Assembly: GCA_019448385.1 (NCBI GenBank)
Contig: JAGTXO010000003.1
Coordinates: forward strand, 682,001 to 746,000
DNA from: Diacronema lutheri
Taxonomy: Eukaryota; Haptophyta; Pavlovophyceae; Pavlovales; Pavlovaceae
Length of the DNA stretch: 64,000 nt
Direction of reading: 5' to 3'
In this document: in pieces, positions 1 through 64,000 of the stretch
Layout: every line of letters starts with the position of its first letter
Position numbering within the stretch: position 1 is the stretch's first letter
Notes under the pieces: generated by a model
Seen by the model: only the letters and a program-made list of their open reading frames with translations
The model's database searches: none
Told to the model about the DNA's origin: nothing
Position numbers and translations under genes: made by a program

Positions 1-3000
1 GGTCGTCTACGTGCGGCGCGGCGACGCGGCCGGCGACGCGGCTGGCGACGCGCAGGCCGAACCGGCGCGCGGCGGGCGCGCGCGCAGGCGCACGCGCGGC
101 GGCACGCGCAAGCGCAAGCGCGGCGCCTCCGCCGGGCTCGAGGCGGCCGCGCCCGCCGGCGCGCCGGCTGCCGCGCCCGCCGGCGCGCCGGCGGGCGCTG
201 CTCACCGCCCGCCCGCCAGGCGTGCTACGGTCGCCGCGCGCACCACGCGCTCTGTGACCGACGCGCGGCACTCGGCGCCTGCCGCCACGGTTGCACCTGT
301 CTTCGACTGGCGCGCCGGCCGCCCGCCCCCCGCCGCTCGAGCCCGCCACCCGCGGCCGCGTGGGCGCGCGCCACCGGGCAAGGCCTGGGACAGCGTCTCG
401 GGTGCGTGGGCGGACAAGCCGACTGGTGCTGCCGTCGCCGCCGCGCCGCCGCCGCTGCCGCCCGCCGCCGCGCCGCCGCCCACCGCCGCGCCGCCGCCCG
501 CCGCCGCGCCGCCGCCCGCCGTCGCGCCGCCGCCCGCCGCCGCGCCGCCGCCGCCGCCGCCACCGGCGGCGCTCAACCGCTGGCAGCACGTCGGCGCGGG
601 CGGCAGCGCGGCGGGCCGGCGGCTCGCGGCCATCGCACGGCGGCAGCGCGGCGTGCGCGCGCCGCCGCCCGCCGCGCGCTTCCTCGCCACGCTGCCGCCA
701 CCGCCACGCGACGGCCTCGCGCGCACGAGCAAGCAGGCGCGCGCGAGGCGCAACGCGGACGGACGGCCGGCGCACGCGCGCGCGGCCAACGCGCGCGCCT
801 TCTACCGCGGCGTGGAGCTCGGCGTGCACGCGACGCGCGCCATCGTCGACGCGCGCCACGCCGACCTGCCGCAGGCCGTCTTCGTGGCGGAGGCGCGGGC
901 GATCGTCGCGCGCTCCGCCGGCGGCGGCGCGCTGCTCGCGCCGGACGACGTGCGCGACCTGTGCGACGCGCAGACGGACGCCGATCGCGCTGCGATCTGG
1001 GCGTCGGTGGGCGCGCACGAGGCGACGCGCATCTTCGCGCTCGTCACGCGCAACGCGAGCTTGGCGGGCGCGGCGCTGCTCGTGCTGCACACGCCGGCGG
1101 GCGCGCCGGCGCGCGCGCTCGGGCTCCTGGCGACGCGCTCGCGCGCGCCGTCGACGGGCGCGCCGCGCGACGCGCACAGGGCGCTGGTGCAGCGGTTGGA
1201 CGTGCTGATGGACGCGATCGCCGCGGCGCGAGGCGCGTCGCCGCTCGAGCTCGAGCTCGCGCTCGCGCCCGAGCCGCAGAGCGCGTGCAACGCGCGTGCG
1301 GCCGCGCTGCTCTGCCTGCAGGCCGTCGCGGACGCGAGCGGCCGTCCCGCCGCTGAGGACGCGCTGGCCGCGCTCGACGACGCGCGCGGCATCGACCGGC
1401 ACTGCCACGCCGTCCGGCAGCAGATCGAGGCGAAGCTCGCGTGGCGGCGCGCCGACGGCGCCGTCGGCGTTGACGGCGCCGACGGCGCGCCCGCGCTCGC
1501 GCCTGCCGCCGCACCGCCGGCGTGCGCGCCGGCGCACGCTGCCGGCGAGGCGGCGGTCGACCAGGCGATCGTCACGCGGGTGCGCGACGCGCTGCGCGCG
1601 TGGGCGACGACTGGCACCGCGCCCAGCGCGGCGGTGCTCGACGACGCCTGCGCCGCGTACACGGCCCGCGCACGCGCGCGCAAGGACGCGCGCACGGCGC
1701 TGGGCCCGACGCGCGCGGCCGAGCTGCTCGCCGCGGCCGCGCGCGGCGGAGCCGACGGGGCGGATGCCGCGCGCGCGCTGCTCGGCGGCACGCCGCGCCT
1801 GCTCGTCGTGCTCCTCTGCGTGCCCGTCGCCGCGCCGTCCGGCGAGCCGCCGCGCCCGGTCGGGCTGCTCGTCGCCGACCGGCCGACGGACGACTCGCGC
1901 CCGGCCGCGCTCGTGCGCTACGACTTTGCGCCGCTCGACGCGGACGTGGCCGTCGCGGTCGGCGCGCATGCCGTCGCGCTGGCCAGTGCGATCTGGCCGC
2001 TGCTCGCGGCCGAGGGGGAGCCGCGGCCATCGCCCGTCGTGCGCTCGCAGCCGCGCGGCGGCGACGATGGCGCGCGTGCGCTCGCAACGTTCGCGTGCCT
2101 CGACGCGCTGATGACCGCCAGCGTCGGCGCGCACGGCCTCGCGGGCGGCGCGGGCATGCTGCCCGCGCTGGTCGCGCGAGGCGCCGCGGCCGCCCAGCGC
2201 GAGCGGCAGCTGCGCGCGGCCGCCGAGAGGCTGGGCGGCACGGTCGCTGGGTGGCCGGACACGGGCGCGAGCGCGGCGGGCGCGAGCGTCGACGAGGAGG
2301 CGCGCACGTACGAGGTCGAGGCGGTCGTCGACGAGCGCCGCAAGGCGGGCAAGAAGGTGACGTTCCAGTTCCGGATCAGGTGGCGGGGCTACGACGAGAG
2401 CGCCGACACGTGGGAGCCTGAGGCCAACGTGAGCAGGGACCTCGTCGCCCAGTTCCGCAAGACGCGCGACGAGCAGAAGCGGCGCGCGGGCGTATCGGGC
2501 AGCGGCAGCGGCGGCGCGGGCGCGGCGTCGGCATTGGCGTCGGCGCCGCTTCGCGCGCACGGCGAGTCGGGCGCCGCGGGCAAGCGCGCCGCGGCGGGTG
2601 CCGCCGCGAGCGCGCGCGACGCCGCGGGCGCGCGCGCGCCGAGCGTTCCCCGCGCGCGCGGCGTCGAGCGCGCGCGCGTGGACGAGCCCGCTGCGCCGAG
2701 CGCGCGCGCCGCCGGCGGCGCGACGGCGCGCACGCGCGTCAGCGTGCTCCCGGGCTTCGTGGTCAAGCGCTCGACGCTCAACGCGGGGCCGCAGGCGGTG
2801 ACGGCGCAGCCCGGTGCGCGGAAGGAGCTGCGGCGCATCGCGGCGGCCGTGCACAGGCTCACGACACAGGCGTACCGCGTCATCAACAAGGTGGTGCGCG
2901 ACGAGGCTGCGGTGGCGAGCGCGCAGGCCGTCGGCGCGGCGTCGGGCGGCCCGTCGACCAGCGTGCACACGTCGACCACGATGGACAAGGGAACCGTCCG

Positions 3001-5469
3001 TGCGATCTTCTCGGCCATCGGCTGGCACAAGGACGAGAGCACGTACGGTGCAGCGCCCCGAGGCAAGCCCGCCGAGCAAGCCGCCGCGCAGACCAAGGCG
3101 GCGACGGCGCGCGCCGTCGGCGAGATGGCCGAGGGCGTCCAGCCCGTCTGCGCGGTGGGCCTCACGGAGATCCTCGAGGCGGAGGCGACGCAGGTGTCCA
3201 CCGCGTGCCTGATGCATCCATCGCGCGTCGTGAACGGGCTGCTCCGCGACGTCGTCCGCGCGGCAGTCGAGCGCGACGAGGCGCTCGTCGCGCTGCCCGA
3301 GATGCAGCGAAACGCGCGCGTGCGCGAGCTGTGCGAGCGGCTGCTGCGCGGCGACGTGGAGGGCGCGCGCGTCGGCTGCCCCGCCGCGCTCGACCGCCAC
3401 CTGCCCGACATGGTCCTCCACAAGATCGACTACAAGTGCACGCCCACGAAAAGGTGGAACTACGACCGGCACACGACGCGCTACTTCCTCGTGCAGATCC
3501 GCACCCTGCAGCACGTGGCCGAGGGGCAGGCGCTGCTCTGCCGGCTCGCGCACATCCACACGCAGCTGACCGGACGGCCGCCGCGGTACAATGTGGCGCC
3601 GCTGCGCACGCACAATGTGCGCGCGAGGCGTGGCTGCCGCTGCCGCCGCCGAGCGCCCAAGCGCGCGCGCCGCCGCCGTGCGCGCCGCCCCGCGGCCAGG
3701 TTGGTCACGCGCCCGCGCGCTCGCGCGCCGCGCGCTGCGCGCAGGTGCCGCGCAACGTGCGCCTCGCCGCGAGCGCCATCTGGGTGACGCTTTCGGATGA
3801 CGAGCGCAAGGAGCTGCGCGCGCGGCTCAAGGCGCTGGACCTGCGCGACCACGATGGCGAGCCGATCAAGTGGACAGGCACAAACGGCAACACCCCGCCG
3901 ATGTCGGACGTGCGCGTCAGGTACGCGGTCTTTGCGACGCGCTTCGACATCTCCAACCGCGTCTTCGACTACGCCGGGCGCGAGCGGCCGCCGGCCGATC
4001 TGCCGTGGCACGCGCGGCGCTCGTGGGTTGGCCTCGCGCCGCTGCCGCGCGTGCCGCTCCCGGGCCGGCAGCCCGTCAAGTCGGTGGTGACAGATGGCGT
4101 CGCCGTGCACGCCGTCGGGACCGTCCTCGTGCCGAAGGCGCAGGCGCCGGCCGGCGGCTCGGGCGTCCTGCACCGCTGGCGCCGGCCGGACGGGCGCATC
4201 GCCGTCGCGCTCGGCTCCGAGCTGCGGCGGGCGATCGACGTCGAGGCGGCGGTCGTCGTCGCGGCCGACCCGAACATGGGCAACATCACCACCTACTCTG
4301 CGCACGTCGGGCGGGCGGCCGTCTGGCGGCAGTTCACGCAGCGCGCGCGCGCGCGCGCCGCGGGCTTTGCGCGCGAGACGGCCAAGACCAACGCGGCGCG
4401 GCGGCGCGTGCGCACCGACGGGCGCGGCGAGGAGTTCAGCGTGGAGGCGGACGAGGCGCGGCTTGGCGAGGCGCACAGCGCCAAGGTGCTCGACGCGGGC
4501 AAATACATCGCCTTCCACCGCGAGAGCGCGCGGGTGCGCGAGCGCGCCGCCGAGCACGTGTACGACGCGCCGGCGCGCCGGAAGGAGCGCTGGCGGCGCG
4601 ACAGCGGCGGGCGGTCCAACGCGGCGCGCGTCGCCGAGGCGCTCATCGCGGCGCACTGTGTCGACGGCGTGACGCGCGACCGGCTGCTCGTGTGCGTGGG
4701 CAAGTGGCTGCGCGACCACAAGGGCGCGCAGCCCAAGGGCGCGCCGCCCGCCTTCCAGGTGGGGCTGCTGCGCGAGCTGCGGCGGCGCGGCGTCGCGGCC
4801 GTCTTCGTGCCCGAGCCGTACACGTCGATGCACTGCTCGATGCCGCGGCTCGCCCAGGGCGGCAGGCTGCAGCGCTGCGGCGCGGAGCTCGCGCAGAACC
4901 CGCGCCTGCCCGTGGCAAAGGGCGGCACGCGCACGGTGCACGCGCTCGTCATCTGCCCGGCGTGCAACGGCGGCAAGAAGCCCGTGCACCGCGACTACAA
5001 CGCCGCGCGCAACATCTTCTACGACGTGCACGACATGGCGGCGCACGCGGCCGGGCGCGACACCACGTCGACGCCTGAGCGCTTTGCCCTCGTGCTCGCC
5101 TGGTGGGCGCGCGGCGAGGTGTGGGAGCGTGAGGAGCGCATGGTGCACGGCGAGGGCGACGACTGCGACGACGAGTGCGACGGCGACGACGAGGGCGACG
5201 ACGAGGGCGACGACGACGACGACGACGATGGCAGCGGCGACGGCGGCGGCGGCGAGGGCGACGGCGACGGCGACGGCGACGGAGGCGGCGGCGGCGACGA
5301 CGACGATGACGGCGGGGGAGGCGGCGGCGGCGACGGCGGTGGCGACGACGGCGGCGGGCGCGGCGGCGGTGGCGGCGGCGGCTCTCGCGCCCGCACCCCC
5401 GCCCGCGGAGCTGCCAGCGCCAGTGCCGGCGGCGGCAGCGCGCGCGGGCCGAAGCGCGGCCGGCGTTGA
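1..5469 (+). CDS. Chromodomain-Fanzor protein, C-terminal part (copy 1)
   Basis: Exons 1-3616 and 3745-5469 are joined by a 128-bp phase-0 GT-AG intron; the 5' part of the protein is outside the window. A chromodomain is at about 2303-2475 (YEVE, aromatic-rich core, GYDESADTWEPE). From about 2740 a Fanzor, the eukaryotic relative of TnpB RNA-guided nucleases, runs to the stop: an alpha-helical N-terminal half, then a RuvC fold with candidate acidic residues Asp at 4267-4269 (ADPNMG), Glu at 4813-4815 (PEPYTS) and Asp at 4993-4995 (HRDYNAARN). Between the last two lie the zinc-knuckle cysteines (HC, RC, CPAC). The tail is an Asp/Gly run followed by a basic PKRGRR end that could act in nuclear import. 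The family cuts DNA guided by an RNA made from the element's own 3' region; activity here is inferred. Frame is open throughout, so this copy could be functional in this part. Confidence 0.85.
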
Positions 5470-5874
5470 CGCACGGCCGAGCCGCGCAGCGGTCGACGCT
5501 TTGCGGGCTCTGCCCAGGTCGCGCGCGGCTGGCGACGCGTGCCGCGCGCGGCACGACCGTGCACGCCGCCACCCGTGGCCGAGCGCGCCGCACCAGCCGG
5601 CCCGCTCCAACCGCCGTGCGGATCACGGACGCTCGCTACGGCTCGTCGGCGCGCGTCACCTGCGCCGGCGGCCACGGCGCCGTCTGCTCCGGCCTCGTCG
5701 CGAGCAGCCCGACCGCTGCTCGCCGCCCGCACGCCGCCGCAGCAACGCTGCGCGTCGTGCTCCCCCGCTCGCCAAACGCGAAGAGCTCCCTCACAAGGAC
5801 GTCCTTCCGAACGGCCCGCGCTGCACTCGGGGCGCGATCGTGCCCCTGATCGGATTTGGCTTGACCATCTATAC
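5470..5874 (+). other. Element 3' noncoding region, candidate guide-RNA (omega-RNA/fRNA) scaffold, copy 1
   Basis: The 405 bp between the Fanzor stop and the element end carry no recognisable protein. In the stretch I could compare through open frames (about 5470-5874 against 30937-31341 reversed) the two copies look identical, whereas the Fanzor exon has several amino-acid differences. In TnpB and Fanzor loci the guide RNA scaffold is made from this position and the guide is the sequence just past the element end. By that model the guide here would begin CCTTCCAACTTTAG at 5875. The assignment is by position and conservation only; no RNA fold was computed. Confidence 0.45.
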
Positions 5875-5907
5875 CCTTCCAACTTTAGAATCTGGGCGGC
5901 CGCGGGC

Positions 5908-8295
5908 ATGGCGGCCGCGGGCATGGCGGCCGCGCGCCACAAAGTCGAGGCAGCATGCCTCTTGCTCATTGTGTGGTCATGGACCGCACGCGCGCAGACC
6001 GTGGCCGCGTGCGTCGTCGGTGCAGACGATCTCGCTGACGCCGACAATGGCCGGGCGGGCGACCTCGACGACACGTACGTGCTCACGAGGGCGCGCGGGA
6101 CGGCGCGCGAATGCCGGACGTCGACGCGTGCAAACAGCGACTCGCCGACGTGGCGCGAGTGCTGTTCGCTCGGCGAGCTGGAGCCAGATGCTGTGATTGA
6201 TTTTGAAGTGTTCGACGTTGACGTCTTCCGTTCGGACGAGCTCGTCGGCCGTGCGTCGGCAGAGGCGCGCACGGCGGAGCGCTGGCTCGACCTCACGGTT
6301 GACGGCTCGGCAGCCGGCGCGCTCAGGGGTCGGCTGCTCGTGCGCGTGCAGGTGGATGGTGCGGCGGGTGTGCAAACCGTCACTGTACCTGGCGCCGCCG
6401 CGCTGCGTGCAGCTGGTGCTGGCACGGGCGTGGCGGTTGAGCCGGCAAACGCGCATCCCGCCACCCGCCTCGCCTCCCTCGAAGCGCTCGAGTGGAACTA
6501 CGCGCCGCGCGAGTACACGCCCGCCTTCAGCCCCGAGCATAGCCACTACACGGTGGAGATCCCACCGGAGATCGACGTGCTCATCGTGCGCGCAACCAGC
6601 GCCGACGGCGCCGACACGGTTCTGCTCAACGATCAGCCAATGGAAGCGGGCGGGCAGTCATTGGTTCGGCTGCAAGACGGGCGGGCGGACGGGAGCGCGG
6701 GCACGCTGCTTCGGCTGCGCGCGGCGGCGGGCGCGCCCGAGTACGTCTTACGCGTGATTGCGCCCTCGCCATCGCCGCCGCCTGCGCACTCGCCGCCGCC
6801 GCCGGCAAGCTCGCCGCGTGCGGTGGCCGTGAGCGCGGTGCCGGCCGCGGCGCCCGAGCTCCGCGCGGCCGCGCTCGGCGCGCAGCGCACGCGCGTGGGC
6901 GGCGCGCCGACCGACGGTACGCAACCGACAGGCTCGCTGTTCTGGCTGAGCGTCGCGAGCTCGACGCGCGCTGTCGCCGACGCGGACACGCACCTCTCGC
7001 CGGAGCTGAGCGCGGCCACGTCGGTCTACCAGGTGGTGGTTGGCTGCGAGTCGGACGCGGTCACCGTCCACGCCGTCGCGACGTCGCCGACCGACGCGAT
7101 CGCCGCCGTGCGTGCGGATGGGCGGCCGCTCGCGCGCAGCGTCGGGCGCCTCACGGCCTCCTGGCCGCTCGCTCTGCGCGACGGCGATCTGCGTGCGCGC
7201 CGTCAAACGGCCAGCCCAACGCTCGAGTTGCGCGTCGAGCGCTCGGCGGGCGCGCGCGCATTGGGCGACGCGGCGTCCAAGCTCATCACGCTCGTCGTCG
7301 CGCGGCCGCCCCTTGCCGTGTGCGAGCCACGCGTCGCGTCGTTCGCCGTGCGGCGCGCGGACGGTTCGCACGGCAGCGCGCCTCTCGCGCTCGTACAAGC
7401 AGAGCTTGCGCCCACGACGAGTGAGCTCGCGCTCCGCTCTCCTGTCGTGATTGGCCAGCTGCGCGTCGAGCTGGCCGTCAGCCGCACATGCCGGCTGCGC
7501 GTGCTCGAGCTGCTGCCCGTCGAGCCGGGCATCGTGCTCGCGCTCGACGGCTGGCGAGCCGCAGCGCCCGCCGGCGCCCGCGCCGACGTGGCGCTCGCCG
7601 GCCCGACACCGCGCCTCGTCTCGGACGTGCTGACGGGCCCCTGGGATCGGCCCGTCTTTGCACAGTGGGGCGTGCGCGCCGGCGCCAACGAGCTGCGCAT
7701 CGAGCTCGCTCGCGCGGACGACGCTGATTCGCTCATTCGCTCGTACATCGTGCGGGCTGAGGGCGTGCCACCGGCGAACGCTGGCGCTCGTCCGCGCGCG
7801 CGCGCCCAGCTGCGCGCGCGCGTGCGACGCGCGCTCTGGGCGCTGCTGCTCGCCGTGGTGGCCTGCGTCCTCGTCGCGAGCCTTTTCTGCGTCATGCTCG
7901 CCGCAGCGCAGCGCTGCGCGTTTGCCCTCAGCTCTGGCTGGTCGCACGGCGAGCGCAAGGGCGAGGAGCTTGCGCGCGCGTCGCGCGTGCAGCCTCGGGC
8001 GCGCGTGCGCCCCGCCGTCACGCTCGACGCCGACGCCGACGAGGCCGGCCACAGCGCCGCCGCGGAGTCCGGCGCCAATACGCTTCTCGCCGCCGCGCGC
8101 GACCGGCCGCTCGAGCTGAGCGCGACGGCAAGGCGTGCGCTCGGTCTCGACCGCACCTCTGGGCGCACATCGGCGGTGCACTGCCCGCGCGTGGTGCCCT
8201 GTCCCAGCGTGCTCAGCGTGCTCGCGTTGCTCACCGCGATCGCGCTGGTCGGGTGGGTCGTGCAGACCTTGTCGGAAAGGCCGTCTGGGAAATGA
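5908..8295 (+). CDS. Secreted/membrane protein with cadherin-like beta-sandwich domain
   Basis: About 795 residues, single exon. Two in-frame ATGs (5908, 5923) precede a hydrophobic signal segment (AACLLLIVWSW). Next comes an acidic region resembling a small C2-like sheet (about 6160-6360), then a segment at about 6460-6760 that fits the bacterial-type cadherin-like beta-sandwich family (LEALEWNY..., AFSPEHSHYTV, ending YVLRVI). A Ser/Pro linker follows, then a long beta-rich ectodomain, a transmembrane helix near 7830-7905 and a second hydrophobic segment at the C terminus (8205-8265). It is likely a cell-surface or endomembrane protein; the function is unknown. The open frame continues upstream into the mobile element, whose end lies only 33 bp before the first ATG, so the start is chosen by the signal peptide and the element boundary. 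Confidence 0.65.
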   Translation: MAAAGMAAARHKVEAACLLLIVWSWTARAQTVAACVVGADDLADADNGRAGDLDDTYVLTRARGTARECRTSTRANSDSPTWRECCSLGELEPDAVIDFEVFDVDVFRSDELVGRASAEARTAERWLDLTVDGSAAGALRGRLLVRVQVDGAAGVQTVTVPGAAALRAAGAGTGVAVEPANAHPATRLASLEALEWNYAPREYTPAFSPEHSHYTVEIPPEIDVLIVRATSADGADTVLLNDQPMEAGGQSLVRLQDGRADGSAGTLLRLRAAAGAPEYVLRVIAPSPSPPPAHSPPPPASSPRAVAVSAVPAAAPELRAAALGAQRTRVGGAPTDGTQPTGSLFWLSVASSTRAVADADTHLSPELSAATSVYQVVVGCESDAVTVHAVATSPTDAIAAVRADGRPLARSVGRLTASWPLALRDGDLRARRQTASPTLELRVERSAGARALGDAASKLITLVVARPPLAVCEPRVASFAVRRADGSHGSAPLALVQAELAPTTSELALRSPVVIGQLRVELAVSRTCRLRVLELLPVEPGIVLALDGWRAAAPAGARADVALAGPTPRLVSDVLTGPWDRPVFAQWGVRAGANELRIELARADDADSLIRSYIVRAEGVPPANAGARPRARAQLRARVRRALWALLLAVVACVLVASLFCVMLAAAQRCAFALSSGWSHGERKGEELARASRVQPRARVRPAVTLDADADEAGHSAAAESGANTLLAAARDRPLELSATARRALGLDRTSGRTSAVHCPRVVPCPSVLSVLALLTAIALVGWVVQTLSERPSGK

Positions 8296-8497
8296 GCAGA
8301 TGCAGGGACGATGGGTCGCAAACTTGCAATGGAGCCTGCCATTTGGCCGAAAAATGTGTCGCCATGCAATGACGGCCAGCCGAATGGCCCTCAGGCCGAG
8401 ACCAGCGCCACTGCGCCCACCCGGCGCATGGCCCTCAACGGCGCATACCCGTGCACCCGAATGCATAAAGCAGTGCCAAGTCCGACTGCGCACGCCC

Positions 8498-9727
8498 CTA
8501 CGAAGCGACCGCGCGCAGCAGCGCTTGCGGATCGTCGACGTGTTCGTAGCCAGCGAACGCCTTGGCGCGCACGAGCTCGGCCGCCTGCAGATGCACTTTC
8601 CCCGTGTCGTCCTGAGCGGCGCGCGCCCAGCGCAGACGCTCCTCGGCCTCGTCGAGCCGGAAGCTTGCGCGCACGCACAGCTCGCCAAGATCGGGCGCGA
8701 TGTCCACGAGCGGCGCGGCGACCACCGCCGCCGACCCTTCGCCGATCTCCGCCGCCGTCGGCTGCGCCGCCGGGAGCACGGCCGCTCGCGCCGTGCACAG
8801 CGCCTCATCCCACGCCGAGCTCTCCGACCTGAGCGCCTCGAGGACCCCCTGCGCGCGCGCGCGTGCAACGCGCGCGAGGAGCGCACGCGTTCGCGGCGAT
8901 GAGCGCATGGCGGCGCGTGTGCGCGACGCAGAGGTAGCGCAGCGCGGGCGATGGCAACACGACGCGCGCACCGCTTTGCTCAGCGCGTCGGTTGCGCCGG
9001 CGAGGCTCGCAAGGTCGGCCGGTGGTCGGGCGCGCACGAGCTCGAAGAAGCGCGAGACCACGTCAGTCATTGCGCCACCGATGCCCTGCGCCGTGTTGCA
9101 CACCTGCGCGCGCGCGCGCGCCCAGGCGCGCGCGTGAGCGCCGGCGTGCGCGCCGTGCGATGGCGCACTGCGCGACGGTGCGGTTGGGTGAGCGGCCCAC
9201 CTTGCGCGCGCGCTCGAGGACGAGCTCGAGATTACGCGTGGCGAGCTCAAGATTGGCCGCATGCGCATGCGCCGCGCCGTCCACAGCGTCTGCCGCCCGC
9301 GCCTCCGCCGTGCTCGCCACGTCTGCGTAGGCGGCCGTCGAGGCGGACGTCTTTGCCGATGTCAGGCCCGCCGCGGCCGCAGACGCGCGCGCAGGCTGAG
9401 CGGCGGGCGTAGCGGGTGGCTCGGACGGCAGCAAACGCATATCCAGGGCGGGCGCGCGCGACTTGCGCCGCGACTGCGGAGGCTGCGCGACCGACGGGTC
9501 GACCTTTGGCCGTTGCGCCGCGGGCTCTGGCTCGTCGCGAGCCGTCGATGCGGGGCTCGCCTGCGGGCGCGCGCGATCGCGGCGCGGGCGCGCGGCACGT
9601 GAACAAGGAGTAAGCACACCATCCTTTCGCCAGGAGCGTGCCACGCCCACACCTGAGGCTCGACCGGCTGCTCAGCGCCGCCGACGATCCGGCGCTTCTT
9701 CTGCGTCTTCTTGAACGCGAACTCCAT
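8498..9727 (-). CDS. Conserved-looking hypothetical protein, four exons
   Basis: I do not recognise the family. Exons 9727-9620, 9560-9201, 9103-8972 and 8848-8498 have GT...CAG borders that are all phase 0, giving 316 residues. The first exon is basic (KKTQKKRR). The second is Ala/Ser-rich and ends in a helix (LELATRNLELVLERARK), the third has AMTDVVSRFFELVRARP, and the last is a helical acidic segment ending near DDPQALLRAVAS. Overall it looks like a small, largely helical nuclear or cytosolic protein. Its ATG lies 85 bp from the divergent exostosin gene. Some long antisense frames through it are compositional shadows. Confidence 0.5.
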
Positions 9728-9812
9728 CTTGAATCGAACCGTTTGAACTGGGCCGCGCGGGAAGGTCAAGAAACGACACCAAACGGAGAGACTTTTTGAA
9801 AGGGTATTATTC
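9728..9812. promoter_or_regulatory. 85-bp divergent intergenic (shared promoter)
   Basis: Head-to-head spacer between the four-exon hypothetical gene and the exostosin gene. It is less GC-rich than its surroundings and contains TTTTTGAAAGGGTATTATTC just before the plus-strand ATG. No canonical TATA box is obvious. A shared promoter is inferred from spacing. Confidence 0.4.
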
Positions 9813-12434
9813 ATGGCGGTCGCCGTCGCAGCGCAGACGGGTCGTCGGCCGATGAGCGCAGTTCTCCTCGCGCTGCTGCCGCTCTCCATGGGCGACGGGC
9901 GCGAATGGTTGGTGCTCCCGCAGCAGTACGCGCCATGGTGGGATGATCTGCGCGAGCCCGGTGGCCGCGTGGCACCGCGCACGGCCGCGGCGCGCGCTTG
10001 CGCGCCCGGTTGCGGCGCGCACGGCAACTGCAACCTGTGGACGGGCGAGTGCGAGTGCCCGCACAACCGCCACGGGCTAGCGTGCGAGCGCCTCGTTCTT
10101 CCCGCGTGCCGCCTCGACGACGGCTCGGTCGACGTCCGCCTTTGGATGTCGGACGTCCTCGCGCACGGCGTCGGAGCCTCGCCATACGTCGGCCCGCTCA
10201 GCTGCGACTGCCTGCGGCAGGCGCTCAGCTTGAGGCACTACTTGCACATCGCGCCGCCGAACAGCGTCAACTGGCAGCGTGGCCGCGTCAGCGTCATCTG
10301 TGCTGCGCCGCGCTCGCGCGCGCCGGCGGCAGCTGGCCGGTCGCCGGGCGAGCTGGGCGACGTGGCGAGAGCGCGCGGCGCCGCGCGCAAACCCAAGTCG
10401 GCCGCGGCTGATGGCACGCTCGGCGGCGGTGGCGACGACGCAATTGACCCGTGGCTGACTGTGGAGCGCGTGCTCGACGCGCCGCACGAGATGGCGTGGC
10501 TCGCTCTGGCAGTCTCGTTTACCCACGGCGAGACTCCGGACGCTGTCTTTGCCGGACTCGGCTCCGCCTTCTTCCGCACGGGCGCGGCACGCCCAGCCGC
10601 GTCGCTCACGCAGGGCGAGGCGGTCGCCCCGCCCGCTCCGCACGGCAGGTCGCGGTCCAGCGACGGATTCCACCAGACGCCGCGCGCGGTGCGCTCGGGC
10701 GACTTGGGCTTCCGAGCGCTCGCGCCGCGCGCGCTCTGTGTCGCACGGTGCGGTGGTCACGGCGCGTGCACGCTGCGGCTCGGCACGCCCGTGTGCGAGT
10801 GCTTTGCGGGCGCGCGCCGCACGCCATCGGGCTCGTGCGAGCCCACCAATCGCGCGGCCCCAACCAAGGGCGAGCACGATGGATTGGCATGCACCAAGCC
10901 GCATGGGCGTGAGTGTGCGGGCGCGGGCAAGTGCGACGGCAACGGCTTCTGCCGGTGCGACGCGGGCCGGTGGGGCGTCGACTGCGCGCACGCGCTCGAC
11001 GCGCGTGGCCGGCCCGTCGTGCGCGCCAGCGGCGCGCGCGCGTTCATGCACGACCTCGCGCTCGAGCGGCCGCACATCTTTGTTTATACGCTCCCGCCGC
11101 TCCTCTCGACCGGACCCGGCTTTTACGCCGATTTGTACGCGGCAATTACGCTGCGGCTGCTCGAGAGCGCGTACCGCACGGCCAACCCGGACGAGGCCGA
11201 CTACTGGTGGATTCCCGGCCCGCTCCGCTACGGGCACACGGTGGACAAGCTCACGTACACGCGCGCGCGCTGGCCCTACTGGAACGCGTCGGCCGCGCGG
11301 CGCGACGGGATCGCGCGGCACATCACGTACGCGGGCTGGGAGCTCGATCCGGGCAAGATCTATGCGGGGCCGCACACGCCCGTATGGAGGAGCGGGCAGG
11401 GCGGTCTGGACGAGGCGACAGAAGCGCAAGTCCACGTGGCGAGTCCGGAGCGCGGCTGGCTCAGCTTAAGCCACAACGGGATGGACGATGGCGTCTCGAG
11501 CGCGCACGGTCGCACGCGCGCGTGCCTCGTGTGCTTCCAGGCGGGCAAGGACATCGTCATCCCGTTCAAGCCAGGCGTAATCGACGTCCCGCGCTGCGCG
11601 CAGCTGCGCGCGCGCTCAATCTGGAGTGCCGCGGCGCCGCGCCGTACCAGCGAGGGGCGGGACACGATCTTCTTCTTTGCCGGATCGCACCCCGTCTCCA
11701 AGGCCAACGCCGCGCGCCATGCACGCGCGCCCGAGCTGGCCGTGTACGCGCCGCCACACGTGCGCGAGGACATTCATGCACTGCACAACCGCACGCCCGG
11801 TTTCAAAGTGGTCAATTCGAGGGCGGGACCCAAGGTCGACCCGGTCGAGTGGATGCTTCGCTCGCAGTTCTGCTGGGTGCCGCCGGGGCAGAGGCGCGCG
11901 CGACGCGCCCCGCGCCGCGCGACCGTCGCACCGCCCCTTGTCTGCCGCCTCCGCGCACGCGCGCGCCCGCCGACGGCCGTCGGCCGCGCGCCCGCCCTCG
12001 CGTCCGTCGGCGGCGTGCTGCGCCCAAGCAGATACGGCGACCCACGCCGGCACATCCTGAGCGCGCCGTACGGCTGCATTCCCGTCTTCACGGTGCCCAA
12101 CGCGCGTCTGACCCTCGACGAGGTGCTCCCCTGGAGATCTATGGCGGTGGTCGTGCCGCGCGCCGAGCTGCGCAACCTGCCGGCCATCCTCGCGCGCTAC
12201 TCGGAGCGCGAGCGCGAGCGCATGCGCGCGCAGCTGCGCTGCGCGTGGCCGCGGCTGTGGTTCTCGTCCATCTACGGCGGCTGCTTTGGCGAGCGGCCTG
12301 AGTACGACGCGTTCGACGCTCTGATCGCAACGCTACGCTACCGGATACGCAACGCATCGATCGTCAAGCCGGCGCACGCCTCGTCCGACGACGCGTGCGC
12401 CGCGCGCGACCGGCCGATGCGCCGCGGCCGGTGA
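9813..12434 (+). CDS. Exostosin-family (GT47) glycosyltransferase with EGF-like repeats
   Basis: About 827 residues after removing one predicted intron (11894-12031, GC-AG, 138 bp, in frame). An N-terminal hydrophobic leader (SAVLLALLPLSMG) suggests a secretory or type II protein. Three EGF-like Cys clusters are visible (about 9996-10100, 10735-10840 and 10885-10990, the last CRCDAGRWGVDC). The exostosin/GT47 core starts near 11075 (IFVYTLPPLL), with DEADYWWIPG and FFFAGSHP in the middle and YGCIPVF plus an LPWRSMAVVV segment at the C-terminal end. The family transfers sugars in the Golgi during polysaccharide or glycoprotein synthesis; the substrate here cannot be told. The intron is placed where an insertion of 46 residues separates PPGQ from RYGDPRRHIL in an otherwise normal GT47 end. 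Confidence 0.8.
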   Translation: MAVAVAAQTGRRPMSAVLLALLPLSMGDGREWLVLPQQYAPWWDDLREPGGRVAPRTAAARACAPGCGAHGNCNLWTGECECPHNRHGLACERLVLPACRLDDGSVDVRLWMSDVLAHGVGASPYVGPLSCDCLRQALSLRHYLHIAPPNSVNWQRGRVSVICAAPRSRAPAAAGRSPGELGDVARARGAARKPKSAAADGTLGGGGDDAIDPWLTVERVLDAPHEMAWLALAVSFTHGETPDAVFAGLGSAFFRTGAARPAASLTQGEAVAPPAPHGRSRSSDGFHQTPRAVRSGDLGFRALAPRALCVARCGGHGACTLRLGTPVCECFAGARRTPSGSCEPTNRAAPTKGEHDGLACTKPHGRECAGAGKCDGNGFCRCDAGRWGVDCAHALDARGRPVVRASGARAFMHDLALERPHIFVYTLPPLLSTGPGFYADLYAAITLRLLESAYRTANPDEADYWWIPGPLRYGHTVDKLTYTRARWPYWNASAARRDGIARHITYAGWELDPGKIYAGPHTPVWRSGQGGLDEATEAQVHVASPERGWLSLSHNGMDDGVSSAHGRTRACLVCFQAGKDIVIPFKPGVIDVPRCAQLRARSIWSAAAPRRTSEGRDTIFFFAGSHPVSKANAARHARAPELAVYAPPHVREDIHALHNRTPGFKVVNSRAGPKVDPVEWMLRSQFCWVPPGQRRARRAPRRATVAPPLVCRLRARARPPTAVGRAPALASVGGVLRPSRYGDPRRHILSAPYGCIPVFTVPNARLTLDEVLPWRSMAVVVPRAELRNLPAILARYSERERERMRAQLRCAWPRLWFSSIYGGCFGERPEYDAFDALIATLRYRIRNASIVKPAHASSDDACAARDRPMRRGR

Positions 12435-12490
12435 ACTTGTCACGCAGGCGACTGACTCGACTTTCTCCTCCCGCGCACCAATCCCGTAGA

Positions 12491-12516
12491 TCCGTATACG
12501 GACATCCGTATACGGA
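12491..12516. repeat. Tandem pair of perfect 12-bp palindromes upstream of a start codon
   Basis: TCCGTATACGGA occurs at 12491-12502 and again at 12505-12516, 14 bp apart, ending 13 bp before the ATG of the 7TM gene. The AT content of the core differs from the surrounding sequence. It is a candidate binding site for a dimeric regulator. Confidence 0.45.
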
Positions 12517-12529
12517 CACGCCCGCAGAG

Positions 12530-13301
12530 ATGGCGCCGCCGCGATTCGGCGCGCTGGCCGTGGTGGCCGCGCTGCCGCTCGCGGGGGGCAAGCTGATCGA
12601 GGCGCACTACAACGGGCTGGTGTCGCAGTATGCGCACGCTGATAACGACATGGCCTACCTCGGCAAGTTTGCCTTCCAGTGCGTGGGCGAGTGCGGCCGG
12701 CGGCACGGCAACGAGGCATCGAGCGAGGACGTGACGCACATGCTCGCGTACGAGTCGGGGATGGTGCGCGTCGTGGCGCACGGCGGGTACGAGCCCGGTC
12801 AAGTGCTCGCCGTCTTCCTCTCTGAGCACTTTTACGACGCAACGCACTCGTGGCGCAACGTGTTCAGGAACCGCCGCCTGTCGTGCGCGCAGAAGCAGCA
12901 GAAGGCGATCGACCTCATCCCGCTGTCGCCCCCGCCGCCGCCCAACGCGTCGTCCACGTACGACCAGGAGCACGTGTTCGATGACCACACGGTGCAGCGC
13001 ACGGAGTACATCGAGCTCACTGCGCGCCCGCAGTTCTTCCACTTCGCCGCGATGAATTGCGAGCGCGGCACGCTCAATTCGTACGTCCAGCTGCGCCTCT
13101 TCAACCCGGGCGCCTTCCGCACGCGCGAGTTCTCCTACGAGGACCAGGGCCTGCTCGGGCTCGAGACGTTCATGTGCGCGCCGTGCGCCGTGCGCCCTCG
13201 TGCGTATCGCGCCACCGCCGCGCGACGCCCATGCCGCTCCTGCCGCATTTGACCCCTTCCCCCCCCCCCCCCCCCGGCCCGCCCTTCCCCCTCCCGCCCC
13301 T

Positions 13302-13332
<31 letters not shown>

Positions 13333-15005
13333 CGGTCCCCTCCCGTCCTCGCCGCGCCGCAGGCTGTGTGTTTCGCTGCTGCTGGCATGCGTCGCTCTGG
13401 AGGGCGTCTTCTCGCTGCGCAGCCACCGGCTGCACCACCCGCCGCTGCTCGTCGTGCACAACGGCCTGTGGCTCCTCGTCGTATCCCACGCCCTCTCCGT
13501 CTACTTCTTCTCGTCGTACGCCACGTTTGGGCGAGGCCCTGAATTCGCGCTTCTCTCTGCCGAGCTGTGCGCGCACGCGCCCTCGCCGCTCGGCTGTCGC
13601 GGCGCATGCTTCGCCCTGCCTCCCCCCCCCTCCCTCCCTCCCTTTCCCCTCCACCCCACTCACCGCCGCCTCTTGTGCCTCGTGCCCCGACGGGCGTGGC
13701 CCCCGACCGCCGGGCCACGCGCGCGCGTCGCCCCGCGCGCGTGCGCACGCGCGGCCGGGTGCGCGCGCAGGCTGTACCTGTCGACGGACTTGATCGTGAT
13801 GGTGCTGTGCTTGCTGATCGCGCGCGGCTGGCGCGTCACGTCGACCAGCCTCGAGCCGCGTGAGGCCTTCCTCATAGCGGCTGCATCGGGTGGGTACGTG
13901 TTCGTGTATGCACTCGTCTACTGCGTGGACATGGTGACGCGCGACCCGGCTGATGACGTGTACCCGCTGATGACCGGCGGTGAGTGCTGCTCCGCTCCGT
14001 CACCTCTCGTGTGCATGCGCGCGCGCGTCATGGGCCCGCGCGCCACGCGGCCCCGCCCCGCCCTCGCGGCCCCGCCCCGCCCTCGCGGCCCCGCCCCGCC
14101 CTCGCGGCCCCGCCCCGCCCTCGCGGCCCCGCCCCGCCCTCGCGGCCCCGCCCCGCCCTCGCGGCCCCGCCCCGCCCTCGCGGCCCCGCCCCGCCCTTGC
14201 GCTGCTCCGCGCGCGAGACGCCCACGCGCGCGTGCGCGTCGCTTGCGCGCTCGTGTGTGCGGCTGCAGGCGCGCTGTGGCTCGTCTTCTTTCGGCTGTGC
14301 CTCGGCGGCTTGTGCGTCCACTTTGTGCTCCGTACCTACCAGAACGACATGTCCCCCGCCAAGCGCCACTTTTATAAGCGCTTCCTCACGTTTTCGGCTC
14401 TCTGGTTCTTATCGCAGCCAGCGGCAATCGTGCTCGCTCTGTCCATGGACGAGTGGATTCGGCACAAGAACGCGACAGTCGTGCTCTACACCATCTCGCA
14501 CGGGCTGCTCGCACTCCTTCTCTACATCCTCCGCCCCAAGCGCGCTTCAACCTATTTTCACATGACCGCGTACCACGACGAGCTCGACACGCTCGTCGGC
14601 GACCGGCGCCGTTCTGGAGCGCCGCGCGACGGCGCCTTCGTCGGCCGTGCGGACGGCTACGGCCCGCAGCGCGACGAGCACGAGCTGCGCGAGCACGGCA
14701 CGGCCGCGCGCGCGGGCGCGTGGCGCGACGAGCCGCCGCCCGTGCGGTACCGGGACGGACCTGCACACGTCGAGATGGAGGCGCGGCATCCGCGCGACGA
14801 TCCGGAGCACGTCTCAACGCCCGAGCCGCGCGAAGCGCGTGTGGAGCTTCTGGTTGAGGGCGATTTGCTCGGTGGCGCCTTGCCGCCGCCCGCAATGAGC
14901 GGCACAGGTGGCGGCAACAGGCGCGAAGACGTCGCGCGGCCGAGCGACGAGCTGCCGCGGCAGCCGGCAGCCAAGGTCGTCGAGGAGCAGGACGGGATGC
15001 TCTGA
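12530..15005 (+). CDS. GPR180/TMEM145-like seven-transmembrane protein
   Basis: Multi-exon gene. The signal peptide (ALAVVAALPLAGG) and an extracellular domain (about 12590-13195) are followed by a rhodopsin-like transmembrane region of the intimal-thickness-receptor/GPR180 type, seen in segments LLLACVALEGVFSL, GLWLLVVSHALSVYFF, LIVMVLCLLIARG, GGYVFVYALVYCVD, ALWLVFFRLCLGG, FSALWFLSQPAAIVLAL and LYTISHGLLALLLYIL. One well-defined intron is 13980-14268 (GTGAGT donor, CTGCAG acceptor, phase 1). Introns around 13193-13368 and 13540-13770 are needed to link the segments, but their exact borders are unclear. The cytoplasmic tail is charged and disordered. Relatives act as endomembrane or plasma-membrane receptors of poorly known ligand. 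The stop lies 18 bp from the convergent MPS1 stop. Confidence 0.7.
13253..13331 (+). repeat. Poly-C tract in intron of the 7TM gene
   Basis: Runs of C (broken by short GGCCCGCCC and TTCCC interruptions) fill the 3' half of a predicted intron. On the sense strand it is pyrimidine, so it may serve as an oversized polypyrimidine tract before the acceptor near 13368. Confidence 0.8.
14051..14209 (+). repeat. 19-bp GC minisatellite in an intron
   Basis: About eight copies of CCCCGCCCCGCCCTCGCGG lie inside the 13980-14268 intron of the 7TM gene. They generate artefactual open frames in all registers. Confidence 0.85.
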
Positions 15006-15023
15006 GAGGGGAAGAGGTGAATG

Positions 15024-18000
15024 TCAGATAAACGAGTAGCCGGTAATTGGCTCGTCGCTCGCGTACTCGCCGCGCGCCTGCTGCGCCTGCTGCACTCGTC
15101 TGCTCTTCTCCTCGGAGGTCGAGAGCCAGCTGCCAAACCGCGCCTCGGCCGGCGCCGGCGCCATTGGCCGGCCCAGCAGCGCGTTCTGCACGCGCGGCTC
15201 GACGTGGTTGAGCTGGCCGTGCCGTTCGAGGATCTGCCGCGCCAGCTCTGGACCGACGCCGGACGGCGCGGTTCGCGCCGCCGCGCTCGCACTTGCCGCG
15301 GGCGCAGCCACGTGCTGCAGGCTCGCCATCCTGCTCTGCAGCTCGTACACACTGGGCGGTTGGGGCGCGTGCGCCACTGCGCTCGCGTCGGGCATTGGCG
15401 CGTGCGCGACCGCGGCCGGCCGCTTGCCCTGCGCCGTTGCTGCCGGCGGCGGCGGCGGCGGCGGTGGCGGCAGCGCTAGCGGCGCGCCTGCGCCTAAGAG
15501 CGGCGGCGATACGGATTGTGCGCTGCTGGGCTGTGCGCCAGCGGCCGCGGCGGCGCTGGCGGAGGCAGCGCACGGCGCGTTCGGCTGCGCGGGCACAGCG
15601 GCGGCGTGCAGCTGCCGCTGTGCGCTCAGCAGCTGCCCGAGTAGGGCGCGCGTCAGCTGCTCGGTGGCATCGTCGGGAACGGCTTGGCTGCCCGGCGCCT
15701 GCTGCGCACGCAGCGAGATCTGCTCGGAGAGCTGGCCAATCAGCTGCTGCATTTGCTCCGCTGTGAGCGGTGCGCCACTCGCGCCTGCGCCGGCCGAATC
15801 ACCCGCGCGCGACGCCGCGCCGCGCGCGCCTGAGGGCGCACCAGCGGGCGCGGCGGCGGGCGCAATCTCGGGCGGCTGCAAGAAGGGGTGCGCGAGGAGC
15901 TCGGGGATCGTCGGCCGCTCCGAAGGCTCGCGGCGCAAGCAGCGCTGTGACGGCAGGGCGCAAAGCGAAGCGGTACGTGCCGCCCGGGGTGCCAAAGCGC
16001 GCATTCGGTGTCGCGTGGAGCGGACGAGGCACGCGAGCGCGAGCGGGGCGGAGCGGTGGTAAGTTGGCGAGCGCTGCTTGATGCGGAGCGGCCGCGCGTG
16101 CGTGGTGTCGGCTGCTCCTGGCGCACACCACACGCGTAAAAGGGGCACACGACGCGCGCAGCGCGCAGCAGCTGCATGCGCGCAGGTGCTTACGCGCAAG
16201 ACATCCAGGAGGTGCGGGTTTTGGATGGGCTTAAAGTCGATCTGGAAGGCAGGATCTGAGATGGCGCGCAGCCTCGCGATCAAGTTCTTGACGTGCTCGA
16301 AGGGTGTCTTGCCGTAGACCATCGCAAAAAGGATGCAACCAAGGGACCACACATCCGACGGGCGGCCGAGCTGTGCGCCGCGGCGCGCGTGTGGCGCATG
16401 TGATGGCGCTGCGCAGCCGCAGCGAACGCCAGTTGCCTCGCCTGCCTGCGCGGTGTGCGCGGTGTGCGGACCGCTCTGCCACCGCTCGCTCCCGCCGCTC
16501 TGGCGCGCGCGCGCGCGCGTGCGCACCTTGAGGACACCCAGGTTGCCCATGTCAGCAGTGATCGACTCGGGTGACATGTAGTTGACTGTGCCCACCTGCG
16601 AGTCTCGCACGATATTGGTCGTGTCGTTGCTCAGCTTCTTTGCGATCCCAAAGTCGATCAGCTTGAGCGAGCCCTGCGTGCGCAGCGCGCAGAGCGATGC
16701 ACAGCGCATGCGCGCGGCGCTCAGAGCGGCGCTCAGCTCATCGTGCAGAGCGCGCACTTGCTCACGCGTGCTGCTGCACATGCTGTGCAAGGCAAGCAGC
16801 AAAGCAGCAGAGCGCGCACTTGCTCACGCGTGCTGCTGCACATGCTGTGCAAGGCAAGCAGCCAGCAAAGCAGCAGAGCGCGCACTTGCTTACGCGTGCT
16901 GCTGCACATGCTGTGCAAGGCAAGCAGCAAAGCCGCAGAGCGCGCACTTGCTCACGCGTGCTGCTGCACATGCTGTGCAAGGCAAGCAGCAAAGCCGCAG
17001 AGCGCGCACTTGCTCACGCGTGCTGCTGCACATGCTGTGCAAGGCAAGCAGCAAAGCAGCAGAGCGCGCACTTGCTCACGCGTGCTGCTGCACATGCTGT
17101 GCAAGGCAAGCAGCCAGCAAAGCAGCAGAGCGCGCACTTGCTCACGCGTGCTGCTGCACATGCTGTGCAAGGCAAGCAGCCAGCAAAGCAGCAGAGCGCG
17201 CACTTGCTCACGCGTGCTGCTGCACATGCTGTGCAAGGCAAGCAGCCAGCAAAGCAGCAGAGCGCGCACTTGCTCACGCGTGCTGCTGCACATGCTGTGC
17301 AAGGCAAGCAGCCAGCAAAGCAGCAGAGCGCGCACTTGCTCACGCGTGCTGCTGCACATGCTGTGCAAGGCAAGCAGCAAAGCCGCAGAGCGCGCACTTG
17401 CTCACGCGTGCTGCTGCACATGCTGTGCAAGGCAAGCAGCAAAGCCGCAGAGCGCGCACTTGCTCACGCGTGCTGCTGCACATGCTGTGCAAGGCAAGCA
17501 GCAAAGCAGCAGAGCGCGCACTTGCTCACGCGTGCTGCTGCACATGCTGTGCAAGGCAAGCAGCAAAGCAGCAGAGCGCGCACTTGCTCACGCGTGCTGC
17601 TGCACATGCTGTGCAAGGCAAGCAGCCAGCAAAGCAGCAGAGCGCGCACTTGCTCACGCGTGCTGCTGCACATGCTGTGCAAGGCAAGCAGCAAAGCAGC
17701 AGAGCGCGCACTTGCTCACGCGTGCTGATGCACATGCTGTGCAAGGCAAGCAGCAAAGCAGCAGAGCGCGCACTTGCTCACGCGTGCTGCTGCACATGCT
17801 GTGCAAGGCAAGCAGCAAAGCAGCAGCCGGCCGCGCAAGCCGGTACGCCGCGCGAGCCGCGTACCTGCACGGAAAGGAAGTTGGCGGGCTTGAGGTCCGA
17901 GTGCACGACACGCATCTCGTGCAGCTCGTGCACGGCGGTGAGCATCTGCTCCCAGTACATGCCGACAAAGTTGTGGTTGAACGGCTTGCCCTGCTGCCGC

Positions 18001-20783
18001 TGCAGCAGCGTGGCGAGGTCGATCTCGCCAAGCTCCATCACGAGGTAGGCGGTCTCCAAGCGCTCGTCCACCTCCGCGCCGACCATGCCGATGATCGTCG
18101 GCACGCCCTGCAGCGAGCGGAGAAGGCCGATCTCGTTGCGCACGTTGGCCTTGAACGCGTCGTCCTGCCCCTCAAAGATGACGCGCTTGAGCGCGTACAG
18201 CTCCCTCGACTCCGAGTCCATCACGCGGAAGACCTTTGATGTGCCGCCGCGCCCGATGACCGCAAGCCGCGTGTAATGGCGGCCTGACACCCAAAAATCG
18301 GCGCCAGGCTGCACGGCGGGCTGCGCCGTCGCGCTGCGCGCGACGGCGAGCGGCACGAGCGGCTGGGGCTCGGGCGCAACCCGCGGCGCCGCCGGCTGGG
18401 GCGGGGGCTGGCTCTGTTGCGGCTTTGGCGGCTGCGGCTTTGGCGGCTCCGCGCGCGCAGCGTGCGCAAGCGCCGGTGTTGTGCATTGCAGCGCGTCGTG
18501 CGCCTGCTGTGCACGCGTGAGCTCGGGTTCGGCCGCGTGCATGACCGGCTGCACTGCCGGAGGGACGAGTGCTCGTGGCGCGGGCGCCGTGCTCGCGCAC
18601 GCCTCCGCCCCGCCACGCGGCTCTTTGAAACCGCTGCCGCCAGCTGCGTGCTCAGGGGCGCCAAGCACGCGCGAGCGCATGCTCAGAAAGGTGGGCTGGC
18701 TGATGGTCGCTGCCAGGCCGGCGCGGCCGAGCGGTGTGCCGACGAGCACCGGCGTTGCGAGCGCGGGCGTGGCGAGCGCAGCGGCCGCACGCGCGGGCGT
18801 GCCGCGCGCTGGCGTCGTGCCGCACGATGGCGTCGTGCCGCACGATGGCAACCATGTGCTCACACGCCCGCCCGGCGCGGGGGTGAGCGTGTGCGCACCC
18901 GACTGCCGCGCTGAGAAGGGCGCGTGGCTCAACTCCGCGCCATGCTCCGACGCGTTCGAGTCGTGGCTGCGCGGTGCGTACGCGGCTGAGCCCGTAGCCG
19001 AGCCCGCGGAGGCAGCAGATGATCTCGTGGTGTGCCCCGCAGACGAGCGCGCCGTATGCTCTGAGCACGAGGACGAACCCTCCTCCGCGATCGCGCCGAG
19101 TGGGCTTTCCGCATCCGCGCCCGCGCTGATCGCAGCCGCATCGGCTGTAGGCAGCTCACGTGCGTGCGCACTCGCCGTCGCGCCTCCCTGTGCATCGGCA
19201 AGTTTTAAAAAAGCGCCGCCCTCGTCCCCGTGCGACGTGCGCTCGTCTGCACGGCCGGACAGCTGCGACGGGCGCGTCGGCGGCGGCGTCGGCACTGGCT
19301 GCTGCTGCTGCGCGGCCTCCATCGGCGTGTGCGCGGCCGCGTGCGCGGCCGCGAGGTGCGGCGCGTGCCTTGGCTCGCCCGGCGGTGCATCGGCCAGCGG
19401 GCAAGCGGCCGCTGGCTGCACTGACAGGGCAGCCTCCGGCTGGGGCACGGTCAAAGGGAGCGGCGCATCGCCGCCGCTTGGCTCGTCGCTGGCGTTCACG
19501 CGGCGCGCCGGCCCGCTGCGCAGGCCGAGGCGCACAAAGGCTTTCCGAGGCTTGCCGGGCGCGGCGATTGCCGCGCTCACGACGAGCGCCTCGGGTGCCT
19601 CGGGTGCGTGTGCCGACGCAGGTGCGTGCGTGACCTTTGGCGGCGGCGCGCGGAGGCTCGAGGGGGCAGTCACGCGCTCGGCGTCGGCGCGCAACGACGG
19701 ATCGAGCTTGAGCTTGAAGACGACCGTATCTGCATCCCCTGCGCCCTCGCAACCCGCATTCACCGCGTCCGCGCGCGCGGGTGCGTCGAGCGCGGTGCTC
19801 GGTGCGGTCTGGAACTCAGAAGATGCAGCGGGTGCGGTCGATGGCTCAAGCGGCGCGAGCGGCGCGCGCGCGACGGGCTGCGTGACACACGCCGGTGGTG
19901 GCGCACCTACGCCTTGGCGCTCGGCGTCCACGCGCGTGTGGAAGACGACGGTGTCCTCGTCGTCGCCGTCCTCGGCGCGAGCGGCGGCGCGCCGCGCGCC
20001 GGTGGCCGCGGCATCTGCTGCGCTCCGCGCGCGCCGCCACCCATCCTCCGCCTGCTGGCGGCGCGCGGCAAAGGCGGGTCCGAGTCGCGTGTGCCCATGC
20101 TCGAGAGCCGTCGCCGCTTTGCTTGGCTGCCCGTGCGCCGCCTCGAAGGCCGCCCACTCGAGGTAAAAGTCGGCACACTCGACGCCGATCCGCTCGTTGC
20201 GCATCCACTTGTACGTCTGCCGCGCGTCTTGCTCGGAGCATCTCCTGCGCGGCGTGACGATGCACGGCCGCGCAAACGCGCGCAGCGCATGAGTGCGCGC
20301 CGGGGCGTGGGCGTGCGCGCGGAGCCTATGGGCGCCGCCCGCGCGGCGCGCGCACCCCTGGACGCGGGCGTATGCCATCCAGACAGCGACAAAATCGGGC
20401 CGCGCGCGGTACTCCTCACTCGACGTCATCGTGCGCGTGGCGTGCGAGCAGGCAACGAGCAACGCACGCTGGGCTGCCTGCACGTCCGGTGCCGCGTCTG
20501 CCATCCGCTCCTCGCGCTGAAGGAGCTCGCGCCACGCAGCCGGCGAGTGCGGGTCGCGACGCACGGCGAGCGCGAGCGCATCGTGCACCGCGTCGGCGTG
20601 CGGGCGGCCGAGCAGCTGGCTTAGTGTGCGCGTGAGGCCACCATCCTCCAGCGCCGCCTTCCCTGGCGAGCGCAGCCCGTTGCCCTTTGGCCGGCCGGCC
20701 GGCTGGGGAACGTTCTCCTTGTCGACCACCTCGGCCATTTTGCGCCAGCCGCGTTCAAACTCGTCCAAAGCGCGCCGCTGCAT
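15024..20783 (-). CDS. MPS1: MPS1/TTK-type spindle checkpoint kinase
   Basis: Five exons: 20783-20356, 20244-17865, 16673-16527, 16370-16194 and 15944-15024; total about 1,350 residues, with all introns restoring frame. The N terminus has a TPR-like Mad3/BUB1-type region (VWMAYARVQ, then WAAFEAAHGQPSKA). A long disordered Ala/Pro-rich middle follows. The kinase domain is at the C-terminal end: glycine loop IGRGGTSKVF, catalytic-Lys segment YALKRV, HSDLKPANF, DFG, then the MPS1 hallmark SQVGTVNYMSPESI and SDVWSLGCILFAMVYGKTPF. After the kinase is a Gln/Ala/Pro tail. MPS1 phosphorylates kinetochore proteins and is needed for the spindle assembly checkpoint. Odd feature: the intron between the HSDLKPANF and DFG exons is 1.19 kb of minisatellite. 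The gene starts 45 bp from the divergent SDHAF2 gene. Confidence 0.9.
16748..17826 (-). repeat. 62-bp minisatellite (17 units) inside the MPS1 kinase-domain intron
   Basis: Seventeen near-perfect units of a 62-bp repeat (66 bp when a GCCA insert is present) share the core CACTTGCTCACGCGTGCTGC. They fill most of the 16674-17864 intron. Units vary at only a few positions (GCAGC/GCCGC, one TTACGCG, one TGATGC), so the array is recently homogenised. It makes long spurious open frames on both strands. Confidence 0.95.
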
Positions 20784-20828
20784 TTCTAAATAAAGCGGAG
20801 GCCGGGAGGCGGGCGCCGCACCTTCGCG
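20784..20828. promoter_or_regulatory. 45-bp divergent spacer between MPS1 and SDHAF2 start codons
   Basis: Only 45 bp separate the two ATGs. The spacer begins with TTTCTAAATAAAGCGG on the plus strand, an A/T-rich patch in GC-rich surroundings. Either both 5' leaders are extremely short or transcription starts overlap inside the partner gene. Confidence 0.4.
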
Positions 20829-21498
20829 ATGTTGCTGCGCGGCATGCTCGCGCGGTCTGCGGCGAAGAGGGCGGCGTCGATCGGGACGGCGATGTCCGCT
20901 CCCCGGCTTGCCGTCTTTGCGCGCGCGAACCAGCAGGCGAGCGCGGATTCAAACGCGTTTGCGGCGGACGACAAGCTGCGCAGGGCGCTGCTGTACCGCA
21001 GCAAACAGCGAGGTGCGGGCGCCGCGCGCGCCTCATCGCTCGGCGCAGCGCGCCGCTCGCTGATCCTCTTTGTGTGGCGTACGGCGCGCGTCGTGTGGTG
21101 CGCGCGCCACCGTGGGTTGCAGGCTGGCTCGAGATGGACATCATGCTCGGCAATTGGGCGAGCAAGAACCTGCACGGGCTTGACGGCGAGCACCTCGCGC
21201 AGTTTGGCGCGGTTCTCAACCAAGAGAATCCTGAGCTCTTCAAGTGGCTCACTGGGCAGGCGCCCGTGCCGCCCGAGGTGTGTGCTCTCTTCGCATCGGC
21301 GCGCCGCGACGCCCCCGCGTGCGCTCACCTCGAACGGGCACACCATCGACCCGGCCGCGCGTCCCGACCGTCCTCGCCTCGGCACAGGCGGATAGCGATG
21401 TGATGCGCAGAATAATTGCGGACTTGCGCGACCAGATGAACGAGTACACGAGCGTCAAGAGTCCGAAAGGCAGCTGGGAGGGCAAGGTGTGGGAATGA
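20829..21498 (+). CDS. SDHAF2: Succinate dehydrogenase assembly factor 2 (SDH5 family)
   Basis: Three exons (20829-21012, 21123-21277, 21388-21498) give 149 residues, the usual family size. An Arg/Ala-rich mitochondrial leader is followed by the family core: LRRALLYRSKQRG in exon 1, WLEMDIMLGNWA and NPELFKWLTGQAP in exon 2, and an SDVMRRIIADLRDQ helix in exon 3. The family promotes covalent flavinylation of the succinate dehydrogenase flavoprotein in the mitochondrial matrix. Both introns have GT...CAG ends and split exactly within the conserved core, which makes the model firm. Confidence 0.9.
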
Positions 21499-21799
21499 GT
21501 GGGGAAGCTGGAGAGGGGAGCTTGGCTGTTGTGCAACTTGCAGCGCGCGCGCCGTCGTACGACTCCTCGCCGGCCGTCTGATCGAGCAGGGTTCGAGGCT
21601 TGTACTTGCTGCTTCACGACGCGTTCGGCAAGACGGGCCATTCCGCTCGAACTGATGAACCGCCTGCCAAGTTGGACAGGCGGGCCGTCCCGCACTCCGC
21701 CAGCCATGCTTATCTCTTCCCGCCTCCCACGCGAGCCAGAAACTCTCGTGTGAAACGTGCGCCCGCCCCTCTCACAGCCAGCCGATTGGAAGCCGCGTG

Positions 21800-23666
21800 A
21801 TGATCGTCAACTCCGTGTGGGCGGCCGCGCCCGTCGTCGCGATGGGCCTCTCCTTCGCCGCTGGCCTCGCGCTCGCCACGCAGCTCGGGCGTGTGTCGCA
21901 CGGCCCGTGGCACGCGCAGCGGTTGGGGCTCGCGCGCGCGCTCCGGCGGAGTGCGCGCGCGTGGGTGCTGGCGCGCTGCCGCGTGCCCGCCGTCCTCCTC
22001 GCGGACGCGCTGGCCGACGCGGCGAGTGTCGACGCGGACGGCTTTGCGCTCGTTGATCTGCGCCTTGTTGGCGCGCGCCTCATCGGTGTCGAGCCCGCGG
22101 CGAGCAATGGTCCGCCCGCAAAGCCGCGCGGGCTCGCGGCGCTTGTCGAGCGCGTGGTCGGCGAGGCCGCGCTCGACCTTGGCGGACGCATCATACTCCC
22201 GCGCTTCGTCGACGCGCACGCCCACCCGCTCAAGTCCAACCTCATCGCGCGCACGCCCAACCCGACGCACTCGCCCAACGGCGCGCTCACGTGCGAGGTG
22301 CGCGACCACGCGCACTGGCTGGGCACGGCAGAACGTGCGGCGAACGCGCTCGCGCGCCGGCTCGACTTTGCGCTCGGCTGCGCGCTGCACCACGGCACCA
22401 AGGCGATGCGCGCCCATCTCGACGGGCTGCAGGACCTTGAGCCTGAGCTCGGCGCGCTCGTCTGGGCGGAGTTCGACGGCGCGCGCGCGCGTTGGCTTTC
22501 GCGCGGCCTTGAGCTGCAGGGGGTTGCAAACTTGTACCTTCCCGCATATGCGCCCGCTGACGCGCGCGCGCAGGCGCGCACGCGCGCGCACGTCGCCGCG
22601 GCCGCATGCCGCGCGGGTGCGGTGCTCGGCGCGTATTGCCCCTTTGAGCAGACCGAGCCTGCGCTCCTCGCGCTCTGGCTCGATGCCCTCTTTGCGCACG
22701 CGCAAGCGCAGCCGCGCGCGCCGCCGACGGGCGCGGCCATGGCCGCGGGCGCCGCGCCGGCTGAGCGCGAGCTCGACGTCGACCTGCACATTGACGAGCA
22801 CGCCGACCCGAGCTACGCGTCGCTCGCGCTGCCGGCGCTGTGCGCGGCGCTCGAGCGCGCGCGCGCACGTGGGTACGGCGGGCATGTGCTCCTTGGCCAC
22901 TGCACGGCGCTCTGCCTGCGGCTGCCCGGCGCGAGTGCATCCGACGACCGCGCGCGGCAGGAGTTGATTGAGCGCATGGCCACGCTCGGTCCGGCGCTCA
23001 CCGTCGTCGCCAACCCGCTCACCAACTGCGCGCTGCAGGACCGGCAGGGTACCGCCACGCCCGTCAAGGCGGTCGAGCCGCGCCTTGGCCCGCGCACGCC
23101 CGTCTGGCGGGGTCTGACCGCGCTGCAGGAGCTGCGCGCCGCGGGCGTGCGCGTCGCCGCCGCCTCGGACAACGTGCGCGACTGGTGCGCGCGCGGTGGC
23201 GATGCGCGGGCGGGCGGGCGGGCGGGCGCGGGAGAGCCCTCACGCGTGCGCGCGCGCGCGGTGGCCGCCGGAGCGCGGCCGCAGGTGGTTCGCGTACGGC
23301 GACTACGACATGCTCGAGGTGACGAGCCAGTCAGTCCGCCTCGCGCACCTTGATTCTGCGGGCGTGGCGAGCGCCTCGCACGATGGTGGCGCGCCGCCGC
23401 GCCCCGCCGACTGGCTCGCGCTCGCCGGCCTCTGGCCCGCTCGGGCGATCTGTGCGGAGGGGGGCGCGGGCGAGCTGCTGCTCGGCGAGCCGCTCGACGC
23501 GATCGCCTTCGACGCGCGCTCCCTCTCCGAGCTGCTCGCGCGGCCGCAGAGCGACCGCGCCGTGTTTGTGCGCGGCAAACTGCTCGATGGCGCACTGCCG
23601 CGCTACGAAGAACTCGACGAGATGAACGCGCTCGTCGAGAAGCAGCAGGGCGCGCACGCCGTATGA
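21800..23666 (+). CDS. Cytosine-deaminase-like amidohydrolase
   Basis: Two exons (21800-23184, 23285-23666; 100-bp GT-AG intron) give about 588 residues. An N-terminal hydrophobic stretch (VVAMGLSFAAGLALA) may be a membrane anchor or targeting leader. The amidohydrolase barrel shows the metal site HAHPLKSN, HIDEHAD, GHCTAL and SDNVRDWW, all in the order and context of CodA-type cytosine/isoguanine deaminases; splicing joins the last motif to FAYGDYDML, the equivalent of the CodA end region. It likely hydrolyses an amino group from a pyrimidine or related ring; the exact substrate is not certain. A GTG codon just before the ATG is in frame but is not expected to be the start. A poly-C/T tract follows the stop by about 30 bp. 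Confidence 0.75.
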
Positions 23667-23693
23667 CAGCCCCCTTGTCATCCCAGGCCTTCT

Positions 23694-23740
23694 TCCCCCC
23701 CCCCCCCCCCCCCCCCTTTTTTTTTTCTCTCTCTCTCTGT
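23694..23740 (+). repeat. Poly-C then poly-T and CT-repeat tract, 3' of the deaminase gene
   Basis: A run of more than 20 C is followed by about 10 T and a (CT)n run, starting about 30 bp after the stop codon and lying between it and the convergent FHA gene. Confidence 0.85.
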
Positions 23741-23802
23741 GCTGTGGTACCATGACGTGGCACAACACATCCGCTCGTGAAACGTGCTCCCGCTCATGAT
23801 GA

Positions 23803-24804
23803 TCACGGCTGCCGGCAGTCGCCGAGCCGGCTCGCGGCGCCCGCTTTGCGAGCCTGCCGCGGGACGAACGGAGGCGCGGCCCGCGGCTTGGTGGGAACGC
23901 CCCGGTCCGGCCCCGCTGCGGCGGTTTGGCCAGGCAGCTCGATCGCGTAAAACGAAAGCCCACCGCGCCCTCGACCGCCGCGCCCGCGCCCACCGCGGCC
24001 GCCCATGCCCCCAACCGCGTCGGCGCGCCCTGCGCCGTCTGCGCCTCCTGCCGTGGCCACAACAGCGGGCGCGGGCTGGCCGGTCACAAATGCACCGCCC
24101 GGGCCGGTGATGTCGACCGCCTTGGGCCGACCGTCCGTGTACGCAAGCCTGAACTCCACGTGCTCGCCCTCGCGCAGCGATCTGCCCGCGCCGCTCTCGG
24201 CGTGCAGGTCGTTCTTGTGTGCGAAGACGTCGGGTCCTCCGGCGTCCGGCTTGACGAACCCCCAGCCTTTCGACACGTCCCAGCGCACGGCGGTGCCAGT
24301 CGTCCTTTCGCTGAGGCCGGTCAAGTCGGGCGGCGGCTGCGCCTCGTCCGCATGCACCGTCACGGGCTCGGGACCGATGGGCGCAGCCGGGGCGGCGGGA
24401 GCGGCGATGGGAGCGACCAGCCCGACGGGTGCGCTTTGAGACGCTGGCCCGTTGGCGGAGTCTCTGCGCGGCGAAGACCGCCCAGCGTGAAGCACGAACG
24501 TGTAGAGCGTCGAGCTCTGTCCAAACTGCACGCGCGCTCCGTCCGCCAGCTCGACGGGAGCGCCGGGCCGAAGGCGGGCACCCGAAACCACTGTGCCTTG
24601 CGCGGAGTCGTTGTCGACGATGCGCCAGGCGCCGTCGTGGAACACGGTGCAGTGGCGACGGGAGACGGAGGACTCTGCTATCGGCAGATCCGCCTGCTCC
24701 GAACGGCCGATCTCGAAGCGCTTGTTCGGAGGGTCGAACTTAAGGACGATGCTCCCATCGACTTGAAGTGCCGCCATTCTTTCGGGACCACCTCCACGTA
24801 CCAT
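23803..24804 (-). CDS. FHA domain plus cold-shock domain protein with RGG tail
   Basis: 333 residues from ATG 24804 (324 from ATG 24777), single exon. The N-terminal FHA domain (about 24775-24480) has the phosphothreonine-binding signature IGRSEQADLPI...SVSRRHCTVF...N...GTVVSG. An Ala/Pro linker leads to a cold-shock domain (about 24310-24130) with GWGFVKPDAGGPDVFAH, the RNP-type nucleic-acid motif. The C terminus contains RGG repeats (GGRGGRGRGGRGRGG). FHA domains bind phosphorylated Thr peptides and cold-shock domains bind single-stranded RNA or DNA, so this could tie kinase signalling to RNA handling; that role is inferred. I do not know a standard family with this exact architecture. Confidence 0.8.
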   Translation of the reverse strand: MVRGGGPERMAALQVDGSIVLKFDPPNKRFEIGRSEQADLPIAESSVSRRHCTVFHDGAWRIVDNDSAQGTVVSGARLRPGAPVELADGARVQFGQSSTLYTFVLHAGRSSPRRDSANGPASQSAPVGLVAPIAAPAAPAAPIGPEPVTVHADEAQPPPDLTGLSERTTGTAVRWDVSKGWGFVKPDAGGPDVFAHKNDLHAESGAGRSLREGEHVEFRLAYTDGRPKAVDITGPGGAFVTGQPAPAVVATAGGADGAGRADAVGGMGGRGGRGRGGRGRGGLSFYAIELPGQTAAAGPDRGVPTKPRAAPPFVPRQARKAGAASRLGDCRQP

Positions 24805-25122
24805 GCGCGTCAGGGATGGTACGCGGGGCCGCAGCGCTCGCCGCGCGGCTCGCCGCGGCGGCGCTGCGTGCGCGGCGGGCGGCATGAGGAAGGCCCGAGC
24901 TACCCGCCGCCGTAGCTTTCGCTATGCCGGTGGCGGCCACCGGACGGCCAACATTGGCGGCCCTCGGCCGGTGCGGCGCTATTTCCAACGCGGCGAGTCG
25001 CACCAAGCCGGCCGTCACGTGACAATCGCCCCGCACAGCCGCGTCGTCGCGCGCCCGTCACGCGCGCGGACGCGCGCCGCGCGCATTGACCGCGCCCCAG
25101 CCCGGACTGTCGTTCGCGTGCG
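24805..25122. other. Divergent intergenic, 318 bp
   Basis: Spacer between the FHA/cold-shock gene and the ankyrin-cyclophilin gene. It is GC-rich with no clear TATA box. A CCACCGGACGGCCAACATTGG-like patch near 24935-24960 contains an ATTGG (inverted CCAAT) element. No gene is seen. Confidence 0.3.
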
Positions 25123-26334
25123 ATGCCCGCCCTGGCGCTGCAGCAGCAGGCCAGCATGGCGGAGAGCGCTAGTGGCACGCGCGCGCTCCTCTCCGCGTTG
25201 TCCGCTTCGGGCGACGCCGGTGGCCTTCGCCGGCTGCTTTGCGAACGCCGCTCCGACCCGCTGCTCGCCGCGTGCCTCGCCGAGCCCGAGCACGCGCGCT
25301 CGGTGCTGCCGCTCCACGAGGCGGCCGATGGCGGACACTCGCTTTGCGTGCTCCTGCTCCTCCTCGAGCACATTGCGGCCGGCCTGTCCGTGGACCCGCC
25401 CACCGCCGTGCAGGCGACGCCGCTGCACCTCGCCGCGCGCGCGGGCGATGCGCTCAGCGTGCGCGCGCTGCTCTTCGCCAAAGCCGATCCGCACGCGCGC
25501 ACGCGCAAGGGCCGGCTTGCGGCCGAGCTGGCGTCCGAGCGGAAGCACGCGCACGTCCTCGACGAGCTCCTCGCGCACCCGCCGCCGCCTCCCACGCCGC
25601 CGCGGCCGTCAGCGGCCGCGTTATGCGCCGGCCCGCGCAATGCGTGCGCGCTCTGCGGCGCGAGCCTTGCCGATGGGGACGCATCGCTAGGCATTGGTCC
25701 GCAGATGTGCGCGCGTGACGCGTCGATGCTGCACGCCGCGTGCCGCGCGTACGCCGCGCGCAGAGCCGAGCGCACGCCGGGCAGGCCGCGCGTCTGGCTC
25801 GACTTTACGGTGGACGAACAGGCGCTGGGCCGCGTCGAGGCCGAGCTGTTCGCCGATGTCGTGCCACGCACCGCAGAGAACTTTCGCGCCCTCTGCACCG
25901 GTGAGTTGGGGCCGAGCGCTCAGTTTGGGCGAGTGCCGCTGCACTATGCCGGCTGCGCGGTGCACCGCATCGTGCCCGGCTTCGTTGTGCAGTCGGGCGA
26001 CTTTACGCTCGGCAACGGGCGCGGCGGCGTCTCGATCTACGGCGGAAAATTTGAGGACGAGTCGTTTGCAGGGCTGGCTGGCGACCATTTTGGGCTGGGC
26101 GCGCTCAGCATGGCCAACTCTGGGCCCAACACAAACGGCTCGCAGTTCTTCATCACGCTCGGCCGTTTGCCCCACCTGAACGGCAAGCACGTGGTCTTTG
26201 GGCGCGTGCTGCGCGGGTTTTGCGTGCTGAAGCAGCTCGAGCTGCTCGGGAGCGCCTCGGGTACGCCCGCCAAGCGCGTCGTCATCGCCGCGTGCGGCGA
26301 GGCGAGGGACGAGTCCAGCGCCGAGTCCGGCTGA
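25123..26334 (+). CDS. Ankyrin-repeat plus cyclophilin-type peptidyl-prolyl isomerase
   Basis: 403 residues, single exon. Three weak ankyrin units lie in the first ~150 residues ([23 protein letters not shown]). A Pro-rich linker and a small Cys-containing segment ([12 protein letters not shown]...MCARD) follow. The C-terminal two thirds is a cyclophilin: [54 protein letters not shown] and [11 protein letters not shown]. Active-site residues Arg (HRIV), Phe, Gln (VVQSGD), the [13 protein letters not shown] strip and His (KHVVFG) are present, so it should be an active isomerase. Ankyrin repeats probably bring it to a client. No leader is seen, so it is likely cytosolic or nuclear. Confidence 0.85.
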
Positions 26335-26398
26335 GACTGACCGCACTCATTCCTCAGTCTGGCCTCAGACGACATGCCGCTCGTCACATTCTTCAACC

Positions 26399-27253
26399 TC
26401 AAGGCCCAGGCCTCATCTCTGTGCGCGACTCGCCCCGTCGCGCGAGCTCGATGACGCGGAACTCCGCTGGCCCGAGCGCGTACTTTGCGTGGTTGCGCAG
26501 GTCGTCGCCCAGTGACGCGGCCGCGAGGACGGACAGAACGTCAGACGAGGGCGAGACGAGCACGACGTCTACGCCTTGGTAGGAGGTCTCAAGGATGGAG
26601 ACGATGTTGCGCACGCGCACGAGCAGGTCGCCGATGCTCTCGTTGGGCGTACCGTCCTCGGCGGGCGGCGGACGGAGGGACGGGTCGGACGAGTCCATCT
26701 TGCGAAGCTCGTCGAGGAGCGGCAGTTGCTGGCCCTCGAGCGCGCCCACGCCGCGCGGGTCGAGCCAGGCAAAATCGGGCACGATGTTGGAGTAGGACAC
26801 GCCAAGCACGCGCCCGAGCACGGCGGCCGTCTGCTGCGACGGGCTCGCCTTGTTGTAGTAAACCCAGCAGCCTGTTCCGCCCTCGAGCCCGGCGGCGACC
26901 ATGGCCGCCGCGGCCGCCTCTACTTGGCCCACGCCTTTTGGCGTGAGGAAGCTCGAAGGGCCGAGCGTTGCGATCGGATTCGTCTCAATCTTGCCCGCCG
27001 CCTCGGCGACGGTCTCTCCCGCCCGCAGTAGGAAGTAGCGGTTCTGCAGCGCCTCGGGAGGGAAAAGTATCAAGCCGTTGGCTCGCGCGGCCGGCGCTGC
27101 CGCGAACACGGGCGCGAGCGCGGCCAGCGCGGCCGCGTCGAGCAGCTGACGGCGGGCGCACATGCCGTGCGACGGTGACGGACGCGCGACTCGCGCGCCA
27201 TCTGTGAGCGCCGCGGTTGCGCAGACGAGTGCGAGCACGCGCGGAGCCCTCAT
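26399..27253 (-). CDS. Plastid-lumen histidine-phosphatase-superfamily-like protein
   Basis: 284 residues, single exon. The leader is bipartite: a signal peptide (VLALVCATAALTDGARV) then a twin-Arg hydrophobic segment (RRQLLDAAALAALAPVFAAAPAARA) ending in AxA, typical of thylakoid-lumen delivery in algae with complex plastids. The body resembles phosphoglycerate-mutase-like proteins (YFLLRAGETVAE, LTPKGVGQV, YYNKASPSQQTA). The catalytic RHG motif reads RAG here, so the phosphohistidine residue appears to be missing and phosphatase activity is doubtful. Localisation is inferred from the leader. Confidence 0.7.
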   Translation of the reverse strand: MRAPRVLALVCATAALTDGARVARPSPSHGMCARRQLLDAAALAALAPVFAAAPAARANGLILFPPEALQNRYFLLRAGETVAEAAGKIETNPIATLGPSSFLTPKGVGQVEAAAAAMVAAGLEGGTGCWVYYNKASPSQQTAAVLGRVLGVSYSNIVPDFAWLDPRGVGALEGQQLPLLDELRKMDSSDPSLRPPPAEDGTPNESIGDLLVRVRNIVSILETSYQGVDVVLVSPSSDVLSVLAAASLGDDLRNHAKYALGPAEFRVIELARRGESRTEMRPGP

Positions 27254-27349
27254 GCTCCGCCCTTTTCAATTGCGAGCTGGAGCGCCGGAGCAGGTCAAGG
27301 CCCTCCCGCCGCGACCGCGTGCGCGGAGCGGGGCGGGCCGGCGGCGGCC
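27254..27349. promoter_or_regulatory. 96-bp divergent spacer
   Basis: Head-to-head spacer between the plastid protein gene and the sulfotransferase gene, containing CCTTTTCAATTGCGAGC. A shared promoter is inferred from spacing only. Confidence 0.3.
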
Positions 27350-28987
27350 ATGTCGGCGTACCGGACGCCCGTCCTGATCGTGGCGGCCGTGTTTGCGATT
27401 CTTGTGCTGTCAGTCGTGCAGCAGTCGTCGGGCCCCGTCGTGAGCAATACGCGCATCGGCTTGGACACGAGCGTCGAGGGCGTGCTCCGCACGGCCGTCT
27501 CTGAGGTGCGCGAGATGCGGGCGCAACTGTCGCAGCTGGAGGAGCGCGTGTACAGCCTGCAGCGGAGCAGCCGCGCGCCGGCGCTGGACGCGCCGCCCGG
27601 CCGGCAACCGCTGGCCGCGCGCGAGGACGCGGTCGTGCTGCGCACGTCTTCGTCGTCCGCGCCGTCGTCCTTCTTGGACGCGGTCGCGATTGACGACGGC
27701 CGTCCCGCCAACTTTAGCGCGCTCGCGAACGTCACGGGATCGCAGCCCGAGTGCGGCATGCTCGTCTTTCGGCACATTGAGAAGACGGGCGGCACGACAT
27801 TCCGCATGCACATGGTCGCGCTGCACGACTGCGGCTGGCACGTGTGGGGCTACAAGGGGACGATCCGCCTTTGCAACAAGGCCAAGGCGGAATGGGAGAT
27901 GCTCAAGGAGCCGAGCAAGCGGCCGGCCGGGCGCGCCGACGGTCCGCTCCTCCCGCACCTCACCGTCGAGTCGCACGCCGAGCACGGCGACTACAAAAGG
28001 ATGATGGACGCATGGGTGCCGATGGTGCAGGCATGGCACGGCACATGCGGCATCTGGCTCATCTCGATTTTGCGCGACCCACTCAAGCGGCAGGTGCGCC
28101 CGTCGCGCCCATGCACCGCCGCACCCGCGCGCGCGCGCTGCGGCGCGGTGCCCACACGCGCGGCGCGCGCGCGAGCGCACCATCCGTCCGGTCGCGTGCG
28201 CCCACGCACCCTCCGCTCCCGCTCGCCCCACGCCTTCTCTCGCGCGCTTCGATGCTCGCAGGTGAGCCACTACTCGTACCACAAGACGACGCGCGGCTTC
28301 GACATCCCGCACATCCACAACTTCACGCAGTACTTCACCGAGCAATACTCGCTCCTCAACCGGCGCTCGGCCAACACACAGTTCCTGCAGCGACACATCC
28401 TCCTGCCAAAGCTGCTCGACATGGAGAGGAGGGGCGAGCGCGAGCAGGACCTGCGCGCGTACGCGCTGGGCGAGCTGGACAAGTTCGACGTGATCGGCGT
28501 CTTCGAGAACTACACCGCGTCGATGCTGCTCGTCTCGCGCGTCACCGGCCTGCCGCTGTCCAAATATTCCGCGCCGTCTACTGTGAAGAACCGCGACATC
28601 AAGCCGCACCGCTCAAAGGTCCGGCAGATCTGGGACGAGGAGCTCGCGACGGAAGCGCAGCGCGCCTTCTTTCAAAAGCACCTCGGGCTCGACTACTGGC
28701 TCTACGCGGAGGTCCGCCGCAGGTTCGACGCGCTCGTCAAGGCGGGCGGCGCGCAATTCGAGTCCGAGCTGCGCGAGCTGCTGCACGCCGACGCGTCGCA
28801 GCTTGACGCGAGCCTCGAGCGCGTGTGCGAGTCGAGTTGCGACTCGGGGCTGGACAAGGAGCAGTCGACCAACCGTTTCGTCTGGAAGAACCAGCAGTGC
28901 TGGCCGCTCGCCGAACGCGAGCTCGAGTCGTGCGGCAAGAACCCGCACCTGAGGCCCGACTTCAATTACGCGCTCTGCGGCCGCTGA
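27350..28987 (+). CDS. Golgi-type sulfotransferase-like protein
   Basis: Two exons (27350-28093, 28262-28987; 168-bp in-frame GT-AG intron) give 489 residues. It is a type II membrane layout: short N-terminal cytosolic piece, anchor helix (VLIVAAVFAILVLSV), a coiled stem (VREMRAQLSQLEERVYSL), then a catalytic domain with the PAPS 5'-phosphosulfate loop FRHIEKTGGTTF and a later SILRDPLKRQ-VSHYSYH segment fitting the 3'-phosphate loop (RDP...SHY). These features match carbohydrate 2-O/6-O-type sulfotransferases of the Golgi. The acceptor substrate is unknown. Removing the intron brings RDPLKRQ next to VSHYSYH, as in the family. Confidence 0.75.
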   Translation: MSAYRTPVLIVAAVFAILVLSVVQQSSGPVVSNTRIGLDTSVEGVLRTAVSEVREMRAQLSQLEERVYSLQRSSRAPALDAPPGRQPLAAREDAVVLRTSSSSAPSSFLDAVAIDDGRPANFSALANVTGSQPECGMLVFRHIEKTGGTTFRMHMVALHDCGWHVWGYKGTIRLCNKAKAEWEMLKEPSKRPAGRADGPLLPHLTVESHAEHGDYKRMMDAWVPMVQAWHGTCGIWLISILRDPLKRQVRPSRPCTAAPARARCGAVPTRAARARAHHPSGRVRPRTLRSRSPHAFSRALRCSQVSHYSYHKTTRGFDIPHIHNFTQYFTEQYSLLNRRSANTQFLQRHILLPKLLDMERRGEREQDLRAYALGELDKFDVIGVFENYTASMLLVSRVTGLPLSKYSAPSTVKNRDIKPHRSKVRQIWDEELATEAQRAFFQKHLGLDYWLYAEVRRRFDALVKAGGAQFESELRELLHADASQLDASLERVCESSCDSGLDKEQSTNRFVWKNQQCWPLAERELESCGKNPHLRPDFNYALCGR

Positions 28988-29453
28988 CGCCTCCCCTCCA
29001 AAATCCGTCACACGGCAGACAGCCCGTCCCACGGCGGCCGCTAGCTGCGCGCGCCGGCCTTCGCCGCGTCACACGGCACTCAGCGCGTCACACGGCGGCC
29101 GCCAGCGTGGACCTTTTTTCGCGGCGGCAACGGGCTTAGCGGGAGCTTCTCCGCGCTCGCGCATGCGCTCGCACACAATCGGCGTGCAAAGCGCGCGCAA
29201 GCGGCGCGCCAACGACGCGTCAAACTGCCGTGCGTCCGCGTCCGTGTCAAAGGCGTCGAAGAGCGGGGCGCCGTCTTTGGCCGCGCACCGACTCGAGCAG
29301 CCGGCCGTGACGCGCCAAGGGCGGATGAATGCACGAGCGTGAGCACGCGACGCGGAGCGGCGCCGGCGCGCGCACGCCGGAGGATCGCGCACCCCGCCGC
29401 CGCCGCACGCCTCGAGCCTCCCCGCCGTCCACACTCGACCTCCATTTTCATCG
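28988..29453. other. Intergenic, 466 bp, with CGTCACACGGC repeats and a possible small antisense gene
   Basis: Three copies of CGTCACACGGC or near variants lie at about 29009-29100. On the minus strand an open frame holds a plausible helical segment (about 29100-29260: ARQFDASLARRLRALC, CERMRERGEAP) preceded by a possible acceptor, and an upstream ATG lies near 29445. It could be a short two-exon gene divergent from the JmjC-like gene, but I cannot fix its start or family. Confidence 0.3.
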
Positions 29454-30686
29454 ATGGCGACGGCGATCGCGCTCGTCGCACTCGCGCTCGTCGACACGCC
29501 TCTGGGCGTCGTCGGGGCGCGCGTCGCCGGGAGGCGCGCGCTTGCCCGTCGCGCTGCCCTGCAATTGGACGCGAGCATCGAATCGACGCTCGGCGCCGCC
29601 AAGGAGGAGGCGGTGCGCAGCTACTCGGAGCTCCTTTTCCGCCTCGCCGCCGACAACCACCCGGGCATCTTTGCGGCGTGCGAGCGCATGTTCCACGACG
29701 GCGTGCGCGTGCGCGACTTGCCGTTCCACGTGCGCGGCATGCTCGAGGGCAAGCTGCCTCCGGAGATTAGCGCCGTCGCGGGCGACGACGCGTTCATCGG
29801 CGATGCCGCGGACGGTGCGCCGCGGCTGCAAGAGTACGCACCGCCGGGCGTGTGGGTGCGGCCTGCGGGCGGAGTGGTGGAGGTCGGGCCGGAGGCGGTA
29901 GAGGAGGGGTGGCGACTCGCCGAGACGCTCCGCGCGCCCGTGCTTTTCCGCGCAGTCGGCTCGGACTGGCCGGCGGTGCGCGAATGGCGCCAGATGCGCA
30001 CGCTCGCAGAGCAGATCCGCTACGCGATGGTGCGCGTCGCGCCCGGGCCGGCCGTCGCCTTTTGCCGCGAGTCGCACCCGGACGTGCGCGCGGGCCTCGT
30101 CGAACCGCCGTCGCGTGTCGTCGCGATGCCGTTCGGCCACTTCTGCAGGCGGCTGCGAGAGGGGCGTGGTGGCCTCCAGCCCCTCCTCGGTGATGATCGC
30201 GAGACGGTATATATGCAGGCGCTCGCGCCCGACGGGCTGATGGCGGACGCGCGCGTCGAGGAGCTCCTCGCGCCGCGCGACGCACGCGCGCGCGCGCCGC
30301 GACCGCCGATCACGGGCCGGCTGTGGGTGTGCGCGCCGGGGGTTTGGTCGCCTGGCCACTTTGATGCGGTCGACTCGCTCCTCTGGCAGGCGGTTGGCGC
30401 GAAGCGGATGATCCTCTTTCCGCCGAGCCTGACGCCTCTCCTCGACCCGCACCCGTCAGGCCACGCCCTCGAGCGCCGGCTCCGGCTGCCGCTGACGGGC
30501 GAGCGGCCGGCGGACGAGTCGCTCGCTGCACGGATCGACGCGGCGGCGCTGCTGGCGGACCTGCGGCCGGGCGACGCAATTTTCTTTCCGGCTGGCTGGG
30601 CGCACCACACCGAGGCGGTGCGCGGCGAAGAGCAGCTTAGTGGCGTCGGCGACGGCATCTCGATCTCGCTCGGATTGCGGATCTGA
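29454..30686 (+). CDS. JmjC/cupin-type Fe(II), 2-oxoglutarate oxygenase-like protein
   Basis: 410 residues, single exon. After a signal-like or plastid-leader-like N terminus (ATAIALVALALVDTPLG) comes a helical region and a JmjC/cupin-8 domain. The iron site is visible as HxD at residues 302/304 (SPGHFDAVDSLLWQAVG) and a distal His near 384/385 in DLRPGDAIFFPAGWAHHTEA, with KRMILFPPS in between, which is the family's typical order. Such proteins hydroxylate protein or RNA side chains; the target is not predictable here. A run of about 40 C starts 8 bp after the stop, and element copy 2 ends 250 bp downstream. Confidence 0.75.
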   Translation: MATAIALVALALVDTPLGVVGARVAGRRALARRAALQLDASIESTLGAAKEEAVRSYSELLFRLAADNHPGIFAACERMFHDGVRVRDLPFHVRGMLEGKLPPEISAVAGDDAFIGDAADGAPRLQEYAPPGVWVRPAGGVVEVGPEAVEEGWRLAETLRAPVLFRAVGSDWPAVREWRQMRTLAEQIRYAMVRVAPGPAVAFCRESHPDVRAGLVEPPSRVVAMPFGHFCRRLREGRGGLQPLLGDDRETVYMQALAPDGLMADARVEELLAPRDARARAPRPPITGRLWVCAPGVWSPGHFDAVDSLLWQAVGAKRMILFPPSLTPLLDPHPSGHALERRLRLPLTGERPADESLAARIDAAALLADLRPGDAIFFPAGWAHHTEAVRGEEQLSGVGDGISISLGLRI

Positions 30687-30693
30687 GCGCGAT

Positions 30694-30737
30694 CCCCCCC
30701 CCCCCCCCCCCCCCTCCCCCCCCCCCCTTCCCCCCTC
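30694..30737 (+). repeat. Poly-C tract 3' of the JmjC-like gene
   Basis: About 40 C with two small T interruptions start 8 bp after the TGA. Confidence 0.9.
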
Positions 30738-30873
30738 GTGATCTGCTAGACGAAAACTTCCGGTTCGACTTCGCCGAAGCGCGCTCCAGCTCCCTGTCCC
30801 AATCGGGAAGATCAGGCGAGCATCTCGAGCGTACGTCGGGCCCCACACCGGATCGGCCGTGGAGATCGCGTCC

Positions 30874-30913
30874 TTAAACCGCCAAACGTTGGCGGCAAAC
30901 GTTGGCGGTTTAA
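30874..30913. repeat. Perfect 12-bp inverted repeat with internal tandem 13-mer
   Basis: TTAAACCGCCAA (30874-30885) and TTGGCGGTTTAA (30902-30913) flank a 16-nt loop, and CAAACGTTGGCGG is repeated in tandem at 30883-30908. It lies 24 bp outside the shared end of element copy 2 and could be a hairpin, a host regulatory site or a terminator for the upstream gene. Confidence 0.5.
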
Positions 30914-30936
30914 GAACGCCGAGTCGACATCGCGTC

Positions 30937-31341
30937 GTATAGATGGTCAAGCCAAATCCGATCAGGGGCACGATCGCGCCCCGAGTGCAGCGCGGGCCGT
31001 TCGGAAGGACGTCCTTGTGAGGGAGCTCTTCGCGTTTGGCGAGCGGGGGAGCACGACGCGCAGCGTTGCTGCGGCGGCGTGCGGGCGGCGAGCAGCGGTC
31101 GGGCTGCTCGCGACGAGGCCGGAGCAGACGGCGCCGTGGCCGCCGGCGCAGGTGACGCGCGCCGACGAGCCGTAGCGAGCGTCCGTGATCCGCACGGCGG
31201 TTGGAGCGGGCCGGCTGGTGCGGCGCGCTCGGCCACGGGTGGCGGCGTGCACGGTCGTGCCGCGCGCGGCACGCGTCGCCAGCCGCGCGCGACCTGGGCA
31301 GAGCCCGCAAAGCGTCGACCGCTGCGCGGCTCGGCCGTGCG
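30937..31341 (-). other. Element 3' noncoding region, candidate guide-RNA scaffold, copy 2
   Basis: Counterpart of 5470-5874 and apparently identical to it over the readable stretch. Past the element end the flank differs (GACGCGATGTCGACTCGG reading outward on the minus strand from 30936), so if a TnpB-like guide RNA is made here its guide would differ from that of copy 1. Confidence 0.45.
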
Positions 31342-34300
31342 TCAACGCCGGCCGCGCTTCGGCCCGCGCGCGCTGCCGCCGCCGGCACTGGCGCTGGCAG
31401 CTCCGCGGGCGGGGGTGCGGGCGCGAGAGCCGCCGCCGCCACCGCCGCCGCGCCCGCCGCCGTCGTCGCCACCGCCGTCGCCGCCGCCGCCTCCCCCGCC
31501 GTCATCGTCGTCGTCGCCGCCGCCGCCTCCGTCGCCGTCGCCGTCGCCGTCGCCCTCGCCGCCGCCGCCGTCGCCGCTGCCATCGTCGTCGTCGTCGTCG
31601 TCGCCCTCGTCGTCGCCCTCGTCGTCGCCGTCGCACTCGTCGTCGCAGTCGTCGCCCTCGCCGTGCACCATGCGCTCCTCACGCTCCCACACCTCGCCGC
31701 GCGCCCACCAGGCGAGCACGAGGGCAAAGCGCTCAGGCGTCGACGTGGTGTCGCGCCCGGCCGCGTGCGCCGCCATGTCGTGCACGTCGTAGAAGATGTT
31801 GCGCGCGGCGTTGTAGTCGCGGTGCACGGGCTTCTTGCCGCCGTTGCACGCCGGGCAGATGACGAGCGCGTGCACCGTGCGCGTGCCGCCCTTTGCCACG
31901 GGCAGGCGCGGGTTCTGCGCGAGCTCCGCGCCGCAGCGCTGCAGCCTGCCGCCCTTGGCGAGCCGCGGCATCGAGCAGTGCATCGACGTGTACGGCTCGG
32001 GCACGAAGACGGCCGCGACGCCGCGCCGCCGCAGCTCGCGCAGCAGCCCCACCTGGAAGGCGGGCGGCGCGCCCTTGGGCTGCGCGCCCTTGTGGTCGCG
32101 CAGCCACTTGCCCACGCACACGAGCAGCCGGTCGCGCGTCACGCCGTCGACACAGTGCGCCGCGATGAGCGCCTCGGCGACGCGCGCCGCGTTGGACCGC
32201 CCGCCGCTGTCGCGCCGCCAGCGCTCCTTCCGGCGCGCCGGCGCGTCGTACACGTGCTCGGCGGCGCGCTCGCGCACCCGCGCGCTCTCGCGGTGGAAGG
32301 CGATGTATTTGCCCGCGTCGAGCACCTTGGCGCTGTGCGCCTCGCCAAGCCGCGCCTCGTCCGCCTCCACGCTGAACTCCTCGCCGCGCCCGTCGGTGCG
32401 CACGCGCCGCCGCGCCGCGTTGGTCTTGGCCGTCTCGCGCGCAAAGCCCGCGGCGCGCGCGCGCGCGCGCTGCGTGAACTGCCGCCAGACGGCCGCCCGC
32501 CCGACGTGCGCAGAGTAGGTGGTGATGTTGCCCATGTTCGGGTCGGCCGCGACGACGACCGCCGCCTCGACGTCGATCGCCCGCCGCAGCTCGGAGCCGA
32601 GCGCGACGGCGATGCGCCCGTCCGGCCGGCGCCAGCGGTGCAGGACGCCCGAGCCGCCGGCCGGCGCCTGCGCCTTCGGCACGAGGACGGTCCCGACGGC
32701 GTGCACGGCGACGCCATCTGTCACCACCGACTTGACGGGCTGCCGGCCCGGAAGCGGCACGCGCGGCAGCGGCGCGAGGCCAACCCACGAGCGCCGCGCG
32801 TGCCACGGCAGATCGGCCGGCGGCCGCTCGCGCCCGGCGTAGTCGAAGACGCGGTTGGAGATGTCGAAGCGCGTCGCAAAGACCGCGTACCTGACGCGCA
32901 CGTCCGACATCGGCGGGGTGTTGCCGTTTGTGCCTGTCCACCTGATCGGCTCACCATCGTGGTCGCGCAGGTCCAGCGCCTTGAGCCGCGCGCGCAGCTC
33001 CTTGCGCTCGTCGTCCGGGAGCGTCTCCCAGATGGCGTTCGCGGTGAGGCGCACGTTGCGCGGCACCTGCGCGCAGCGCGCGGCATGCGAGCGCGCGGGC
33101 GCGTGACCAACCTGGCCGCGGGGCGGCGCGCACGGCGGCGGCGCGCGCGCTTGGGCGCTCGGCGGCGGCAGCGGCAGCCGCGCCTCGCGCGCACATTGTG
33201 CGTGCGCAGTGGCGCCACATTGTACCGCGGCGGCCGGTCGGTGAGCTGCGTGTACAGGCGCGCGAGCCGGCAGAGCAGCGCCTGCCCCTCGGCCACGTGC
33301 TGCAGGTTGCGGATCTGCACGAGGAAGTAGCGCGTCGTGTGCCGGTCGTAGTTCCACCTATCCGTGGGCGCGCACTTGTAGTCGACCTCGTGGAGGACCA
33401 TGTCGGGCAGGTGGCGGTCGAGCGCGGCGGGGCAGCCGACGCGCGCGCCCTCCACGTCGCCGCGCAGCAGCCGCTCGCACAGCTCGCGCACGCGCACGTT
33501 TCGCTGCATCTCGGGCAGCGCGACGAGCGCCTCGTCGCGCTCGACTGCCGCGCGGACGACGTCGCGGAGCAGCCCGTTCACGACGCGCGATGGGTGCATC
33601 AGGCACGCGGTGGACACCTGCGTCGCCTCCTCCCTGAGGATCTCCGTGAGGCCCACCGCGCAGACGGGCTGGACGCCCTCGGCCATCTCGCCGACGGCGC
33701 GCGCCGTCGCCGCCTTGGTCTGCGCGGCGGCTTGCTCGGCGGGCTTGCCTCGGGGCGCTGCACCGTACCTGCTCTCGTCCTTGTGCCAGCCGATGGCCGA
33801 GAAGATCGCACGGACGGTTCCCTTGTCCATCGTGGTCGACGTGTGCACGCTGGTCGACGGGCCGCCCGACGCCGCGCCGACGGCCTGCGCGCTCGCCACC
33901 GCAGCCTCGTCGCGCACCACCTTGTTGATGACGCGGTACGCCTGTGTCGTGAGCCTGTGCACGGCCGCCGCGATGCGCCGCAGCTCCGTCCGCGCACCGG
34001 GCTGCGCCGTCACCGCCTGCGGCCCCGCGTTGAGCGTCGAGCGCTTGACCACGAAGCCCGGGAGCACGCTGCCGCGCGTGCGCGCCGTCGCGCCGCCGGC
34101 GGCGCGCGCGCTCGGCGCAGCGGGCTCGTCCACGCGCGCGCGCTCGACGCCGCGCGCGCGGCTAACGCTCGGCGCGCGCGCGCCCGCGGCGTCGCGCGCG
34201 CTCGCGGCGGCACCCGCCGCGGCGCGCTCGCCCGCGGCGCCCGACACGCCGTGCGCGCGAAGCGGCGCCGACGCCAATGCCGACGCCGCGCCCGCGCCGC

Positions 34301-37300
34301 CGCTGCCGCTGCCCGATCCGCCCGCGCGCCGCTTCTGCTCGTCGCGCGTCTTGCGGAACTGGGCGACGAGGTCGCTGCTCACGTTGGCCTCAGGCTCCCA
34401 CGTGTCGGCGCTCTCGTCGTAGCCCCGCCACCTGATCCGGAACTGGAACGTCACCCTCTTGCCCGCCTTGCGGCGCTCGTCGACGACCGCCTCGACCTCG
34501 TACGTGCGCGCCTCCTCGTCGACGCTCGCGCCCGCCGCGCTCGCGCCCGTGTCCGGCCACCCAGCGACCGTGCCGCCCAGCCTCTCGGCGGCCGCGCGCA
34601 GCTGCCGCTCGCGCTGGGCGGCCGCGGCGCCTCGCGCGACCAGCGCGGGCAGCATGCCCGCGCCGCCCGCGAGGCCGTGCGCGCCGACGCTGGCGGTCAT
34701 CAGCGCGTCGAGGCACGCGAACGTTGCGAGCGCACACGCGCCATCGTCGCCGCCGCGCGGCTGCGAGCGCACGACGGGCGATGGCCGCGGCTCCCCCTCG
34801 GCCGCGAGCAGCGGCCAGATCGCACTGGCCAGCGCGACGGCATGCGCGCCGACCGCGACGGCCACGTCCGCGTCGAGCGGCGCAAAGTCGTAGCGCACGA
34901 GCGCGGCCGGGCGCGAGTCGTCCGTCGGCCGGTCGGCGACGAGCAGCCCGACCGGGCGCGGCGGCTCGCCGGACGGCGCGGCGACGGGCACGCAGAGGAG
35001 CACGACGAGCAGGCGCGGCGTGCCGCCGAGCAGCGCGCGCGCGGCATCCGCCCCGTCGGCTCCGCCGCGCGCGGCCGCGGCGAGCAGCTCGGCCGCGCGC
35101 GTCGGGCCCAGCGCCGTGCGCGCGTCCTTGCGCGCGCGTGCGCGGGCCGTGTACGCGGCGCAGGCGTCGTCGAGCACCGCCGCGCTGGGCGCGGTGCCAG
35201 TCGTCGCCCACGCGCGCAGCGCGTCGCGCACCCGCGTGACGATCGCCTGGTCGACCGCCGCCTCGCCGGCAGCGTGCGCCGGCGCGCACGCCGGCGGTGC
35301 GGCGGCAGGCGCGAGCGCGGGCGCGCCGTCGGCGCCGTCAACGCCGACGGCGCCGTCGGCGCGCCGCCACGCGAGCTTCGCCTCGATCTGCTGCCGGACG
35401 GCGTGGCAGTGCCGGTCGATGCCGCGCGCGTCGTCGAGCGCGGCCAGCGCGTCCTCAGCGGCGGGACGGCCGCTCGCGTCCGCGACGGCCTGCAGGCAGA
35501 GCAGCGCGGCCGCACGCGCGTTGCACGCGCTCTGCGGCTCGGGCGCGAGCGCGAGCTCGAGCTCGAGCGGCGACGCGCCTCGCGCCGCGGCGATCGCGTC
35601 CATCAGCACGTCCAACCGCTGCACCAGCGCCCTGTGCGCGTCGCGCGGCGCGCCCGTCGACGGCGCGCGCGAGCGCGTCGCCAGGAGCCCGAGCGCGCGC
35701 GCCGGCGCGCCCGCCGGCGTGTGCAGCACGAGCAGCGCCGCGCCCGCCAAGCTCGCGTTGCGCGTGACGAGCGCGAAGATGCGCGTCGCCTCGTGCGCGC
35801 CCACCGACGCCCAGATCGCAGCGCGATCGGCGTCCGTCTGCGCGTCGCACAGGTCGCGCACGTCGTCCGGCGCGAGCAGCGCGCCGCCGCCGGCGGAGCG
35901 CGCGACGATCGCCCGCGCCTCCGCCACGAAGACGGCCTGCGGCAGGTCGGCGTGGCGCGCGTCGACGATGGCGCGCGTCGCGTGCACGCCGAGCTCCACG
36001 CCGCGGTAGAAGGCGCGCGCGTTGGCCGCGCGCGCGTGCGCCGGCCGTCCGTCCGCGTTGCGCCTCGCGCGCGCCTGCTTGCTCGTGCGCGCGAGGCCGT
36101 CGCGTGGCGGTGGCGGCAGCGTGGCGAGGAAGCGCGCGGCGGGCGGCGGCGCGCGCACGCCGCGCTGCCGCCGTGCGATGGCCGCGAGCCGCCGGCCCGC
36201 CGCGCTGCCGCCCGCGCCGACGTGCTGCCAGCGGTTGAGCGCCGCCGGTGGCGGCGGCGGCGGCGGCGCGGCGGCGGGCGGCGGCGCGACGGCGGGCGGC
36301 GGCGCGGCGGCGGGCGGCGGCGCGGCGGTGGGCGGCGGCGCGGCGGCGGGCGGCAGCGGCGGCGGCGCGGCGGCGACGGCAGCACCAGTCGGCTTGTCCG
36401 CCCACGCACCCGAGACGCTGTCCCAGGCCTTGCCCGGTGGCGCGCGCCCACGCGGCCGCGGGTGGCGGGCTCGAGCGGCGGGGGGCGGGCGGCCGGCGCG
36501 CCAGTCGAAGACAGGTGCAACCGTGGCGGCAGGCGCCGAGTGCAGCGCGTCGGTCACAGAGCGCGTGGTGCGCGCGGCGACCGTGGCGCGCATGGCGGGC
36601 GGGCGGTGAGCAGCGCCCGCCGGCGCGCCGGCGGGCGCGGCAGCCGGCGCGCCGGCGGGCGCGGCCGCCTCGAGCCCGGCGGAGGCGCCGCGCTTGCGCT
36701 TGCGCGTGCCGCCGCGCGTGCGCCTGCGCGCGCGCCCGCCGCGCGCCCGTGCGGCCTGCGCGTCGCCAGCCGCGTCGCCGGCCGCGTCGCCGCGCCGCAC
36801 GTAGACGATCGCGAACGCCTCCTCGCCGGTCCCGTCGACGCCGCCGCGCGCGCGGCGTAGGACCGACCGCCACTGCAGCCGCCGCGCGCGGCCGGGCTCG
36901 CACGCAAACCAGCGCCCACCGCGCCTGACGACGGCCACAAAGTCGTCGTCGCGCCGCCCGCGCCGGCGCGTGCGCAGCAGCACGCACTGCACGTCGAGCC
37001 AGCCCTCGTGCCAGTCGGCCGTGCTGGGGGCGACGCGAATCGACTGCGGGAGCTCGACGCCAAAGCCGGCGAGCCGCACGATGTGCGCGACGATGACGCT
37101 CGAAATGGCGGGGGCGCTCGACGGGTCGTCCGCTGCAGCGAGCACCGCCCCGCCCCAGTGCTCACGCGTGACGCAATCCGCGTCCTCGACGTGCACGTGC
37201 GCCACGCTCGCGCCGAGCTGGTGCAGCAACGCGCAGATGTCGGCGTCGACCGTCCTCTCCTCCTCGGCCGCCTCGGCCGTGCCGCGGGCGGCGGCGTCGC

Positions 37301-40300
37301 CTGCCGGCTGCCCGAGGTACGCGATCGCCCGCTCGACGGCCGCGCGCTCCGCACGCGCTGCGCTGTCGATCGCCGCATTGCCGACGGGCGCGCGCAGCGC
37401 CGCGATCGCGTCTTGCAACGCCGTCGCGTCGCCCGTCGCCGCCGTCGCCGCCACCGCCGCCGCGCTCGCGGTGCCGTGCGCGACGGCGTGCAGCGCGGCG
37501 GCGCGCGCGGCGGGGATGCGCCCGTCCAGCGCGAGCACGAGCGGCGGCCCGGCCGGCGTCTGCTGCCGCCGGTGCCGCCGGCTCGCAGCCGGGTGGTCGG
37601 CGCGCGCGCGCTCGAGCCGCGCGCGCCGCTCGACGACGCGCGCCCAGAAGGCCTGCACCCTCGGCTGCGCGAATGCAAGCCAGCCGACGCCGCGCGTCAC
37701 GACGTGCACGACGATCCGGTCCTCGTGCCTGAGGTACTGCACGTAGAGCGCTTTGCGCACGCCGAGGACGTGCATGCCGAGCTGCAGCTGATCGCGGTGC
37801 GGCTGCGGCGGCCCGTCCTCGTGCGCCTTGGCGTCCGCCTTGGTGAGCGTCTTCACCTCGACGAGGACCTGCTCGTTGTCTTCGGGGAGGATGGCGAGCC
37901 CGTCCGGCGAGAAGGCGAACGGCGCGCTCTTGTCGTGCGGGTCCGCACGCACCATCGGCAGGTTGCACACGACGGTGATGCCGTACGCGGCCGCCAGCTT
38001 GCGCAGCGCGACGGCCTCGCCGAGGATGCCCGCGGTCGTCGCCTTGGTCCGCACCTCGCGCCGCCGCCGGTGCACGTACTCGTCGGTGAGCGTCTCGTGC
38101 GCGACGCCGGCGTTGTCGTTCACGACGTCGCCAACCTTGCTGCCCGTGACCTCCTCCCATCGCTCGTCGTGCCAGCGCGGGCTGCGCTGCGCGGGCGCGC
38201 CCGCGCCGACGGCGTCGAGCACGCGGCGCAGCGCTGTGCCGTCGGGCGCAGCAGGCACGCGCGCGCGGTCCTGGGCCTCGCGAGCGTCGAGGACGCAGCC
38301 CGTAGTGGAATCTTGGGGTAGGTCGAGCTTGCTCGCCTCGCCGTAGCGGCTCTCCAGCTGGCGCGGTGCGTCGGCAGGGCCGCCGTCCGTGCGCGCACCC
38401 GACGCGCCCGCCAGTGCACGGGGCGCAGCGTCCGAGGCGCCCGCCGCGCCCGCGCCGCCGCCAATCGCGCCAGCGCACGCGCGCGCCGCGACCTGCGGAC
38501 GGCCAGCCGCAGGGACCTCGTCCGCTCGGCCGGCCGCTGCGTCGGCCGTCCGCTTGGCCACCTCGCGCACGTCTCCGAGCGCGAGCGTGGCTGGCGCCGT
38601 CGAGCTCCCGTGGCGTTTGTTCCAAAACTCGAGCAGCCCGCCAAGGAAGGGCGTGCCCGTCGGGCGGTCCTCGGGCACCTCCGCCAGGATCGCGTCGACG
38701 CGCAGCGCGGCCGCCACATCGCAAAACGCGCGCGCGGCGCGCGCCATCCGCTCGGCGCGCGCGCCGCCGTCGTCCGCCGCGCGGCGGATGGCGTGGCTCA
38801 CGTGCGCGACGCGGAGCGAGACGACGGCGTGCGCCGGCGCGTCGGCGCCCGTGCCGAGCGTGTGCCGCCGGATGGCCAGCTGCCCATCGCCCATGCGCGG
38901 CGGGAGCGACGCGCACGCCGCGACGGTCGTCTTGCCGGCCGCGCTGTCGCACAGCCAGCTCGCCTCGCCGCCGCCCGCAAACTCAAAGGTCGCGAAGCCC
39001 TCGCGGCCGAAAAGCGCGACGAAGTGGTCGAGCACCGCCTTGTTGATCGCGCGCGCCGCCGGCCGCGTCGATGCGCCGCGGGCAGCGCCACCCGCCGCGC
39101 CGCGCGCATCGCTGCACGTCGCAGGGCAGGTGCAGCCGGACGCGCGCACGCCGTCCGACCGCGTCCGCGGCAGCTCGAGCTCGCGCACCTTGGGGCAGAA
39201 CCAGAGCGGGTTGGACGCCTCGAGGCACAGCACGACGAGCCGCCCGTCCGTGCCGGCCAGCGCGCGCGCGTCGCGCAGCAGCTCGACGGCGAGCTCGGAC
39301 GTCGCCGCGTGCACCGCCGGCTCGCCCGTCGCGCGGTCGGGCGGGAAGAGGCCGCCGCCGACGAGCGGGCTGGGGCAGCGGCCGAGCATCACGAGCAGCG
39401 GCGGCGGCGGCGTCTGCGGCGCCTGCTGCCCGACCGCAGCCGCCGTCAGCCCGGCCAGGTCGGAGCTCGTGCGGAGGGCCTTGAGCGCGACGCGCGAGCC
39501 GGTGCCCGCCTGCTCGGAAAACGTGGCGAGCATGGCGCACGTGCTCGCCCTCGCGCCGCACTGCCAGCTGACGCGCGCGAGGAGGCCTTCCAGCGTGTCG
39601 TTTTCGCGCGGCCGCGTGACCGCGTCGAGCGCCGCCGGGCCGAGCTGGAGGCTGCCGGGCGTGACGCACAGCACCGCCTCGTGGTAGGCGCGCAGCAGCT
39701 CCCTCGGCAGCTGCTCGGCGGGCGTCGCCGCCTGCCCGCCCACCCACCGTGCACCGTGGCCGCCGTCGCCCGCGCCCGCGAGCCGGACCGCCGGCCCGCC
39801 CGTGATCGCCGAGGTCGGTGGCGTGCCGAGCGCGTCGACGAGCGCGCGCACGGGCGCGACACGCCTGCGCGCAGCGTCCGCGCCGACGGCGAGCGCGGCG
39901 ATCTGAGCGCCCTCCCATGCGCGCTCCCTCGCGTCGTCCCGCGCGGCCGCCGGCGCGGCGCCCGGCCGCGCGCCGTGCGGCACCGCGCACGCCGCCGCGA
40001 CGACCTCCGCGCGCGCGCCGGCGGCGTCGGGCGCGTGCAGCTGCGCGAGCGCGCCAAAGAGCGCGGCGGCCGAGCGGTAGCGGCCGTGCGCCGCGACGAG
40101 CGCGTAGAGCACGCGCAGCGCGGCCACGCCCGCCTGGTCGGGCGCGTCGCCAGCGATTTGCTCGACCTCCCACGTGCGCGTGGGCGGCGGGCTGCCGTCA
40201 GCCGGGTCCGGACGCAGCGCCCACGCGCGCTCGACGATCGCGTTGAACACGCCGTGCGCGGCGCCCTCGTCAAACTCGGCGGCGCCCGCCGCGTGCGCGC

Positions 40301-41888
40301 ACCACCCGTGCACGCGCGACGTGGGCGCGTCCACGGCGCGCTGCACGACGAGCACCGCCGGCCGGTCGACGCAGCCGAGGCTCACCGCCGCGTGCTTGCC
40401 CTCGAGCAGCGCCGCCGCCGCAGCCTCGACCAAGGCGTCATCAGGCGCGTCGCCGACGACGACGGCACAGCCGTCGCCGTACTCGGCCTGCATCGCGGCG
40501 ACGCACGACGCGACAAAGTCGCCGCCCGCGGCCGCCGCGTGTCGCGCCGCCAGCATCCGGCGCGCGATGGCAAGCCAGACGTACTCGGCCGGCGCGCGCG
40601 CGGCGCGCGCGCGAGGCGCGCCGGCCGCGCCGCGTGCGCCCGCGCGTGCGCCTCCAGCGGCCGCAACGGCCGAGGCGGCTGGAGCGGCGGTGAGCGTGCG
40701 CCGCGCGCGCTTCGCCGGCCGCGTGATGGGCGATGCACCCGCCGTCGCACCGCCCGCAGCAGCCGGTGCGGCCGCCACAGCGCCCGCCGCGACGCCACTC
40801 GTCACGACGCCCGTGGCGGGCGGCGCGGCGGCGGACGTGGCCGCCTCGACGGGCGTCGCGCAACTACCGCCAGCGGTCGCGGACGCGCCCGGCGACGCGT
40901 CGGCGAGGAGGTGGCGCAGCACGCCGCGCGCGAGCGCGACTCGCACGGCGAGCGTCAGCGCGCGCAGGCGGTCGGAAGGCGAGGCGTCGCGCTCGGCGTC
41001 GGCGGACGTGGCGGCAGCAGGCGGGGCGGCGGGCGGCGCGGCGGCGGACCGGGCGGCCGCCGGCGCAACCTCGTCGGCCTTGGCCAGCCAGACGAGCCCG
41101 GCGACTGCGAGCACGACGCTGTACGCGCCGACATCGTCACCCGCAACGCGCGCCAGCCGGGCGTGGGCGTCGGCCTCGGACACGGCGACGCGGAAGAGCA
41201 CGTCGTCGCGGGCAGCTTGCTCGGCAAACTGACGCAGCTGCTTGGCCATCGTCACGCCGGCGACGCACGCCTCGCCCGCCTCTGCCTCGACCTGCTCGTC
41301 CTGGCCGATGGCGGACGCGCCGGCCTCGGCGCCACCGTCGAGTGTCCGGCGGCGCTCGAGGGCGAAGCCACGCACACAGACGCTCTGGAGGCCGCCGAGC
41401 GCGCCCGCCTTCTCGTGCAGCGCGCACGACAGCTCGACCACCGAGTCCACGCGCCTCGCGGCGGCGCCCCCCCGCTCGCCGCGCGTGGCCGCGCGCACGA
41501 CGAACACCGTGAATTGCGCGCGCTTCGCCGCGCGCGCCGACGCGCACGCGTGCTTCAGGAGCCGGCAAAGCGCGGGCCTTTGCGCCGCTGCGCCCCGCGT
41601 GCACAGCAGCAGTTGGCCGCGCTCGTCGCCCAGCTCCTGCTCGACGGCGGCCTCGAGCGCGTCGTCCGTCAAATCGCCGTGCTCCGTCGAGGCGAGCGCG
41701 CGCGCAGCCGCGAGCGCCAGCTCGCCTGCGCCCGCGCGCCGCCGGCGGCGCGCACCGGCGGGCGCGTGCGGCGCCGACGCGTGTGACGACGCCGCCGCGT
41801 CCGCGCGCGCACACGCGGCGCGCAACGCCTCACGCGCCGAGGCGGCCGCGCGCGCCCTGGGCGCGAGCTTCAAGAACGTGCGCGCGGC

Positions 41889-41931
<43 letters not shown>

Positions 41932-44900
41932 TCGCCCTCGTCGCCGGCACGCGGCGGCGGTGGCGGCGGTGGCGGCGCGGCCACGGCGGCGGCAGCAGCG
42001 GCAGCGGCGGTGGTGGTGGCGGCGGCGGCGCCCAGCGCGGGCGGCGGAGGTGGCGGCGGCGGCGGAACGGCGGCAGCGGCGGCGGCGTCTGCGGCGGCCT
42101 TGGCGCCGCGCGTCTGCCGCGGCGCTTCGGCAGCGCGATCGCGGCTGCCCCCGCCGCGCACCGCGCCCGCCCCGGCGCAGGCGCCGCTCGGCGCACGCCC
42201 GCTGACCGCGCCAGTCAACGCGACGCGGAGGTGCTCGCCAACAGCGTACATGTCCGCCACGCTGAACGTGCGCGGCGCGGATGCACCGCCCGCCGCAGCG
42301 AGCGCGGCGTCGTTGAGCGCGCCCACCACGGCGAGGCCGCACGTCGCGCCACGCTGCGCCGCGTTGTCGAGCAGCCGCGCGCGGCGCACGGGCAAGACGT
42401 CGAGGCCCGCCGCGTGCAGCGTGGCGGTTATCGACCTGGCACGCTTGAGCGCCTGCCTGCTCGGCGACGCGAGCGTGTCGACAAGCACCGCGTCGTAGCG
42501 ATGCTCGCCCGCGCGCGCGACGCGCACGAGGCGCAACGCGGTGAAATGGCCGGAGGCGGGCGGCGTGCCATCGTCACTGCCCGCACCGCCGCGCCCGCCC
42601 GGCGGGCTCCACATGCCGATGACCGCCTGCGTCGTCGCCTCGCTGTGCAGGCGGTGCAGCAGCGCGGCGCGCTCGGCGCCGTCCTGGAACACCGCGGGCT
42701 GAGCGGCAAGCGGTACGTGGCAGACGCGCCCTTCGCCGGCCTGCCCGTGCACGCGCAGCACGACCTCGCAGCAAGCGTCCACAGTGGAGGCGAGCATGTC
42801 GCCGCCCGCAATGCAGTCCACCTCTGCCTGCGGGATGCCGGCGCGCGCGGCGGCATCGGCCAGCCGGAGCGCAGCCGCGTCGCCCGCCCACGCGAGCAGC
42901 GCCGGGGCGGCGGACTGGACGTCGCGCTGCGCCACGGCGGGCTCGGCCGCGGCGGGCTGGGCAGCGGCTGGCTCGGCAGCGGCGGGCTGGGCGGGGGCTG
43001 GCGCGGCGGCGGTGGGCTCGGCGGCCGACGATTGCGTGGCAGGCTGCGGCGCGGCCAAGGCGGCGGTCGGGCGGGCGGCGGAGGCGAAGGCGGCCCATGC
43101 GGCGGCCGAGCACACGGCGACGAGCCAAAAGGCGGTGGCTGCAGACGGGCGAGCGGCCGGAGCAATGGCGGCCCGGACGGCAGAGGCGGCGACGACACTC
43201 GCGAAGATGCCGACGGCGCACCGGACAGTGGCGACGGCGACGGCGGCACCGGCACACGGGCGGCGGTGGGGGCTGTCGGGCTCGGCGGCAGGCTCGGCGG
43301 CATGCTCGGCCGAGGGCCGATCGGTGCGCGACGGCGGGCTGCGACTCGCGCGGCGGAGCGGCTGCGGTGCGTGCTGGCCGCCCGTCGCGCACCTGCGCTT
43401 GCGCTCGCGGCGCGCGTCGCCGCCACGCAATCGGCGGCCGACAGCCCGCTCTGACCTGTCGATTGATCTCCGCAGCCGGTCGCGCGCGCGCTTTGCCGCC
43501 CGCCGTGCGCGCCGCGGCGGTGCGCGCGGGCACTGGTCGGGCGAGCTGCGCGCGGCAGGCTCGCAGCAGCCGCCGTCGCGTGCGTGCGCGCAGCCTCGGT
43601 CGCACGGCGCGCAAACGAGGTCGTCGGCGCCATCGACGCCGTCGAGGCCGTCGCCGCGCGCTGCGGCTGCGAGCGCGCGTGCCACGCCGTCGTCGCCGGC
43701 CGCCGGCGCCGCTGCGGCGGCCGCGGCGTCGGCTGCACGGCGCTCGGGCTGCGGCTCGAGCGGCGGGACGGCGCCGGCCGCCGCGGGCGGCGCCGTGTCG
43801 AGCGGAGCAGCCGCGGCGCGCGCGCGCGCGCGCGCACCCTTTGCGCCTACCGCGAGACGCCACCCGCGCGGGCGCCACGCGCGCCGCGGCTCGGCGGCCG
43901 CGCGACCGGCGGTGCCGGGCGTGGCGGCGAGCGCAGCGCTCGAACTTGCGTCTGGCTCGGTGGCGGCGAGCCGGCGCAGTTGCCGCGCAATGCAGGGCTG
44001 CACGTCGAGGTGCGCCTCGTCGAGTCGCGAGAGGAGCTCGCGCGCGCGAGTGCCGAGCGCGGCGCCGTCGCACTCGGCACGCGCGCCCGCCGGAGCCACC
44101 GAGCCTTCGGGGTCGCGCGGCGCGAGCAGCTCGCGCGCAGTCGCGAGCAGCTCCGCCTGCTCGGCGGTGGGGATGCAGGCGCGGCGCAGCGCGAGCTCTG
44201 TGTGCGCGGGCAGGTGGGCGCCCACGGCCTCGGCGTGCATGAGTAGCGCGCGCGCCTCCGCAGGTGCGTCCGCCTCGCCCATCTCGGACGCGGCGAGCAC
44301 GCCCGCCGCCTCAGCGGCGAGCGCGAGCCGCGGCGACGCGAGGTCGCGCAGCGACCGCAGCAGGTGCGGAGGCAGCGCGTGGCCACGCGCCTTGACGCGC
44401 TCGAGCAGGGCGCGCGCGCGCGCTGCATCGTCCGCAGAGCCCAGCGCGCACTGCTCGATCAGGCGGCCGGCCGCGCGCTTGTCCTCGCGAAAAAGCTGCT
44501 CGCGGTGGAGCGCGCGGCGGGTCTCGCGCTTGGCGAGCGCGTCGGCACGCGCCCTGCAGCCCTCGTCGGCGGCGGCGGCGAGCTCGGCAACGCCGCCAGG
44601 CTCGGTGGCGGCGGCAAGCGTGGCGGCGACGGCGCCTACCTCAGCGGCAGCAATGCGGTCGTCAGCGCGCTTGGCGGCAGCGCATTTGACGGCGGGCTGG
44701 TCGGCTGGCTTGGCGTCAGGCACGGTGGGAGGCTGGGCCGTGGACTGGGCGGCGGGCTCGGCGGTGGGCTTGGCAGCGGCTGGCTTGGCGGCGGGCTCGG
44801 CGGCGGGCTGGGCGGCGGGCTGGGCGGCGGCGGGCTCGGTGGCGGGCACGTCCGCCTCGGCCAACAAGAGCGGCTCGAAGCGGTTGCTCGCGCGCATGCT

Positions 44901-46555
44901 GGCGCGCGGATGGCTCGGCGGCAGAGCAGCGGGCCGAACGCCAGCGCCCGCGCCGAGGCCTGGCCGCGCTGGCTGCCAGGGCTGCTCGCGCTGCTCGCGC
45001 TGCTCGCGCTGCACGCGCTGCACGCGCTGCTCGCGCTGCTCGCGCTGCTCGCGCTGCTCGCGCTGCTCGCGCTGCTCGCGCTGCTCGCGCTGCTCGCGCT
45101 GCTCGCGCTGCTCGTGCTGCGGGCACCACGTGCGCTTGCGCCAGTTGTGCTGCGCATCCCCGCCCTCCGCTGCCGGCTCAAAATTTGCGCATGCCCAGAT
45201 TTGGCCGCGCCCAACAATTGGCGTGCGCTGGTCCTGCGCGCGGCCGGCGGGCAAGAGGTCGGGCGGGCGGGAGGCGTAGGGGATGCGTGAGGGTGCTGCA
45301 CGCTATACGCGCAAACTTTACCTGGCGCGAACGCAAGCGCCGGGCGCCACGCTGTGGACAGCGGACGGCGTGCGCGTGCGAGGCACTCACCGCCATTGGC
45401 AATGCGCGCGTCGCGGAGACAACTTGGCGGGCCTCGCACGCAGCTGGGCCGATCGCCGCCGCAGAGGTGTCTGCAGCCGTCTCCGCGATGCCGATCGTCG
45501 CATCTGTTGGCACCGCTGCCATCTGCCGCACCCGCGACCAGGCTGCCGACAGGGTCGGCGCGTCGGGCGCCGAGCTCGGCCACGCAGGCGATGCGGCCGA
45601 CGGCGGTGACGCTGAGCCCAGCGCCGGGTCCAACGGTTCCGCGTCGAGCCGGCTGTAGAAGAGCATGCTCGCACCACTTGCCCACGCCAGCGCGTCGGAC
45701 TGAGACAAGTTGTGCATCTGCGCGGGCAACGCGCGTGCGTGCGGCAGGCGCGCGGCGCGAGCTTTCAGGCCACGCGCGCGTGCCGCGCGGGAGGACGGGG
45801 CGGCTGCGGCTGCGATCAACCGCCGGTCGCGGCGCCAAGCGGCCGTGCGCGCCGCCGCACGTTGTCGTCGTCGCACAGAAACCAAGCCCCGTTGCGGAGC
45901 ACGATGGCGACAAGGTGCCCGCTCGTCGACTCCTCGCCCAAGTGCACGACGGCGGCGACGAGGAGGTAGTCGCGCCCGCCGAGTAGCAGCCGCGGCGCGC
46001 ACACGAACGCGTGCTTGTTCTTGCACTGCGAGCCATTGCCGCGCGTCGTGCGCGGCACCTCGACGGCAATGCTGGCTGGCATGAGCACGTCCGAGCGGCA
46101 CGCGTCCGGGCTGCCACCCTGCGGCGGCCCAGCGACGCCCCCCAGAGCGTGTGCGAGCGTGCGCGCCGCATCGCCGCCAATGCTGACGAGGATGGCGATG
46201 CCCTCACCGCGCTCGCTCGAGGCCACAGCGATCGGCTCGAGCACTACGCGTCTGTCGTCTTCGAAGGCAGCAGCGAGCCCGGGCACTCGGCCGAGTAGCA
46301 TCTGGAAGAACTCAGCAGCGTCCTGCTGCGTCCCTCGCGTGCCACGGCCCAAGATGACGTCGACGACGGACACAAGACACAGCTGTGCCGGCGCCTCGGT
46401 GTCCTCGAGCAGCGTGCCAAAGTCCCGAAAAAGCGCCTTCTCGACTCTTCCCGCACGGCGCGAAGCGGAGCGGGGCATCGGACGGAGCACGTTCAAGGCG
46501 ACGAGCGATTGCGCGAGGGCGTTCACGTAGCACGCGTTGCCCTCGTTTTTCACGC
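31342..46555 (-). CDS. Giant multidomain protein: USP - Ulp1-like - YqaJ - chromodomain - Fanzor
   Basis: Predicted exons 46555-45861, 45717-45322, 45233-33195 and 33066-31342; all three introns (143, 88, 128 bp) are GT...CAG and phase 0, giving about 4,950 residues after an unplaced first exon. Order: USP protease (GNACYVNA with Cys at 46532-46530, TQQDAAEFF, His at 45917-45915, DDDN, ASMLFYSR); an EQR array; Ulp1-like protease (His 42548-42546, Asp 42479-42477, Gln-x4-Cys with Cys 42341-42339); poly-Pro/Ala linkers; YqaJ-type PD-(D/E)XK nuclease at about 38200-37700 (RWHDERWEEVTGS, SPDGL, LVEVKT, QLQLGMHVLG); a USP-like second half with a degenerate His box at 37250-36800; chromodomain at 34512-34340; Fanzor from about 34070 to the stop, RuvC Asp 32544-32542, Glu 31998-31996, Asp 31818-31816, Asp/Gly tail and basic end. 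It may be a processed polyprotein or several genes; transcripts decide. Confidence 0.7.
44989..45121 (-). repeat. 9-bp tandem repeat encoding Glu-Gln-Arg
   Basis: About 14 copies of CTGCTCGCG (EQR on the coding strand), with a few CACGCG variants (VQR), lie directly after the third exon start of the giant gene. It would form a long charged helix. Confidence 0.9.
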
Positions 46556-48479
46556 CTGCGCCGCGCCGCGCAGCGCCGGGTGTGCGGGGTGCGCACGCAA
46601 GGTTTACGGCGGGTCGGAGAGAGGCCGACTGGGAACGCGCCGAACCCGGCGAGCCGTGCAGGCGCTCACCACGCGGCACGTCGGGCACTCTCACCGGCCA
46701 CATCGGGCCGATGAACGCGCCCCCCACAGGCTGCCGGCCGACGACTCGGAAGTTGCTCCAGGCGCTGCGCCGTGCACGCGTCATGCGCGCGCTGTTGCGG
46801 GCTACGCAGCAGAAACGACGGGGGAATAGGCGAGCGAGGGTTGGGCGCAGATCAGCGTGGTGGCGCGGCAAGACGAGCGCGCGCCGGGCGCCTGGCGCGG
46901 AGGCGCCCCGCGCGAGGACGCGAGCCGCTTCTCGCACCGGACGGGCGCCCACGCGCAAACCGGCTTTAGAGGGCCAGATGGATGGTGGCCGATGACGAAT
47001 CAGCGCGGCACCCGCCTTTGAAAAAGGGCGTCGCGGCACTGCCCGAAAGCGGTACGGACGAGCCGGGCGCCATGCATGGAACGATGCGACGGCGGCGTGA
47101 GCGCGGGACGATCTTGCCCAGGCAATTGTGCGCGTTCAGCGGGCGGCGCGCGCGTTGCGCGTGACGGGGCGCCGAGCGGCACACCGGCGGGGACCCGCTC
47201 GCCGCTGCCGTGGCATCCTCCGCTGCCGGCGTGCTGGCACGCACGCGCATTGCCGGCGCGAGGGGACGGCGAGTGCGCCTCGGCCGAACAGGCGCGAACG
47301 TTACGCCCGAGCGCGTGGCCGAGCACCGGATGGAAGCATGCTTCGTCATGCGGCGGCGACCCGCGCCGATTGCACGCAGCGCCGGCCTAGGCGCGCATCC
47401 GCCCGACGCGGATTTGGACGACGCGTCGACCGGCACGCCGAGCGTCTGCGTCTGCCTCGCGGCCGGTCGCGCCGGCCCCTCTTCGGCTCGCGGCCGCACG
47501 TGCGCCGCGCGCCGCTTCGGCGCGCGGCGCGGCGCGCCTGGAACGCGCGGAACATACGCGCGGTGCGCGGGCACGCCCGCAACGCGCCATTTTAGCGCGA
47601 GCAGTTCGGCAAGCTTGCAGCTCGCGAGCAGCCGGGCATGTGCCGCGGACACACAGTTCGCTGTGTGCGCCGGCCGCGACGACACGGCGTAGCGGCGCGA
47701 GGCTGGCGGCCGGGGCCACGGGCGTAATCGTGGCGCGACGCCATGGCATGAGTAATAAATCCATGAGTAATAAATCACGGGCCCAAGCTCACGCGCTGTA
47801 CGGCCTCTCCCGCATGGCGTGCCAGGACCGCATTTTCGCTCGGCCACGCAGCGGACCACGGCGCGTTGTGCGCGCCCGGCGCGAGTGGTGCGAGTGGCGG
47901 GCCAAGCCGCGTCGCCCACGGAGCCCGCCCCCGGCTCGGCGGCACCGCTACCGCTTGCTCGCCGGGCCGCGCACCGCCGTCGCCGCCGCTGCGCGCTTGC
48001 CCTGCTTGCCGGCAGGCGGCGGCGGCGGCGGCGGCTGAGGTTGCGGCAGCGGCGCGAGCGCGACGCCGGACGGCGGCAGCGCCGACGGCACGCGCGCGGC
48101 GGCGACCCACGCGGCGTCGGGCAGCGCGCCGGCTTGAGGCCCCTGCTTGCCGGCCGCATTGGCGCCGCCCTGCGCGCCCTAGAAGGGCGCGCAGGTACGC
48201 GGGCCAGTCGCGCGGCGCGCGGTGTTGGCGAGCACCCGCCGGCTGCGTGTCGGCCGCGAGCGGCGCGACGGGCGTCGCGCCGGCGGGTGCTGGGCAGCAC
48301 CGCGCGCCGGCGTCGCGCCCGCCGCCAGCGCGCCGCCCGCCGCCGGCGCCGCGCGCGCCGTCCGAGCCGCGCCCGCCGCGCCCGCCGCCACCGCGCGCCG
48401 CCGCCGCGCATTCGCGCGCGGCGGCGACGGCGGCCGCGGCGAATGCCGCCGCCGCCGCCGCCGCCTCGCCACCGCTGAC
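46556..48479 (-). other. Region between helicase core and USP exon: possible 5' exons
   Basis: The reverse strand holds several open stretches with protein-like composition, for example CKLAELLALKWRVAGVPAHRAY near 47600-47550 and FFKGGCRADSSSATIHLAL ending near 46966, but no family match. The acceptor GCGCAG at 46556-46561 shows that an exon must lie upstream of the USP exon. Near 47745-47780 a 16-bp motif (CATGAGTAATAAATC) is tandemly duplicated. Around 48000-48480 the frame is Ala/Gly/Arg low-complexity, a tail of the helicase or a linker. I cannot resolve whether helicase and USP belong to one gene. Confidence 0.4.
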
Positions 48480-50034
48480 CGCGCGGAGCACCTCTTTGAA
48501 GACGACGGTGCGCGTCACATGGTCCGGGCCAAGCGCAAAGCGGATGCGCGACGCGTGCCCGACGCGCGAAGCGGCCACGTAGAGCTGGCCGTGCGTGAAG
48601 CACGGCTCGGCGAGCCACACGCCCGCGCACCCGAGCGCTTGACCCTGCGCCTTGTTACGCCGGCCGCACCGGGAACTGGCGGTGCAGCCATGCAAACGCG
48701 AACGTGCCCTCGTCGGGCGAGTGGTGGTCGATGCGCGCGATGAGCACGGTGCTGTCGCGCCCGGCGGCCGCGCCGGGTCGCGCGCACTCGAGCAGCCGGC
48801 CGCCGGCGCGCACGCCGCGCACGACCAGCCGCGTGCCGCTGCACAGCCCCTCGCCGAGCGAGAGGAGGCGAGTGGCTACGAGCTCCGCCGGGTAGGCCGA
48901 GACGCCTCGGGCAGCTGCACGGGATCGAGCGGGAATGCGCCGAGCATGGCCCCCGCAGGCGGCACCGCCGCGGGAAAGGCGCCGTCGCCGAGGCTGCGCG
49001 GCAGCTTCGCCCACTCGCCCGCGCCGAGCGCGTCGCCCGTGTCGCGCGCCGCGTTCGAGGCGCGAGAGTTCTCGACCAAGGCGTACGGCCGATCGTGCTG
49101 CCACGATGCCGAGTACTCGAGGCAGGAGCGCACGATCTGCGCGCGCGAGCCGCGCCGCACCACCGGCAAGCACTGGCAAAAGTCGCCGGCGAGCAGCAAC
49201 GTCTTGCCGCCGAAGCGCTCGTCGACGCCCGTCACGTCGCGCAAACACCGATCGAGCGAGTCGAGGCGGCCCCGCTTCTGCATCGGCGCCTCGTCCCCCA
49301 CGATCATTCGCCGCGGCGGCCACGGAGCGCCCGCGCTCGGAGCGCGGCACGCCATTGAACGGCTTGCCCGTCCGAGTCGGCGCCGACGGGCACCTTGAAG
49401 GTCGAGTGGAAGGTGCGGCCGTCGGGCAGCAGCGTGGCGGCGACGCCCGAGGACGCGCACACGACGACCGCGTGCCCATCCGCGCGCACGGCGGCGATGA
49501 TGGCGCGCTCGACGAACGTCTTGCCCGTGCCGCCCGGCGCGTCGCAAAAGTGCAGCCGGTCGCCCACGCCGCGCAGCGCCGAGTCGACGACCGCGCCGTG
49601 GAGCGCGCGCTGCTGGCCGGTCTCGGCCATCGCCGCGCGCGCCGCCGCCGCGCTCGCAGCCTGCTCGGCGCGATCGTAGCCCTGCGCGCGCGCGAGCTCG
49701 CGCCCGCCCGGCCCGGCCGGCGCGCGCGCCGTGCGCAGACCGGCCACCGCCGCGAGCGCCGCCGCGCGCTCGCGCTCGTCGGGCACGTACAGCCCCGTGG
49801 AGTCGAACGTGTCGGCCCAGGCGGCCACGCTGTACGAGGCGAAGGCGTCCGAGCCGGGCTGCGGCCGCTGCTCGGCGCGCTTCGGGAGCATGACCCCGCA
49901 CACGTTCCACTTGGTGCCAAACATCGAGCCCGTGAGCCCCGTGTAGACGCAGTCGAGCTGCGTGGCGATGGCGCAGACGTCCTCGTGCCGGATCTCGTCG
50001 ACCGGTTCGCCATCCGTGGCGTCCAGGATGGCGA
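48480..50034 (-). CDS. Pif1-family DNA helicase, frame-interrupted
   Basis: Pif1 superfamily 1B helicase motifs occur in the right order on the minus strand: Walker A (DAPGGTGKTF, near 49540-49510), ASSGVAATLLPDGRTFHS, Walker B region (VGDEAPMQKRGRLDSLDRCLRDV, near 49310-49235), GGKTLLLAGDFCQCLPV, LCSGTRLVVR, NKAQGQAL and the terminal THGQLYVAASRV (near 48600-48560). The first exon seems to start after a GCGCAG acceptor at 50035-50040. Motifs fall in three frames with at least two breaks that I cannot explain cleanly by introns, so it is either decayed or has unusual splicing. Pif1 helicases accompany several DNA transposon groups. No HUH Rep domain is found beside it. Confidence 0.65.
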
Positions 50035-50193
50035 CTGCGCCCGGGCCGTGACGCCGCGGCGTCGTTCGGCTGCGTCACGGAGGAGCGCCATCCGTGCGCC
50101 ACGGAGGAGCGGCAGGACCACGACGCGGCGTGACGCTGGACGACGCCATGCTGTCGAGGCGCCATGCTGTCGAGCCGCCATGCTCCGAGGCGC

Positions 50194-50279
50194 CGCCGCT
50201 TTCTAAAAGGGTGTAGGGTGTAGGGTGTAGGATGCAAACCAAGCCCTCCCCACATTTGGGCCCGACGTCATTCCTTCTT
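50194..50279 (+). repeat. Inverted repeat, left arm (86 bp)
   Basis: Pairs with 50423-50508 with one mismatch. It contains three tandem GTGTAGG-type units, telomere-like in appearance, then GATGCAAA and GGGCCCGACGTCATTCC. Confidence 0.95.
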
Positions 50280-50422
50280 TCGTCACAGCGTCATTCCTTC
50301 TCCCCCCTATGGGACTTTCATAACCGTACGTATCCTACACCCTACACTATGCAAATACCTAGAGAATAGATCCATCCTACACTAAGTAAAAGTACTCGTA
50401 TGTGAGTAACGTCACGGCTTCG
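50280..50422. other. AT-rich 143-bp spacer of the inverted repeat
   Basis: A notably AT-rich island in GC-rich surroundings. It contains further partial copies of the arm sequence (TCCTACACCCTACACTATGCAAA at 50332-50353 and CATCCTACACT near 50373) and a second GTCATTCCTTCT. No gene. Possible element terminus, origin-like region or bidirectional promoter. Confidence 0.5.
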
Positions 50423-50508
50423 AAGAAGGAATGACGTCGGGCCCAAATGTGGGGAGGGCTTGTTTTGCATCCTACACCCTACACCCTACACCCTTTTAGA
50501 AAGCGGCG
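50423..50508 (-). repeat. Inverted repeat, right arm (86 bp)
   Basis: Reverse complement of the left arm (one mismatch). Both arms point outward into poorly conserved sequence; short mirror-image open frames start in each. Confidence 0.95.
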
Positions 50509-50925
50509 CCGAAGGTGGGAGGATGCCACCCGTATGCGCGCGTTTGAACGTGCGCGGACGGCCGTTGGCTTCGCGCCCTTTCGCCCACGGTTTGCGCGCC
50601 AACGGACCAGTCCTCCGCGGGCGCCGCGCATCGTCTCAGGGGCGGTCGGTGTGGTACGCCGCGCGCATCGTCAGCGCCGCGGCGTCGAGCTCGGCGAGCG
50701 AGGGCGCGTACGTGACGCCGCTCAGCACCTCGTCCGCGCCCGCCCTCGTCGCGCTCGCCGCCTCCGCAGTGCGCGCAGGCGGCTTCGTGACGGCACGCGA
50801 GGCCACGCCGCGCGCCGCAGGTGCCTTCGCGCGCTGCATCGTCTGTCTGCCGGTCCGACGCGCTCTGCTCTGAACGAACGGACGGCACGCCCGACGAGAT
50901 CTCGTCGCGTGCACGCTCGCACAGC

Positions 50926-51450
50926 ATGTACCCCCAGAACGTCTCCGAGCTGCTGCCCGACGAGATCTTCGGCGACGAGCTGCTCGTCGACCGGCACTAC
51001 CGCGTGCGCATCCTTCAGCGCGTCGCCCGCCGCCGCGATGCGGCCGAGGCCAACTTTTGGCTCGACGGCGGGCCCGCCGACTCGGTCGTCGGCGCGTGCA
51101 TGTGCGGCCGAATCTACGCGCTCAAGTGCATGGGCCGGCTCGTCCGCGGCGCCCGGATCCTCGCGCTGCTGCGCAAAAATGTGGCGCTCGCCACGTGCCG
51201 CGCACACCTCATGGGCCACATGCTCCAGCGCATCGTCGGCGACAGCGGCGTCGCGCGGCTGCTGCAGCTGGTTGCAGCTCGTTCGCGAGGATCACGACAC
51301 GCTCAACGCCGAGCACCAGGCCTTGGAAGCACAGCATGACACCGGCCAAGTCATGCGACGGCATGTGCGCGCGCGCCGACGCGCTCTCCAAGGACCTCGC
51401 ACGGGCGCACGAGCACGCTCACAAGCTCGATGGCTATCTGGTGTAATGCA
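50926..51450 (+). CDS. Unrecognised protein, uncertain frame
   Basis: From ATG 50926 an open stretch reads MYPQNVSELLPDEIFGDELLVDRHYRVRILQRVARRRDA and continues with a helical, leucine-rich segment (MCGRIYALKCMGRLVRGARILALLRKN). A coiled-coil-like piece (LVREDHDTLNAEHQALEAQHD) follows in another frame near 51280-51345. No family is recognised. The frame change, with a short GCAGCT duplication at the switch, suggests a decayed gene or a misplaced exon. It starts just beyond the 50.2-50.5 kb inverted repeat and could belong to the same element or to another. Confidence 0.3.
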
Positions 51451-51758
51451 GCGAGCGCCTCCGTGAGAGTGACTCTTTCAACGGAGCGCTCGAGAACCTG
51501 AACACGCGGTGCAGCATGAGATGTGCTGGCTCCACGCCGAGATGTCGTCGCTCGTTGCGAGTTCGCCCGAGGCTTACGCGAACGACAGCGAGGCCACCGA
51601 CTTCAAGGACCACGGCGTGTGCGTCGAGTACGATGTCTTCAACCGCGACGGGGTCGAGGGCGCGCCCGTGCCCGCGACCGCGCCCACGAAGGCAGAGCCG
51701 GGCATCGAGTCCGAGTGCATCGCGCCCGCACAGGCAGAGCCGGGCAGCGAGTCCGAAG

Positions 51759-51791
<33 letters not shown>

Positions 51792-52445
51792 GGCAGAGCC
51801 GCGCACCGAGCCCAAGTGAGCCAACGTGCCGCCGAACTCGCCCAAGCTCTCGTCGGTCGACAGTCAGGCCACCGAGTACAAGACCTCCTACGCGAACTCA
51901 CGTGCTCGCCACCTGCAACGCCTCGAGTTTACGCACGCGTTCGAGTCTGTGCAGGCCGAGGTCGCTTAGCCAAAGCGCGCCAAGGTTCCGGCCACCGGCG
52001 CATCCAGCCGCTGGCTGCGCAACACGGCGGTGCGCAACACCCGCAGCTCGGCCAACGGCAAGTAGCGCGCCGGCGCAGCGCACGGTATGCCGCGGCGAGC
52101 TCAGTCGCGAAGAGTGTCCGACTGGCCGCGCCCTCCACGGGGTGCACGCGCACTCGGCGCGGTCCGGTCAGTCAGGGGGCCTCAGCTTGCGCGATGCCAG
52201 TTGCGAGCCCCCCCGGAATCCGCCATTCTATTCTACTAGGCGTAAATCACCCAAGCCCTTCCGGTCGCCCGCATTCCGGGGTCGGACCCTCCGTCGGCCC
52301 GGCTCGGGCCCTCCGTCCGCCGCGCCCGCTCGACCCCGAATTCTACTCCAAATCGGCCGGTCAGGAGGGTGTCTCGGTCCTAGGCTCGTCATAAGCCTCG
52401 CCCCGACCCCTCGAGCGCTCATTGGCTGGCTTTTAACCCTTGATT

Positions 52446-52509
52446 GTACGACCCGGGTCGTACTCTCAGCCTTACACTGGCCGGACCAGCCCGGACCGCG
52501 CCGTATATA
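52446..52509 (+). promoter_or_regulatory. 18-bp perfect palindrome followed by TATATA
   Basis: GTACGACCCGGGTCGTAC at 52446-52463 is a perfect palindrome; a TATATAG box follows at 52504-52510, about 40 bp downstream on the plus strand. The pair looks like an operator plus core promoter, but the sequence it would drive (a poly-G run, then the 3' end of ARL3 antisense) holds no obvious gene. Confidence 0.35.
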
Positions 52510-52607
52510 GACCGCCTTCGTTGCGGACATCCGGGGCGGAGGACCCGCCAGGCGGTTCACACACGGACATGCCAGACACACAATGCCGACATGTTGTGAG
52601 GAGTGCG

Positions 52608-52608
<1 letters not shown>

Positions 52609-52670
<62 letters not shown>

Positions 52671-52676
52671 GGGGGG
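52609..52676 (-). repeat. Poly-G tract (poly-C on the ARL3 sense strand)
   Basis: About 60 consecutive G, then A and six more G. It lies roughly 220 bp past the ARL3 stop on the minus strand. Confidence 0.95.
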
Positions 52677-52898
52677 ATGGCCGGATTGCGGGGTCGGGTG
52701 GGGGGCTCTCTCATGAGTCACAGGCTGGGGATTGTTTCCCTAAGCGCGTTCGGCTTTGCCTTTCAAGGTGTTCGCCAACGACCTTAGACATCCGGACCGC
52801 AGCGCCCGCCGCCCAACTCCGTGCGCCATCATCCGTGCGCAACCACGCTACACACGCCAGTACGACGGCAAAGCAGCGCGGTAGGCGTGGAGCCGCGT

Positions 52899-53840
52899 CT
52901 ACTTGCCGCTCGCTTTGGCCGCGTTGATCACGTCGAGCAGTTGCTTGAGCCCCTCCTGCAGGCCGTCGCCCGTCTTGGCGGAGCACGGCTGCATGATGAT
53001 CTTGCGCCCGCGCTGACTCGTCAGCTTGAGCGCCGACATGAGCTCCTCGGGCGGCATGGCCGTGATCAGGTCCTGCTTGTTGGCGAACAGCAGCACCGTC
53101 ACGCCGTCCAGCTTCTCCTCGTCGAGCAGGATCGCCTGCGCGTACGCACGCCGTAGCGAAAGAGGTCGCGCGCGCGCGCGCGCAGGGTCGGCGCAGGGTC
53201 GGCGCAGGCGCTAGCTGACCGTGGAGGGCACGCGACGCGCGGCGAATGCGCCTCGCGCGTGGCGCGCATTGGCGCGCCGCACGAGCTCCTCCGCTGTCTC
53301 CTCGGCGCGGTTGCGGTCGGCGCTGTCGATCATGTAGATCTGCGCGCGCGCGGCGTGGCGGTCATGCCGGGTGTTTGGCGTGTGAGCGCTCGCTCGCCCG
53401 TTCGCTCGCATCCGCGCGCCTGCCAAGGGCTTCGGCGCCTCTCCGCGCGGATGCGCGGAGCGTCGCATCACGGGCGCACCAGCCCATCCGTCGCATCGTA
53501 GTAGTTCTTCCAGTACGGGCGGATGCTCTTTTGGCCGCCAATGTCCCACACGTTGAGCTTGAAACCCTCCGTTTGAACCGACTTGATGTTGAAGCCCTGC
53601 GTCGGGGTGATGTGCGCGACGTCCTCGCCGGCGAGCTGCTTGAGCGCAGTCGTCTTGCCCGAGTTGTCGAGGCCGAGCATCAGCACGCGGTACTCCTGGT
53701 CATTCTGCTTCAAGGCGCGCAGCAGCGTGAGAAGACCCTGCGCGTCGAGCGCCGCGCGGCGGTGCGGCGCGCCCACGCGCGGTCAGCACTCGGCCGGCAC
53801 GGACGCGAGCTTTCCAGAGCCTAGGCGTGCGCATCACCAT
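52899..53840 (-). CDS. ARL3: ARL3 small GTPase
   Basis: Four coding exons: 53840-53838 (the ATG alone), 53737-53480, 53339-53283 and 53135-52899, with GT...CAG introns of 100, 140 and 147 bp, giving 184 residues, the normal ARL3 length. G-boxes are intact: [42 protein letters not shown] and [19 protein letters not shown] and WDIGGQ-IRPYW point to ARL3 rather than ARL2 or ARF. ARL3 in GTP form releases lipidated cargo inside cilia and binds BART/UNC119/PDE6D-type effectors. The Gly at position 2 (MGLL) is restored only by using the one-codon exon; reading on from the in-frame upstream codons instead would give a non-family N terminus. Confidence 0.9.
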
Positions 53841-53928
53841 CCTTGATGGCGCAGAGAATGACCCGACGAATGAGACCGACGGGTTTACCGTCTCAGTCAA
53901 AACAGTTGGACTCAGTCACGGCGCGGTG

Positions 53929-56667
53929 TCATCGGTCCTTTCGACTGAGCGCGAGCGGCGGGCACGCGGTGCACGCGAGCCGCGCGCCGTGCCCGTTGCT
54001 CTCCGGCATTGAAGCACAGCGCGCGCCCAAACCGACGCTCGCACCGAGCGCGCGCGCGCCCGCGCCGCCGCCATAGCCGCCAATGCCACCGCCGCTGCCA
54101 AAGCTTTCGCCGCCGCCGTCCGCGCCGCCGCCGTGCCCATGCGCCTCGTTGGAGAGCACGTGCGCGCCCACCGCGACCGCAGCGAGCGCTGCCGAGCCGA
54201 GGAAGACGAGGTCAAACCACAGGTAGTAAAGCGGGAAGGCGTGCGCGTCGCCGAGCGCTTCTGTCACGATGCCGCGGTACCGCTCAGGCAGCGCGTTGCG
54301 CAGCAGCAGCAGCGACGCAATGAAGTAGCAGCCGAGCAGCGCGGCGAGCATCAGCGACAACTGCGACGCGCCCGTAGCCGACGATGCGGACGAGATGAAG
54401 GCTCTACGCAGCGACGTGAGAGCTCCACGCACAGATGTGACCGCGACAATTGCGACGAACGCAAAGGACAGGCCCTGCGAGAGTGTCTCGAGCAGCGTCA
54501 TCCCGTCCGCGCCGCCCACGCTGCCGCTGCCGCTCGCCCCGCGCGCGCCGCTCGCGCCAACCGCCGCCTCCGAGATGCCGTCGCCGAGCGCGTCGTTGGC
54601 CGCGCCGCCCGCGCCAGCGCCAGCGGCCGCGCCGAGCGCGGCGCCTTCGCCGGCCTCGCGCACGAACGCGGTGAGGCGCGCGCCCACCTGCGGACGGCAG
54701 GCCGGAGGACGAGCGCGCGCACGGTGAGAGCGCAGTGTGTGGGATTTGGGGGGGGGGGGGGGGGGGGCGGGGGGTTGAGCACACGTCGTTGCGCGCGCCC
54801 CGCGTGCCCCGCGCGTGCCTGCGCGATCCGAGTGACCGCGTCGACGCGCGGGCGCATGTGCCGTCCACCGAGCACGTTCGCCGCGGAGATGAGGACACGC
54901 AGTGCGCAGAAGGCAGTGAACGCATAGCCGAACGCCGCCATCGTGCGCCCCGCCGCCGACGCCTGGAAAATGAGCCGTTCGCGCTCGGACGTCGCCTCGA
55001 CGATGTCCAGGAAGAGCGCGCGACCGACCTCCGCCATCGTGTCGCCCTCAGCGGACTCGGCGGTGATTCGCTCGTCGAGCTCGACGAGCGCGTCCTTGGG
55101 CGAGGCGCGGCCGCCGCGGCGGGGCAGGCGCCGGCCGCCGCCGGCGCTGCCGCCCAGCCAGGAGCCGCCGTCACCGCCGCCGTCACCGCCGCCGTCACCG
55201 CACGCGCTGGCGCACAGGCGGCTGATCTGGCGCAGGAACCGGCCGGCCGCACCGTTGGCCGCACCGCCATCGTCCGCTGCACCGTCCAAAAGCACAGCGC
55301 GAAGCTGGCGCGCGCGCGCGTCAACGGGCGAAGACGAGGCTCTCGCGCCAAACACGCCGCCGCTGCCGGCCGGCGATGAGCCGCCGGCGTTGCCGGCCGC
55401 CGCGCCCGCGCAGCCCAGGCCCGTCGCCCCGTCCCTGCAGCCGAGCGCGCGCGCGCCGACGAGGCGCGCGCGCTGCGCGCGCAGCAGCACGAGGCGCCGG
55501 CGCTTAGCCGCGACGGCCTCAACGACCTGTAGCAGACGGTACTGCAGCGTGGAGACATCGTGCCAGCCCACAGGCCGCAGAAGTCGTCGTCCGGTTGCGT
55601 AGCCCCAGGCCACCGCGCCGGAGCCGGAGAGCGTTGCGACGATGGCGACGCCGCAGATCCCGACGCGGGCGGTGCAGTGCGCTCGCCACTGCTCGACAAG
55701 CTCGAGCGCCGCCGTGAGCGCGAGCTGCCTCGCGTCGCGCGCGCCCGCGCCGGCATGCGCGCTATCGCCATCGCCGTTGCCATCGCTGACGCCGGCGCCA
55801 CGGCCGGGCGCGGCGAGCGCGGCGAGCGCGGCGGCGGCGAGCGCGCGCGCGCACGCGGCAAGGGACGGCGCGGGTGGTCCACCACCGCTCGGAATCAGCT
55901 GCGCGCTGTCGGCAAGCCGCGCGAGCGCCGCCGAAAGCGGCGCGTGCGCGAGCAGCGGCGCAAGCGCGAGAAATGGCGCCGCTCGCGCCCCGAGCGCGCG
56001 GCCGAGGCCGAGCGAGTCGTGCAGGTGCAGGTAAGCGGAGTAGCATGGGAGCGCCCATAGGATGAGGACGAGGATCAGTGCGAGATGGACTCGCATGCCC
56101 GCGAGGCGTGCGGAGCGCGTGAGGCCGCCGCAGATCTCCAGAATCACAAGCAGCGGCAGGCAGCACGAGAAGGAGAGAGTGAGCGCGAAGAGGACGGGCA
56201 CCAACCGACGCTTCACCTGGGCACCGGATCGTAGGAGAGGCGGTCATGGGACATTTGGCGTCGCGAGGCCAGGCGCGTGAGGCTGGGGGCGACGCGCGCA
56301 GGCTCGAGCGCGCGAGGGGGGTCCCCTGCGCTCGAGCGCGGGAGCGTGCGCACTGCGCCGGTTGCGCCACACACGCGCCAAGCGCGCCTGCCTGCGCCGC
56401 CACTGCGAGCGGGGCACGCGGCCACCAGCGGCTCTCTCAGTGGCGCATCCCGAGCGGACCTATGCGCTGCGCGCGCCAAGCAAGCCACGCCGTGTTGCGC
56501 GCCGCCAGGCACGGAGCCGCGCGCACCTCGTAGTCGCGAAAGATCTGCGTGCGAAAGAAGACGAGCCCGCTGCCAAAGCATACAGCATCGGCAAGCGCGA
56601 GAAGGAGTACGTGCGTCGCGCGCACGTACTCGTCCTCGTTGATCACGTCTGCTCTCGCCGCCGCCAT
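53929..56667 (-). CDS. GPHR: Golgi pH regulator / GTG-type multispan protein
   Basis: Three exons: 56667-56527, 56216-54819 and 54687-53929, all phase 0; total about 765 residues. Exon 1 encodes GSGLVFFRTQIFRDYE and exon 2 resumes VKRRLVPVLFALTLSFSCCLPLLVILEI, matching the family N terminus. Family hallmarks near the end are FVAIVAVTSVRGALTSL, LLGCYFIASLLLLRNALP and YRGIVTEALGDAHAFPLYYLWFDLVFL. About nine membrane helices are expected. The family forms anion channels that set Golgi pH in animals and has been linked to abscisic-acid signalling in plants (GTG). The central cytosolic loop is enlarged with Gly/Ala/Ser-rich sequence, which explains the excess length. The second intron (54688-54818) starts with GC rather than GT and holds a poly-C (sense) tract. 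Confidence 0.85.
54748..54774 (-). repeat. Poly-G tract (sense poly-C) in the second GPHR intron
   Basis: About 20 G, a C, then five G, located centrally in the 54688-54818 intron. Confidence 0.9.
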
Positions 56668-56828
56668 CGCCAGCCGACTATGGTAAAGACCAAAAACAAT
56701 TTAAAGTTTAAACCGTTTTCGCCTTTTCGCTTTCCACGTCTTTCCAGGACGTAGAGACCTCGACTAGACCGGGCCGCGCGCTCGTACCGGTCGTCGCCTT
56801 GCGCGAGGAAGCGCACGCGGTCGGGACG
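56668..56828. promoter_or_regulatory. Divergent spacer between GPHR and a basic protein gene
   Basis: 161 bp between start codons; contains an A/T-rich core AAAACAATTTAAAGTTTAAACC at about 56692-56713, the most A/T-rich patch nearby. Likely a shared promoter. Confidence 0.4.
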
Positions 56829-57494
56829 ATGGCACCGACCACCGCGTACGAGGCGATGATCGCCGAGAACATCCGGCGTAACCGCGCAGTGATGGAGGCG
56901 CTCGGGCTGAATCGCACGGACGCGTGCAAGCACGAGGAGCTGCGCAACGCGGCGGACGGCCAGCGGACGAGCAAGAAGCGCGCGAGCAAGACGCAAGCGC
57001 ACGCAGCCAATTTGGGCGATTCGGGCGAGCGGCATCGTGAGGCGGTGCGCCGCTCGCAGCGCTTGGCAGATTTGGCGAGCGCTGCGCCGCTCGACGCCTG
57101 TACAGAGATCGACCCTCCCGGTGCAAGGCGGAAGCGCGCAGCTGGCGACATCGATTGCACGGGCGAGCACAAGGCCGCGCGCGACGACCACCTCCGATGG
57201 GCGGGCTCTCAGCGTCGCGCCTCGGTCGTCGGCAGTGCGAGCTACGAGCACACGCTTCACCGCGTCATGACAATGAGCGAGGCCCAGCTCAGCCGCCGGA
57301 TGAACGCGATCGAACGCGCATGCGGCCAGCACGCGGTCGTGAAGATGCGCCTCTTTGCGAGCGTGCTCGCGCTCGAGGGCTACGCACACTTGGCCGAGGA
57401 GGCGAATGCGGCGCACCAGCGGCTCGTCGAGAAGCTCGGCCTGCCGCAAGGCGACGGTGAGGAGGAGGAGGGAGAGGCGGGCGTTGACGTCTGA
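56829..57494 (+). CDS. Unrecognised basic protein
   Basis: 221 residues from ATG 56829, single exon. It begins with a short conserved-looking motif YEAMIAENIRRNRAVMEALGLN, of the type seen at the start of many plant and algal DNA-binding or transposon-related proteins of unknown role. Basic patches (KKRASKTQ, RRKRAAGD) suggest nuclear location. A C-terminal helical segment (MSEAQLSRRMNAIERACGQH) and an acidic end (EEEEGEAG) follow. A 45-C tract starts 12 bp after the stop. Confidence 0.5.
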   Translation: MAPTTAYEAMIAENIRRNRAVMEALGLNRTDACKHEELRNAADGQRTSKKRASKTQAHAANLGDSGERHREAVRRSQRLADLASAAPLDACTEIDPPGARRKRAAGDIDCTGEHKAARDDHLRWAGSQRRASVVGSASYEHTLHRVMTMSEAQLSRRMNAIERACGQHAVVKMRLFASVLALEGYAHLAEEANAAHQRLVEKLGLPQGDGEEEEGEAGVDV

Positions 57495-57504
57495 AGCCTA
57501 TTGA

Positions 57505-57505
<1 letters not shown>

Positions 57506-57550
<45 letters not shown>
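57506..57550 (+). repeat. Poly-C tract (45 nt)
   Basis: 45 uninterrupted C immediately downstream of the stop of the 56829-57494 gene. Confidence 0.97.
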
Positions 57551-57552
<2 letters not shown>

Positions 57553-57626
57553 ACCGCATTATTTTACTCTTCATCGCCGGAGCCTGATTGCCGGGGGACG
57601 CGTAAAGCTCATCGCTTGAGTTTTCC

Positions 57627-58883
57627 TCACAGGCCCTTGAGCTTCTTGTACTTGATCGTCGTCGACTGGATGTTCGTGACGATTGTCTTGCTCATGAAGA
57701 GGCTGGCAACCCACGTCGGGAACACGGGCGGCATGCGCGAGACGTTGATGAAATTGGTCACGCCGCCGCCCGCGTCCTCGAGCACGGCGATGCGCACAAA
57801 GCTGTTTGGCCCGACGTCGGCGCAGTCGCGCTCGACGTCCCACGTGGTCCAGATCGCGATTGCGGATCCAGGCTTGGGCGCGTCGCGCTCAACGCACGAG
57901 CGCATCGTGAGCGTCTTCGGGATGTTTGGCACAAACTTCATCACGCCGGGCAGCTTGAGGTGCATGCGCGCGACGTAGTCGTGGACTGGGCCGTCGTGGG
58001 TGTTGCGCAGCACCTCGACCTTGCTGCACATCACGTCGTCGTAACGGAGGAACTCCGGGTCGGCCCAGTTGCAGTGCGCGCCGAGCGCGTGCTCGAGTGG
58101 CAGCTGCATCACCATGTTGCACCGCATGAAGCGGTCGGCTCCAATCTGCGTCGTGTCGAGCGTGTACGCGCCTGTCGCGCGAGGGGCGCGAGCGGACAAA
58201 AGGTGTTGAGCCTGACTGCGCGGGGCGGCGCGCCGGCGAGCCGCGCGTGCGCGCGCACCAGCCTTTTCGCCAAGTCGCTTCCACGCGACCGAGCCGTCCC
58301 CCTGGCTGCCGAGCTGGAGGAGCACATTGGCGCGCTCGGCAACTGCTGGGTTCATCTGCAGCTGGCCCGAGATCGCGCCCAACGCGGTGTCGGCGCTCGA
58401 TGCGGCGTCAGCGAGCTCGAGGCTGCCGCTCGTCTCGTGCTTGGACGCGAGCATCGTCTGCTTGAAGGTGTCAAAGTCGGTGAGCGAGAGCAGGAAATCA
58501 ATCACGTGGCCGGTGCCCTCCTGGTCGCCCGCGTTCGCGCGCTTCTCCATGAAAGCGGGGAGGTTGGAGACGAGCGTGTCCATGTCGGCCTGGGGCGCGA
58601 GTTCAAGGATGGTCTTCTCCATCAGCTCGACGAACTGCTCGTGCAGAGCCGTGTGTTCGAACTTGTTCTCGTCGCAAAACTCGAACGCGTCATTGTGCTG
58701 CTGGACAAACGCGCTCGAGACGGCCGCAAACTCGGGCGAATCGATAACCTTGCCGATCTTCTGCAGCTGTGAGATGACGGTCTTCTCGCCCTCCGTCCAC
58801 ACGACGAGCTGCTCGTGCGCCTTGCTCGATGCCAGAGCCGCGGCTGCGGCATCGCGCTCCGCAGCGGCGATTGCCGAGTCCAT
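57627..58883 (-). CDS. BART-domain plus START-like lipid-transfer domain fusion
   Basis: Two exons (58883-58259, 58171-57627; 87-bp in-frame GT-AG intron) give 389 residues. The N-terminal half is a BART/ARL2BP domain: VISQLQKIGKVIDSPEF, FVQQHNDAFEFCDENKFEHTALHEQFVELME, then DFLLSLTDFDTFKQTMLASK, with the ENK...T motif typical of the fold that holds ARL2/ARL3-GTP. The C-terminal half has START-like features (VARMHLKLPGVMKFVPN, AIWTTWDVERDC, GGVTNFINVSRMPPVFPTWVASLF). BART domains bind ARL2/ARL3; START domains carry lipids. A role as an ARL3 effector in lipid or lipidated-cargo traffic at the cilium is inferred. ARL3 itself lies 4 kb away. Confidence 0.8.
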   Translation of the reverse strand: MDSAIAAAERDAAAAALASSKAHEQLVVWTEGEKTVISQLQKIGKVIDSPEFAAVSSAFVQQHNDAFEFCDENKFEHTALHEQFVELMEKTILELAPQADMDTLVSNLPAFMEKRANAGDQEGTGHVIDFLLSLTDFDTFKQTMLASKHETSGSLELADAASSADTALGAISGQLQMNPAVAERANVLLQLGSQGDGSVAWKRLGEKAGARARAARRRAAPRSQAQHLLSARAPRATGAYTLDTTQIGADRFMRCNMVMQLPLEHALGAHCNWADPEFLRYDDVMCSKVEVLRNTHDGPVHDYVARMHLKLPGVMKFVPNIPKTLTMRSCVERDAPKPGSAIAIWTTWDVERDCADVGPNSFVRIAVLEDAGGGVTNFINVSRMPPVFPTWVASLFMSKTIVTNIQSTTIKYKKLKGL

Positions 58884-58978
58884 CGCGATCGGCCCTTTTT
58901 ATAATAACACGCCGTCCAAAATCGCCCGATGCCGATGACGCGTGTTCACACCGCCCCTTTTGAATCGGTTGAGCGACA
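58884..58978. promoter_or_regulatory. 95-bp divergent spacer
   Basis: Between the BART-START gene and the coiled-coil gene, including CCTTTTTATAATAACACG; TATAATA at about 58900 is a plausible core element for either direction. Confidence 0.4.
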
Positions 58979-60712
58979 ATGGCGTCGCCGATGCATTCGC
59001 TCGACCCCGAACGCCTCTTCAACTTTGAGGGGCTGCAGCACGTGCTCGTCGAGCTGCTCGACGCCTCGCACAAGCAGCAGGCGGAGGTTGCAGGCCTGCG
59101 CGCCGACGTGGAGAAGCGGCTCGCCGCGCTCGCGCGCCGCGTGGATGGCATCGACGCGGCGCTCGACGCGCACGCGTCCGAACGCGAGGTGCGGCGCGTA
59201 GAGCACGAGGCGGGCGCGGCGCGCGACGCGATCGTGCGGACCATCGAGGCGCTCGGATCAAAGTTCAATGCCGCCGTCGAGACGATCGACGCGCGCGACG
59301 CGCGCCGCCTGCTCCTCCTCAACGAGGTGCACAACGAGGTGAAGGCATGCGCGCCCGCCGCGCACCTGCAGCGTGTCGAGCAGGCGCTCGTCGACCGCAT
59401 CTCGCTCGAGCAGCTACAGGGTACGCGGCAGGCGCTCGAGCAGCAGCTGCGCGCCTCCTCCGACGCGTGGCAGGAGCGCGCCGCCACGCTCGCCAAGCAG
59501 GCCGACGCGCACGACGCGGCGCTCGCCGCGCACGGGCAGCACATCGCTCGCCTCGCGACTGCCGAGGCGCTCGAGGCGGCACAGCGCGAGTTGGGCGCGG
59601 AGCTGAGCGCGCTCGGCTCGGAGCTCGGCGTGCGCCTCGCCGACGCGCGCCACGCCGCCTCCGCCTCCGAGCGGCGCCTCGACCGGCGCGCGGATGAGCT
59701 GCGCGCCGAGCTCGAGCAGCAGCTCTCCCTCCTCCGCAGGTTGGAGGCCGAGCTCAAAGCCAAGGTTGGCCGGGAGGAGGCGGCGACGCAGCTCGACGCG
59801 CTGGCGACGACGCTTGCCGCCGAGCGCCGCGCCGCCGATGCCGACACGCGCGCCGCGCGCGACGACGTGTCGCTCCGGATGGCGCAACTCGCAGCGATCG
59901 CGGAGGCGGCGGCCGAGCAGGCGGCGGCCACCGACGGCGCCGCGCGCACGCTCGCGCCGCTGGCGCAGTTCGCTGCGCTCGAGGAGCGCGCGCTGGGCTT
60001 TGCGAGCCGCGAAGAGATGCGCGTCGAGATTGACGGCCTCCGCGTCGAGGCGCTCACGCGCGCCAAGCGAATCGCAGAGCGGGTCGAACTCATCTCAGCC
60101 GAGCTCATTCGGGTCGGCGGCGCGGCGGATGCGGCGGCGGCGACGCCGAGCCGGCAGCTCGAGGCGCTGTGGGAGGCGATCGAGGAGCAGCGCGCCGAGC
60201 GCGTCCGCCTCGCGGCTGTGGCCGCCGCGGCCGCCACGACCGCGTCAGCCGCGGCCGCCGTGCCGCCCGCGCCCGCCGCACACATCGCGACGCCGAGCCC
60301 GCGCGCGCCCACGGCCGCGACAGCGAACGGCACGGCTGAGAGCGCCGGCGCGGCCGCAAGGTACGACTCGCGAATGCACCCCATCTCGGCCGCCCAGCCG
60401 TACGGCGCAGTCCGCCACGGGCTCGCCCCACGCGATGGGGCAGTGCCGAGCAGGCTCGACGACGAGCTGGCGCGGGCGAGCGGCTCGCCGTCGGTCACCT
60501 CGTCTGTCGCGAGCCCGCCGCGCAGCCATGTCGACGCGCACAATCAAGGGGCGGTCGTGCCGCTCGGCGGCGCGCTGTCGGCGGTCGGCCTCCGCACCGA
60601 CCTTGAGCGCAGGCGGCGGCAGCTCGAGGAGCGGCGGCAAAGCATTGCGGCCGTGCGACAGCGCAGCGCGGCCGCGCCCGCGCTCGGCGCCGCGTCGGCC
60701 GGGCTCGCCTGA
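58979..60712 (+). CDS. Coiled-coil protein of unknown family
   Basis: 577 residues, single exon. An N-terminal motif (SLDPERLFNFEGLQHVLVELL) is followed by about 330 residues of nearly continuous heptads (VEKRLAALARRVDGIDAAL to RIAERVELISAELI), then a disordered Ala/Pro/Ser region and a basic C-terminal helix (LRTDLERRRRQLEERRQSI). It is likely structural, perhaps cytoskeletal or ciliary given the divergent BART-domain neighbour, but that is inference. The long antisense frame across it is a composition artefact. Confidence 0.65.
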   Translation: MASPMHSLDPERLFNFEGLQHVLVELLDASHKQQAEVAGLRADVEKRLAALARRVDGIDAALDAHASEREVRRVEHEAGAARDAIVRTIEALGSKFNAAVETIDARDARRLLLLNEVHNEVKACAPAAHLQRVEQALVDRISLEQLQGTRQALEQQLRASSDAWQERAATLAKQADAHDAALAAHGQHIARLATAEALEAAQRELGAELSALGSELGVRLADARHAASASERRLDRRADELRAELEQQLSLLRRLEAELKAKVGREEAATQLDALATTLAAERRAADADTRAARDDVSLRMAQLAAIAEAAAEQAAATDGAARTLAPLAQFAALEERALGFASREEMRVEIDGLRVEALTRAKRIAERVELISAELIRVGGAADAAAATPSRQLEALWEAIEEQRAERVRLAAVAAAAATTASAAAAVPPAPAAHIATPSPRAPTAATANGTAESAGAAARYDSRMHPISAAQPYGAVRHGLAPRDGAVPSRLDDELARASGSPSVTSSVASPPRSHVDAHNQGAVVPLGGALSAVGLRTDLERRRRQLEERRQSIAAVRQRSAAAPALGAASAGLA

Positions 60713-60781
60713 ACGGCCTTGCGCCGCGAGTGAGTAGTCACCCATCTCAGTCAGTAGTGACTCGTCGGCGCGTAGCGGGAG

Positions 60782-62587
60782 ATGCTCCGCGCGGCCAGCC
60801 TCGGGCGCCGGCTGCTCGCGCAGCCGGCGGCACGCCGGCTGCTGAGCACGCCGGCGGCGCGCGCGGACGGGTTCAGCGCGGGCCTGCCGCCGCGCTCCGT
60901 TGGCGTACCGATCATCGCGTTCGGCCTCTACGGCCTCGGCTGGGCCGTGACCGAGGACGGGCGGATCACGCAGATGACCAAGGACTTTGAGTCGACGATG
61001 AAGAACATGGACCCGGAGAAGCTGAACGCCACGATCCCATCGCCCGACGTTGTGTGGAATTTGGTCTGGCCGATCGCCACCGGCCTTCTCACCTCGCTCT
61101 TCGAGTCGATCGCCGCGCGCCTCGCGCTCTCGTCCGACATGGCGTTCCTGTGCGACCAGGCGCTCGACGCCGACTTCATGGCGCCGACATCGATCGCGCT
61201 GCTGTCATTCCCGGCGGACCACCCGGGCTTCGTCGAGGCGCTCTGGGACCGGCGCGGCGTCGACAAGGTGTGGAACATCATCAACGTCTACCGCACGCTC
61301 CCGCCCGAGCAGCACGACGACGTGCTGACCAACGCGTGCATCATCGCCGCAAAGGCGGCCGCGAGCCCGCGCGGCACGAGGCTGGACGCGACGCCGTTCG
61401 TGTGGATGTTGACCAAGGAGTCGTGCGGCCCGTGCGCCTCCGCTGGCATCGAAGGCCTCGCCCACCTCTGGCAGCGCCAGCGCGTCGCCGTGCTCAAGGC
61501 GCCAGTCATCTCCGAGCTCCAGGGCCTGCGAACGTCCACGTTACCCACGCGCCTGCTCGTCGGTGAGCTGGCGAATCGGCTGCTGTGCCGCATGGCGATG
61601 GACACGCCCGCCTTCCAGACCGACGCCGACGCCGCACGCGCCTACTCTCTCGCGCTCCTCGGCCCCGCTCCGAGCGCGGACAAGAAGACGGTCTGGCAGT
61701 CCACCGGTGTGTCCTGCGGCGTGCTGCGCGCCGCGCCGGTTGCGCGCGCAACGAGCACCGCGCGCAGCACGCGCGCGCCCATCAGGGCTCGCGCTCGCCC
61801 GCCCGAGCGCGAGGTCGCGCGAGCCGGCGGAGCCGTCTGCTCGCCAGCCCCGCTGTCCCCGGCACGCTCACGGCCACTGCGGCACACACGCACACACACA
61901 CACGCGCGTGCGTGCGCTCCGCGGCCCATCCCCTCGCGCCACGCGGCAGGCGTGAGCCAGCGCGAAACGTCGTCCGCCGCGATGCGCCGGCAGCTCGAAG
62001 CGGACTTGGACACCGTCGACTCGCAGCTCGCCATCCTGCAGGCGCAGAGCGGCAAGGCGACGGCACCGACCCTGCATGAGCGCTATGGCATCTTTGCCGA
62101 CGTCGTCGTCGCCGGCGCGCTCGGCGGCGCGTACGGATATGCGCGCGCGTTTGCGCGCGCGCGCTGGCGCGACATCACGCCGTCGACGGCGCGCGCGCTC
62201 GGCGCGCACGTCGGACGGCGCTCGGCGCTCGGCGTGATGCTGCTCATCGCGCTGCAGGAGGGCGCGGTGCAGCTGAAACGCGAGCGGTACGCCGACGTGC
62301 TGCGTGGCGTGGACGCGCTGCGCGCGGCGCTTGGGCTGGGCGGCGCGGTGCCGGCCGCGCCGCCTTCCGCCGAGCGTGGCGGCGTCGGCGTCCCGCCTCG
62401 CTACACCAAGGAAGGTCTGAACGCTCTGATTGCGATCGACCTGGCCAACATTGCAGCGCTCGGCGTGATCAGCTTCGTCTTCCCCTACTGCATCCTGCCC
62501 ACGCTGCTCCAGCCGCTGCAATTCCTCGTGCCGCCCGGCTCGCCGTCCTTCCCGCTCCCGCGCGCCGCCGCCGAGAGGAGCGGCTGA
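60782..62587 (+). CDS. Mitochondrial membrane protein of unknown function
   Basis: Two exons (60782-61706, 61950-62587; 243-bp in-frame GT-AG intron) give about 520 residues. The start has a clear mitochondrial presequence (MLRAASLGRRLLAQPAARRLLS). Next come a hydrophobic segment (VGVPIIAFGLYGLGWAV), a helical domain (MDPEKLNATIPSPDVVWNLVWPIATGLL) and a Cys-containing loop (ESCGPCASAG). Near the C terminus are two membrane segments (VVVAGALGGAYGYARAF and LANIAALGVISFVFPYCILPTLL). No family recognised; likely inner-membrane. Confidence 0.6.
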   Translation: MLRAASLGRRLLAQPAARRLLSTPAARADGFSAGLPPRSVGVPIIAFGLYGLGWAVTEDGRITQMTKDFESTMKNMDPEKLNATIPSPDVVWNLVWPIATGLLTSLFESIAARLALSSDMAFLCDQALDADFMAPTSIALLSFPADHPGFVEALWDRRGVDKVWNIINVYRTLPPEQHDDVLTNACIIAAKAAASPRGTRLDATPFVWMLTKESCGPCASAGIEGLAHLWQRQRVAVLKAPVISELQGLRTSTLPTRLLVGELANRLLCRMAMDTPAFQTDADAARAYSLALLGPAPSADKKTVWQSTGVSCGVLRAAPVARATSTARSTRAPIRARARPPEREVARAGGAVCSPAPLSPARSRPLRHTRTHTHARACAPRPIPSRHAAGVSQRETSSAAMRRQLEADLDTVDSQLAILQAQSGKATAPTLHERYGIFADVVVAGALGGAYGYARAFARARWRDITPSTARALGAHVGRRSALGVMLLIALQEGAVQLKRERYADVLRGVDALRAALGLGGAVPAAPPSAERGGVGVPPRYTKEGLNALIAIDLANIAALGVISFVFPYCILPTLLQPLQFLVPPGSPSFPLPRAAAERSG

Positions 62588-62691
62588 ACGCGCCAGCCGA
62601 TGGCGGCCACTGAGTGCGCAGGCCAGTCGGATTGTGACTGGGCCGGCCGGCAGTGCGAGCCGCGAAGGTTTGCAGCCACATGCACACGTCA

Positions 62692-64000
62692 CTAGGAGCG
62701 CGCGCCCGCGTCGAGCGTCAGCGTCAGTTTGTTGGTGTCGGCGAGGCAGCCGCCCGACGCGCCCCCGCCGCCAAACACGTAGACAGCGCGCGCGGTGCCC
62801 GCCTGCGCGTGTGCAAAGCGCGCCTTCGGAGCGCCCGTCAGGTCGGCGGACACGTCGGCCCACAACACGTCGAAGCCCAGCTCGCCGTCGCGCGCGGGCG
62901 CGAGCGTGAGCAGCAGTGTCGAGTCGAGCACGCCGCGCCCGTCGAATCCGCCAAAGGCGATGAACTGCGCAGTGCCCGCAGCTGCTCGGCCGGCCAATGC
63001 GGGGCGAGCGCTGAGCGCGTGGCTGCAGCGCGCGTGAGGGCTAATCACGCATTGCCACGTGTGCGTTCCTTCGGCCGCGCGACGGCGCGCGGCGCGCGGC
63101 ACGACGCCGCGCGTGAGCGAATGCGATATGCGCGACCCCCTGCCATCCAGACGCGATACGCGCGCCGTCCATGCGCGCCTGCTGACCCCCTGCCATCCAG
63201 ACGTCCCGCCTCTGCGGCGGCAGTAACGGTCGCGCGACGGGGGTCCCGCGCGCTCCGTACCGAGGTGGAGAATCCATAGGTCGTTGAGCACGCGCGTGCC
63301 GCTCCTGCCGCCATGGATGAGAAGAACACCGGCAGACGCGCCGGGCGCGCGCGCCTCGCCGCCGGCCGCGCTGGGTGAAGACACGATGGCGCATGCATGC
63401 ATCTCACGCGGTGAAGGCGGAGGGCCTGCGGTTGCAACCGGACGCCAGCGCAGCGCCGGCTCTCCGAGATCGAGCTCACACAGGTCGCCGAGCGGCTCGG
63501 ACGCCGCGTTCGCGCCGCCGAAGACGAGAAGCCGATCGCTCGCGCCCGCGCCGTCGCCGCCGTCGTGGCAGAGCGTGTGCGCGTGGCGCGCGACGGGCGC
63601 GCTGTCGGCGTCGACGAGCCGCCATGCGCATGTCCTCGTGTCGAGCGCGTGCGTGTCGGCGAGCGGATCGCCGCTCGTCGTGTGACCGCCGAATAGCCAG
63701 ATCTCCGAGCCGCGCACGCACGACGCGTGGCCGGCGCGCGCGACGGGTGCGTGCGACGCGCCGTCGGCCGCGCGCGTCGGCTCGGCCGTCCACGCCGCCG
63801 GCTCTGAGGTGGGCGAGTGGCGAGGCGCGAAGCGAGGCGCGACGGGCTGCTGAGAGGCGCGCGCGCGTGTCGCGCGCACTCGGGTGCTGCGCGCGCAGAC
63901 CGACGGCCGTGTTCAGACAATGCACGATGCCGTCGGCATCCGAATAGGTGACTGACTGCGTCGACTCTGCACTCGCGCGGGCGTCGAGCCCGCCGATAAG
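62692..64000 (-). CDS. Kelch-repeat protein (5' end beyond window)
   Basis: At least four kelch blades are visible: LIGGLDA near the window edge, SEIWLFGGH, DRLLVFGGANA, GVLLIHGGRSG, QFIAFGGFDG and AVYVFGGGGA, each with the double Gly and following Asp/Trp pattern (NDLWILHLG). A 192-bp in-frame intron (63069-63260, GTACGG donor) separates LHLG from THTWQCV. The frame between the edge exon and 63880 is not continuous, so one more intron lies near 63850-63930. Kelch propellers bind partner proteins or actin; the partner is unknown. The start codon is outside the window. Confidence 0.75.
63134..63203. repeat. 20-bp direct repeat inside the kelch intron
   Basis: GACCCCCTGCCATCCAGACG occurs at 63134-63153 and 63184-63203, 50 bp apart, within the 63069-63260 intron; a local duplication. 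Confidence 0.8.

Follow-up and report, generated by a model that had tools for sequence, protein, structure and literature searches.

The haptophyte alga Diacronema lutheri carries a mobile element in which a chromodomain and a probable Fanzor1 nuclease are encoded in the same open reading frame. We have analyzed a window of 64,000 nucleotides of its genome that contains two copies of this element, here called copies 1 and 2. The frame is interrupted by an intron, its catalytic and reader residues are intact, and the element is present at high copy number with asymmetric ends that have a TATACG core in common. The best explanation, to which we give somewhat better than even credence, is that the two domains form the nuclease-bearing C-terminal end of a giant frame, such that a methyl-histone-reader-type chromodomain and Fanzor1 are parts of one polypeptide, whose guide, targeting and repair steps would be as proposed below.

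A sequence-only reading of the window had taken positions 31,342 to 36,000 as the unit. This was not sustained; the real unit is an element of 21.6–31 kb that exists in short and long forms, with the following features.

30936..52510, minus strand: short form (21.6 kb) of the mobile element, copy 2, from alignment with five other copies and the junctions of sampled copies
1..5875, plus strand: mobile element, copy 1, 3′ part alone (5′ part outside the window), from 99% identity to copy 2 and the 3′ junction
32721..45302, minus strand: giant open frame of 4193 codons stop to stop, with exonuclease, chromodomain and Fanzor N-terminal part, from the ORF list
37767..38174, minus strand: RecE/YqaJ-type exonuclease domain (PF09588, E = 0.016, under the cut-off in the window copy)
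45816..47135, minus strand: ORF with ubiquitin carboxyl-terminal hydrolase domain (PF00443, E = 7.3e-15)
48876..50267, minus strand: ORF with a PIF1 helicase match, C-terminal half of the profile (PF05970, E = 2.7e-23)
49304..50074, minus strand: ORF in another frame (frameshift or intron) matching the N-terminal half of the PIF1 profile (PF05970, E = 6.5e-19)
30936..31341, minus strand: conserved non-coding 3′ end of 406 bp, candidate guide (omega/re) RNA region by position only

Copies 1 and 2 are 99% identical across 5,872 bp, and the genome contains at least 82 near-identical copies. Exon 2 of the nuclease has no internal stop in any of the 82 copies scored (455 first-look candidates). The element has multiplied recently in this haptophyte.

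The chromodomain and Fanzor lie at the C-terminus of a giant open frame that also includes a RecE/YqaJ-type exonuclease. The exonuclease is more clearly seen in the homologous frame of another copy (C9), where RecE-like phrog_434 matches with E = 1.3e-15. The idea of a stand-alone protein of two domains, with a frame starting near the chromodomain, is not supported, as the frame stays open for approximately 3,600 codons upstream, and for the same reason the functional protein may be a different one. A rival reading is a polyprotein, in which the chromodomain and Fanzor adjoin within the giant protein and are then separated by the ubiquitin-hydrolase-like or another protease of the element, leaving a finished nuclease that lacks the chromodomain. 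The longest forward frame is 4088–4504 codons, with the exonuclease, in all six copies compared, the hydrolase domain lies within the element and low-complexity linkers separate the domains, all of which favor such processing. However, Pfam scans recognized no viral-type processing protease, and a cleavage point exactly at the border of the two domains has to be assumed in addition. Ulp1-like protease modules seen by eye in the giant frame were dropped, since PF02902 (Ulp1-type) matches only nine stretches of the genome, far under the element copy number; this too counts against the polyprotein, which we regard as possible but on balance improbable. We do not claim that the region before the PIF1 helicase is similar to viral single-stranded DNA-binding proteins.

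The fusion itself comprises the following features.

34350..34502, minus strand: chromodomain, copy 2 (PF00385, E = 9.7e-12, score 45.1 bits, cut-off 25.1)
34071..34346, minus strand: linker rich in Gly, Ala, Ser and Arg with no Met, from frame and composition
33195..34070, minus strand: Fanzor N-terminal part, exon 1, its start judged by alignment with Fanzor families F2 and F3
33067..33194, minus strand: intron of copy 2, 128 bp, GT-AG, phase 0
31342..33066, minus strand: Fanzor catalytic part, exon 2, with TDG at ~32727, RuvC D at ~32544, rearranged E at ~31998, RD at ~31818 and a terminal acidic tail, from PF07282, motifs and alignments
2297..3616, plus strand: copy 1, chromodomain through the end of exon 1, from the copy 1 frame
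3617..3744, plus strand: copy 1, intron with three differences from copy 2, from the copy 1 frame
3745..5469, plus strand: copy 1, Fanzor exon 2, from the copy 1 frame

The earlier proposal of a single open frame running from chromodomain into Fanzor in both window copies is upheld by profile scores, by third-position GC content (GC3) and by the intron of P0006, an annotated host chimera from which the identical intron junction has been removed. The 128-bp phase-0 intron was also correctly placed, at equivalent positions in the two copies (33194-33067 and 3617-3744); family F4 reads through this place with no gap. In a profile search set beforehand as a possible refutation, the chromodomain and the Fanzor zinc domain both scored above the curated Pfam cut-offs. 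Openness of the frame alone is weak evidence, because the GC content is 75–80% and two long ORFs, of 1270 and 1154 aa, are present on the opposite strand as well. Stronger evidence comes from the profile scores, from the GC3 periodicity (0.93–0.98 in chromodomain, linker and Fanzor, a pattern absent from the intron) and from the removal of the P0006 intron. From the start of the chromodomain there is no ATG until codon +228, inside the Fanzor core, while in the alignment with the two other Fanzor families Fanzor begins near codon +148. The 801-bp stretch covering chromodomain, linker and Fanzor is full length with a net indel of zero in 40 of 40 copies scored (606 first-look candidates). Substitutions among copies are distributed approximately evenly over codon positions; these counts carry no selection signal, and no purifying selection is visible on the chromodomain, because the copies are too young. 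Between the short and long forms, upstream of the chromodomain only, there is a slight excess at third positions (42/44/60).

The chromodomain assignment extends beyond the window, with 46.7 bits to PF00385 in copy C9, and comparison with chromodomains in the PDB gave a best E of 1.7e-9. A tyrosine, a tryptophan and a second tyrosine align with HP1, and all three aromatic positions, which we take to be those of the HP1-type cage, are retained. The chromodomain might target the nuclease to chromatin. Alternatively, the fusion could be real and the chromodomain a passenger that does not guide the nuclease, serving the upstream parts or holding the protein near chromatin generally. It is known that proteins of mobile elements can carry a chromodomain as an accessory part, as in chromoviruses (PMC3605345) and the adintovirus integrase (PMC11071296), and the lack of a selection signal in the codon-position counts leans the same way. 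The retention of all three cage positions speaks against a passenger, and we think it unlikely.

The nuclease is probably a Fanzor1. Its zinc domain matches PF07282 (TnpB/Cas12f-like) in copy 2 with E = 1.9e-6 and 28.4 bits against a cut-off of 26.3; the NCBIfam model guided_TnpB gave only 13.6 against a cut-off of 100. The RuvC D/E/D residues and zinc-knuckle named in the sequence-only reading are confirmed by motif positions and by the family alignment. The Fanzor1 pattern is present, with a RuvC aspartate (DP, ~32544), EPYTSMHC (~31998) with its glutamate six residues ahead of the first cysteine, the C4 motif and HRD (~31818). A glutamate at that spacing and a TDG in the WED domain are marks of Fanzor1 in the part of the source consulted (PMC10711439). 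Exon 2 includes VVTDGV, and TDG is also found in F2 and F3, not in F4. Against the Fanzor1 assignment, the first RuvC motif is DPN and not DPG; DPG occupies this position in F2, F3, F4 and the relatives P0003-P0005. In the PDB, a profile of the four families matched TnpB/Cas12 only weakly (best E = 0.027), and the Cas12f/Csx1 matches in PADLOC were likewise weak (best E = 0.0063).

A protein search with the spliced chromodomain-Fanzor gave no matches (8,000 candidates scored). The catalytic half found only P0001, which is 97–98% identical and therefore adds no independent lineage, and the four-family profile reached P0002-P0005 and P0006. Metagenomic relatives exist, compared in the catalytic half alone. 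Scans of viral contigs gave no confirmed relative, and a genome contig scan gave none. No published chromodomain-Fanzor was found among the matches listed in open-licence literature; the suggestion that the fusion is not a described class agrees with the portions of that literature naming both Fanzor and chromodomain, which describe no fusion.

The 5′ end of copy 2 reads CTATATACG/GCGCGG (52510-52502) and its 3′ end ...GACCATCTATACG at 30936. Left ends have TATATACG in 29 of 30 cases (ends picked by the 5′ query), and right ends have CG in 28 of 29 readable (30 fetched). The left motif is off in three of five copies that were not picked by the 5′ query, by one base in C27 and strongly in C34 and C69. 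The ends are asymmetric, with the short TATACG core common to both. A joined-flank search for an empty site found none. At the 3′ end all 40 scored matches (283 candidates) begin with the first base of the 435-base query and reach base 410 or beyond, at 99–100%; this region matched no RNA family in Rfam, and its folding was not above that of shuffles (z = -1.13).

If the preferred reading, a chromodomain-Fanzor1 polypeptide at the end of the giant frame, is correct, the conserved 3′ non-coding end would supply the guide RNA, with the DNA adjoining each insertion as variable guide and the TATATACG-like left-border motif as the target-adjacent motif. The chromodomain would keep the nuclease on chromatin that bears its cognate mark and is most likely silenced. 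Where an allele is unoccupied, the break might then be resected and copied, aided by the RecE/YqaJ-type exonuclease and PIF1 helicase of the element, which would thereby be kept or copied by repair. Profile searches recognized no recombinase or transposase in the element, which we count against this explanation. It would provide a natural coupling of an RNA-guided nuclease to a histone-mark reader, of the kind that genome editors build by hand. A bolder version is a self-contained homing element, whose chromodomain-Fanzor locates vacant sites within marked chromatin and cuts them, and whose own exonuclease and helicase turn the break into a 31 kb copy. We consider this doubtful; if true, such an element would spread by guided breakage and repair and not by a classical transposase. 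Nuclease, exonuclease and helicase together fit break-and-copy spread, offering a route to asking why eukaryotic elements retain Fanzors. The element is young and abundant and its host alga culturable, so that it may be caught in action.

Least probable of all is a separate, chromodomain-free Fanzor made from an internal promoter, a non-ATG start or unseen splicing, the common frame being a by-product of stop-poor GC-rich sequence in which long frames come easily: two other Fanzor families of D. lutheri show no chromodomain in the DNA retrieved for them, and variant L093 without one still keeps a 987-codon frame, but the GC3 signature is unbroken across the linker, the first ATG comes only inside the Fanzor core, and the chromodomain match is strong, specific and in precisely this frame. 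The odds that we attach to these alternatives overlap and need not sum to one.

Cryptons and other tyrosine-recombinase elements generally have a short core at both ends. Our element may resemble them in lacking inverted repeats and in the core common to its ends; profile searches do not support this class, with only 16 genome matches to PF00589, none at element copy number, and a very divergent recombinase could be present. PIF1-type helicases are typical of Helitrons. A Helitron is not supported either, as the ends are CTATATACG.../...CTATACG and not 5′ TC/3′ CTRR, and the Rep/HUH profile PF14214 (Helitron_like_N) matches a single place in the whole genome and therefore none at element copy number; Rep might be divergent. 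The Chlamydomonas Helitron2 elements CRe-1, 2 and 3, as excerpted from PMC3627910, are likewise algal, with Fanzor1 and asymmetric ends, and differ in those termini. Fanzor1 of eukaryotic transposons and viruses, in the passages available (PMC3627910, PMC10432273, PMC10711439), has the same D...[TS][TS]xx-C4-RD motif, RuvC D/E/D with rearranged glutamate, TDG motif, and a gene at the right end of the element followed by a conserved non-coding end. Here, in contrast, a chromodomain lies in frame upstream, DPN replaces DPG, and the nuclease ends a giant open frame in a 21.6–31 kb element with no recognized transposase. Chromoviruses, which are Ty3/gypsy elements, carry a chromodomain on the integrase, as does the adintovirus integrase, in the sections consulted (PMC3605345, PMC11071296). 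Like these, our element joins a DNA enzyme of a mobile element or virus to a chromodomain in one polypeptide; unlike them, the enzyme is an RNA-guided nuclease by assignment, and the chromodomain is N-terminal to it.

In the window, two copies of the element carry the sequences of interest: a partial element on the plus strand (copy 1) and a 21.6 kb short form on the minus strand (copy 2). The sequence-only reading held that in both copies an open frame runs from a chromodomain into a Fanzor nuclease, interrupted by a phase-0 intron of 128 bp at the same place. This proved right in detail, and a profile check placed both domains above their cut-offs. The features are as follows.

32721-45302, minus strand: giant stop-to-stop frame of 4193 codons (ORF listing of the window)
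34502-34350, minus strand: chromodomain, residues 3601-3651 of the giant frame (PF00385, E 9.7e-12, 45.1 bits, cut-off 25.1)
31342-33357, minus strand: second ORF, containing the catalytic Fanzor part (PF07282, E 1.9e-6, 28.4 bits, cut-off 26.3)
33194-33067, minus strand: intron joining both ORFs, exactly 128 bp, GT...AG, phase 0 (sequence reading)
From 2297, plus strand: copy 1 chromodomain codons, with intron 3617-3744 and exon 2 from 3745, in the same arrangement as copy 2

Long frames are cheap in this sequence, whose GC content is 75-80% and whose antisense strand is open for 1270 and 1154 aa in two ORFs. Further support for coding was therefore sought. Read in the giant-ORF frame, the GC fractions of codon positions 1/2/3 are 0.62/0.46/0.98 for the chromodomain, 0.85/0.82/0.93 for the linker, 0.73/0.51/0.95 in the N-terminal part of the Fanzor and 0.75/0.55/0.96 in the exon 2 core. 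In contrast, the values are 0.79/0.88/0.90 for the intron and 0.79/0.80/0.68 for the 3' non-coding end. Upstream, the GC3 of the giant frame stays at 0.85-0.97 up to ~41.7 kb. Since the longest forward frame spans 4088-4504 codons in all six element copies compared, a giant frame has the chromodomain-Fanzor as its C-terminal end. The main rival to a working fusion is a polyprotein, from which the chromodomain and Fanzor parts would be separated after synthesis. A Fanzor started at an ATG without the chromodomain would miss its first conserved stretch, because the core begins at about codon +148 from the chromodomain start (SVLPGFVV, as placed by aligning it to two further Fanzor families from this genome), upstream of the first Met at codon +228.

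The intron is supported in several ways. Joining the exons restores continuity, and the Fanzor family F4 (37% identical) reads through this point without a gap. In the annotated D. lutheri protein P0006 (KFE25_006464), a piece of Fanzor sequence is spliced at precisely this junction; according to the available text of the genome paper, the annotation pipeline drew on RNA-seq (PMC8379373). Four metagenomic relatives, P0002-P0005 (39-46% identity), all have their predicted start at the opening codon of exon 2, and P0001 starts a few codons later. The starts of the four would fit intron-blind gene finders, which is weak evidence for the intron. The introns of the two copies differ at 3 positions. 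P0006, on contig C69, is a chimera: a properly spliced piece of Fanzor makes up roughly residues 1-105, and a SAM-domain protein comes after it. Host genes may thus acquire exons from the element.

A PDB search with the chromodomain matched 43 distinct sequences at E <=0.01, of which a chromodomain-Y-like protein scored best (E 1.7e-9); HP1 reached E 1.3e-7. In the alignment with HP1, Tyr, Trp and Tyr fall at what we take to be the aromatic cage positions. The Fanzor part has a RuvC Asp (ADPN), a Glu placed six positions ahead of the zinc finger's first Cys (EPYTSMHC), a set of four Cys, and HRD. A TDG motif, named as a mark of Fanzor1 in the accessible text of PMC10711439, is also found. The first RuvC motif is DPN in the window family and DPG in families F2, F3 and F4 and three relatives. 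The protein scores 13.6 against NCBIfam guided_TnpB, far below the cut-off of 100, and a four-family Fanzor profile matched TnpB/Cas12 structures in the PDB weakly (best E 0.027).

The genome searched comprises 103 contigs and 43,492,796 bases, and all copy counts are lower bounds, scoring having run from the best match downward. All 82 scored exon 2 matches (the best of 455 first-look candidates) are 99-100% identical and stop-free, and each of the 40 scored matches to the chromodomain-linker stretch covers its whole length, with zero net indel. The zinc-domain search gave at least 150 matches (306 candidates), 114 of those listed lying at the window-family score of 31.3-31.5 bits. Five other copies were aligned: the window copy is 99.4-99.5% identical to C27 and C5 over ~21.5 kb, and it shares 98% identity across the final 12 kb with three longer copies (C9, C34 and C69) of 30.5-31.1 kb. 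Substitutions are spread about evenly over codon positions (42/44/60 in the upstream part, short versus long form), and indels within the frame, where clustered, sum to multiples of three. Judged by this near-identity and evenness, the copies are young and selection is not readable from them. An older, broken copy (L097) keeps its chromodomain and contains stops.

Other domains include a PIF1 helicase in two frames of the window copy (E 2.7e-23 and 6.5e-19) and in C9 (E 1.8e-24, plus Pif1 2B), and a ubiquitin hydrolase domain (E 7.3e-15 and 4.3e-8, respectively). A RecE/YqaJ-type exonuclease is below cut-off in the window copy (Pfam YqaJ, E 0.016); C9 matches RecE-like phrog_434 at E 1.3e-15 and, below cut-off, a lambda-exonuclease family at E 1.4e-5. 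PF00589 and PF14214, found at 16 places and one place in the genome, are far too rare for domains of the element. A 98% inverted repeat with 89-bp arms lies at 50191-50279 and 50423-50511; because the long form has extra sequence at this site, a deletion may have given rise to the short form. Near the element 5' end, a gene-sized antisense frame on the plus strand (50133-52510, MYPQNVSELLPDE...) is common to both forms, and two plus-strand ORFs scanned there gave no Pfam match. Contigs C1, C6, C26 and C29 begin almost exactly at the element 3' end, with the 5' end ~31 kb in, probably reflecting assembly breaks at the repeat. Outside the element, a repeat search found a tandem array at 16730-17855 (period 62-70 bp, 14 overlapping copies).

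The genome also carries no fewer than two other Fanzor families (F2 and F3) and a third (F4). Ten of the 36 zinc-domain matches listed outside the window-family score were fetched, giving F2 at five loci (L089-L091, L094, L095), F3 at three (L092, L096, L098) and two variants of the window family (L093, chromodomain deleted; L097, chromodomain present). A small chromodomain profile found L097 at E 4e-28, its positive control being the window chromodomain, itself a member of that profile. Within the fetched DNA, past which the F2 frame in L089 extends, it found none in eight loci (best E 14, filters off) and none in L098. Long extensions of low complexity precede F2 and F3 at the N-terminus, and a chromodomain could lie still farther upstream there. 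F4, the closest family to the window Fanzor, was seen once (L094:2087-5068); its upstream part appears to be cut by an F2 copy, and it stands in head-to-head orientation with one F2 copy.

In the open-licence literature searched, three papers contain both 'Fanzor' and 'chromodomain', at unrelated points and not as a fusion in the text accessible; further listings (best 20 of 166, 15 of 17 and 30 of 133) contained no such fusion, and 'Fanzor' with 'Pif1' gave nothing in the literature searched. By word search, chromodomain is absent from the available text of Bao and Jurka, PMC10711439, PMC10432273 and PMC11423790; 'chromo' occurs once in the first and twice in PMC10432273, unrelated to chromodomains in the text shown, and in neither of the other two. 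The string 'transpos' is absent from the available main text of the D. lutheri NIVA-4/92 genome paper (PMC8379373). Since most subscription literature lies outside this search, the novelty of the fusion is provisional.

The left end reads TATATACG directly followed by GCGCGG in 29 of 30 stretches, with L057 (AATACACG) alone departing from it; these were picked by a query starting at the C of that motif, a selection that favors it. Among five copies not so chosen, the window copy and C9 match, C27 is one base off, and C34 and C69 differ strongly; no left end was found for C5. The right end reads CTATACG in 28 of 29 readable stretches (30 fetched, L046 unreadable), L040 having A; among seven additional copies the G is present in four and missing from C5, C27 and copy 1. 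The element ends showed no inverted repeats, a single joined-flank search revealed no empty site, and a 13-bp repeat lies on both sides of copy C9a. A short repeat with AAGCGYCGT occurs in six sampled flanks (L036, L038, L051, L053, L055, L058), and the final ~36 bases of the L036 flank recur at 39 or more other places; the repeat is perhaps a favored target site or the end of a different element. The left flank of L062 (C28:71557-71616) carries GGCGCGGTCCAGGCC...GCCATC ahead of CTATATACG, as though both ends of a different element had left a remnant next to the copy.

In the model we propose, the chromodomain would hold the nuclease on marked chromatin, cuts at unoccupied alleles would be repaired from an element copy, and the element's exonuclease and helicase would assist that repair. 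The anatomy alone of this model is demonstrated. In described Fanzor systems the guide comes from the element right end and flank, and a motif is needed at the left (PMC10432273, PMC10711439, in the text available). Here, 406 bp of non-coding sequence at the right end, folding no better than chance, are conserved in the 40 scored copies and run into a variable flank, while the sampled copies are almost uniform in their left border motif. This geometry fits a putative guide RNA together with an adjacent motif resembling TATACG.
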